This document shows, one piece after another, positions 1 through 64,000 of a stretch of 64,000 nt of DNA. How positions within the stretch are numbered: the first letter of the stretch is position 1; each line of letters begins with the position of its first letter. A program made the translations under genes and the position numbers. Under the pieces are notes generated by a model. It ran no database searches. It saw only the letters and a list, made by a program, of their open reading frames with translations, and was not told where the DNA came from. Source of the stretch: Halichondria panicea. Taxonomy: Eukaryota; Porifera; Demospongiae; Suberitida; Halichondriidae. The stretch is from positions 15,124,198-15,188,197 of the forward strand of contig NC_087377.1 of the NCBI RefSeq assembly GCF_963675165.1. Direction: 5' to 3'.

Positions 1-1701
1 GCCACTTACAACTGTGATACTGGGTTTTCTCTGGTTGGGGACCAAACAAGGACCTGTACTGGAGATGGCAACAGCACTGGTGCTTTTGATAGATCGTCTC
101 CAGCTTGTGAACGTAAGTGCATACTTTTATTTTGAAATCTAAAATCTCCCTTAAATCTCCTTCCAGCCATAACTTGCCCCGCTCTGCTCTTCCCGAACAA
201 CGGCAGTATTGACTTTGGTGGAACCCTACCTGATGAAAACAGTACCTATGCTTTTAATGCGGTTGCTACCTACAACTGTGACACTGGGTTTTCTCTGGTT
301 GGCGATCAAACAAGGACGTGTACTGGAGATAGCAACAGCACTGCTGGTGTTTTTGATAGAGTGTCTCCAACTTGTGAACGTAAAAATACATAGTTTTGTT
401 TTCAAATCAAAAACTGCCTCTTATCTCCTTCCAGCCATAACGTGCCCTACTCTGTTCTTCCCGAACAACGGCAGTATTGACTTTGGTGGAGCCTCACCTA
501 ATGAAAACAGCACCTATGCTTTTAATACGGTTGCTACCTACAACTGTGACACTGGGTTTTCTCTGATTGGTGACCAAACAAGGATGTGTACTGGAGATGG
601 CAGCAGAACTACCGGTGCTTTTAATAGAATGACTTCAATTTGTGAACGTAAGTGCATACTTCTGTTTTAAAATCTAACATGTATATCCTCTAGCCATAAC
701 ATGCCCCGCTCTGCTCTTCCCGAACAATGGCAGTATTGACTTTGGTGGAGCCTCACCTGATGAAAACAGCACCTTTGCTTTTAATACGATTGCTAACTAC
801 AACTGTGACACTGGGTTTTCTCTGGTTGGTGATCAAACAAGGACGTGTACTGGAGATGGCAACAGAACTGCTGGTGTTTTTGCTGGATCAACTCCAACTT
901 GCATTAAAAGTGAATTTGAATAATTATAATTATGATCGGCAATTGTCATTTTTGTTTTTCCAGCAATAACATGTATTCCTCTTGCCGACCCTCTTCATGG
1001 GACTGTATCTTATTCTGCTGCCGCTGATAGAATTGGCAAGTATGTCATTAATGTGACGGCTACATACAGTTGTGACACTGGGTTTTCTCTGGTTGGTAAC
1101 CATACAAGGACATGTACTGGAGATGGTAATAGCACTACTGGTGCTTTTAATAAATTGTCTCCAACTTGTGAACGTGAGTGCACACTTTGTTTTGAAAATC
1201 TAAAGCTCCTTCCCTATCCCTCCAGCCATAACGTCCCTCGCTCTGCTCTTCCCGAATAACGGCAGTATTATTAACTTAAGCTTTCGTGGAGCCTCACCTG
1301 TTGAAAACAGCACCTATGTGTTTAATGCGGTGGCTACCTACATTTGTCACGCAGGGTTTACTCTGGTTGGTAACAACACAAGGACTTGCGGTGGAGATGG
1401 TAATAGCATTACGGGTGAATTTGATGGAGAAGCTGCAACTTGTGAAGGTGAGTGTACATGTATAGATTATAATGATTATAGCTATTAGCAATAGGTGACA
1501 TTGATACCACAATTGTTTTTTCCCAAAGTCTTAGTTATCTCATCTTCATCACTTATCCTCGATGTTGTCATACCTGTTGTGAGTGTGGTGGCTGTACTAG
1601 CTCTAGTTGTACTGGGTGGAGCTGTTTATGGATACATTCAAGTGATAAGCCATCTGTTGAAGTTAAAAGATCCACAAACTGGAACAACTAAATTATTGTA
1701 A
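1..1701 (+). CDS. CCP/sushi-repeat type I membrane protein, 3' part
   Basis: The 5' end lies outside the window. Exons I can place: 1-112, 167-379, 435-647, 694-909, 964-1173, 1226-1447 and 1529-1701. Each of the first six encodes one complement-control-protein (sushi) module of about 70 residues; the first is cut by the window edge. The pattern is ITCP, then ATYNCDTGFSLVGDQTRTC, then PTCE. All internal exons are phase 1-1. The last exon encodes a transmembrane helix (core VVSVVAVLALVVLGGAVYGY) and a cytoplasmic tail of about 20 residues ending TTKLL. Neighbouring modules are nearly copies of each other, which points to recent exon duplication or conversion. The membrane-proximal module has lost its first cysteine (ITSL in place of ITCP). 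CCP proteins act in adhesion, complement-like recognition and sponge aggregation receptors; the ligand here is unknown. The module calls are secure, the full architecture is not visible. Confidence 0.88.
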
Positions 1702-2111
1702 TAACAATAATTTTTATATCATTATTATACATGTATACTTACTAAGTAGGTTATATAATGTGGAGGCATTTTTACACTAGCTGTGATATAATTATTTGAG
1801 CTCACTATAATGATTTGATGTTTCTACAGGATATTGCATGTGTCCTTTTCCTATAATTATACAATCATGCCATGCGTACTGTAATAAGATGCGTTATCAA
1901 TAATTATAATTATAGTAAAAAAAAATTTTCACTACAAATCAGCAGAATCTCCCACATGCATGCATGCCGTATAAACAAAATTTCACAATCATATTTTTTA
2001 TGAACATTTCTGATCAATAATATTATTAGTAAAAGCAGTGTATTGAGCAATGCATGCATGAAAGAGGAGATAGTTGTATTTTATATAGTATACAGTCTGG
2101 ACTGCATGGAG
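1702..2111. other. Short 3'-to-3' intergenic gap
   Basis: AT-rich sequence between the stop codon of the CCP gene and the stop codon of RNF113A on the opposite strand. It must hold both 3' UTRs. I see no coding or repeat structure beyond short A/T runs. Confidence 0.6.
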
Positions 2112-6116
<4,005 letters not shown>

Positions 6117-7530
6117 TGATGATTATCGATTAACACGGCCAGGCCAAGGTACTTTGGTAGAGGCAGAGCTAGTAGAGGCTCTCTCTTTGTCAGGTAAAGA
6201 GCGTTAGCGTCCTAAACTAAATTCAAATAGCAGTTCAATGCGGCCTGTATTCGAGGCTACATAAGACCCAGAATAGCCTCGATCTCAGGCCGCACTTCTG
6301 TGAAAGACTCTCAGAATCGGGGCTACTAAGCTCATCAGTGAGTCACTTCACTGCACATAACTTAACCATAATACATGATCTAGAGCCACTGAATAATCAC
6401 ACAATCAAAACTCAGGACAGCTGTGGAGAAGGCTGGAGCGAGCCGGACTGGTACTCGTATCTGCGTGACTTGCTGCAGCAAGGTCTGTAAACATCAGGGG
6501 GAGTATTTATAATAATTATAGTGATTTCATTCCTTGTCATAATTATATATAGCTAGACTATAAGAGTATATCCTCTGATGGGAGTCCGTTATATGGGAGG
6601 TTCCAGTAGGCAGAGGGGGGATGACGGAGCTAGAGCCCCTCCACCTTTTTGTTCCATCAACTCCAACTCACCTTGAATCACTATCTGTCTACATTGTATT
6701 CTGCACTGTACTGCATGCATAGTTACTAGAATGATGCATGCCATGCAATTGAAATGTGGGCAGCCAGGCCATCTAATGCGCGTGCTGACTACTGAGGAAA
6801 TTGATACCTTTAAAATTCCATGATATTCAGCGCCTGCTCTGGCCCTACTCAACCAATTTGAGCCCTGCCCTTCCCAAAATTCTGGCTATGCCACTGGGTT
6901 CCACTCTACAGTAGGCTCTCGTTAATCCGGCCACACTTGGGACAGTGCAGCTTGGGGAATAGCGAGTTGGCCGCATTTCAGAAAATAGCCACGGCTAAAA
7001 ACACGTCATCTGGCCATACATTGAAAACCTAGTTTTGGGAAGCCAGTATACTGGCCAGTATAATATATACAGAATAGCAAGTGGACACATTTCAGAGTGA
7101 GTTTTGTGCAGTGAACATCTAACTAGCAATCCGTGTCAAACCTATAATGGGAGGTATATGCATGGAGGTGCATACTTTAGTCGTACTTCAGAGTGTCGGA
7201 ATAGCAAGAGTCTACTAGCTAGCTGTTATAATAATTATATATACCGTACTACTTCAAAAAGGTGCCGATTTTTACTTTACGAGACTATATACAGGTGCAC
7301 GTTCCCTCAGGACAGCGTTTTCGTAGGAGATCACGGATAGAGATAGCCTTTGAAAGTATAAGTAAGATGAATAAATTTAAGAAATATGGTGTGCTTTGCT
7401 TCAATGGCTTAATTTAGATGATTGCAGGTGTTCTCCATGCTCATAAATGTAACAAAAATTGTGTGATGTGCATTTCCAGTAATCAGAGACGACTTCCCTG
7501 GCCCGCATTTACAAACACATGCACCCCTGT
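6117..7530. other. Intergenic region upstream of RNF113A
   Basis: No gene recognised. It should contain the RNF113A promoter next to 6117. A hairpin lies at 6240-6292. From about 6910 there is CAGTAGGCTCTCGTTAATCC, which resembles pogo/Tigger-type termini, but I found no matching second end. The open frames here carry no recognisable domain. Confidence 0.5.
6240..6292. repeat. GCCTCGAT-CAGGCCG hairpin
   Basis: GCGGCCTGTATTCGAGGCTA and TAGCCTCGATCTCAGGCCGC face each other across about 13 bp. It is a slightly decayed member of the hairpin family repeated through the window, here with the two half-sites in reversed order. Confidence 0.7.
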
Positions 7531-8045
7531 TATATAAAAATTATACAGTGGAACCTCCATTAACAACTACCTCCGAAGAGACCACACGCTACAAAACGGC
7601 CAAGGGTGGTTGAATTGAAACTGTATACAATGACTTCAATGGTAAAGCAACCTCTCAGGAACAGCCACCTCTCTACTCCGTATAACGGCAGCTTTCTAGT
7701 CCTCAAGCTTTAGTAATGGAAAATAACCTCCCAGAACGGACAGCCACACCCAAAATTAGCAGAAAATATTGATGAGATAGCTATTTTGTACAATCATGAA
7801 CACCTATAGCTGCCACCCAAATATATAGATGCATGCGCCATGGCACTTGGATCGAATTTTGCTCACATTTTGTTTTCCCGACATATTCTTTATGTGTCAT
7901 AGGTAACCTCTTTGTATAGAACAAAATGTGCATTTTAGCTAGCATAATTATTATACCCTCCGAGACAATATTATGTGCCTGGTAGCCGAGGACATACACT
8001 ATTCTCAGTTTGGTAACCTCATCATGTACGGATATAGGTGTCGTC

Positions 8046-8103
8046 TAGCCTCGAATCCAGGCCGATTATAATACGTATTTTAATCGACCTGGATTCGAGG
8101 CTA
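8046..8103. repeat. TAGCCTCGAATCCAGGCCG hairpin
   Basis: A near-perfect inverted repeat of about 26-bp arms, TAGCCTCGAATCCAGGCCGA on the left and its complement ending ATTCGAGGCTA on the right, closed by an AT-rich loop that contains a TACGTA palindrome. Confidence 0.85.
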
Positions 8104-8228
8104 GGTGTCGTCCTGTAATGATACTACTTTGAGGCTGCCAAAAACATTAAGATATCCCCTGTCCATTCGATCTGTCATTATTAATCCCCGAGGCGCGCCA
8201 CGGGTTATAGTAGTATGTCAGCCAGTCT

Positions 8229-8255
8229 GCCTGCCTGTCTGTCTGTCTGTCTGTC
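8229..8255. repeat. Short (CTGT)n microsatellite
   Basis: CTGCCTGTCTGTCTGTCTGT followed by CTGTCG. Copy 2 of the duplication at about 10400-10440 has a degenerate version, so the run expanded or contracted after duplication. Confidence 0.8.
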
Positions 8256-9723
8256 GTTCTGTGTATTCTGAGTTTACTCAATTGGATGTGATAGCGCTGT
8301 GTTTGAACCATGGATGGCCTCAACACAACAAAGTATAAATTTGATGTTAAAGCTTCGTTGTCGAAAAAAAGCAAGCAGAAGCTAAGAAGCTAAAAAGCTT
8401 GAACTGGCACATTGGCCTAGATGTACACACGGCTTTGACTCGAGGCTGCATGCATGTAGACTCACTAAACCTCAAATTAACGCCGAGGGTTTACACTTCA
8501 GTCCTCTAGTTTGGAAAGGGGGGTCACTAGGGTATTGGTGTGGCTGGATTGGGTTACCATGGGGCCAACATCGGAGACATTTTTGCAGAAATATGCAGGT
8601 GAATTGGGCGAAGTAGCAGAGATTAATATTTTAGTGAGAATCGTTCCGCATGCAGGTAAACAGTTATAACACATTCCTGGGATCCTTTGCTCATGTTTCA
8701 GGTCACATCATGTTAGTTCTTGCCCATCTACGTTTCAGACACATTTTCTAAAAAGACTAACTGACACCACCATACCCCCTGTTCCTAGTTCCCACGCATA
8801 TTAGTTTTTGTCCACAGCCCATACATCCACATTTCAGACACATTTTCTAAGAAGGCTAACTGACACCCCATGCATGTATACCTGCAGTCAACAGAGTCAT
8901 ATGATATGAAGGTTAATTGAGTACCTTAGAACATGAGCCAAGATTTGGACTATGTATTGAATACCTCAACCAACTTTGATCTTCAGGTGACACAATTTAA
9001 AATTATTCGTGGAGAAGGGAAGGTATACCTTATGTGATATTATTTTCGCGAGTATAAATTTTTGTTATTTCTGTGCGAATGAGAGTAAAATCGTAAAATG
9101 CGTGCTCGCAGATAATTGGAACAACTTGCGAGTACTTAGAAACGTTATATGAATAACACAACTTGAGCAAGAATTAGCAGAATTTAAACAATCGCAAATA
9201 AATCTACCTGTGAAAATATGTCACGATAAGGTAGTAAAAAATTAATGACTCGAGTCTCTCATTTTGTGCATCTTAATAATGATCATTTATCACATGCAGG
9301 GCTTGATTTATACCAATATCAACCGCTCAACCGTCCCCTGGGGGATTAAAATCACACCCCAGGTAATTGTAGATGAGTTTAAACACGAATTGATTCATTT
9401 GCTAACACGCCAAAATTCTCTACATGACATCCACACCAATTAAGTTATTAACAGTTATAGACTCAACACATTCCTAACTCTTGGCTCACATTCATTCCCA
9501 CTATTCTGACCCACTGCCCCCATTTTCTGCTACTCCTGACCATCCACGCACACCGTCGCATCGGACATGCTATAAAGTAAAATGGAGCGCACTATGATTA
9601 TGGTATAGACATTATACGTTTAGTCAAGTGTTGCTTTTTCCGCTGCTGTATGATTTGCTTTTAATACCTATATAGAAGTTAAGCTAGCTTAATTATATTG
9701 AGTTCCTTATACCGTGTACGAAA

Positions 9724-9793
9724 ATGTGCAGTGTTCCAACAGTGATCATACATACTGGTCGTCTTTGCGCAACAGGTTTAAAATCTTCATTTG
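9724..9793 (+). pseudogene. Dead copy of the receptor signal-peptide exon
   Basis: Aligned by eye to the first exons at 11828 and 19221, this has the same upstream block (AGTTCCTTATACCGTGTACGA), ATGTGCAGTG and the end AAATCTTCATTTGCCC. Its middle has changed so that the signal peptide [20 protein letters not shown] is not kept in frame, and no splice donor follows. It shows that a further receptor gene copy once started here. Confidence 0.8.
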
Positions 9794-9795
9794 CC

Positions 9796-11689
9796 CCTGT
9801 TATATAATACAGTGGAACCTCTATTAACAACTACCTCCGAAGAAATCACACGCTATAAAATGGCCAAAGGTGGCCCGGATTGAAACTGTATACAATGACT
9901 TCAATGTAAAGCAACCTCTCAGGAACAGCCACCTCTCTACTCCGTATAATGGCAATTTTATAGTCCCCAATAAGCTTTAGTAATGGAAATAACCTCCCAG
10001 AACGAACAGCCACACCCAGAATTAGCAGGAAATAATTATTGATGAGATAGCATTATTTTGTACAATCATGAACACTTAGCTGCCACCCCAATAGATGTGC
10101 CATGGCACTTGGATCAAATTTTTCTCACTTGTTTTCCCGTTATGTGTCATGGGACCTCCTTCGTAGAACAAAATGTGCATGCATATGTACAAAATGTTAT
10201 AGAGTCTTCTCTCTGAGACGATAATTATGTGCCGGGTAGCCGAGGGTATACACTATTCTCAGTTTGGTAACCTCCTCATGTACTATTATAGGTGTCGTCC
10301 TGCAATTTAAAGAGTTATATATACTTTGAGGCTGCCGAAAACATCAAGATATCCCCTGCACATTCGGAACCCCCGAGGCGCGCCACGGGTTATAGTATAG
10401 TGGGTCAGTCAGTCTCTGAGTCTCCGTCTGTCGTTCTGTGTGTTCTGAGTCTACTTAATTGGATGTGATAGTACTGGGTTTGTACCATGAATGGCCTCAA
10501 CACAATTAACAAGGTATAAATTTGATGTTAAAGCTTTGTTGGAATAAAAACAAGCAGCAGCTAAGAAGCTAAAAAGCTTGAACTGGCACATTAACCTAGA
10601 TGTATACACACGGCTTTGACTCAAGCCTGCATGTAGACTCACTAAACCTCAAATTAACACCGAGGGTTTATTGCACTTCAGTGCTCTAGTTTGGAAAGGG
10701 GGGTCACATATATGGTATTGGTGTGGCTGGATTGGGTTACCAATGGGGCCAACATCGGAGAAACTTTTTGCAGAAATATGCAGGTTAATTGGGCGAAGTA
10801 ACAGAGATTAATAATTATTATATTTTAGCGAGAATCGTTCCACATGCAGGTAAACAGTTATAACACATTCCTATAGATCCTTTGCTCATGTTTCAGTTCA
10901 CATCATGTTAGTTCTTGCCCATCTACGTTTCAGACACATTTCTAAGAAGGCTAACTGACAACACCATACCCTTATCCTAGTTCCCACACATGTTAGTTCC
11001 CCAGCACATACATCCACATTCCAGTTCTAAGAAGGCTAACTGACACCCCATGCATGCATACTTGCAGTCAACAGAGTCATAATTATGATATGAGGGTTAA
11101 TTGAGTACCTTAGAACATGAGCCAAGATTTGGAATGTGTATTGAATACCTCAACCAACTTTGATCTTCTAAAATCTCAGGTGACACAATTATTCGTTGAG
11201 AAAGGGAAGGTATATTTTAGGGTGACACATTTTAATTTCTGCTATTTCTGCAAATGAGAGTAAAATCGCAAAAATGTGTACTCACAGACAATTGTAAATT
11301 GCAATGAATCTCATTAAATAAACGACTCTCTGTATAATTATATAGCGTCTCTCATTGTGTGTTCATCTTAATAAGGATCATTTTATCACATGCAGGGCTT
11401 GATTTACACCAATATCAACCGCCCAACCGTCCCCTGGGGGATTGAAATCACATCCCAGGTTGCATTTGTAGATGAGTTTGAACACTAATTGCTTTGCTAA
11501 CACACCAAATTTCTATACATGACATCCTTAACAGCTTTAGACTTAACACATTCCTAACTCTTGGCTCACATTTCATTCCCACTATTCTCACACACATGCA
11601 CTGCCTACATTTTCTGCTTTACTCCTGACCATGTACGCACATCGTCGCATTGGACATGCTATAAAATAAAATTTGGCACTATAACTATG
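9796..11689. repeat. Tandem segmental duplication, copy 2
   Basis: Second copy of the block at 7531-9795. It has the same order of landmarks and numerous small insertions and deletions, many of them ATAATTATAA-type. It leads directly into the live promoter and first exon of receptor A. A shorter, more diverged third version lies in 16900-19100 before receptor B. Confidence 0.85.
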
Positions 11690-11827
11690 GTATAGACAAC
11701 AGTATAATACCTTTAGTCAAGTGTTGCTTTTTTCGCTGCTATATGATTTGCTTTTAACACCTATATAGGTCAAGCTAGCGTAGACTATTATATATATAGA
11801 GTTCCTCATAATTTATACTGTACGAAA
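11690..11827 (+). promoter_or_regulatory. Conserved promoter block of receptor A
   Basis: A block with TAGTCAAGTGTTGCTTTTTT, CGCTGCT, a TATATATA stretch and GAGTTCCTCATA sits just before the start codon. Very similar sequence precedes the first exon of receptor B and the dead exon at 9724. Conservation directly upstream of three exon-1 copies suggests a core promoter and 5' UTR, though shared duplication history explains part of it. The TATATATA at about 11788 is a candidate TATA element. Confidence 0.55.
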
Positions 11828-16451
<4,624 letters not shown>

Positions 16452-19089
16452 TACAAGCACTTGTATATAATTTTACTTGTGTTGCATTAACATATATAGC
16501 TGAAATAGCTGAATAGTTATAACCATTATGAGTGTTTCTAGAGAGTATAGTCTAACTCTTAATTTAGTTTTATATTCTGTTTATACATTATTAATATAAT
16601 ACACAAACTAAAATTAAAATGTGAAGATATTTACCATCCACAACCACTGTAGTAAATTCTGTTCCTAATGCACACACTTAATGTTATACCACTGATAATC
16701 ACCATGATTATGATGAAAAGTGAGTTGAGCTATACTAATACTAATCTATCATCCAATCAATGTGGCAGCTAGGTACTCCACGTTTCAATGCCCATATAAA
16801 TCCTTTGACTTAACCTCAGTGAATAAGCTCCACCAAAAATTAAGTAGCTATATATATAGCCCTTGGACATGCATATGCACTTGAACATTCTGCTCATACA
16901 ATAGTGTCATCCTGCAGTTCCAAGAGTATATACTTTGGGCTGCCGAAAACATCAAAAATTCCCTGCACATTCTAATCGTTATTTGGAAGGGGGGGGGGTT
17001 CACTAGAGTATTTGGTGTGGTTAGATTGAGTTACTATATACTGGAGCCAAATTTGAGGAGCGCTTAATTGTTGCAGAAACGAGTCTGCATGTGAATCAGG
17101 GGGAGGTAGTTTAGTGAGAATCGTTCACAGTTAACACATTCCTGGATCCTTGCTGTTCACGTCATGTTAGTTCTAGCCCATGCATCTACGTTTCAGACAC
17201 ATTTTCTAAGAAGACTAACTGTCAGTGACACCACCATACCCCGGCCTGTTTGCTTATACTATTTGTACATTCCAAAACAAGTGTGTTGATTCAAGCCCTG
17301 CGGATCCTCATGTTTCAGTTCCCCCTAGTTCTTGCCTATACTTCCCATCCACGTTTGTGTTAAGAAGATTACCTGACACCATAATTATAACTCCTCCTGC
17401 ATGTAATTGAGTGACCTCTACACAGCAAAAACACACGAGATGCATCTGTTAAATGACAGAAATTTATGTCATTTCTACATGAAATTTGAAAAGATGCGTT
17501 TCACATAACATGTCTGTAACAAATTAATGTGTTTACTAACTTGGAACATGAGGAATGTATAGTATTGAATACCTCAACCAACTTTGATCTTCTAAATATC
17601 AGGTGACACACTTCAAATCGTGGAGGTATTATAGTATAAATGCATGACTCTCAGCATGTATAAAGTCACTCATTTTGATAAGGATCATCAGGGCTTGATT
17701 TGCATCATATCAACCGCCTGACCGACCCCTGCATGGGGGATTGAAATGGTTCAGTTTGGATGAGTTTGAACATGAACATGTCAAATGTCTCTACTGAAAT
17801 CCATACCAATAACAACTTTATAGAGTAACACATTATTCATTCCCCCTGTCTTACCCACACAGCCCCTCGCTTCCATATCACCATGCAGATGGACTGTATG
17901 CCTGCTCAATTGCAACACTGTATTACGAACACCAATACAAATCATTATACTTGTTTCCCATTCTAAAATGCATGTATACTGTAGCTTCAATATGTACTGT
18001 AGCTTTAATAATTATTATAAGGGATTGCTATTAGCAACGATGCTCCTCGAATCACGGGAGCTAACACAGCTACGCTTAGTATCAGTAACGTTAGTGAAAA
18101 CGATGAAGGGGATTATAACGTATTCATAATGAACGAAGCTGGTGGTATAGCCTCCAATTCGGCGCAACTTGTACTGTGTAAGTCTGTGCAATGTGTACAT
18201 AGTTTACTTATTATGCATGTAATATCAAATACCGTTCTATATTATAGTATAGGAATGTTGTAGTTGGATTCAATAATTATGAAACATATATACCCATCCG
18301 TATACTCTCATGCATGAAATACCTACACCCTTAAATTCTGCCAGAACTCAAGTAATTCTGTAATTAGGGCAATAACTAAATAAAAACACCCAAACTTGGC
18401 CCAGAGTTGTAACGTGCATGCTTGCAGGGTTATGTAGCTATTTTTTTCTCCCACTCCTATAAGTGACTCTTGATCAGTAAATCCCCTTACATTATATGCA
18501 TGTATCCAATGATCGACTTTTTGTCTATAATCTTGCGGTTTATCAGACATGCACTCACAGCAGACATTTTTAGTTCCTGATGACTATATATAATCTGCCT
18601 TGTGAAAGCAATCGCAAATCTGAAGAAGTGCTTTCTAATCCAGGTGGTAGTCGTTTGGAAACCCTGTGCAGAATGTTCTGGAGAAAGTCCTACATAGAGA
18701 AAGTGCTCCCCAAGAAACTCACTTATATACTTATACTCATGCACTTAGTCAGTCAACCAACTTTGATCTCCCAAATATCAGGTGAAATTATTCGAATCTT
18801 GGAGGTATTATAGTATAAGTGCATGACTCTCAGCATGTATAAAGTCACTCATTTTGATAAGGATCATCTGGGCTTGATTTGCATCATATCAACCGCCTAA
18901 CCAACCCCTGCATGGGGGATTGAAATCAAATCCCAGGTTTTAGAAGCACGAGTTTGAACATAAACATGCCAAATGTCTCTACTGAAATCCATACCAATAA
19001 CAACTTTAGACATAACACATTTTATGCTTTACTGACTATACACACACCATCGCATTGAACACATGCTACACATGCTAAATTTTGGCACT
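16452..19089. other. Intergenic region with remains of a further receptor unit
   Basis: Contains a shortened version of the 5'-flank repeat of 7.5-11.7 kb (AACATCAAAAATTCCCTGCA, ACCTCAACCAACTTTGATCT, ATCAACCGCC). A receptor-type Ig exon fragment lies at 18021-18179. At 18597-18730 is a stretch (CTTGTGAAAGCAATCGCAAA) that also occurs in introns of receptor A (13254) and B (22170). The order suggests a deleted receptor gene between A and B. No intact coding sequence seen. Confidence 0.75.
18021..18179 (+). pseudogene. Orphan half Ig exon of a lost receptor copy
   Basis: Encodes NDAPRITGANTATLSISNVS followed by [20 protein letters not shown], closely matching the second half of the receptor B Ig exon 23103-23384. 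It keeps a GTAAGT donor. The first half of the domain is missing and unrelated sequence precedes it, so it is a truncated relic unless an unseen upstream exon supplies the rest. Confidence 0.8.
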
Positions 19090-19220
19090 ATTTATTATGG
19101 TATAGACAACAGTTTAGTCAAGTGGTGCTTTTTTCGCTGCTGCATGAGTTAATACATAGGTCAAGCTATATATATATTGCGTAGACTATTATATATATGA
19201 GTTCCTCATACTGTATGAAA
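19090..19220 (+). promoter_or_regulatory. Conserved promoter block of receptor B
   Basis: Matches the block upstream of receptor A: TAGTCAAGTGGTGCTTTTTT, CGCTGCTGCATGAG, TATATATA and GAGTTCCTCATACTG, then the start codon. It is shorter than A's block through small deletions. A core promoter is inferred from position and conservation only. Confidence 0.5.
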
Positions 19221-22200
19221 ATGTACAGTGGGAAAGTGATCGTATTGGTCGTCTTTGCAACATGTTTAAAGCCTTCATTTGCCGAAGGTATAATGTCATC
19301 TGCATGCGCATGTTCCAATCAGTATATGGATTGAAAATTGCACTTGCACTGTGTGTAAATGCAGTAGATTTCTGTAAGAGATATCCATTTGGGACTTATG
19401 CCCCACCCAATAACTCATTTTGTCCCTTTTATAGGCTACTACTTTTAGCACTAGAAGTGGGAAGAAAACCTAAAAATTTACTATGGAATTCAGCAAAACT
19501 AATGAATACACTAAAACATAATTATGTCTTTTATTACGACTTATATGACCAATCAGACGAGTTTAACGTCATTGGGCAACAAGTTAGTTATTGCCCAGCC
19601 AGAGTGAAACATGCCATACATTGCACTGGAGCAACATAATGCCCGAGGGCCTGCGACGTAACACATCATCGCTTTCATATCACCATGCAGATGGACTGTA
19701 TGCCTGTGCGCTCTATCACCATGCAGATGGACTGTATGCCTGTGCGCTCAACACTGTATTACAGATATCAATACAAATCATTATGTCCCACAAATTGTTT
19801 CCCATTCTAAAATGCATGTACTGTATATGTATATATAGGGGATTGAACATCACCACACCTGTCAAAAATTGCTATAGGAGGGTTGGCCAGGAAAATTATC
19901 CAATAGCGTGGAAAACTATCAGCAAAATATATAACTCAAACATTTTGCAAAATAAGTATATACATGTGAATGATGTTGTATAACTGATTGGAGTTATGCT
20001 CTTGCCGGATTTCTTATTTCTGCGCTTTTTGGTAATTCCCGGCATACACAGTCCATCCATGCGTGGTGATGGAAGTGATATAATGTGGTGGATGAAAGCT
20101 GGTACTGTCCGTGCCGGTGTATTCAATCATCTCCTAGTTAGTTTTAGAATTCCTATATAGTCTATTGTGATGCTATAATGTCACTACCATTATTATGGTT
20201 GTGTATATCCGTGTTCATGACGTTGCAGATTCCTGCTCGGATAGAGACGTGAGATTGGTTGATGGAACCGACAGACGTGAAGGTCGTGTGGAGGTGTGCA
20301 ATGGTGGAGCATGGGGCACAGTCTGTGATGATTTCTGGGCTTTAAATGATGGACATGTTGTGTGCATGCAACTTGGACTGGGAAACGGTAATGTTTTTGT
20401 GTGTGTGCAGACTGCTATAGCTATACTCAATGATCAATGAAGTGCAAGTAACAGCTTAATTCTAGTCGTGTTTTCTTAGATTGCAATTTGTGGATTTCAA
20501 ACTAAAACCTCAATAATCTCAAAAATTAATAGAGTCATTATAGTGCTAATAATTATTACCACACAATGGATAGTACCTTAAGAGAATGTGTGCACCCTGA
20601 CATATTGAGCATGCAACAGAGATATAGCGCATTTAACCATGGCATAATTATGATGAAGTAAGGTTAACATTAGGTTATGAATTGACAAATCCTAAACGTG
20701 CATGCATGCATGTATAATTATGCATGATGGCCAAAAATAATAGTGTTAATATACACAATTGATAGTACCCCGAAGGGGAGGCCTCCTTTTATTATGTATA
20801 CGATAAATGCTAATTGTTTTGATGTATCAGCAGTTTTATTTGCTTTAACCATAGATAGAAGAGAAAGGGATTGGCAACGGAGTGCACTTCCGGTATCATC
20901 CATGTTTCGCCTCGAGGGCTTACTTCCAATGTGGGAGTCTAAATATGAATAATTCATGAGAATTGTTTTTGCCGTCTGTAAAAAAGTTTACAAGCAGTTC
21001 TACTGCTAAACATCAATTTCACCTAGCTCATTTGTGTGGCGATTTGGGACATAGCACACACACTACGTACTTAGTAACACAACCTTAGCTATATCATAGG
21101 TGCTATAGGAACACAAGCATAAAAAAGCCTCTGACAGAGGCTCTGTGTACCTCTAGCTACTTTACGAAATCAAGATTATATTTTATTCATTTCTAAATGA
21201 TACCTACCATCAGGGGGCATGTGTTTAAGTGTTGGAGGGGTCTTTGAGAAGTAGGCATTAGACACAATAAGTTTCCCGGGTTTTTGCGGGAGTTTTAGGG
21301 CGAAACACGGATGGTTTCAGGCCCATCTGTGTACATTCAATGTAAAAGCATCACGTGAACTGCCCCGTTGCCAATCCCTTTCTCTTCTATCTATGCTTTA
21401 ACTTGCACATATTTTCGCAGGTATTAATTTCAGTAAAATCGCAAAAATTAATAATTATATACTCGATGAATCTCGTTAAAACCATGCGAGTAATTAAAAA
21501 CGATAATTATTAACTCACAACTTAAAGCACTATTTAGCACAATAATATTATTATTACCAGCAAAAAGCAAAATGAGCTAAACAGTGAATTCGCAGACAAA
21601 TCTACCTGTATATTATAACTATTTATCACGTACGCATGTACTGGCACAGACTGTTATCATTCACTAACTGCCCCCCCCCACACAGCCACATCTGTAATTA
21701 ATGAAGCATTCTTTGGACAAGGAACTGGAGCTATTCTCCTGAACAGCCTCTTCTGTACTGGCACTGAGGCCACTCTGTTTGATTGTCCCCATGGTCCAGT
21801 GAACTGTGACCATTCTGAGGATGCTGGAGTTATCTGTACAGGTATCAAATCCTATACTGGTTGCACTGATGGGAGACACTAAAATGTGCTGAGCTAGTGT
21901 AGAGCTAGTGTAGAGCAGTAAATTCAGTGAGTGTAAGTGGAGCGTGCGAAATTTAGAGCTTATAGTATTATAGAGACTCTTAATCCGACTAGAAGCAATG
22001 TAAAAACGTTGTAACGGATTGGATAGAGTTCTGTTCTCGCCGGATTTCTTGTTCAGTTCCATGTTTTTTTGGTGTTTCTCCTAGATAGCATGCTTGTATA
22101 CTTGTCGGTATTGCGATATTGCTGAGTCACTATATATAGGTGAGAGAAGTAGAGCCTGGGAGGTCATCTGCCTTGTGAAACTTCAAAGCAATTGCAAATC

Positions 22201-25200
22201 TGAAGAAAAGCCTTCTAATCCAGGCTGTAGTCGTTATGGAAACCCTGTGCAGAATCTCCTAGATATATGGCTATATATACATGGAGAAAGTGCTCCCCAA
22301 GAAACTCACTTACTTACCCATAGACTTAGCCAGTCAGACGAAGTTCAGTGAAATGTTGAAATAGTATTGACAATTAATACGTTCGTGGATATAACATTCA
22401 ATACAGAGGCTAAGTCAACTATTTGTCCAGCCAGTTTCTTGATGTGGCCCTTCTCTGCAGAGATAAAACAGTTTGAAAATTCAAAATATATGAAATATTG
22501 CTAAACACAGGCAAACCCACTACCATCCTACTAATCACACTCATGAACCATAATTATGGAAATCACAACATGCATTTTTGTCTCAACACCATGCAGCTCT
22601 TATCGATATCCAGCCTTCCGATGCCCTAGTCACAGTTGGACAAACAGCTACATTCTCTGTCAGTGCTTCTCAGACTGGAGAGGGAACTCTTAGCTACCAG
22701 TGGCTTTTTGGTGGAGCACCACTGGATGATGTACCTGGAAAGATTTCTGGCAGTACTAGCAGCTTCTTGGTGATTGTTAATGTACAAGTATCTGATACTT
22801 CCCAGGGCTATTCGGTGGTTGTATTGAAAGGCGAGGAAAACGTCACATCTGACAACGTCATTCTGTCAATATGTGAGTTTGCACGTCCCCTATAAATATT
22901 AGCTATGACAACACTGCGTTGGATTTATGCCATTTTTATAATAAGCATGCACTTGAATTGGATGTCCATTCACAAGTATCTGGTGTGTTTAATTTATTGT
23001 GCTTCATGCATTGCAGCTACTATAATTGTGTATATTTAGATTCAGTGCCAAACATTAATGTATGCTGATAATATCACATGATTATTCTCACTTATTTCTC
23101 AGTGTCACCACCAACCATCATGATACATCCAACTGAAGAACTACACATTCTTGCTGGGGACTCCGTGACTTTTACTGTTGTTGCAACTGGAGAGCTATCG
23201 ACCTTCATCTATGAGTGGCGAAAAGATGGTGATGATCTTGTTAACAATGCTCCTGTAATCACGGGAGCTGACACAGCTACGCTTAGTATCAGTCAACTTA
23301 AAGTAAACGATGAAGGAGACTATAACGTGTTCATAATGAACGATGCTGGTGGCATAGCCTCCAATGTCGCAGCACTCTCATTTCGTAAGTCATACATGGG
23401 TGCACATGCAGGGTATCATACAAGGGGGTATCCCCCTCTGGCTTCAATCCCCCCCCCCTAAAATATTTGCATTCAGGTACTAGTTGTATGACTGATAGCC
23501 AGCAGGGACACAGAGTATCGAAATAACAGTTGACCTTTTATAAAAATCATGCCTTATTTACTTCAAAATCCTGTATGACACCCTGCAGTGCATTTGAGTT
23601 CTGAGTACATAATATGTAGTATTTGGGGAGGAAAGGATGGCCATAATTATAACTATAGAGTTTTTGGATTGTCCGATAAAAGGATTTTGTGATTTTGTAT
23701 TGGGATTTTATTTTGAGACCTTTTTCTATTCATCACAGTTGCACCTCCGATAATAATCAACCAACCAGATAACTTGATAGTTGTTAATGGCAACCCGGCA
23801 GAACTAAGGGTGAGGGCAACAGGAGATTTCCTCACGTATAGTTGGATTCATAATGGCGCTCCTCTTTCTAACGTCGGTAATATCGCAGGGGTAACCACGG
23901 ACACTCTGACATTGTCATCTGCTCTTATCGGTGATGCTGGACTGTATCGTGTTGTAGTGCGAAATGATGCTGACACAGTATCTAGTATAGGTACTTTAAC
24001 AGTTGGTAAGTGTGTACACAGTATATGTAAGGAGAGATATCACTTTCCATAACAGTATATCCCTTTTCTGGTCAAATTGTTGTAAATTGTACAACAACAA
24101 CAATTAGCTGGGAGGGAGGTGCTATCAACTTGTCAATGTTGCATGATATTGGATTCTGTGGTAGATTGGATAGTATCATGAATGCGATTATCCTTTGAAG
24201 TTCTGCTGAGCTGTTCAATTAGGACATTTAAAAAGGTTTAAAACCAGCTATACAGCATGTAGGACTGAGTAGTATCCATCGGTAGACTTTCGACTATCTT
24301 GGTAGCCATAGAATATTTTCAAAGGACGAAGCAGTAAGCCATTTGTGTACACAGGCACTTCACAAGTGGACACAAGCACTACAATAGTCTACATGCTTGC
24401 TAAGCAGCTTAGTTGACCAGAGTGCAGTTTTTAAAGGCCACACATACTTCCATCGAGGCAGCAGCAAGGCATAAAATGGATGGTTAGTTTGTGCACAAAA
24501 CCATCAACCATTCACCACGCCCATCGATCTCTACTAAGCTATGGCCACTTCATTGGGGGGCGATAAAATCAAGCTAATTTGGTCAGATGCAAACTAAGTG
24601 ATGGAAAACTGTTCCAGATTGTGCGATTGACCTGGAAAAGGTATAGGTGTTTGTTAATGATTTTGGCCATGTTTTTAATCCTCAAGCAATTTCGTTTCTA
24701 AGCATTTTGTTGCACAATGTTCGTGGAATGGACTGCATGCTTTCCGGAAGCCATGCCTTTAATTTTTGCACGTTACAGCAGATAATTAGAAAAATTTTGT
24801 GAATTTAATTTTCGTGTACTCGAAAATTTCCACTCCAATTTGTCTGCATGCTATATAGTGGTTTTGTATGCCTATACTGTATAATTATTTTGTAAAAGGA
24901 TATCTTAGCCTTGATTCCAGGCCCCCCTTGAAACTCCGCCTTCTTCTTCCTGCGGCCTGGAATCGAGGCGTTATAAAACCGCACATGTACAAAACTGGTT
25001 TATTACCACTGTAAGTATTTTAGTAGTTTCCCCCTATCCATTCCTAGTTCCCATGGTGATGATATCTAGCCATCCAATGGACTTGGTGAATGTCAATGCT
25101 GGTATCGACGTCAGTTTCTCTGTCAATGCTATGGGAGGAGAGCAGCTGGTTTATCAATGGATGAAAGATGGAGTGGACATTGTAAATACTCAACTTAAAT

Positions 25201-27917
25201 ACACCGGCACAGACAGTAACTCTCTGACAGTGCTCAGTGTGAATGATCCTGATGATGAGGGGGCTTACTCTGTAACCGTGGGTAACCCTGCTGTAACTGT
25301 CACCTCAAATAATGCTACACTTTCAATAGGTAAAAGTGACGTGCATGCACGTACTAGCTAATAACTGCAGGTCATGCATGAAATATAAGTGTTGCATGGC
25401 TATGTCACATGTATTCTAAAGCACTGTTAGTTGACCAGATCACTAGTCAAAATAGTTGCATGAAGAAAGTTTTGTGCATTAATACTGCTACTGTACTGTG
25501 TCTGTATATACAGTTGCCTGTACTCCACTGACTGGTCCAATTGGAGGTGCCATATCGTACTCTACCGGTGCTCTTAGCAATGGTAACTACCCGACTGGAA
25601 CAGTAGCAGACTACAACTGCACTCTGGGAGAGTTGTTCAATGGAGACGCCACAAGGCATTGTCTAGCTGGGGGCACTTGGAGTGGAAGTGAACCATTTTG
25701 CTCAGGTAAGCTTGTTGAACGCTTTAAGACTCACCCTTCTTGGTATACAACTTTTATATGACACTTTTGGTTATGGTTTGTACCTTAATTGACAGTATAT
25801 ATGATTCGGTTCGAGCTAGTGTCCAGATTCACAGGTCATGCATGCATGTATGTGCACATATTAACTGGAATTAGTAAAACACCTCCTTCCCTGCCCTATG
25901 AGGTGCCGTTAGTGCCAAAACACCTTGTGTAAAACTAAAATTTACATTACTTTATATATTGCATAGTCTCCCGATTTATTACTAACTGGCTCACAAACGG
26001 CACCCTTCCCTAAATTGTACAATCATTATTTCCATAGATGTCTGTCCTGAACTTAGTGTGGAAGGTAGTGGTTTGTGATGATGATTGAGGTGGTGAGGGT
26101 TTGATTGGTGCTTCCATGATTACCTGTTTGACTAGACTTGGTGCCACCAATGGCATAGGGGCATGGAGCAGGACACCGTCATGTGACCGTGAGTTCCTGT
26201 CAATCGACGTGACTCTTAGTGTGCTTAGCTAAAACAATAATTATATAATTATTTGACAATGTGGTTTGTAGCTGTTCTGCATATTTTTTCTATACAGCTA
26301 TATCCAGTGCCCGTCTTTAGCATCCATTGATAATACCGTCATCAGCTACAACCCTGTTGGTACTGAACCCTTTGGGTTTAATACTGAGGCCACTCACACT
26401 TGTGCCATGGGCTACTACTTGAGTAATGGGAGTGATGTGAGGGTGTGTGAAGGAAATGACTCTAGTACTGCTGGAACTTGGAGTGGTACTGCTCCGGGAT
26501 GTTCAGGTATAATTTATTGATGGAGATTAAAACTAAATGAAAACTTACATAATTGACCCCATGCAGTACTTGTATGCTTCAGGCAATAAAGAAGCTCTTG
26601 AGTGTATTCCGTTTTAAGGCGTTTAATTTGTCTCCATAACGTAATGACCTCTTGCATGCCTTAGATCAAAGTGCATCTCTTGTATTATTGATTTCCGTGT
26701 GCAGCCAATCTCCCAGTCATCACCAGTGAGCCCAGTGACCTCCTAGTTAGCGAAGGGACAACTGTTCAGTTCTCTGTGACTGCTGAAGGTGCTAACTTGA
26801 CTTACCAGTGGATGAATGGAGCTGGAGATCTTTCCGACATGATAGGGAATATATCGGGAGCTACCACGGCAACCTTGACAATCGTAAATGTTGGCTTGTC
26901 TGATGTTGGTGTGTATTCAGTTCGAGTTAGTAACAGTGCTGGTGACGTTAATTCAACTATGCCTAATCTAATTATAGGTAAGATTGCTTTCTTGCAATAA
27001 TTTATACGTATACACCATAAATTGTTCTGTTTATATGATTTGTGTTTTTGATTCTGTTGCAGTGGACCTTCCTGTGATCACTTTGCAGCCGATGAGTACG
27101 GGAGTGGGGGAGGGTGCTAGTGTCACTTTTAATGTATCAGCATCTACGGGGGATGGTATTCTCAACTATCAGTGGCTAAAGAATGGGTCTGAGATACCAG
27201 GAGAAACATCCTCCACTCTGGTACTCTCTTCTGTCATGGATGATGATGAGGGAGCTTATAGTGTCAATGTCACCAACAGCCTCTTGTCAATCTCATCCGA
27301 TATTGCTACACTGACAGTTGGTAAGTACTTGCAGTAATTAACCTCTCGTACAGAAGCATCAAACCAGCTATATAATAATGATCCTATAATTATATACAGG
27401 TTGTGCCCTAAATGTCCTCGGAACAAGCCCCTCCTCTCACACTGGACCTGGCTCTGTCTCTGTGCCCAATGGAGTGATTTACTACAATGGTGTTGTACCT
27501 GGGTCCATCGCATATCTGTCATGTGACGAGGGCTACTCTTCAAATGAAGATACAGTAAATCGAACATGCCTAACGAACGATACATGGAGCGAGATTTTTC
27601 GAAGGTGTGTTGCACTACCATCTTCGTCTGCAAGTTCAACTCTAACTACGGGAGGGTCAATTGCACTGTCAATAGTTCTGACTTTCTTTGTTGCACTGGC
27701 TCTTGGCATTCTTATTGCTTTACTGGCTTTGCTGCTGTTTAAGAAATCCCATGTAAAGTCATTCGATCCAGCTTCGAATTCGCATCAAATGGATGCTGTG
27801 CAAAATGAGTATGCTGGTGATGTGAAGAAGAATGACCATGTGGTGCTTGAGTCTAGCTTTCAAGATACAGACACAGCTGTAACTGTTGAAGTGAATACCA
27901 TGATGGGTGGTCAATAA
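19221..27917 (+). CDS. Receptor B: SRCR-Ig4-CCP-Ig2-CCP-TM type I protein
   Basis: Usable exons: 19221-19287 (signal peptide [20 protein letters not shown]), 20229-20387 and 21686-21841 (SRCR), 22597-22872, 23103-23384, 23739-24005 and 25048-25329 (four Ig), 25514-25705 (CCP), 26705-26977 and 27063-27320 (two Ig), 27400-27917 (CCP, TM, tail). All junctions are phase 1, giving 909 residues. The first three Ig exons have no counterpart in receptor A. From 25048 onward it is a near copy of A, introns included. Two further CCP exons (26038-26188 and 26298-26506) are disrupted and must be skipped, or the gene is decaying. The tail keeps NEY but has HVVL where A has YVEL. The exon 1 donor (GTATAA) is weaker than A's. 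The modules are clear; whether B is fully functional is open. Confidence 0.78.
24690..24835. repeat. Decayed copy of the CGCGAAATTTTCG MITE family
   Basis: TTGCACAATGTTCGTGGAAT, GGAAGCCATGCCTTTAAT and AATTTAATTTTCGTG match internal parts of the intact elements at 34882-35109 and 54210-54446. The termini are degraded. It lies in the receptor B intron before the 25048 Ig exon. Confidence 0.7.
24906..24969. repeat. TAGCCTTGATTCCAGGCC hairpin in receptor B intron
   Basis: Positional homologue of the hairpin at 13355-13419. The right arm GGCCTGGAATCGAGGC is intact; the left arm has one C-to-T change and a C-rich loop edge. Confidence 0.8.
26038..26188 (+). pseudogene. Broken CCP exon in receptor B
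   Basis: Counterpart of receptor A exon 14516-14725 ([11 protein letters not shown], then [11 protein letters not shown]). It is about 59 bp shorter and reads into in-frame stops (TGATGA) after VEGSGL. The acceptor and donor are still present. Since flanking junctions are all phase 1, skipping it keeps the receptor frame. Confidence 0.85.
26298..26506 (+). pseudogene. Frameshifted CCP exon in receptor B
   Basis: Counterpart of receptor A exon 14835-15041. An extra AT lies right after the acceptor (CTATATCCAG against CTATCCAG), so phase-1 entry reads out of frame and stops early. The rest ([25 protein letters not shown]) is otherwise intact, so the change looks recent. No nearby alternative AG restores the frame that I could find. 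Confidence 0.75.
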
Positions 27918-28270
27918 ATACAAGCACTATAAATCATGTAATTTACTTGTATTGCATTATAACATTTAAATTAGAGCTGAGCAGTCTTTGTTGAATAGAA
28001 GTTTTATGTTATTCAAATTATTGTTTAAGTGAGAGCAGAACTCTTTGTTGAAGTTAATATCATTGTTAGTGTTAATTCCACACACTAAAATTAATATGTT
28101 TATTTGAAGATATTTACCATCCACAACCATGCAATTGTAGTGATTCGTGCACGCATAGAGTAAAACATGCCGTGTTTTGTGTACCTTTATATCAAATGTG
28201 TGTGGTGTGCTGAACAATATGCCATATGATACCACAAACTACCAGAGACCTACTAGAGTCCCGCTATATA

Positions 28271-28664
28271 CAGGGCCGTAGATAGCTTAGGTTTGCAGGG
28301 ATGGCAAATTAAATAACAGCTGAACATTTTTACTAAAAAAAGGTCAACTGTTATTCCATGTATCCTCTGAGTATGGCAACTTCCAACTTGCTGTGGCATC
28401 AAATAAAATAAGGTAGTTTGAACTAGGAAAGTGCCTGCTTCCCAGAGGCGCAGTGGAGCTCAGAATTTTACCTAAAAAAATGTTATTCTCAGCAGTCAGC
28501 ATGCCATCAGATTGGGCATATGCAGATCAATAATTTTGTCAGATCTAGAATAACAGGGGGGGAAGTTTCCCCCCCTAGCCTCGATTCAAGGCCGATTAAA
28601 CGTATTTTAATTGGCCTTGAATCGAGGCTATTTCCCCCCCTGCCCCATGTTGTCTACGGCCCTG
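28271..28664. mobile_element. MITE with CAGGGCCGTAG termini and nested hairpin
   Basis: The termini are CAGGGCCGTAGA and TCTACGGCCCTG, exact complements. The 394-bp body has no coding capacity. A hairpin of the TAGCCTCGATTC family (28576-28630) sits inside, flanked on both sides by TTTCCCCCCCT-type sequence, which suggests insertion into the older element. Confidence 0.8.
28576..28630. repeat. TAGCCTCGATTCAAGGCCG hairpin
   Basis: Arms TAGCCTCGATTCAAGGCCGA and TTGGCCTTGAATCGAGGCTA around AAACGTATTTTAA. TTTCCCCCCC(C)T on the left and TTTCCCCCCCT on the right flank it and may be a target duplication of about 10 bp. Confidence 0.85.
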
Positions 28665-29099
28665 ATATAAGCATGTATGCGTGGTTTGCATAAATTATAG
28701 TACAGGTTATTGTCACACAAATATTAATGTGATATTTGTGTATCTTATTGTAAACAGGTACTAATTTTAGCGAATTTTAGCGAATTTGTAATTAACGCTA
28801 AATTAAGTACGCGCTAATAATAAAACGCAATTAAAAATTATGAATCTCATTAAAAAATAAATTGTTTTTTTCTAATGTACTTTTGTATAATGTAATGTAC
28901 TTTTGAGAGTATGCTAAGCATGCAAGCTAGCCCTTTCTTCACCTGTATCTGACTCCAAACTTTCCATTCAACCTTAAAACTCATACTAGTACACTATACA
29001 TCTTTTGAGATAAATTATATTGTGGTAATGAATTTGCCCGCTAAAATTAGTACCCTAAAAACAGAAAATTAATTATAGGATCGAAGGCATATGCATGAA

Positions 29100-29950
29100 T
29101 GTCTTATAGTTGAACACACCGTCTGGTACCCGGCCGACAGTGCATGTTGTTGGAACCACACACCACATAGCCCTTGCTAGAATTATTGTGGTTCTGTATG
29201 TATTCGGAGGAAACAATTATGTTGGATTTCAGGTTGGTTGGCAGTCAGTAGTTAAAAGTTGAAGTGCAGTCAACCATGACCACTAATTGCATTAGTAGGA
29301 AGAAACACACAGTGCATGGTCATGGCTGAGTGTACTTCAACTTTTAACTACTGCCAACCAACCTGAAATCCTCTGTGTTGTTGGAACCACACACCACATA
29401 GCCCTTGCTATAGTGCATGGTTTGAACCTTCCAGTGCATGCAGTTCTGTATGTATTCGGAGGAATCAATTATGCATAGGATCTAGGAGGAAGTATACAAT
29501 GTACATAGAACTGCGCAGGGTTCAAACCACATGCAATACACAAAGCCCTTGATGTTAGTGGGTTTATACCCGGAAAGGGCAGTTCTATAATTATATGTAT
29601 TCCTGAGGGAGTACGTAGACTGAATTGCAGAGGTTTCAATTAAACCACAATAATTATGCATGCATCCTAAAAAAGGCTCTGGGTATACAGGTGCATGCAT
29701 GACTGTTATGAAAATACCACTTACCACATATTAAGCCCTTGATGTATTGGGTTTGTACCCAAGGGCATGCATAATTATGTATTCCTGAGGGAGTACATAG
29801 ACTGAACTGCAGAGGTTTCAAACCACAATATGCCTAAGGTATAGATAATTATATGCATGACTTAATCGTACTATAATTATGAAAGTATTCCTGAAGGGGA
29901 GCACATATAGAACATGCAGGGTTCAAACCACAATACACTCTATAAGATAG
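29100..29950. repeat. Degenerate tandem repeats, CACATAGCCCTTG family
   Basis: Recurring pieces in the same order are ACCACACACCACATAGCCCT, TGTATGTATTCGGAGGAA, CCTGAGGGAGTACATAGA, CTGCAGAGGTTTCAAACCAC and GGGTTTGTACCC. At least five partial copies with variable spacing are visible. No coding potential seen. Confidence 0.75.
29224..29370. repeat. Hairpin flanked by direct repeats
   Basis: GATTTCAGGTTGGTTGGCAG and AGTAGTTAAAAGTTGAAGT on the left are complemented by ACTTCAACTTTTAACTACT and GCCAACCAACCTGAAATC on the right. TTGGAACCACACACCACATA occurs both before (29140) and after (29380) the hairpin. Confidence 0.85.
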
Positions 29951-30260
29951 CCATGCATGCCATGGTACAGGTGCACGACTTCATGTTATTATTGACAACA
30001 GTTATTTGAAAGTTTAAAGTGCTATACCATGCAATTAAGGCCTAAAAGGTTGCACAGCTGGTTGTGTTAATCTTTTATCTCAGCATTCTTGGGTGTTATC
30101 ACACCAGCAAGCCATAAAGTGGGCTCCATAAAGTTCAATTAATGTAAACCCAGTCTATAGTTATCTGGGCATGCGCAGCTAGTACACACTTTTTGTAGGG
30201 TATATACTAGACTCGATTCAGACCACCCCCGAAACTGGCCTCGCCTATAGGCTCGCAGGC

Positions 30261-30267
30261 TATAAAA
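30261..30267 (+). promoter_or_regulatory. TATA box for the downstream small gene
   Basis: TATAAAA in the context GCAGGCTATAAAATAGCTG. About 30 bp further on begins a likely 5' UTR exon that ends at 30370 before GTATGT; its intron would run to an acceptor CATCAGCAG at 30991, just ahead of the open frame. Confidence 0.5.
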
Positions 30268-31005
30268 TAGCTGCTGCAAAGCTACACACATCAGTTTTTG
30301 CATCAATATTCACAATTATAGTGTGAGTCAAGGCACACCATTCTACTTAAAACTCAGTTCAAGGCTTGAGGTATGTTATTACTACAAATGCAGAATCTTG
30401 ATGTAATTACAGCACCATGCACCGTCATTAAAGTACCAGCTCAACAATTTTTTGAGGTCCTAAAAGAAGCACCAATTCACCGTTGCTTCGTGAATTAAAG
30501 GGACGGTGTGTTTGTGATGTCAAGGTTCTAGTCGCCCTTATACTTTTAGGTTTTATTATAATCATGCTGATTGTCTAGAGACATACTTAAGAATTTTTTG
30601 GCACTGCAGTAATAATTATAGCGCTACAGTAATTATTCTGAGGCAATTATTAAACTTAGCTCGTGTCTGTCTCGTGAACACTAACTTGCTATAGCTGTTA
30701 TGGCATAAAAGTGAATATTATTTATGGTACGGTATGCATGCATGCATGGGGGTGCCGGTATGTATCACTTCTTTTTAGTTCTTCATGGTGATATCCCTCA
30801 CTTGACTAATATATAGAGTTAGTGCATGCTGTTATATACACGAAAGTAACCAGTATTTTGCATGTATATACGTGGCATGGTAATTACGTAATTAGCCCAT
30901 GCATGCATGCATGGTTCTACAATTATTTATTGCAATACAGTATAACCTTGCTATAATTATTACACATCACCATGCATGCATGCATCAGCAGCTTTTCGAA
31001 TCAGT

Positions 31006-31485
31006 ATGACTCACGACGGTACCAACTATCTTAGGATAAAGGAAACTGGAATAACTATTGATACTAGCTCATACACTCAGGATCGTCTTCGAGGTGAAGC
31101 ACCAAGCCATGGGTTTACTTGGATTGACCGTTTCAATAAAAAGCACTTCGTCAAGGTGACTTCAAGCAATCAGCAAATTAATGTGATGTTTCCTGTTAGT
31201 AATCGTGAAGTCCGCTTTAGGGCAAGCGGTATAGATAATCCTGGAGACGAACTCCGTACCGGCTGCGGTACAGAGCATAGGTGGTGTGAGGCGACATTCA
31301 TTTATCAGAGCTCTGGCCCACATGTATTTAGCTCTGGCCCACATGTATTGGGTAAGTTTACTTTCTATGAAGACAACGACATTTCTTCCAGATACACTGA
31401 TTGGGACAACTGGGATCGGGCAATAAAAACAGCCAAGGATGGAGTTGACTTGGGCACAGCAATCAAGTCTGCTGCTGGATACTAA
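31006..31485 (+). CDS. Unrecognised 159-residue protein
   Basis: I do not recognise the family. I chose the ATG at 31006 (MTHDGTNYLRIKETGITID) because an acceptor-like CAGCAG lies 14 nt upstream; an in-frame ATG at 30976 within ATGCATGCATGC would add ten residues but lies before that acceptor. The protein has no signal peptide and no membrane helix. It has two cysteines in GCGTEHRWCEATF and a perfect 21-nt tandem duplication giving SSGPHVFSSGPHV. The tryptophan-rich end (DWDNWDRAIKTAKDGVDLG) may be a small helical or carbohydrate-facing segment; that is a guess. An upstream TATA box and possible non-coding first exon support a real gene. Confidence 0.6.
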   Translation: MTHDGTNYLRIKETGITIDTSSYTQDRLRGEAPSHGFTWIDRFNKKHFVKVTSSNQQINVMFPVSNREVRFRASGIDNPGDELRTGCGTEHRWCEATFIYQSSGPHVFSSGPHVLGKFTFYEDNDISSRYTDWDNWDRAIKTAKDGVDLGTAIKSAAGY

Positions 31486-31730
31486 GGCATGCATGCATGC
31501 ATGCAATGATGCTGAAACAATCAAGGAGAGACTGATGTATACACATGTAGTTTAATAGTGTGACGTGCATGGCTTACATGCAGACTTAGAGTAGTTTCTA
31601 GACTAATCTCCTTTGATCTAAACTGGAAGTAGATTACTGCACAATCATTAATTTTGTGTGTCCAAATACTTACTATAGTTTTTGTGAAAGTGATAAAATC
31701 AATCAGTTTATAACATGCATGGTCCACGCA

Positions 31731-31817
31731 TAGCCTCGATCCCAGGCCGAGTTTTCGCTTTTATAACGGTTTGCCTAACCGTTATAAAAGCAAAAACTCG
31801 GCCTGGGATCGAGGCTA
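31731..31817. repeat. Longest TAGCCTCGAT hairpin, ~41-bp arms
   Basis: Near-perfect arms TAGCCTCGATCCCAGGCCGA...TTTTATAACGGTT and complement, with a loop of a few bases (TGCC). This is the most intact member of the hairpin family. Confidence 0.92.
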
Positions 31818-32243
31818 TAGGTCCACACAAAGTTAATGTGATCATAGATAGAGTAGAGATGATGTGATATAGTCAGAAAAGAATCTCGACTTGTATACGA
31901 TGTGTATATGAACATCAAAGGAAAACCAAATACTATACAGTTTACAATATCCCTATATATATACCCGTTCGCCAGCAGCAGCTAAGAGGAGGTTGGTCAT
32001 ATACACCTTAATATGGAGGAATGTGCACGTACGGAGAAAGAAAAAGATAACTAAGTTAAAGAGAAAATTAAGTAGCACCCTTTAATATAGCTATAAGCCA
32101 TATACCAACAATCATAGCACTCCATGCACTTACAATACCAATGGAGTCTGAGAAGATTAGCATAATAAGTCATAATAAAAGTGCAAACTTTCATGAATGC
32201 AAGAGCGAGATTATGACTCACACAACCAGTGCAACCATGCAGC

Positions 32244-32277
32244 TAGCCTCGATCCCAGGCCGAGGGGATCGAGGCTA
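32244..32277. repeat. Minimal TAGCCTCGATCCCAGGCCG hairpin
   Basis: TAGCCTCGATCCCAGGCCGA runs straight into GGGGATCGAGGCTA. CCATGCAGCTAG occurs just before and ACCATGCAGCTAG just after, a direct repeat consistent with a target duplication of about 10-12 bp. Confidence 0.85.
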
Positions 32278-32603
32278 CCATGCAGCTAGCTCCAATGCTT
32301 TAGGATTTTGGTACAGCACTCAAACATTGTTTATTGGGGTGAGTGAAGCGAGGTCCTATACTTGGTGTTGCAATGTTGAGATTTTGTCTGTGTGTGTATT
32401 TAATTGTCTTTTAGCCTCTACCGAGGGCTGGCAAGAGCGTGAAATCTTCCATCATCAAATTGTCCACACATGTGATGTTTTCATGCCGATGCTCAATCGA
32501 CGCATTTGTTTTTGGGTTTTTGTGCTGACCATCTTTACCTAATATAACTATCGAAGTGCTCCCTTCGATTGCACATCGCCCTCTAAGTACAGAGGTCTAT
32601 AAA

Positions 32604-35600
32604 ATGTCTACTGACTGTGACTGGGTTGTAGAGCGCTGTAAGGAGCAGTTGTCCAAGAACAGTAGAGCTGCTGCCAAGGCCTGGATACTGACAGCACGCT
32701 CACTCTATCCTGACAACTTTGCAGTGCAGGTATAGGTGCTAGAGTTTAGACGATGCCGCACTTCGTACCATGTGCCGTACCGTACGTGTACGTCAGTGTA
32801 TTATCAGGCACATCTACCTCTGATCCTGTGTATGTACTATAAATTATATAGATAAGGTAGATACCTGTATGAGTCAGGGAGTATTTTAGGTATCTTTGTG
32901 ATAAAATGCTTCCCATAATTCAGTATATTCTTAAAAGATAACCTGATTTTCATAATCGCCATATCTTAATTGTATTATGGCGTACATTTTACATTTTTTC
33001 AACAATTATCTCCAGAGAAATTTATAATTAAGCTTAGGTGACTCATTATACCAACATTTACCTTAAGATATTCAAATGAACCCGTTATAGACGACCCTCA
33101 CTAAACCAACACCCACACACTTATCCAACACTACCACCCACTCCACACACACAGTACGAGGCCTACTCACTTCATCTGAAGTGCGGAGAACTAAAAGAAG
33201 CAGCCAATGTCCTCGCTGATCTGTGAGTGGCCGGCTACATTTATAATCAATCTATCTACTATAAAATGTAGAATATGGAACCAGTTGTGTATGTATTTCT
33301 TTTGACCTCGATCCCCGGATATGCATCCTCTTAAATACATTTGTAACTGAGATAGACCTATTGACTCCCCAATCGTCTATATTCGGAGGATCACCAATGC
33401 ATTATGCATCATTCATCATTCAGGCACACATTTACATATGATATCCGTGATCCCCCCAGGCTCTCCAACTTCCCCCAAGAGTGTGCTCTACTAGACTACC
33501 AGCTGGATGTTGTGAAGGTTGTGTCTGGTTGCATGGGAACTGATGAGCTGAATAAATTCGGACCGCAAGATGAGGCGACCATGAAAGGTGAAGATGATTG
33601 GTTTTCTATTCCACGCATTCGCATTCTCAGTGAATGCATCTGAATATTGAATTTTGTCTATTATAAGTGTCTGTACTTTGTCTTCTGATGAAATGGTCTT
33701 ATAAATACAGATTTGTTCGGATCGTTGTCTCCCGGTGTACAGAAGAGCTTCCTCCTACAGGCTTGTGGTGAGCTCAGCCCCCCCCCACACTACACTGATT
33801 TGTATAAAATATACACTCCACTGATTATCACAACACCTACACATACACACACACATACATACGTTAATACCCCCCACAGAGCGACTGCCAGACATCTTAA
33901 TGAAGTGTCGGATATGGTTGGTCACTATCAGGCTCTTCCCCGAGACAACACGTTCGGTCGGGGTGAGTGGGTTGCTATATCGGTCGTGCTGTCACACTTA
34001 CGTTCTCTCTCCCTTAATTGTTTACAGCTGGACTTGTACGATACGCTGAGTCAGCAACCCTCCACTGAGTACAAACTTATGGCTGACGACCCATACAAAG
34101 AGCTACTAGGTAAAGAGTGGTTGCTAGACATGTACATGTACAGTCATGTATTTCTTACGTAGATCTTGAGTGTATTTAGGGAAATTATGTTGAGTAACTA
34201 TACCGTATAGCCGGTAATTGTCAGGAGGCAAATATTCGTGGTTGAGTAATATTTCGTCATTTCGTGGATAATATTTTCGTGGTTACTGCTTGCACTGCAG
34301 GTAAAGGTAGGCAAGGTCGCTTCATTCGTGGTCTGAGCTCCAACCACGAAAACCACGTATATTTTGTCCCCCGGAAATTACCCGATAATTGTACGGTATA
34401 TAATTTTAGGATAATTATATACAAGTGATATACTACAACTGTACGTACACACATAGCTCTAGTTAGCCAATGAAATTGGAGATCTAGACAATGTGCATTC
34501 GATATTCTATGCTTACAGTGTAACCTCGGCCCTTGGTTGTATTACATAAGCAGCACCCCCCCCCCACCAAAATATGCAGTTCGTGACGTGATCCCCACGC
34601 TGACAGAGTCCAGGGAGATCCAGATAGAGCGGCCAATCTCACGCTCTGATGGGCAGACAGTGATTCTCAAAACCAGTCATCTGTGTCAGTGGCTAGAGTC
34701 TGTTGCCGCTTACTTCACCACGGTAACAGCTCAGAGCCAGACCGCAAGCAGAGGTGGGTGAAGTCTGGGACTTAAAACCTGTGACCGCAATAGACACTTT
34801 ATTACTTGTGATCTCCATACATGTAAGAGCCTTGATTACTGTTTGGAAGCTAGTGTAAATACGTAGCTTCGTAAATGTACATACCGTATAGCGCGAAATT
34901 TTCGAGGCACTTATATTTCGTGGATTAGCCTCTAAAAGCTATTTCGTTGCACAATGTTCGCGGAATGACTGCTTACCGGAAGCCACGCCTTTAAATCTAT
35001 GCATGCTATAGCAGGTAATTCAATTTTCGTGGACTTAATTTTCGTGTAGGATTCTAACCCACGAAATCCGCGAAAATTAAGCCCCTCGAAAATTTCGCGC
35101 TATACGGTACTATAGATGATGTACCGTGTATAGCGTGTAATTTTCGTGAGGCATATTTGTGGTTTTCGTGGTTGGGGGTATGACCACAAATATTTTACCC
35201 ACAAATGAAGCGACCTTGCCTACCTTTACCTGCAGTGCAAGCAGCTACCACAAACATTTTACCCACGAAATGTCTCAATATTGCTGAACCACGAATATTT
35301 TGTCCCCCGAAAATTACCTGCTATACGGTATGTATGTTCAAAGTATGTGTGGTATAATTATTGCTTAGTGTGTGTGATATATGAACGCCTGTCTCCAGAC
35401 CACCCCTGTGCTGGTCGTGCCGGCTGGGACAGACTGCACCACCTCTTCCTCATGACAGCAGACAAGTGCGGCTGGAGAGAGGTCCTCTTGAGCAAACAGA
35501 TTGGACCTCATCTGTGAGTAACATGCAGCTAATTTATTGTATACCGTATAATGGGTAATTTTTTATGAGGTAAAAATTTGTTCAACTCAAACACGGTAAT

Positions 35601-38600
35601 TTTCGGGAATAAAAATTTCGTTTGACTTCATTGCATGCGTTCCGGTAAATCACGCCTACGTTTTCATGGGGGAAAATGATATCTTACAAGTTCAGATTGG
35701 GTAAAATCAGGAGTAGCATTAATTAGCAAACCACGTTTGAATATCTATCAGATGTGTGATATTTCAACTTAGACAAAAATTTAGACAGAATTTAATTAGT
35801 GAATTAACAGCACTAGCTACGAATACTACACGCACCTTGACCCTTTGTCTCCGTCCAGGCCACCCAGCCTTCGATGGCACGGTCTGGAGAAAATCTCGGG
35901 CTACACGAACAAGGGCGTGGCCTTTGAGGCTCCTCGCAACGTGGCCATTGCTTGCTTCTACATCTCTGTGTTTATGTTCTTTGAGATGTCGTGGGATTAC
36001 TCCAACTCCGTGAGATATTCAGGGAAGGGTGAGTATAGGTAGACTGAAGTACATAGGTCGTATAAGTATATCATGTAACATGCACTGCTCACTATACATG
36101 TAGGTTGAGTTCTTACCAGTTAGTATACTAATTATCGGCTTGCATGCAGTGTTAGCGATCACCTCTCTGTTCATACAATAATTATACAGTGACTGCATGT
36201 CATATAAAGAGAGGTTAAACACATGCTAGGGAGACTTTCAGTCCCATTAATCTGGCTGTATTATATATAGAGGGTGACCACAATAGACAGCCTTCACTGC
36301 ATGCTGTAACGGTTATTTAATTGAAAATCCAGAAGCTGTAAATCATAAATTATTATCGTGATGGAGTACATGTATACCCATTGCACATAAAAAATGTATG
36401 TAAACTGATTTTTTATGCTGTAACTGCAGCCCAATATAAATGTGTTGCCTTGGAGCTGCTTACTATAATAACTTGTAACGTACCTACTTTTCAGACAAAC
36501 AGTCTACGCCTGCAGAATCCTGGATCCTCATTGAGGACACGTCCTTCAGATCTCACCCAGATGAGAAGTACTGCTTGCACCACTATACATGCATGCGACT
36601 ATTTATTTTATACATGTGCATGGGTGGAATGCATTTTAATTGCTATTAACAATGCCCCGCCCCACTTTGCAGATCCTCTAAGAGAAGAAAAGTGGAGGAA
36701 TCTCCAGGAGTGGCCTTTCTGGACTTGCACACAGGTACTAGTAGTACTATATATAATACTAAATTATAGAATAGGTACTAGATGTACATACAATTATTAA
36801 CAGTGCTCAAAAAATAGTTTGAGTTTTATTTGCTGTTTACGTCTTGCAGGTTCCCACAAGACAGACAAGTACATTGTGGAGAGGTTTCTAGTGGCTGTGG
36901 ATTGCTGGGACTTCTTGCAGTCCAACGTAACGTATAGGCAAGGTGTGTTTGTGTGTGTGCATGTGTTTGGTTGCGCGTTGTATTCGAGCAATGTACATAT
37001 ACATGTAGGTGCCATACGTTAATAAAGTTTTGGGGTAAGTGGCTCAGTGGGTTAGTGTGTTAATTTGCTTTGCATGCAGAAGCATGTTTTTTTTTCTTAC
37101 ATGTTCAGTATTACAGATTGATGTGATTGTTGCGGTATTGTTGTTGCCACTTATTCATTATTGTGAGGTGTGTAGCACAGTGATATAGAGCGTTCAGTTC
37201 AGTTTGCATGCAAGAGGTATGAGTTCCGTATATCTGCAATACAGTACTTTTTCACATCTTACACATTATTTGATTAGCGAAATTGACGTCAAGTGTGTAG
37301 AATAGTGTATAGAGCCTATGGTGTTGTCCCACTGTGTACACTGTAGTGGTGGTCACAGGTTGTGGTGTTATTGTTGTCGCTTTCTGTTATGTGAGGGGAT
37401 GTAGCTCAGTGGTAGAGCGCTCGCTTTGCATGCGAGAGGCCCGGGGTTCGAACCCCCGTTTCTCCACATTAATTTTTTTTTTAAATCATCATGTTGAACA
37501 TTATTTTCTCAGAATTCTCTCGGCTTTGTCAGCAGTGGGGTGTGTTTGAATGGGAGTGGCTAAACTCCTTCAGAGCCGACATGTCACTCTACAAGGTGAG
37601 AGCATCCTCTTGACGTATATTTGACCCACGGCTTGACCTTTGCACCCTAGGGCGAGCATAACCTCTCATCACAGATATTGAGCCACGAATGCACAAGAAT
37701 GAAAGAGGCAGGAAAACCTAAGGTACAGGTACACTGTATAAACTGTACACCTTCATCTAAATAAACTGCAAGTATAATGTAGGGGCTATAATTATTGATG
37801 TGTTTAGGTCAGAAATGTTCCATTTTCAAATGGGCACTTCTTTGACTGCTAAAAGATTTAGTTTACTTGCGCAGAAAGTGATACTATAATTATGAAGTGC
37901 AGCTAGTATACGTACTACATGTACGAGTTTATTGTTACTATTAGGAAAGCTATCTTCGTTACCTGGTTCAGCTGGTCAACTGTTCTGTTATTCTGGGAGA
38001 CACAAAGGTATATTATAATAACATACCTCATACATTTGCATTTAATTATTTTATTGCTGAAAACAGAGCATTAACCGATTTGTTACTAAATTTTTTTCTA
38101 CAAAACACAATCCAAATTTTATTCCTATTCTGTACTGAAGAATTCCTGTGAATATGCCAGCGAAGTCATCAGCCTGATTCCAGACTCTCGTTCCAGTACT
38201 ACTCATCAGAAACCTATTCCTCATCCCACGCTATCATCACAGTCTGGTTCTGCTAGTGAGTGCACCCGACCCCAGTACTGTGTACACTGTGTGTGCATGT
38301 CTACATTAATCGTTTCTTGCTGAGTACCTTATTACTAGAATAGGGAGTTAGCAATAAAAATTAATCGCAAAACCTAAATTAGTACTGGTAAATACACATG
38401 TACACGTCCTTACCAGAACGTAATAGTTATAGATCGCAAAGGTCAATTTTTCTGCTAATTTTGGCTCATTCACAAAGGTTTTTCACCAGCAAAAATTAAT
38501 ATTCCAGTAATGCGGTAATTAACAATAATTACGTACATTTACATACATACTGCTATTGTAAGCATCCTTGTACGCTAAACTGGCTGAGAAAATGCCTCTC

Positions 38601-40570
38601 AGTATAAGTATAGCTGGTACATTTGACTTCATGCTCTATTGAAATGAGCTATTTCACTATAGGTTCTTTTTTGAGTGTCCCTTATGTCAATTAATAGATA
38701 CTTGCACTTAGTATACGTACAGTATAGTGGCCCGTGCATGAGTAGCCCGTGCATGGATCAAGGTGTATGACATGTTGTGTTTAGACCTGCAAAGACAAGA
38801 CCATTAATTTTGACAACACTGAATTAAAGAAGAACTGAAGCATGATTATATAGAACTGAAGCATGATTATATAGGCTATAGCATATACAGTACGTACGTG
38901 TACGTATGTTTCACGCATGAATACAGAGAGAAAGTTGAAGGTGCTTCAGTGCTCTACCCAAGAGATACTACCCTACTGTATACAGGTCATCATCAGGACC
39001 TTGAAAGTAAGTGGACTTACTTATACGTACACTGCACATAGTTTAGATGTTCGAAATTTCTGCCCATTAGAATTTTTTGGGTTTTGTGTAGATAATTTTG
39101 GTGTCTTGAATGTGTAAATTAAGGCTTCATTTTAAATATCCACTCACCTTCTCCTTTTTGTTCCTAAAAGCTGTAACTGTAAACAGTTATTCTAATGGTT
39201 TCACACGTATACCTGGCCTTTTAGGCCACTCCAAATGAGACTGTATATATAGTTTCTCGCCAGAAGCTGCTATAGATTATACATGTAAATGCAGGCAGGC
39301 AATATTATCATTATTCATTACTGTGAATCAATACTTGCGACGTCATCGATTAATTTCATTAATTAACTAATTCAACACACCTGCTTGTCAATTTTTTGTA
39401 GCAATGTGACAATAATGACTATAACACTGGCAGAAGAGAACTATATATATATACATGCAGTCTCATTTGAAGTAGCCTGCTAAATTAAATTAATATAATT
39501 ATGTACATGTACATACCTGAACCACCATGAATTATTTATGATTAATCGTTTCAGTGTTACTACTCCCTCTAACTATACAGGAGGCTGCCACTGGTCACTC
39601 TCGTAGCGACAGGGCACTGGGTCACCTGCTAGTGCTGCTACAATATGATTGGCCCAAAGAGGAAGAGATGTTTGCACACGTCATCACCATGATTCAGAAA
39701 AGACGAAAGTTTAGCTTCCCTGAGTTCTTCAAATACGTCATCAGTATCCTCAGGGTTGATGAGCTATTTATTCAGAGTACAGTGAAACAACTAGTATAGA
39801 GTGAAACCTTCAATCAAGCGCATTTCTTAGTATACGCTGTGCGTCCATAATCCATTTATATATCTTTTGATTGGCGAGTCTATACATATACAATCGTACA
39901 ATGTATATTGTTTATCCTCAACCTTTCATCAGCTATCGACATTTTGGAGGAGATGCTGTTCCTCTACAACTGTGAGTCTCTTCAGATCACACTACTGCCT
40001 CAGGAGACCAACACAAAGTGAGTCTGCAGCCAGGGGTTATCAATTCAGTTGACTTACTTAAGTATAATATATAATTTATACATACGATTGACAGCTTGCC
40101 CCAATTATTATGGCATGGTCTTTAATTTGTTCTTTAGTGCTGTCTCTAGCTTGCACCTCCACACACACACAGCACTATCTGACTCCCCCACAATACTAGC
40201 TAACTAATCCCCCCTCCAGAATTTACTTCAGTTCAGATTAGCTGGTTAATTTTCACCCGCTTGGAGCAAGCCTACTGGCGCCTTGTCGATCACCCGCTTA
40301 TTTTGGACCCCACATTTTCACCCACTTATGCGAAATCCTGCCCCCCCACACATGCACATAACTATCTAACTCCCACACTATACTAACCCCCCCACACACA
40401 CACACACGCGCGCGCGCACACACAGGAGTCGTACTGTTACACGAGGTGTTAACAGAGGGGCTAGAGTGGACCTCATGGGAGCCATGGAGAAACAAGTCAG
40501 GAGGTGTGAGGAACCAATCGAACCGATACTCAGAACATTCTTCAAAGAACAAAAACTATCACTAGACTGA
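32604..40570 (+). CDS. INTS10: Integrator complex subunit 10
   Basis: Twenty exons: 32604-32729, 33155-33222, 33460-33587, 33711-33767, 33880-33962, 34028-34109, 34580-34753, 35399-35513, 35859-36028, 36495-36567, 36673-36734, 36850-36942, 37513-37595, 37651-37722, 37945-38007, 38141-38255, 38927-39006, 39581-39776, 39933-40017 and 40426-40570. Together they give 689 residues (human about 710). Matching blocks are AAAKAWILTARSLYPDNFAV at the N-terminus, LKVLQCSTQEILPYCIQV, LGHLLVLLQYDWPKEEEMF and, at the end, TRGVNRGARVDLMGAMEKQV. SSKRRKVEE near residue 370 looks like a nuclear localisation signal. INTS10 is a nuclear subunit of Integrator, which cleaves snRNA 3' ends and attenuates Pol II transcription. 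Introns carry three MITEs and a tRNA gene. The end of exon 18 (CAGA before GTACAG) is the least certain junction. Confidence 0.94.
34201..34398. mobile_element. MITE in INTS10 intron (TACCGTATAGCCGG)
   Basis: TACCGTATAGCCGGTAATTG at the left and AATTACCCGATAATTGTACGGTA at the right, a 198-bp non-coding inverted-repeat element. Its internal part (AATATTCGTGG, GGTAAAGGTAGGCAAGGTCG) is shared, in reverse, with the element at 35122-35330. Confidence 0.85.
34882..35109. mobile_element. MITE in INTS10 intron (TACCGTATAGCGCG)
   Basis: Termini TACCGTATAGCGCGAAATTT and its complement AAATTTCGCGCTATACGGTA; 228 bp with long complementary arms. Closely related to 54210-54446. Confidence 0.9.
35122..35330. 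mobile_element. MITE adjacent to the previous one
   Basis: TACCGTGTATAGCGTGTAAT at left, ATTACCTGCTATACGGTA at right, 209 bp, only 12 bp after the previous element. A further single-ended relic (TACCGTATAATGGGTAATTT) starts at 35541 in the next intron. Confidence 0.85.
37031..37085 (+). pseudogene. Decayed tRNA copy
   Basis: AAGTGGCTCAGTGGGTTAGT and then GCTTTGCATGCAGAAGC mirror the D-arm and anticodon arm (TGC) of the tRNA-Ala at 37395. The T-arm is replaced by a T run. Confidence 0.6.
37163..37235 (+). pseudogene. Second decayed tRNA-Ala copy
   Basis: GTGTAGCACAGTGATATAGA, then CAGTTTGCATGCAAGAGG and GAGTTC, resemble the D-arm, anticodon arm and T-loop start of the intact tRNA-Ala. The preceding TATTGTTGTTGCCACTTATT matches the flank of the intact gene, so this is a tandem duplicate rather than a retro-insertion. 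Confidence 0.75.
37395..37466 (+). tRNA. tRNA-Ala (anticodon TGC)
   Basis: 72 nt without intron. D-arm GCTC AGTGGTAGA GC, anticodon arm CTCGC TTTGCAT GCGAG (anticodon TGC), T-arm CGGGG TTCGAAC CCCCG. Box A (TAGCTCAGTGGTAGA) and box B (GGTTCGAAC) are canonical. The acceptor stem GGGGATG / TTTCTCC has two weak positions at the inner end. The discriminator is A, and the next base run TTTTTTTTTT is a Pol III terminator. It lies in an INTS10 intron on the same strand. Confidence 0.92.
37473..37484 (+). terminator. Pol III terminator of tRNA-Ala
   Basis: Run of T residues within ten bases of the tRNA 3' end, the usual RNA polymerase III stop signal. Confidence 0.8.
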
Positions 40571-40618
40571 TCAGAATTTGTCCCACCATGTTGTATACGT
40601 GTTAATTGGTTATTCTAC

Positions 40619-40624
40619 AATAAA
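40619..40624 (+). promoter_or_regulatory. Poly(A) signal of INTS10
   Basis: AATAAA about 50 bp after the INTS10 stop codon, in ACAATAAATTAAAT. Confidence 0.7.
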
Positions 40625-41265
40625 TTAAATATGAAATTGTAATAGTACTCAGTATACTACGTATAATACATGTACTATAATAATTATATAGTCTGAGTGA
40701 AAGTGCACATATATGGATCAAAATCTCCAACGTATGATAATTATAATTTTATATAAAAGTACTTCAACATTATTATATTATTGCATACGTCTAAGAAAAT
40801 TGTACTAAAAAGTCACGATCAATGCAATGTAAGTTCAATTAATATTACGTATATATACGATATAGATTGACCTATAAGTCTGCAGAGTGTTTTGATCATA
40901 AATTATAGTCTATAATCTATAGCTCGATAATTATACCAAAAAAATTTTTAAACTTCTGTTTGATGTGTTTGTGCAGTAAAACCTTTACTTGCTGTCACAG
41001 TTTAGTCTTCATACACTTCGGTCTAGAACTTCAGGCAGTAGCTGCAAAAAACAACTCAATTTGAATTAATTAATTATTACTCCCATGCAAGCAGCTCAGG
41101 GCATATTCACAGTGACTGTAAAAGCCATTTAAACTTGAGATGTTCATTATCCTCAAGACAGAACCGCAAATTAGTAATTAGATTCGAGGTAGGGACCACT
41201 TTTTAGCCGCGGCCACTGTCCCAAAAGTGGCTGGATTGACGAAAGTCTACTGTGTACTGTAATTA

Positions 41266-41798
41266 TGCCTCGGTGCGCATGCGCAAGCGAGGTATACGGT
41301 AGTGTGTTTGTGTGTCTGTGTGTGTCTGTGTGTGTAGACTGCTACAGCTGCTCAAGGATGAATCAAGTGCAAGTAAGAGTTTCTATAGGCTTCTAGTCAT
41401 GTTTACTTGGATTTTAATTCGTGGATTTGCAAAATAATGCTTCATTCTCGAGTTATGCCTAGTTTTGCTTACTTGGAATGGCATTGCAGCCTTTTTAGAA
41501 GAGCACGTAACCAAACTTGTTAATCGAGTGTTGCTACTCTACTTAGTAGTTAGCTCTGCACTAGAACGCTAGCTATTGGTAGCTGCAAGAGTGAGAAGAG
41601 AGCGGCAAGGCTCTGCTGATGGCAGCCATTAATTTTAGACTTGAACTTTTGGCATCGATCGTTTTTAACAACAATCATGGTCGATCATTACCCACTCTGA
41701 GTTTTTGCATGCAGCAAAATTAAATTGTTTTTATCATGTGCATAAAAGCTATTAGTAGCAGCTTTATGTTATGTAGCTTTGGCATCTCCACCGAGGCA
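41266..41798. mobile_element. Element with TGCCTCGGTG termini
   Basis: Ends TGCCTCGGTG and CACCGAGGCA. Includes a GT-rich stretch and TGCTACAGCTGCTCAAGGAT. The same sequence occurs in opposite orientation at 47594-48977 with an extra insert, and as an old relic at 50270-50628. No coding sequence. Confidence 0.85.
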
Positions 41799-41897
41799 TT
41801 AGAATCTGCGGTGCTTTCATTTTAATTGCGATTTGCCTCGTACAATTATACAGTAAATGTCAATGCACGATACGGTAAGTGTCAAGCACGTTAACCA

Positions 41898-42055
41898 TTA
41901 AGGTGACATATTTTCGCGGGTATTAATTTATGTGTACTCGCAAATAATTGGAAAATGCAATGAATCTCATTAAAACCACTTACGAGTAATTAGAAAAGCA
42001 AAATGAGCTAAACAGTGAAATTGCTATCTGCATGTGTGAAAATATGTCACCTTAA
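41898..42055. mobile_element. MITE with TTAAGGTGACATATTTTCGC termini
   Basis: Termini TTAAGGTGACATATTTTCGC and AAAATATGTCACCTTAA, 158 bp, with AATCTCATTAAAACCACTTA inside. Diverged relatives are seen near 9020-9235, 21410-21620 and 28770-28860. Confidence 0.85.
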
Positions 42056-42173
42056 AGTATTATTGTTCTACAAATGTAGCCATTAGCTATTTCAGTGAGT
42101 ATTACTAACCTATATAAAACAGCGAAAATACCGTGCATAATTATAATTGATGTATGTAGAATGTAGCCAATTT

Positions 42174-45100
42174 TTACTGTGATCTTTTACGCATACTAAC
42201 CCGAAGCAGGGAAGCCTTGATGTCCGTCATGTCTTTCTTGATGTCCGTCATGTCTTCTTTGATATCCGCCATGTCATTCTTGATGCCTTTCATGTCTTTC
42301 TCCAGCTCCAGCACTCTCTCAAGCACCTCTGTCTGTTGAGATAATTATGTCAATTTAATTACACGAAGCAAACATGTGTCACAAAAATTAATATTCTCTA
42401 AACAATAATTATTTGCAACTATAATTGTTATCAGAAATTTATGGTTTGTTGAAATATGAATACGATGACCCCATCATGCATATATGCACTAAAACGTAAA
42501 GTGGATGATTAGCTACATACGTACATGCAGCGTCAGGCTTTGCAACTGATAGCTACAGTATACAGGAATTCAACTATCCAAATTTCTCTTTACACATGCA
42601 CGCACTATAATTATACACAACTATCCCATAAAGACCTTTGGAGGGTCAATAACCCTGACGATGACATCATTGCGGTCGTAGCGACAGCCACCCCAGAGCT
42701 CAAAGTAGAAATCATTAAGCAAGGGCCACTTCTTTTCTTCATTTGGAGTCACTTTTTGGTAGCGAATTATTCGTTTGTCCAAAACCTTAACCAATCGTTT
42801 TGGCAAGAATCTCTTAATATTGAAGTAGAGTTCCTCGATAGCTAACACCTGGTCAACCTAGCGAGAGAAGACATGTATATACAAATGGTTAAGTGAGTGT
42901 GTGTGTGTGGGGTGGGTGGAGTGAGTGTGTGTGGAGGGGGTGGGAGTGAGTGTGTGTGTGTGGGGTGGGTGGAGTGAGTGTGTGTGGAGGGTGTGGGAGT
43001 GAGTGTGTGCGGAGGGGGTGAGAGTGAGTGTGTGGGGTGGGTGGAGTGAGTGTGTATGCTATAACATGCAAATAAGCAATTAGACATTAATTCTCCACCA
43101 TAAATTATGGAGCCACCAGTGGCAATTTTTTGCTGACAGCTAAACTATGTATGCATGTATATTGGTTACAGTACTAACTTGAAGGGCGAGGTTTTGCAAT
43201 TGAGCTTCTCCTCTGATTTTCTCAGTATCGTCAACAGCTAAACTTGTCTATAAGAGAGTTAAATATTACAGCGGTGATGTAATCGCACCCAAATAATAGT
43301 GTTCATTGAAAGTGACATGAATTCAGGAAATGAAGTTGGGAATTGGTTTTGGGTCAATGTATCACAATAAAAGGAGCATGCCAATGTATACGTAAATTAA
43401 TTCGCCATACCAACAACGTACCAGCATGTTGACGAGAATGACAGGCATGAATACAATGAACAGGAACCAGATGATATAGGATAAGGGAGGGTACTGAATC
43501 TGCTGTTTCCCATCGCTGTCTCCAGATGGGTCCAGTCGAAAGATGGTGTCGAAGCTCACGTCTCCAGTTGACATTGTCATAGTTTTCATTAGCGATATGC
43601 CAGGATCAGCAAATGGTGAACGCTGCATGTACCGCATATATGGTGGGACATTTTCGTATATTTCGTATTGTAGAGCATGCATGGTACGTATAATTATATA
43701 TTCTACCACAATAGTCACTATCTTGAGCTATAATATGAATTGGGCTGTTAATATGAAAATGCGCACCAACGAAAATTACCCGCTATACCAAGAGTTGATT
43801 AGGAAGAGTACGCAACTCCACTTAAAACCATAGGGGGCGTTTCTTCCAACCTATGTCGCAACCACATGCTGTTGTATAAACTGTGAAATCAAATTTGCAA
43901 TGAAAATTATCACTAATGTTATTCATTACAACTGCCAGTAAGAAATGCAATGAATAACGTAGTTACTAATTGCCTTTCCTGCATGCTAGTTGCGGTTACA
44001 ACAGCCAGTATCTGTGACGTAGGTCTGGAGGAATGCTTTTGTGTACAGGAGTTGTGTACTCTTCCTAATGAACTCTTGGTCATACGTAAGACAAATAGTG
44101 CACGGTAGTTCTTAACGAGACAATTAAAAATGCACTTACCATAATATTCAAATCAAAAAAGATCAAATAGAATGTTAATGCAAAAGCGAAAACCATTAGA
44201 ACGGTGAGTAAAAACATCTTGAGATAAGTGATGCAGATTCGAATCAAAATAATCACATAAATCCCAACAATAGGAAATTTCGATATGAACAATATCAAAA
44301 CAGTCCATCCCAAAAACACAGCCACCACTCCAGTCTGCCAAAGTTCGCTAGAAGAACAGAAACAGTCGGTGGTGTGTATACCGATAGAGAAAACTATTGT
44401 GCAAGTGTACTGAGCTATTTCAATCCAGTTCACCCAGTCAGTGACATAAGGTAAGAGCTGAGTAAATTCTAGCGGCCAGTATTTGCAGTCAACAACAAAC
44501 GAAATTGTCTGCGTTACAAATTGGATAAATTCGAATACAAATCTCAGAAACGCCAGAATCAGAACGAAAACAGATAGTACGAAAATAGACACTCTCTTGT
44601 TTTCAATAGTATCTGTAATGGTTATACACATGCATGCAGTCTTGCATTATCTATTGTGGTATATTTACCTGGACACACTGTTGAGTTGGATGCATTTCTT
44701 AAAATACCTGCACGCATGCATGTACATAGGTATACGTATAGGAGAAACGAATATTAATAGAATAATTATTATACGGGTGGGAAAGACAGCTTACAATCTT
44801 CACTCTTTGGGTTGGGCACAATCAGTGCAAAAGTTGTCAGGAGTACCAGAAACGAGACGAAAACGAAGAGGTTTGTTATGTAGAGCGCGAAACCATACTT
44901 CTTCCATTTGTGATGAACGAGAGAACCCACGACAGGATGATTGAGCAAATTCATTTGGTTGTAGTTCACCTGCAGATCAAATGAGTATGTCTATAATTAT
45001 TAAAAATACCCGGGGTCATAGCAACTGCATGGGTGGGGTTTACAGTAAAATTCAAAGGGGCTTCACCCTCGTCCTCGGAGGTTTTCCTGCCATAAATTCT

Positions 45101-45763
45101 AATGTATATAGTGGACAATAAAATTATACAGGTGAGCCACCAATACCTATAATTTCATATACTGTATAACAACAATTTTGTATTTGCATCTTGGGGTAAA
45201 TTATACAACGAGCCGGAAAGACACGTGAACAATTACTTATAATTATAGTTTGCATCGGCACAAACATGCAGACAGACCCACCATTATTTGTAAAGGATGG
45301 TTTGCCTTGGTAAATATATTGGGCCCCCAGCGATGAGTAGCGGGCTGGTCTGCTGTGATCTCAGCAAAACTGGTTTTATATGTTTTTTTCTTTGAACCGT
45401 CACTTTTCTGCTTGTTCACTTTTTCATTTTCCGCTGTACTTTGACGGTTAGCACTTTCCTGCTTCCCAGTGTCTCCACTGCATGCAAAAATTACAATGAC
45501 TTCCATAGAATTTGTTATAGTTTGTGAATGCACATGCACACTGAATTAAACCGCCTCATAGCCAGAGCTATATACAATCAGTATGTATAATAATTATTTT
45601 AATGGAGAAAGTTCAATTTATGTATATACCCATTGTAATCTTCGATAAATTCGTAGTTAAACAGCACTTCATAGTTTTTGCCTTCACGACTTTGCTGTTT
45701 TTTATTACTCTCCTTTTCAACCGTGCAACGATTCAGAACAATCTCAGCAACGTCTGTGTGTGC

Positions 45764-45802
<39 letters not shown>

Positions 45803-48800
45803 GGGGGGGTAAGTGAATCATCAATATTAAGTTGAGTCTCAATTGTCATCAGCCGTATATATGACACTGTCACATTAAGTAATTCTGATACAAATTACAC
45901 ACACATAGCAGCGAAATAACACATTGGCCTATTAGGCCATGCCGGCAAAGTCAATTTGTAGTTTCTCAAGCCTGGAATTTGCCAGCTTTCCAAAAAAGTT
46001 AAATATCACGTGACCTCAAAAAGAAAAAATTTGTTTCTCATGAATATAATTATGACTAAAATTAATTATGTGCTCCGCTTATTGAGGACGTTGGGGATGT
46101 GTTTTCAATCATTATCATCAATGCCCTCAATCTGCTTACTAAATTGAGAAACTATAAATTGACTGTGTGGCCTCATAACAAAAAAATGTGGATTAAGTCA
46201 ATTTCAGCAGTGAAATAACACACCTATATATAGGCACGCTTAACTTAATTTTCAACATTGATTGGACTGACAGTCAATTTATTCATTGTTATTTACTGTC
46301 ATGTGAATGTCATTGTTGGCGTATTCTGAGCTTATATACTGTGCATGTGCATCTCAATGAATATCCTTAAACTATTTTCACTGTGCCTATATTGTTCAAA
46401 AAATTATTCCGTAGCCACGCCCATCAATAATTAATTAACTATGTCCAGAGCTATATTACAAGTTGGCTATAATTATATATAATATACATCAGTGGAAACA
46501 ACAAGGTATAACTATAGCAAGCTATATACTGTTAGGCTAAGATGCAGCGTTTAGCTGTTTTTGCTAATCATGCAGCAGCAATGCAAAAAGCTTTCAACCA
46601 CGTGGGCACTTGCTATATGAATTTGCACGAATCTTTCATCCGATTAATTGAGATTTTGGATAATCGAGGCTAAATCGTATCTTATAATTATATAATACCT
46701 GGCATTTTTGCAATCAACTCTCGGAAAGCTGTTGTTTTCTTCCCATGTCTTTTGTACGTGCCTCGCAAGGCGAGAGGCCATTGGTCAGTCTCAATGACAG
46801 CCTTGGCAAGCTTCCTGCACAAAATTAATAACAGTATAAAGACTAAACAGTTGGTGTATATACTACAATATAGTTTTCAACTTAATAATGCCCACAATTA
46901 TATATACGCTATAATTATATACATGTACGTATTCATGTATATATACACGTCTTCAAAACAGTATAGAGATTAATTACATCAATGATAAAACTCACTCGTA
47001 TCCACCTCCGATAATGTCGCTAAAGGCTTGGTAACTGATGACAGCTCCCTGTTGCAGTAGATACAAAGCTAGCTCAACTTTGCCGTAGTAAGCAGCTTTA
47101 TGGAAAGGAGTTTTCTGAATTGGAAGAGATATTATGAATTGTAATTCAAGAGCGTATATGAATTATTATAAGTACTTTCTGGAAGATCGGGCTTAAATTA
47201 TTAACATAATTGTATACTATCATTGGAAATAGGAGCCTACTAATTAGGTGGACATAATCAATACACCAGAATCGACTTATACCATAAGTATACAATTTAT
47301 ACATAATTATATATGCCTATATACGCATGCATTTAAACGTTTGAACTTACAAAGTCCTTCTTAGTTGCACCTTTTGGATTTACACTAGCTCCATGTTTAA
47401 TAAGCAGCTTTGCAATCTCCACTGATCCATGGATAGCTACTAGATGAAGTGGTGTAAAGTCAGAGACATCTCTATAATGAGACAGAACATATCAAAATAA
47501 TTAATAAATGTATGTCTGTACACATGATTGTGTATAATAATTATGATACCTATAATTAAATTATATGTAAAATGAAAGCACCGCAGGTGCTGATGCCTCG
47601 GTGGAGATGCCAAAGCTACTTAGATCCCATTTGAGTGTATTTAGCAGGGAACTATGAGCTATAGTACTGGTACTATAGATTGCTCTGGGCTACAAACTAC
47701 AACATTGTACATTGTATTGTGATTTACAAGACATGTAATAACATAAAAATTATTGTAGCTAGATGCTTTGTCTAATAATAACAGAACTAGAATGAAAGAG
47801 AGAAGCTCTAGTTTCTTTTTTTGGATTTGTTCAAGAGTAGTAGGAGACGCTCGTTTTTTGGGCAGTGTGCTGTGCTTTTTTACTGCAAGGCTGCATGGGG
47901 GAGGAGCTGGATGTATGGAAGTGCTGGGATTCTAGCTTTGGCTTCTTCCTAAAGTTCCTTTCGCTTTGTTCAAGAGTAGTATAGGAGCCGCTCGTTTGCT
48001 GGGCTTGTTTGTTGCAAATTATAGCTTAGGTGTCTTCCTTTCGCTTTGTGAGGAGTAGTACGAGCCGCTCGTTTCTTGGGAAGTGTGCTGGGCTTGTTTG
48101 CTGCAAAACAGGGGGAGGAGCTGGATGTTTCTGTTTTGTGGGTGGAGCTAAGACTATACTTTTGTCCATCAAACTGAGGTGGAGGAACAAGGTTGACTTG
48201 AATAGAGACCACAGATTTAGTAGAGACACAGAGATGCCAACATCAGATATTAGTTTTCAAAAGAATAATGATGCAGTTGCTAGGTTGGCTGTTTATATAG
48301 ATTGACTGTTGCTAAACTAGTGCATTTCTAGTAGCCAATAGGTTTTGGGATCTAAATCAGTTAGAACATGTGCATTCGGTATCTATGGTTATAGTGTCCC
48401 TCATCCCTCGGGCTAAAGCCCTCGAGCTTTGGGACACTATAACACATAGATACCTCATGCCCATGTTCTAACTATAACATAACATAAAGCTATACTAATA
48501 GCTTATTTTTGCAATCATTATTTTGCTGCATGCAAACTCAAAGAGTGGGTAATAATCGACCATGATTGTTGTTAAAAACGAACAATGCCAAAAGTTCAAG
48601 TCTAAAATTAATGGCTGCCATCAGCAGAGCCTTGCAGCTCTCTTCTCACTCTTGCAGCTACCAATAGCTAGCGTTCTAGTGCAGAGCTAACTACTAAGTA
48701 TAGAGTAGTACACTCGGTAAACAAGTTTGGCTACGTGCTCTTCTGAAAAGGCTGCAATGGCATTCCAAGTAAGTAAAACTAGGCATAACTCGAGAACGAA

Positions 48801-51800
48801 GCATTATTTTGCAAATCCACGAATTAAAATCCAAGAAAACATGACTAGAAGCTTATAGAAACTCTTACTTGCACTTGATTCATCCTTGAGCAGCTGTAGC
48901 AGTCTACACACACATACAGACACACAGACACACAAACACACTACCGTATACCTCGCTTGCGCATGTGCACCGAGGCATAATAATGTACACAAGCACACGT
49001 ACACATCAACAAGTTTACTTTATGCATCATTGTTCCATATGTCCTAGCTCTACTGCAATCGAATAATTATTACTACACAAAGTACATATTAATTTTGAAC
49101 CTTAGGTTTAGAAAATTATCTCCGATAGGTGGATAGTTCTCAGAAGTGTCCAAAACGAAACGGACTATTTCTAGATCTCCACTCTCGACGGCATCATGAA
49201 GAACTGTTTGCTCAGAAATACCCTCATCATAGATGCATCGTGGATTTTCTTTAATTAGTCCTTTCAACTCACTGTTAGTATAAATGTTTGAGGGGAAAAT
49301 ATTACATGGTACATACGTATTAATTAATATACACATTAAACTGTATAATAATTTTATTATTTTACACACTATAATTATGAATGCACAGTTACAGTATAAT
49401 TATAGATTGCGTATGATTATGCATGCACATGCATGCATGCATTTTAAGATGTTGGATAGCATCTATATACCGTACTCTACCGAAATTACGCCCATCCTCT
49501 TAGCAATCCTTAATCAGTGGGCGTAATTTTGAGGCAAACACCTGGGTGGGCTTAATTTCGAGAATAAACTACCATTTTTGAAATTAAGCCCATTCCACCT
49601 GTTGCTACTTTGTAGCATGAAATTAGGTGGGCGTAGTCTCGGTAGATTATGGTAGTCTAATTAGAGAACGTAAGGTCAGTAAGAACTAACTCAAAGTTCT
49701 TGGATAGAGCAGCAATGTGTGCAGGAGGGTCGTTGCCTTCTTTATAGGCTAAATTCTCTTGAACCACTTGATCATCGTCTTCATTCTCTGTGTAAATATG
49801 ACATGCAATATATCTTAGTCGTATAATTATTATTATAATACAAGGCAAGAATAATAATTATGGATGACTACAATGGCAATACAGTTGAGCCTCGATTGTC
49901 CGATAGGTGCCAACCTCCAAAATTTCCGTGATAATAATTTAAGCACAGAAAGTAGTAACTATCTATACATAATAACAATAAGGAAAGTGTATAATTATAA
50001 TTATCTAAAAGAGAAGAAAAGACTTGTGCACATGCATCTATATTGTACATCTCTATAATTTATTGTGTATAATTATAAATATGGTGTATCATTGCAGTGC
50101 ATGTAACCATGCAGGCCCCTCAAGAAATAGAAGTAAATAATTATTGATTTTGCCAGGATCTGCATAGGGTTCAAAATGGATTCTCTCACATGATGATTGT
50201 GGGGATGAGCGCGCATGTACATACATCCACAGGTAAAGGGTGTGTCTGCAAGAGATCAAGTGCACAAAATAATAGTTAGCTTTACAGCTCTTTTCTGATC
50301 CTTGCCAGTGCTAATAAAAAGCTAGCGCTTTAGTGCAAGGCTACTTATAAGTTGAATAGAAACTTTGTGTGAACAGTTGATGCTACGAAAGATTCTGAAG
50401 AGACTGCAACAGCCTTCACTGTAAGTAAAATTAGCCAAAACTGGAGAACAAAACTTTAGTTTGTAAATCGACGAATCAAAATCCAAGAGAACGTGGCTAG
50501 AAGCCTAGTATATAGAAGCTGTTAGTTTTTTCGTCGCATTACAACCGTTGAGCAGTTACAGACACACATGTACATGCACAGTCAGCTTTACCGTATCCCT
50601 CGTGCGGCTACGCCTCGAGGCATAACTAAAGAGTAGAGGAATTACATTCAGCAAGCGTTCTTATAGTCACATTTTCATAGTTCAAGGCATATTGTGGCCC
50701 GGTTAGAACCACCGTGCATTTGTATGTACAGTACTCCCTCGGGTGGAACACAGCCCTCGGGTTTGTACCTAATAAACAAATTAATACAGTGGTGGATCCC
50801 AAGGGCAATGAAACCCCTTTCCTTTTTTCCTGGATCCGCCACTGCACTCTATATAGATAGCCATGCATGCATGTTACAACTATTATTTCGTACAACTATT
50901 ATTTCGTACGGTTGGGTGGATTTAATCTTTGTTTACCTTCAGAACGTCTCCTTCCATCGCCATCATTCGCCTGCATGTGTAAAACGTACTTAGCTATAGG
51001 GAGAGTTTCACATTTCCATTCATTTATACGACTTCTGAAATAATTATGATAATACGTTTGTAAAAACAAGTGGTTTAAAAACCAGTTTCCTATATATATA
51101 TAGTCGGCTTCCAAAGAGACCGCAGCATGCACTTACTACCATGACCACCGGTAACCTTAATACTATTAGTTATATAGAAGCTGCTATGGTGTATACTGAT
51201 GATATCGATTCTTCCGAATCCACTACTGATATTATAATATAGTGAGTATGCATGGAGTAGAAGAGAGTATAATTATATTATGAGACGATGTCATAAAATT
51301 TTAGGCCCCCCCATTAACAGCGCTGTTAATGTTGTGTTGCAGTAATAGTGTATTCTCAAAGTACAACAACATATAAAACCAGCTATAATTATTAGTGTAT
51401 ATAATACAGTATTTACAGTCTATGCAGTGCCAGTTGCTGAATAAAGCTCTCCTCACACACACACACACATTTCAAGCAACTGGTCGACCGGCTGGTCACA
51501 GCCATTCCATGAATCAGGCCTCATGCAGCACGAAGCACATACATATAGGGGCCAACTGTCCCGAATTGGTCAGCTGCATGGGTTAATCCAAAAAGCTTAT
51601 CAAACCTGAACTACTAGAATCTTCAAACAATGAGCTTTACACAAGGCTCGATCAGTCTAATAAGTGGGCAGGGCTCACTTGCTTGTGCACTTATTACAGT
51701 CATGCATGCATGTACTGCATGTGATTCCACCATAGATAAAAGAGTTTCTCTCTAATTCTCTCTATGATTCCATATTGAGAGCTGAGCTATAATTATATAT

Positions 51801-54800
51801 ATATACTGGAGCATCTCCATACATCAATCTTCTTCCATGTAGGAAAACATATGGAAGAAGATATGAATTGTCTTTGCACTGAAAATCGTGTGTTTTATAA
51901 TTATTGTGAATTCACAAAATTTCGCCTCCTTTGGCAGCCAGCCGTTCGGAGGATAACGCTACCATGTTTTGTCCTGCTGGGAAAGTTGAAATGGCAAAGC
52001 TAGCTATAGCAAGAAGTTGTAAATAATTTAATGGCGATAGCTATATATATCAGTATACACAACATCGATTGTCTTACAGGCAGATCCAACATTACAGAGC
52101 TGTTATATAGGTATATTAAGCATGAGTAACTTGAAGGTAAATCTTCCTTCACTTTGAATTCCGTGATAGCTAACATTTTTGCTAGTACTTTTATACAGAG
52201 TCTTTGCATGCATGTCTCTTTGATTCTTTGTCAACTAATAGAGCTAACCTTACCATAATATTGACTTCGTTTATCTTTGTTCTATGTGCAGAAAAGGATA
52301 GCAGAAAAGAGGGGGCCTAATCTCACAGTTGGGGGCCTAGAATTATAACAGAATGGACCCCCTGGGGGGCCTAAACTGTTAACATTCTAGGCCCGGGGGG
52401 CCCAAAATATTAAAATTCTAGGCCCTGGGGGGTGTAAACATAGGGGGGCCCAAAATTTTATGACAACGGTACCAATTATGAGACAGTTTTTTTAAAGGAG
52501 TCTTCAGCTGTTCTTTCTGCAACTGTTCTTTCTGCAATTAATTATAGTATAATAGCACTATACCTCTCATGAATATTCATGAGTTTAATTCTGTCAGCTT
52601 TTTTTCTCTTGCAGGTTCAAAGAAGTCTGCTGTACTTGTATTGTATGATTATTAACTCTATTGCTATTGTTTTGTGTAAGAATGCCATGATTATGAAGAT
52701 GCATGAATGAGAAAAGTGGGCATCAAAACCGCAAGTGTATAGACTATTTTTTGCGTCAATTTATAAGAGCAGTAAGTACTTTCAGCAAGCTTTATTGGTA
52801 TCTATATGTAGCTAAGTACCTTCCAGAGGGCCAGACGAAGAGATATTTGTTGTAAAACTTCATACGGGTGAGTAAAAGCTAAGAGTAGACGGTAAGTATC
52901 TAAAAATACGCTTGATATTTCGATTAACAGGAGGCTAGCTCCAACCAGATTGACTTTTTTCAAAATTTCTCTTCGTCTGGCCCTGCCCCTACCTTTCTTT
53001 AATTGGATAGAGCCCTCAGTTGAGGATTCCCGGGTTTATCCATGCTAAAAATTGACGCAAGAAAACTCCAGTACAACTTGTCTGATGCTACACTAAAAAC
53101 ATAGCAATAATGATATTCATACTCCATAAATATCGCAGGGGGCGAAACACAATACCCTAACCCAGAATTTATTAAGTGGGTGTGAAATAATTTATAGTAA
53201 TAGTATCTGTTACCACAAGAGTAACTGTTTTTGTAGACAGGAGAAGGACTGTATTACAAGATATGCCAGACGTAGCCAATTTGAATGAATTACAATGGTG
53301 TCTCATAATACTTCCCCATGCAGTCTCATAACATCCAGCAATCACTAAAATCTAGCATTAGCCCTAAACAAAGCACTTTTACTCGAACTTTTTGCTTTCA
53401 TGCAAAGCCTATTGACCATGGTTGTTAGTGAAGAGACTAGTTTACTTCCTTAGGAGAATACTGTAAAACAGGGGAATCCAAACTGAGGTGTTGATGTCTC
53501 ATAATAGCCCCTCGTGTTTAATTAACACAAATAGAGTACAAGGGCCTATTATGAGACACGTATTGTGTAGGCGGGTCAGGTGGCATATACGGCACCGGAT
53601 GTAATTTTGAAGGGGGAGGGGTTCGGGTTAGCTTAGGGAAAATAACAAAAATTAGGGCGTGTCCACATCCGGTGCCGTATATGCCACCTGATCCGTGTAG
53701 GCTTCAAACAGACTATTATGGCACAATTATGGTACATTGTTAATGTATGATCGAGTAGTTCAGGCAACAGAATGTCAAAATAAGCGATATAATTATAGGG
53801 CCTACAGCTATACTATAAACCATAAATTCCTGTTGGAATATCCCTAGCTGTTGACACATGACAAGCATGCAGCTTACCTCAACTTGAGTTAACTCAATGT
53901 CTACATCTTTTAGAGATGCCATGTTCTGCGCTGCCACTCTCAGCCTGCCTGGCTATAAACAAAGGACTACAATTAGTCCCACCCACTTTCATGGAAGCAT
54001 CGTGAACTTTCACTAATAATTATGACCTTTAATGACATTCCAGGCCAAATTGCATTACAATGTCATGAACATGTACATGCAGCTAGTGCTGATCACTTAT
54101 AATAATATAACATCACAATGACAGAGCATTTAATAATTGAATAGGATCATTCAAGATTTTATGATAATTATGCAAACAGTTTTTGGTCATCATGATCATC
54201 ATCTCTATATACCGTATAGCGCGAAATTTTCGAGGGACTTAATTTTCGCGGATTTCGTGGGTTAGAATTTTACACGAAAAATAAGTCCACGAAAATTGTT
54301 AATTAATTACCTGCATGCTATAACGTGCAAAGATTTAAGGCGTGGCTTCCAGTTAGCAGTCATTCCGCGAACATTGTGCAACGAAATGGCTTTTAGAGGC
54401 CAATCCACGAAATATAAGTGCCTCGAAAATTTCGCGCTATACGGTATAGTAGGTCTTTACTTGGCCCGGATCCGGACTGTCTTTGCTCAACACTGTAAAG
54501 GGAGGCAATGACATAAGTGAAGAGGGGGCTGAGGACTTCAGAGCCTATGGGATTTTCTAGGCTATTTAAGTACATAATGCTTTAGGGATAACTTATCAAG
54601 CTGCACTCTTTAGATAGCCGTACTCTTTTCCATTGAAAAAAACTAGGTAGATACATACATTGAATCATGCATGAAACTGTTATATAACATGCATTGTCCT
54701 ATAGCTTTATAATTATTATTATGTTGGTAATTGTATAATTATGAATTACCCTATAGCAATTTGGAGATTGCAATCTTGCACCTCGTCTTGAAGGTTTTTT

Positions 54801-54888
54801 TGCATTGTACCTGGAACAGCGAGAAAAACAATAATTATAGTTTGCTTGGAATTTATGGTAAATTCAACATACCCTCAATTGATGACAT
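42174..54888 (-). CDS. TRPA-type cation channel, short ankyrin form
   Basis: Seventeen exons (complement): 54873-54888, 54750-54810, 53878-53944, 50937-50970, 49691-49787, 49101-49271, 47351-47471, 46996-47114, 46699-46814, 45630-45753, 45282-45477, 44795-44969, 44140-44612, 43422-43622, 43179-43247, 42636-42857 and 42174-42332, about 806 residues in frame. After a charged N-terminus come about four ankyrin repeats (TVLHDAVESGDLEIVRFVL, TPLHLVAIHGSVEIAKLLI, TPFHKAAYYGKVELALYLL). The linker ends LLNHPVVGSLVHHKWKKYGF, a TRPA signature. Six membrane segments follow, with a pore region SLMKTMTMSTGDVSF and S6 IIWFLFIVFMPVILVNML, then a TRP-like helix. The C-terminus has heptads of the form MADIKED, a probable tetramer coiled coil. 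It has far fewer ankyrin repeats than vertebrate TRPA1 (about 1100 residues). TRPA channels are non-selective, Ca-permeable plasma-membrane sensors. The first three exons and weak donors at 49101 and 42636 are the uncertain parts. Confidence 0.85.
42893..43060. repeat. GTGTGTGGGGTGGGTGGAGT minisatellite
   Basis: Alternating units GTGTGTGTGGGGTGGGTGGA and GTGTGTGTGGAGGGGGTGGG repeat with small changes in a TRPA intron. G-rich and asymmetric. Its open frames on the other strand (HTHS-type) are repeat artefacts. Confidence 0.9.
45757..45810. repeat. (GT)n microsatellite with G run
   Basis: A GT dinucleotide tract followed by a run of G. It lies directly at the 3' splice site of a TRPA exon (45630-45753, complement), so on the gene strand the acceptor is preceded by a CA repeat. 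Confidence 0.9.
47594..48977. mobile_element. Second TGCCTCGGTG element, inverted, with insert
   Basis: Opposite-strand copy of 41266-41798. Relative to that copy, about 850 bp is inserted between 47620 and 48476. The insert holds three degenerate tandem units (CTTTGTTCAAGAGTAGTA, GGAGCCGCTCGTTTGCTGGG; near 47825, 47955 and 48035). It ends with an inverted repeat (48358-48472) around TAGTGTCCC...GGGACACTA. No transposase. It lies in a TRPA intron. Confidence 0.8.
49468..49654. mobile_element. MITE with TACCGTACTCTACCG termini
   Basis: TACCGTACTCTACCGAAATT at left and GGTAGATTATGGTA at right, with internal GTGGGCGTAATTTTGAGG and its complement. 187 bp, no coding capacity, in a TRPA intron. 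Confidence 0.8.
50270..50628. repeat. Old relic of the TGCCTCGGTG element
   Basis: Diverged but colinear with 48620-48977: CTAGCGCTTTAGTGCAAGGC, AATCAAAATCCAAGAGAACG, and the end CCTCGAGGCATAAC. Confidence 0.65.
51290..52464. mobile_element. Element with GTCATAAAATTTTAGGCCCC termini
   Basis: Left end GTCATAAAATTTTAGGCCCC and right end GGGGCCCAAAATTTTATGAC form imperfect inverted repeats around 1.2 kb. The right side carries several copies of GGGGGGCCTAAA / TTCTAGGCCC. No coding sequence recognised. Located in the large TRPA intron 50971-53877. Confidence 0.75.
52827..52984. mobile_element. Small MITE, AGGGCCAGACGAAGAGAT
   Basis: AGGGCCAGACGAAGAGATAT and TTTCTCTTCGTCTGGCCCT bound 158 bp. No coding sequence. 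Confidence 0.8.
53495..53558. repeat. TGTCTCATAATAG hairpin
   Basis: TGTCTCATAATAGCCCCT and AGGGCCTATTATGAGACA face each other across about 28 bp. Confidence 0.75.
53572..53695. mobile_element. MITE with 27-bp near-perfect arms
   Basis: CGGGTCAGGTGGCATATACG...GCACCGG and its complement CCGGTGCCGTATATGCCACC...TGATCCG close a 124-bp element. No coding sequence. Confidence 0.85.
54210..54446. mobile_element. MITE (TACCGTATAGCGCG), TRPA intron
   Basis: Same termini as 34882-35109 (TACCGTATAGCGCGAAATTT) and similar internal sequence (GGCGTGGCTTCCAGTTAGCA), 237 bp. It lies in the intron between the second and third TRPA exons. Confidence 0.9.
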
Positions 54889-55424
54889 GATATCTGGCTT
54901 TAATCTGTAAAAAAAATTGTTACAATGTCACGTAGCTAGACCAGCAAACAGATAGTCAACCTAATTCTACTTGATTATACAGCAAATTGCCTACCAATAA
55001 ATTCTCTTATACACCTACTATCTACGAAGAATTCTGGTAGCTAACTATAAGACGTTAGTAGGTTCAAATACATTATAGCAAATTGTTTGCTTACCACCAC
55101 TCAAAACAATTTTTGGTTCATGTAGCTAGATGGTCAGTAACAAAAGATTTCACTTAAATTTGGTACAGGCAATAGGTATATAGACTTAGTACTTACTGCA
55201 AACCTGTTAAGAAGTGTGTAACTACTATAGTTCAGTACATACAGCTGTCTTATCAAAACTATAAATATGATAGCCCAGATAGGCATGAGATTTTAACGCT
55301 ACGTAAAAAATAGCATTGACGATCCGCGTTTCGGTCAATGTTTTCTTCTTTATTTCCTCCAACCCATGCCTTTAGCGTACTAGGCTAGTTGGGCGGAGTC
55401 CAATCAACTGCGTAGGGCTGGGCA

Positions 55425-56188
55425 CTAGACTCGCAAGCCACTCCCTTTTCTCTGATTGGACGGGGGCGGGAGAAAAGGGACTGGTGACTCTGGGACACAT
55501 TTTGTGTCTCTACCAGAATTTGGGTAGAGATTATTCATTGATTTTTCCACGTGATCCAAAAATTGCGTGAGGTTAAGTAGAATTGCGTAGCCTGCAAAAG
55601 TGATCGCGGGCTTCTTAGCTACAGTTTAAGAATGGATGCTAGTGCTAGAAAAGAGAAGATGATGGAGTAATAACATCATCAGGCATTCAGCTAGGATATA
55701 GTCATCTAAGACACCAGCAGAGATTAGCTTGTTTTAGTTTTACGTGATGAGAACTGGCAGCCGAAAGTCATTGGTTGCCTAAAGCTTTTAATAACCTGTA
55801 CAATACAAGACAGATAATGGCAGACGGCAGCAGTTGAATTGAGAGTAGTCAGACTTGTACAAGCTGTCTTAAATCGCTGCCACTCCTCGGTTCAAAGAAG
55901 GACTGCCAAGATTTCTACGTTCATCAGCTGTTCCATGCTAATCCACAAGTTATGGCACAACAGACACTGGTACAAGGATCTATAAAATCAAAAGGCTGGC
56001 TAAATAGATCTGTATACTTGTCTTCTGTGTGTCTTTAGCTTTTGACGCATCAGAATAAATTGGATAATTTGCACGTGACATTAATATTTAATAGCATTCC
56101 TGATTTACACAAGCTGTAGCCCAGAGTCACCAGTCCCTTTTCTCCCGCCCCCGTCCAATCAGAGAAAAGGGAGTGGCTTGCGAGTCTA
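55425..56188. mobile_element. Foldback element with perfect 69-bp TIRs and 10-bp TSD
   Basis: Terminal inverted repeats begin TAGACTCGCAAGCCACTCCC and match for about 69 bp without a visible mismatch. GGCTGGGCAC occurs directly outside both ends (55415-55424 and 56189-56198), a 10-bp target duplication. Such lengths are typical of Mutator-like elements. The 626-bp interior has no coding sequence. The perfect arms imply a young insertion. Confidence 0.9.
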
Positions 56189-56354
56189 GGCTGGGCACCA
56201 CTCCAATGTCAGGTTTTGTTCCAGAGGAGGCTGGAACCACTTGACCTTAGCTAATTAAGGTCACTAATTGGATTTATCCAAACTTCTCTTGCAGACTATT
56301 TCACAGCTAGTTTTTAGTGTCTATCAGTTTAAAACATTATTTTTCAGGGGGTGT

Positions 56355-56519
56355 CAAATTTTATTTTCTCCAATTTTACTCAGAAGCAGAGATACAATCA
56401 AAAGTCTTGCTCTTGTACTAGCCTCGATATCATGAGCGGCTTGTTCTCGAGGTCACTGCATAGCTGGCTTTGAGACTTGTATCTCTGCTTCTGAGCAAAA
56501 TTGGCGAAAATAAAATTTG
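56355..56519. repeat. Hairpin element with ~40-bp arms
   Basis: CAAATTTTATTTTCTCCAAT...CAGAAGCAGAGATACAA and complement TTGTATCTCTGCTTCTGAGC...GAAAATAAAATTTG. A TAGCCTCGATATCATGAGCG motif (56419) lies in the loop. Confidence 0.85.
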
Positions 56520-56591
56520 ACCTTTGAATGTACACAGTTCAATTGCTGCTATAGAGTAAATAATATTATAAGTTATAATACCTATTATAAC

Positions 56592-57653
56592 TTAGATAAT
56601 AAAGTCATTGATTGTGTCCCCTAGTACAAACTTCACCATCTCTGAGAATGGAGTCGACATGCTAAGTAATTCTTTAGGTGGTTTTAATGGTTTCATAAAC
56701 CCTATGTTCATATAGTGAGCCACTGCTTTTTGCCTCCACTCAAGCCCTCCTTCCTTCAACCAGTTTTTAGATTCAGCGTCAATCCAATTACTCATGTGAT
56801 AATCAACAGTTATGTCACGATGACATTCTGGGCAATGGTGTAGTATTTGAGCTGGCACATGTCCTGCATTGTATGTCCATCCAGGCCTGTAGTTATTCTC
56901 GTAACTGTCCAACCATTTCCCCATAAATGGTGAGCCGGGAACACTTGAAAAAAATCCGGCACAAGTTTCGGTACACTCTGGGTTGTTTCTCCCAATCACT
57001 ATTTCTGATTGTCGTTGCATTTCACGCAATTTTGAACCATTGAGGATGACAACATCAAAATCAGAATAAATGCCCCCGTCTCTGAAGCCAGATTTGATTT
57101 TTAGATAGTCTGCTTCATGGGAAATAAATGCTGGTTTCTGTTTCTTGCCAAGAGTAGTTATTCGATCCGTCAGTCTCATCTCAATAGGAGTAGTCAACTT
57201 CTGCACAATCTCCCAATACTTGCCAGTGATCGATTGGCTACAGTGTATGACAATCTTCTCTGGCTTATAAAACTTATCCACTGAATATATCGACAAAAAC
57301 TCTCGAAAACCCAATACGCTGTCTTTCGGATTGTTTGTAAATAGGACATAGTGAAATATCTCTGGATGAAGATAAACACAGTCTGTACGGTTTGTTCCTG
57401 TGAATGCTTCACAAAAATTCTTTCCACTGAGGGGTTCTCCACTAGTCGGGTAGGGATCTTCCTCCCTCAGTTGCATACAGCTTGTATAGTTTGGCAGATT
57501 TTCCTTCTCTGTAACTGGATTTGCAGATATAGGCTTAGGGAGGAACGCCGTGTTGTCGCTATACAACTTCTTTACCAGAAACAAAGTCCAGAGTACAGTT
57601 GACAGTACACTACCAATAGCCACCAGCTGTGTCTTCTGTGAACACTTTGTCAT
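56592..57653 (-). CDS. Type II DXD glycosyltransferase (A4GALT/A4GNT-like)
   Basis: Single uninterrupted exon, 353 residues. Residues ~9-27 (QLVAIGSVLSTVLWTLFLV) form a signal-anchor helix, so a type II Golgi protein. The core has SHEADYLKIKSGFRDGGIYS followed by DFD at about 198-200. This is the arrangement of the Gly_transf_sug (DXD) family: a helix ahead of GGIYxDxD, which binds UDP-sugar through a metal. AGFFSSVPGSPFMGKW and GHVPAQILHHCPECH follow. Length matches A4GALT and A4GNT (about 340-353). The donor sugar and acceptor cannot be told. The lack of introns among intron-rich neighbours suggests a retrocopy or a naturally intronless family. Its start codon lies 28 bp from the end of a 3.1-kb palindrome. 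Confidence 0.88.
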   Translation of the reverse strand: MTKCSQKTQLVAIGSVLSTVLWTLFLVKKLYSDNTAFLPKPISANPVTEKENLPNYTSCMQLREEDPYPTSGEPLSGKNFCEAFTGTNRTDCVYLHPEIFHYVLFTNNPKDSVLGFREFLSIYSVDKFYKPEKIVIHCSQSITGKYWEIVQKLTTPIEMRLTDRITTLGKKQKPAFISHEADYLKIKSGFRDGGIYSDFDVVILNGSKLREMQRQSEIVIGRNNPECTETCAGFFSSVPGSPFMGKWLDSYENNYRPGWTYNAGHVPAQILHHCPECHRDITVDYHMSNWIDAESKNWLKEGGLEWRQKAVAHYMNIGFMKPLKPPKELLSMSTPFSEMVKFVLGDTINDFII

Positions 57654-57681
57654 GCTAAAATGTTGGCACTATTGAAACAGT

Positions 57682-60600
57682 GTATCTATGGGGTTGTCTA
57701 AGTTCACCGTGTTTGAAGCAGTGACGTCATTATAAACATTACATCATTACAAATAATCTTAGTTGAAGCATGAGAGATTAAATTAAATCATACAATCTCG
57801 AGCTCTCATACAGGGCCAGTGCAGTAGAGACTCAGAGGGATGCTTACGCCTAGCTGGAGGACCTTGCTCACTGGAGGAACTTGCTCACTTTTGTGAGGGT
57901 AGGACTAGTAATGTATTGATAGCAGGTACTAGTCTTATAGGTTAGCAGAGAGTGTGGTGTCACTGACTGACTTAAAGTACTGAGTAGCCAGATAAAGTTT
58001 GATCCAGAGCCTATTTACTATATTATTATAGTGTACAAGTAGTGTACAAGTGTACTAGCCAAGTAAATATTAAATATGAAGTTCTTTATAGGTCATTGTC
58101 AATAGTAAAACTCTGTCATTGGGGTCTGGAAGGCATTCTCTACATACATTTTTCATTATAATGTCTTAAAAATGTCGTTCTTCGAACTTTTGTGATTCTG
58201 TGATTCTTTACTCACTAATTCTGCAGTTACCCGTCGTTTATCTATTCTCTTACCCCTGTATAGGATGACCAGTGTGGCATTCTTCTGTTAGCAGTGAAAC
58301 AAAAATAATAGAGGGTACACGTTGTTACACACTGTCAGTTTCCATCAAACATTTTCTTGTCGCGAATCGTACTGGACAAAGGGATTATAGCACAAGCACA
58401 AGGCCTAATCTACTATGACTTGAGGGATAGGTTGAAGGTCGTCTCCTATCATCTCATCTCATCTCAAAGCCAAAGGCCATGCACTGTTATATAGACTTGG
58501 TACACGTAGATATTATTATTATATTCAAACGCTTCTAGTAAGTGCTATTAATGCAGCAAGAAAATATGAGCACTATACATCAAACAGAACATTTGAAAGA
58601 GGGTGAGGGGAGTTAGTTTTTGAGTGCACAATTCCACTGATACAGATGACAGTCGCCCACTGACTCTTCTGGAATCGTGGACGGATGGAACGGAATAACA
58701 TCACTGTTATGCATTGCTGAAACTCGGCAGTTGAATTGTCAGTTTGGTCATAATACTACAAAGAGAAAAATTAAACACGAATATTAGTCAATGGTAGTAG
58801 GAAATAGGGTATACGCGTACAGTGCAACAACCAAAGAGAGTAGATTTTTTTTTTTATTATTTTTTTTCACATTTTGTGGCATATCTTCTGAAGTAAAAGT
58901 GATATGATCTATTTGAGTGCAGGTACTGAAAGTTCAATTATTGGCGCTTCCATTGGACCACCACCTGTTACATTATATGACATCATCACTATGAAATGGC
59001 TGTCTGAAGATGTGTACCTCCGAAAATATGTTAGGAATAGAAGTAGCTTATTTGTTTGAGTTAAGATCTGAAATTTATTGTGTATGTACCTGACTATATT
59101 GCTCATCTTTTGAGCTTCAACAGAAGTCTGGGCTGCTAGTAAGTTCTGAGAAATACTGAATTTTGTTGTTTTTTGGTGGCAAATATGTTAGGAATACAAC
59201 TTTCGATTTTATGCTAGTTAAGGTCTGATTTTTGAGGAGCATGTACTACAATAGCATAGAATTCATCTGTACTAACTTACAGGAGCTAGACCAGTCTCAT
59301 CTTTGCTAGAGCGGCCCTTCTTGTCAAAAATGGTGATTTTGCTCAGTTTTGCTACTTTTGCTGACGTATGCAATGATATTCATTGATTTGTGACATCACA
59401 AATCATCTTGTTGTTATTTGCTACATCCAAAGGTCATGTGATGTCTACCTGCAAATACACAGTTGATGTTGGTCATTCTGTGTCACAGGGGCGTGGTAAT
59501 TGAGCTTACTACGTAGCCAAATCGCCCCAAAAGTCATAAAAAGCAGTTTTTGACAAGATGGGCCGCTCTAGCAAAGAAGAGGCTAGCCTAACTCCTGTAA
59601 GTTAGTACAGATGAAAAGTACACTATTGTAGTACATGCTGCTCAAAAATCAGACCTTAACTAATATAAAATCGAAAATTGTATTCCTAACATATTTGCCA
59701 CCAAAAAACAACAAAATGCAGTATTTCTCAGAACTTACTAGTAGCCCAGACTTCCGTTGAAGCTCAAAAGATGAGCAATATACTCAGGTACATGCACAAC
59801 AAATTTCAGATCTTAACTCAAACAAATAAGCTACTTCTATTCCTAACATATTTTCGGAAGTACACATCTTCAGACAGCCATTTTATACTAATGATGTCAT
59901 GTGATGTAACAGGTGGTGGTCCAATGGAAGCGCCAATAGTTGAACTTTCAGTACCTGCACTCAAATAGATCATATCACTTTTACTTTAGAAGATATGCCA
60001 TAAAATGTAAAAAATGTGTACCAAAAAAAAAAATCTACTCTCTTTGGTTGTTGCACTGTACATGCTATGCACACATTACGATCAAAAAATACAACTTCGA
60101 GTATATACAAAGTTGAGCGGTAACTAAAGTGTACGATTCGTGACAAGAAAATGTTTGATGGAAACTGACAGTGTGTACCCTCTATTTTGTTTCACTGCTA
60201 ACAGAAGAATGCCACACTGGCCATCCTATACAGGGGTAAGAGAATAGATAAACGACGGGTAACTGCAGAATTAGTGAGTAAAGAATCACAGAATCACAAA
60301 AGTTCGAAGAACGACATTTTTAAGACATTATAATGAAAAATGTATGTAGAGAATGCCTTCCAGACCCCAATGACAGAGTTTTACTATTGACAATGACCTA
60401 TAAAGAACTTCATATTTAATATTTACTTGGCTAGTACACTTGTACACTACTTGTACACTATAATAATATAGTAAATAGGCTCTGGATCAAACTTTATCTG
60501 GCTACTCAGTACTTTAAGTCAGTCAGTGACACCACACTCTCTGCTAGCCTAAGACTAGTACCTGCTATCAATACATTACTAGTCCTACCCTCACAAAAGT

Positions 60601-60820
60601 AAGCAAGTTCCTCCAGTGAGCAAGGTCCTCCAGCTAGGCGTAAGCATCCCTCTGAGTCTCTACTGGCCCTGTATGAGAGCTCGAGACTGTATATTTAATT
60701 TATTATATCTCTCATCATGGTGCTGAATCCTTCAACTAAGATTATTTGTAATGATGTAATGTTTATAATGACGTCACTGCTTCAAACACGGTGAACTTAG
60801 ACAACCCTGTATATCTATAG
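57682..60820. repeat. 3.1-kb near-palindrome
   Basis: The left arm (from TGTATCTATGGGGTTGTCTA) and right arm (ending TAGACAACCCTGTATATC) are reverse complements through most of their length. Examples are ACGGTGAACTTAGACAACCC on the right, and TTTTGACAAGATGGGCCGCT against the left AGCGGCCCTTCTTGTCAAAA near the centre. The unmatched centre is about 59340-59530. A stretch of the left arm (about 58380-58815) has no match on the right. Mirrored 65-residue open frames (58909-59106 complement, 59771-59968) exist only because the arms are copies. Confidence 0.92.
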
Positions 60821-62931
60821 CTGGGCGGAGCCCGGCACCCGTTCCCAACGGGTGGCCGGGTGACACGCTTATATAGGATTTGTACTGCTGCACTGAGGAG
60901 TGCAGCCCAATCAGATTGCAGTATTGCAAGTGGTTGGTTAACACCCACTTAGCTAGGTGGGTGTGCAGCTGGGCGGAGCTGCCTTGAGCAAAATGGAGAA
61001 AGTTACACAAGTTGTCACAGCTACAGAAGCTGCTAACCAGCTTGGAAGTAGTCACTTCTTTTCTGAGAGACAGAGATGTCTTTGCTGTATTGCCTACTGG
61101 ATTTGGAAAGAGCCTTTGCTATGCTTGTTTGCCTGCAGCATTTGACAAAATATTGGAGAAGGAGAAAGGTCATTCTATTGTAGTAGTAGTAGTAGTTACT
61201 CCAGTCCTCTGCTGGCCATCATTCATGATCAGGTATGTAAGGCTAGATAGAACATACATATAATTATACGTACATGTGCATATGAGCTGTTTACACATAA
61301 CTAGATCATTCTAAGCTGGATGCTTTTATTCTATTATTATATAGGTAGCCATCTATTGTTCTAAAGGCATCTCTAGCACATATGTCTCGGGCGAGATGTC
61401 TGATGCAGCTACAATGGATGCGATCTTCCACGGAAAGTATCAGCTAGTATTCTTTACACCTGAAATGATCATCAGCAAGAAGCATTGGAGAAGACTTCTG
61501 GGGGGAGATGTGTATGCTAATAGACTCAAGGCTTTGATAATCGATGAAGCTCATTGTGTGAAGAAATGGTATGTATTTGACTCATCGTTTATTATTAACA
61601 TGTGTACCAATAATATTATTGCAGGGGTGAGACTTTCAGGCAAATGCTGTTGAGAATTAGAGAAGTGCGCAGCCTCATTCCAACATCAGTTCATGTGATG
61701 GCGCTAACAGCAACAGCTACCCGAAGTGACATTTCATTCATTTCTCGTATTGTTGGCCTAAGAAACCCATTTGTCATTACGAGAGTCCCAGTAATCCCAA
61801 ATTTGATTTATGCTGTTGGATTGTTCAAAAGTATACCAGAGACATTCCAAAACTTGGCCCAGAAATTGGTAATCGAGAGAAACAAGTTTCCCACAACAAT
61901 CATATATGGACGTTCTTTTGGTGTGTGGTGACATGTACCTCTTCTTTAAGGATTACCTTGGAGCTGCATTCACAAATCCTGATGATGCACCTGATCTTCC
62001 TGAATTTCGCCTCGTGGACATGTTTACAAGTGTCACTGATCCAGCCCATAAATCTGAAGTCATTCGTTTATTTAAGGGTGATGGCAATCTTCGCATTGTT
62101 GTAGCTACTATGGAATTTGGTATGGGTGTTGATTGTCCCAACATTCGGTAAATCATTCATGTTGGCCTGTCAGACGATATCAGTAGCTATGTACAAGAGA
62201 CTGGTAGAGCAGGTCGAGATGGTAAACCATCACGTGTAACCCTTTTGAAGGCAAGAATTTACCATCAAGTTGATAATGAGATTAAAGAATATGCTTCAAA
62301 CTTCAACACTACAGATTGTAGAAGGGATAGTCTTTTCCGAAATATTGACAATTACAAACATGTTGATCTCGGTTTCAATTGCTTGTGCTTGTTCTAAGTC
62401 ATGTTTATGTGGACAGTGTGACCTAAGACTTAGTTACTTCTTTCAGCTAATTACAAATTTTATTTTCATTATTACCTGTGCTTCAAGAAAGCTGCTATAT
62501 CTACCGAAACATTTCCTGCACATTTTGGGCAATCTGTTTTTATCACTGCCATTTACAATACTGTTAATGTCGACATCAGCACACATCTGTTCTTCCTCAT
62601 TCTCCAGTAGCATTGTCCACAGGTCCAACACTTCCTTTCCAGCTGGACCATCAAGAGCTCTCCTGTTACCAGGCCTTGATAGCTCATCCCCACATCCAAA
62701 ACATTGTAGCACTTGGGCCATTCTTGCTCAGTACTTTATTTATTTAGTAGCAAAGTCATGTTGTTCAGTGCCAGCCAGTGTGGTGCAGTGCGGTGCATAT
62801 TGCGTTTAACACCCACTTAAAATGATTATATTCATGATGCTCCAAGCAGTATTACATAACACACAAGTACAAATCCTATATAAGCATGTCCCCCGACCTC
62901 CCGTCAGGGACGGTCGGGCTCCGCCCAACTA
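60818..62931. mobile_element. TIR element carrying a RecQ-like helicase remnant
   Basis: TAGCTGGGCGGAGCCCG at the left and CGGGCTCCGCCCAACTA at the right are inverted termini; similarity extends inward about 75 bp (AGTACAAATCCTATATAAGC on the right). GTATATCTA lies directly outside both ends (60809-60817 and 62932-62940), a 9-bp target duplication as in Mutator-like elements. The only coding content seen is a decayed RecQ-family helicase; no transposase was recognised. The superfamily is therefore inferred from the duplication length only. Confidence 0.75.
60990..62425 (+). pseudogene. RecQ-like DNA helicase, decayed
   Basis: Ordered helicase motifs are readable in several frames: I (VFAVLPTGFGKSLCY, ~61078), II (LIIDEAHCVKKW, ~61535), III (MALTATATRSD, ~61700), V (VVATMEFGMGVDCPNIR, ~62100) and VI (SYVQETGRAGRDGKPSRV, ~62190). 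A zinc-binding-like CLCGQCD is near 62405. The order and the QETGRAGRDG motif are those of RecQ enzymes, 3'-5' unwinding ATPases. The reading frame is interrupted more than once and the N-terminal motif 0 region is incomplete, so this copy is not expected to make a helicase. It sits inside an inverted-repeat element, so it is mobile cargo rather than a host RecQ gene. Confidence 0.82.
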
Positions 62932-64000
62932 GTATATCTATAGGGTCCGCAACTCAATGTCAACTAATTCAAGTTTTTAGTGGTGGCATAGATAGTCCTA
63001 AATGGTAGCAATACCATTGCACTTACTAATCTCTCAGATCGTTTGCCTTTCTCCAATGTTTTGTTTTGGGCTGAGGTCAAAGGTCGAGATTGCACTAAAT
63101 GGAATTACTGTAAATTCAAAACAATCTGAGCATAGCCCTTTCCTTGCCATTCGTGAAATCTGGAACAGGAGCGTCTTTAGGTCGATCAATTAGTGTGGAT
63201 CCGGCCTCACCACGCCTCCAAGTCATTCTATTAGTCTAGATCCGGCTAGCAATTCTAGCTGGGACTCCCAGTTCTAGCTCCTTTTGTTTAGCGTGTCAGA
63301 GACTGGGAGAAGATGATTGGCACTCCCTGGCTCCTTTGGATGTACAGCTGTCCAGATCCCTAGAACATACCCTCCATTCTGACGAGTTATCAGTGCATAG
63401 GGTGCTTACTAGATTCTTGCCAGCCAGTACAGTTCAAGCTACACACAGCACCGCTCAACTATTCTCTACCCCATTATCTAGCTAAATCTGGTCCAACTAG
63501 ACAGCAGACACAGCTAGTTAATTCAGTAAAGCCAGGGGTAGCCCTACTTCTACGGTTGTTCAGTACCCACGGTAACAATTCCTCTGGGCTGGGCTAACTA
63601 GTTGAGCCACGCCTCCCAATTCTCAAGGCTAGGTACATGTCTCTGTCTAGCTGCTTCTTCAGCTTCTTGCTCAGTTTTGTGGCTTAGAGAAAGGCCAGCT
63701 ACTCAGGGGGAAGAGTCCAGATGAAAGTCTGGCAGCCAGGTGACGTCCAAACGGTCAGTTATTCTTTCCACCAACTTTTTAATCTAGTCTAGTCCTGCTT
63801 GCACTGCTACTACTACTGCTGCCTACTGCTGCTACTCTTCCTAGCTAGTCAAAGGTTTCTTTTTTTTTTTTTTTTTTTTTAACTGCATATGCACAAAGAG
63901 TACATCAAAGGACACAGATTTTTAGCCTACTTGACTGATAAGGCGGTTACCTAGACTACAGTTTGTTTGTCAGGGAGGAGCTCACATACAACTTCATCTA
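62932..64000. other. No gene recognised
   Basis: Less AT-rich than the rest. Contains GTGTGGATCCGGCCTCACCA (63193) and GTCTAGATCCGGCTAGCAAT (63234), a loosely repeated GATCCGGC motif; a CTGCTACTACTACTGCTGCC stretch near 63800; and a T run at 63858-63880. No conserved protein segment found in six frames. Confidence 0.5.

Follow-up and report, generated by a model that had tools for sequence, protein, structure and literature searches.

Two genes encoding type I receptors lie in tandem on the forward strand of the window, the whole 64,000-nucleotide stretch of Halichondria panicea DNA that was analysed: receptor A (positions 11828-16451, 775 amino acids) and receptor B (19221-27917, 909 amino acids). 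In the gene models AG/GT is found at all internal junctions, and each live internal exon has a length divisible by three, with a single common phase (phase 1). In both products an SRCR domain forms the head; it is followed by a stalk in which every Ig or CCP module has its own exon, by a single hydrophobic span (hydropathy peak 3.09 in either receptor) and by a tail roughly 55 residues long. When whole proteins were compared with Pfam, SRCR, Ig_3/I-set and Sushi all scored above the curated cut-off in A and B. Each gene has one SRCR stretch (100.4 bits in A and 91.4 bits in B, cut-off 26.1), Ig_3/I-set stretches number three in A and six in B, and Sushi stretches with four cysteines number three in A and two in B.

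Organization of receptors A and B

Receptor A starts with a signal-peptide exon (11828-11894, recognized by eye and hydropathy), followed by the SRCR domain at 12000-12403 (exons 12000-12158 and 12239-12403), the Ig1 exon (13512-13790), CCP1 to CCP3 at 13986-15041 (13986-14177, 14516-14725 and 14835-15041), Ig2 and Ig3 at 15232-15855 (15232-15504 and 15598-15855), and a last exon (15934-16451) that encodes CCP4, the transmembrane helix and a tail with the motif YVEL. These assignments rest on the gene model and Pfam, with hydropathy for the last exon and cysteine count and alignment for CCP1 to CCP3. The CCP2 exon of A gave no Pfam match when run alone; it contains four cysteines and can be aligned with the other CCPs. 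Receptor B has an equivalent first exon (19221-19287, likewise by eye and hydropathy) and an SRCR domain at 20229-21841 (exons 20229-20387 and 21686-21841), after which come three Ig exons present only in B at 22597-24005 (22597-22872, 23103-23384 and 23739-24005). The segment 25048-25705 contains its fourth Ig exon (25048-25329), the partner of Ig1 of A, and CCP1 (25514-25705), and is followed by two broken exons at 26038-26506, the fifth and sixth Ig exons at 26705-27320 (26705-26977 and 27063-27320) and a last exon (27400-27917) with a CCP, the transmembrane helix and HVVL at the place of YVEL. Thus, a YxxPhi motif is present in the tail of A only, and such a motif can arise by chance in a tail of this kind. 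The sequence-only reading had described two type I receptors with signal peptide, SRCR, Ig and CCP modules, differing in Ig number (3 against 6), live CCP exons (4 against 2) and tail motif; gene models and Pfam agree with the first part, and the counts and tails with the second.

The SRCR domains of A and B, both placed in the SRCR superfamily by their Pfam scores, have seven cysteines within the Pfam range. This is the count given for SRCR Group C, a predominantly sponge class, in the part of the description consulted (PMC10855680). Six shared cysteines plus one extra define this group, and the comparison of A and B with it covers the number of cysteines. A search for SRCR relatives in viral contigs returned six pattern matches, of which none was confirmed.

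The broken exons of B, a CCP2 remnant (26038-26188) and a CCP3 remnant (26298-26506) identified from gene model and alignment, bear on the question of whether A is the working gene and B a decaying copy, a pseudogene in the making. The CCP2 exon of B is 59 nucleotides shorter than its counterpart in A and runs into stops, the CCP3 exon has two additional nucleotides and is out of frame once CCP2 is skipped, and the tail of B lacks YxxPhi, all of which would fit decay. However, with both broken exons skipped, the reading frame of B is open over 909 codons and the other splice sites are intact. Moreover, amino-acid changes between the last exons of A and B are rarer than silent ones (pN 0.039, pS 0.090, p = 0.039, eight exons having been tested in all). 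Decay of B is considered improbable.

Duplicated flanks, relics and a third receptor

Comparison of DNA revealed four copies of the receptors' 5' flank, including those belonging to A and B themselves, all on the forward strand. Copies at 7540-9796 and 9804-11891 are nearly full, the one at 16904-17834 is degraded and that of B itself (18753-19220) is partial; the flank of A proper spans 9804-11827. The first copy is 83-84% identical to 9804-11294 and 81% identical to 11347-11891 in three pieces, and ends in a relic signal-peptide exon (9724-9807, forward strand), which on alignment to A and B comprises a start codon, 27 open codons and a stop, with inserts of 7 and 2 nucleotides relative to both receptors. 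Its GTAAG donor, present in A, is gone, and the following copy of the flank begins in its place. The interval separating A from B holds a wrecked unit (16904-18755, forward strand) that contains the degraded flank, a piece of intron 1 (17867-17983), a fragment of an Ig exon (18036-18158) with 88% identity to the second Ig exon of B and a piece of the SRCR-Ig intron (18593-18755).

Both the dead first exon at 9724 and the truncated Ig exon proposed earlier (the latter placed at 18021) are hence real, the fragment being that at 18036-18158. The duplication of the flank also holds, with four copies in place of the three that had been counted. As to the claim that at least two further units had been gained and lost, one wrecked unit is supported; the copy at 9724 has no exon after it, and this duplicated flank with its first exon may have arisen as a partial duplication, some 2.26 kb long. 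Overall, gene models, duplications and relics support the description of the locus as two cell-surface receptors in tandem that undergo rearrangement.

Another type I receptor, the third, is represented by its 3' end at the left edge of the window (1-1701, forward strand), with at least six CCP (sushi) exons and a last exon carrying a transmembrane helix (hydropathy peak 2.94) and a short tail, as judged by Pfam, DNA identity and hydropathy. Sushi scores above the cut-off in all five whole exons tested and also in the first exon, which is cut by the window's edge, and the CCP stretches are 78-86% identical in DNA among themselves. This third receptor is absent from the sequence-only reading, and so are the cysteine-free Ig exons and the mosaic of heads and stalks described below.

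A mosaic of divergent heads and similar stalks

The similarity of A and B, compared within one haplotype of one individual, is distributed unevenly along the genes. In the head 530 of 605 aligned sites are identical (87.6%), as compared to 2381 of 2449 in the stalk (97.2%; p = 4e-19) and 327 of the last 351 bases of coding sequence (93.2%; p = 3e-4 against the stalk), while the 3' flanks share 119 of 184 positions. The tract that is much more alike than the heads covers 13506-16451 in A and 25042-27917 in B on the forward strand, with exons 96.6% and introns 97.1% identical (1812 of 1876 and 942 of 970 sites, respectively, within 13512-16451), and introns flanking the head exons show 74-91% identity. 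To the left of this tract a foldback element, recognized by its arms and without assigned strand, is located at 13357-13418 in A and 24908-24969 in B, and the stretch around it (13301-13418 against 24858-24969) is 77.7% identical. Viral contigs searched with the pattern of this element gave no match.

Since the stalk introns are as alike as the exons, coding constraint is ruled out as the cause of the stalk likeness, and homogenisation is likely behind it. Gene conversion could transfer sequence between the copies, or one 3' half could be replaced through crossing-over close to the foldback element (at 13.4 and 24.9 kb); a single segmental replacement explains the mosaic as well as repeated conversion does. 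Such an exchange would make the stalks alike, and the membrane span and tail less clearly so; the SRCR head would still be free to vary, as would the length of the stalk. As the coding end and the 3' flank are less alike than the stalk, the statement that the stalk is kept in common is stronger than the same statement for anchor and tail. Clustered recognition receptors often evolve with their shared parts homogenised and with a variable binding part and stalk length. In the second SRCR exon the direction of change fits diversifying selection on the head, with 20.2 amino-acid against 2.8 silent changes; however, this excess is non-significant (p = 0.196; p = 0.677 for the whole SRCR), and therefore diversifying selection is not claimed.

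Cysteine-free Ig domains with bacterial likeness

None of the nine Ig exons of A and B, which are of six distinct kinds, contains a cysteine, and the two cysteines of the inter-sheet disulfide of animal-type Ig domains are thus missing from all of them. The core tryptophan is invariant in all nine domains, and the I-set/Ig_3 profile scores above its cut-off in all six Ig exons tested alone. With a bacterial Ig profile the nine domains score 59.1-91.4 bits, as compared to 21.2-43.5 bits with an animal profile, the bacterial score being higher in every case. When cysteines were masked in both profiles the ranges stayed apart (52.9-92.0 and 21.6-43.9 bits), which rules out that the bacterial likeness is a mere effect of missing cysteines; a cysteine is present in 10 of the 32 bacterial domains drawn. 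When the bacterial sets were reduced to 14, three draws gave a minimum of 43.1 bits, just below the top animal-profile score of 43.5. One animal Ig domain reaches 56.5 bits on the bacterial profile, and the titin domain 1tnm 42.1 bits on a profile of the window's own Ig domains.

The prokaryote loci had been fetched with one of the receptors' own Ig domains as query (229 pattern matches; 34 loci, including 22 with a Verrucomicrobia title and one archaeal), and two loci (L027 and L032) without a domain within the thresholds were dropped. The animal set comprised 14 of 21 stretches from four proteins (titin, myosin-binding protein C, Robo1 and MALT1), seven short or low-scoring ones being excluded. 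The best five bacterial matches, Verrucomicrobial Ig-like repeats (L001-L005), are 45-49% identical to one Ig domain of the receptors. These repeats and the Ig repeats of PDB entries 9c2d (a tail protein) and 9ncf have a similar core around an 11-residue stretch, and many are cysteine-free like the receptors' domains; however, they are unbroken repeats in prokaryote proteins, whereas in A and B, as animal receptors, every domain corresponds to a single phase-1 exon. In a tree built on 84 columns, in which bootstrap had not settled, 12 of 14 animal domains fall into a supported group that excludes the receptors' domains. Topology tests rejected none of three arrangements (animal domains alone, p-AU 0.339; receptors with animal domains, 0.317; receptors with bacterial and phage-like domains, 0.42). 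For one modelled Ig domain (best pLDDT 94.9, five models 57.7-94.9) the top match in a fold search was Robo1 Ig5 (TM 0.86), and the matches listed (best 50) are all animal proteins.

The Ig segments thus look more bacterial-like than the animal ones compared. A bacterial origin is not accepted as demonstrated, given the own-domain query, the selection of animal domains, the unrejected topologies and the animal fold matches. It is a rather unlikely scenario, according to which a cysteine-free repeat of Verrucomicrobial or phage-tail-like type would have entered an early animal genome, acquired phase-1 introns and been shuffled into SRCR receptors, such that a microbial module would now serve the sponge in surveying microbes or conspecifics. 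If true, bacteria would be the source of part of an animal receptor ectodomain, and the early evolution of Ig receptors in animals would be seen differently. Among the papers listed in literature searches, titles and abstract openings showed nothing recognizable on bacterial-type Ig domains in sponges.

Possible function and relationship to known receptors

In Amphimedon 158 of 296 SRCR genes are found in tandem arrays according to an excerpt of a survey (PMC10855680), and excerpts of other papers report SRCR and Ig domains combined in three sponges (PMC4772301) and SRCR with sushi repeats in Halichondria (PMC8242945). Since both combinations are already known, the architecture of A and B is a variation on them. 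The SRCR head, tandem layout and seven cysteines are as in the receptors of Amphimedon, Stylissa and Halichondria; however, a single chain with SRCR, Ig, CCP and membrane span, the mosaic of heads and stalks and the cysteine-free, bacterial-like Ig domains are not among what the consulted portions of these papers describe (PMC10855680, PMC4772301, PMC8242945). The putative aggregation receptor of Geodia combines SRCR with short consensus repeats (CCP) as A and B do, to go by its title (Blumbach 1998). A and B have one SRCR each and carry Ig domains in addition, unlike the Geodia receptor with several SRCR domains and CCPs in one chain. The latter reportedly has many SRCR domains.

A and B are probably tandem SRCR-headed receptors with homogenised stalks, in which the head would bind a microbial or cell-surface ligand and A would be capable of signalling or uptake through the tyrosine of YVEL, while B, without that tyrosine, may be a decoy or an adhesion form with a longer reach. 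The recognition or adhesion role suggested earlier is fair from the modules, and microbe recognition or adhesion appears to be the likeliest role. In the excerpts consulted, sponge SRCR genes are linked to microbes and choanocytes (PMC7308585), and an SRCR gene of Aplysina responds to microbial compounds (PMC6208332). Pure adhesion, with receptors devoid of any recognition role and multiplied via chance tandem duplication, would suit the long Ig/CCP stalks and a molecule with SRCR and short consensus repeats tied to sponge cell aggregation as a putative receptor (Blumbach 1998, as cited in part of PMC3447736). Against it, exons and units turn over at the A/B locus. Such turnover is generally commoner in immune receptors than in structural adhesion proteins, and adhesion without recognition is considered doubtful.

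A further alternative is an allorecognition locus, where A and B would discriminate self from non-self as polymorphic receptors whose heads and unit number vary, in the manner of the fester/FcoR or Alr clusters. The Botryllus fester family with its co-receptors resembles A and B in having Ig and sushi surface receptors, clustered paralogues, a partial 3' duplication and, in the type I co-receptors, tyrosine tail motifs; in particular, uncle fester resembles duplicated 3' exons of fester with an unrelated 5' half, as far as an excerpt describes (PMC12065747). Units in tandem, relic pieces and a mosaic of heads and stalks are likewise present at the A/B locus, which as a cluster of Ig receptors comprises two genes plus the upstream CCP receptor, with a tyrosine tail motif in A and no YxxPhi in B. 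However, the amino-acid excess in the head is non-significant, the SRCR head of A and B is a difference from the fester family and goes unmentioned in that excerpt (PMC12065747), and the Aplysina gene reacts to microbial compounds (PMC6208332). Allorecognition is regarded as quite improbable for these genes. In the text of the Amphimedon grafting transcriptome (PMC5450542), a word search found SRCR, scavenger receptor, immunoglobulin and receptor all absent.

Even without a bacterial origin of the Ig domains, the mosaic of heads and stalks offers a testable model for how the binding ends of clustered receptors can diverge with the stalk remaining shared. To our knowledge, no genes for self/non-self recognition are known from sponges, and hence the A/B locus, a single stretch with receptor duplication, loss and likely homogenisation, is a concrete target for genotyping.

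Organization of the two receptor genes

Two receptor genes lie in tandem on the plus strand, namely gene A (11828-16451), whose ten exons encode 775 residues, and gene B (19221-27917), whose eleven live exons encode 909 residues and which has two further, broken exons. AG/GT is found at all internal junctions of both genes, and the live internal exons each have a length divisible by three and share a single common phase. Matches to SRCR, I-set/Ig_3 and Sushi (the CCP module) exceed the curated Pfam cut-offs in A as well as in B, each protein has a single strong membrane stretch (peak hydropathy 3.09), and a signal peptide is predicted for each by eye and mean hydropathy only. The cytoplasmic tail motif is YVEL in A versus HVVL in B. 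These gene models, Pfam matches and hydropathy support the two tandem type I receptors with SRCR, Ig and CCP modules proposed in the sequence-only reading, nearly all of whose observations were correct. Judged from their predicted products, both genes encode type I surface receptors, the animal being sponge-like, and ligand is likely bound at the SRCR end.

Cysteine-free Ig domains resembling prokaryotic repeats

The point most worth closer study is the bacterial likeness of the Ig domains. The nine Ig exons of the two genes fall into six different types. None of the nine encodes a cysteine, the core tryptophan is invariant, and the second Ig domain of A has the same protein sequence as its counterpart in B. 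A profile of all nine domains searched against PDB chains gave as best matches 9ncf ("Immunoglobulin-like domain protein") and 9c2d ("tail protein"), single domains of which reach 57.3 bits, while titin M5 (1tnm), with 42.1 bits, was the top single-domain animal chain noticed among the 60 of 336 matches listed. All nine domains also match one tail-protein family in PHROGs (best 5e-14). With one of these domains as the query, 34 loci were found in prokaryote genomes, of which 22 are Verrucomicrobia by title; the top five show 45-49% identity, and the open frames of the loci contain up to 20 Ig-like repeats each. The nine domains score 59.1-91.4 bits on a profile of 32 such prokaryotic domains, drawn at random with one per locus, versus 21.2-43.5 bits on a profile of 14 animal domains from four proteins (titin, myosin-binding protein C, Robo1 and MALT1); none of 180 shuffled sequences exceeded 5.3 bits on either. 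Masking of cysteines gave 52.9-92.0 versus 21.6-43.9 bits, and reduction of the prokaryotic set to 14 in three draws gave 43.1-87.6 bits. It can safely be stated that these domains are cysteine-free and I-set-like, and that by sequence they are nearer to prokaryotic repeats than to the available animal domains, a likeness that extends beyond the missing cysteines.

Against a bacterial origin stands the predicted structure of one Ig domain (five models, best pLDDT 94.9, the rest down to 57.7), which most resembles Ig domains of animals, Robo1 Ig5 among them; all 50 matches listed in the fold search are animal proteins. One animal domain scores as high as 56.5 bits on the prokaryotic profile. 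In a domain tree of 84 columns, whose bootstrap had not settled, 12 of the 14 animal domains form a cluster that excludes the window's domains (support 97/91), both MALT1 domains are placed among Bacteroidota, and a branch separating window plus animal domains from the rest is not rejected (p-AU 0.317).

Head and stalk mosaic

A and B also form a mosaic that merits closer study. In the head, taken as the signal-peptide and SRCR exons as far as they align, plus the adjoining intron, 530 of 605 sites are identical (87.6%), versus 2381 of 2449 (97.2%) in the Ig-CCP stalk (p = 4e-19), which was compared from within the first Ig exon common to both genes up to the CCP4 exon. Identity in the final 351 coding bases (327, 93.2%) is lower than in the stalk (p = 3e-4) and higher than in the head (p = 0.006), and past the stop codon 119 of 184 sites agree. 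Coding constraint is ruled out as the source of the stalk likeness, since in 13512-16451 introns (942/970) are as alike as exons (1812/1876). The left edge of the alike tract lies at about 13506 in A and 25042 in B, outside which identity drops to 158 of 224 sites; next to this edge each gene has a foldback element (13357-13418 in A, 24908-24969 in B). The alike stalk is likely due to gene conversion between A and B, or to crossing-over that replaced one 3' half. The damaged CCP2 and CCP3 exons of B fall within the tract, and hence their damage probably postdates the homogenizing event. In the second SRCR exon, 20.2 amino-acid versus 2.8 silent changes do not constitute a significant difference (p = 0.196).

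Relic units and duplicated flanks

The 5' flank, previously counted as three copies, is indeed duplicated but is present four times including the flanks of A and B themselves: two nearly full copies (7540-9796 and 9804-11891; 81-84% identity in three pieces), a degraded one (16904-17834) and a partial one ahead of B (18753-19220). The dead first exon reported at 9724 is real: this relic (9724-9807), at the end of the first copy, has 27 open codons, its frame being kept by inserts of 7 and 2 nt (nine in all), while the place of A's GTAAG donor is taken by the beginning of the following flank copy. It has no further exon downstream, so a partial duplication suffices and an extra whole gene is unnecessary. 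The interval separating A from B contains a wrecked unit composed of fragments of flank, first intron, Ig exon and SRCR-Ig intron in partly disturbed order; the truncated Ig exon noted near 18021 belongs here, as 18036-18158 (88% identity to the second Ig exon of B). Of the proposed gain and loss of at least two more units, one lost unit, represented by this wreck, is therefore well supported, and a second is possible. Exon proteins searched against the whole window revealed no more units of this type, their only matches being the 18036 fragment and the CCPs upstream. A DNA comparison of the left 30 kb with the whole window likewise gave nothing past 30 kb but short repeats 110-130 bases in length.

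Possible roles

A role in microbe recognition or adhesion is favoured by analogy with published sponge receptors. Seven cysteines, as counted in the SRCR domain of A and B, are given for the sponge-enriched Group C, and tandem arrays contain 158 of 296 Amphimedon SRCR genes (PMC10855680); SRCR and Ig combinations are known in three sponges (PMC4772301), SRCR is paired with sushi repeats in Halichondria (PMC8242945), and for sponge SRCR genes both a response to microbes and enrichment in choanocytes are described (PMC7308585). That A and B might be allorecognition receptors is a guess. As described in PMC12065747, fester co-receptors likewise have Ig and sushi domains, a single membrane span and tyrosine motifs, and uncle fester seems to have arisen by duplication of the 3' exons alone, paralleling the A/B mosaic, but the locus is known here from one haplotype, which cannot reveal polymorphism or segregation.

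Neighbouring genes and repeats

In its first 1.7 kb the window holds the 3' part of a third receptor: six or more CCP exons (78-86% mutual identity), followed by a membrane span and short tail. Between it and A, 3793-4104 (minus strand) matches the spliceosomal RING protein and splicing factor RNF113A/CWC24 (PDB 5z56, 30 residues, E 2.5e-9), the gene extending by eye perhaps over 2100-4900. The foldback element, with arms GCCTGGAWTCGAGGC, recurs within 5598-32260, with 13 arm matches (up to one mismatch) versus none in 100 shuffles; besides the pair at the edge of the alike tract there are copies at 8048-8101, 28578-28628 and 31733-31815. Two short dispersed repeats (79-81% identity) are sited in introns of B and elsewhere, one of about 110 bases (20400-20505, 41327-41437, 48804-48914) and one of about 120 (24700-24818, 34936-35048, 54271-54392). 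Similar 92-codon frames on opposite strands (58909-59187 and 59690-59968), about 500 bases apart, form by eye an inverted repeat, and one of them had no Pfam match.

Further right, a plus-strand exon at 39542-39796 resembles Integrator subunit 10 (INTS10; Pfam INT10 above cut-off). Minus-strand frames at 43365-49399 match an ion transport channel and an ankyrin repeat, both under cut-off, and as a guess may constitute a single TRP-like channel gene. A 358-codon minus-strand frame (56595-57668) has a DXD glycosyltransferase match under cut-off, and plus-strand helicase fragments at 60988-62148, presumably RecQ-like, contain two DEAD matches (one above and one just below cut-off) and Helicase_C under cut-off.
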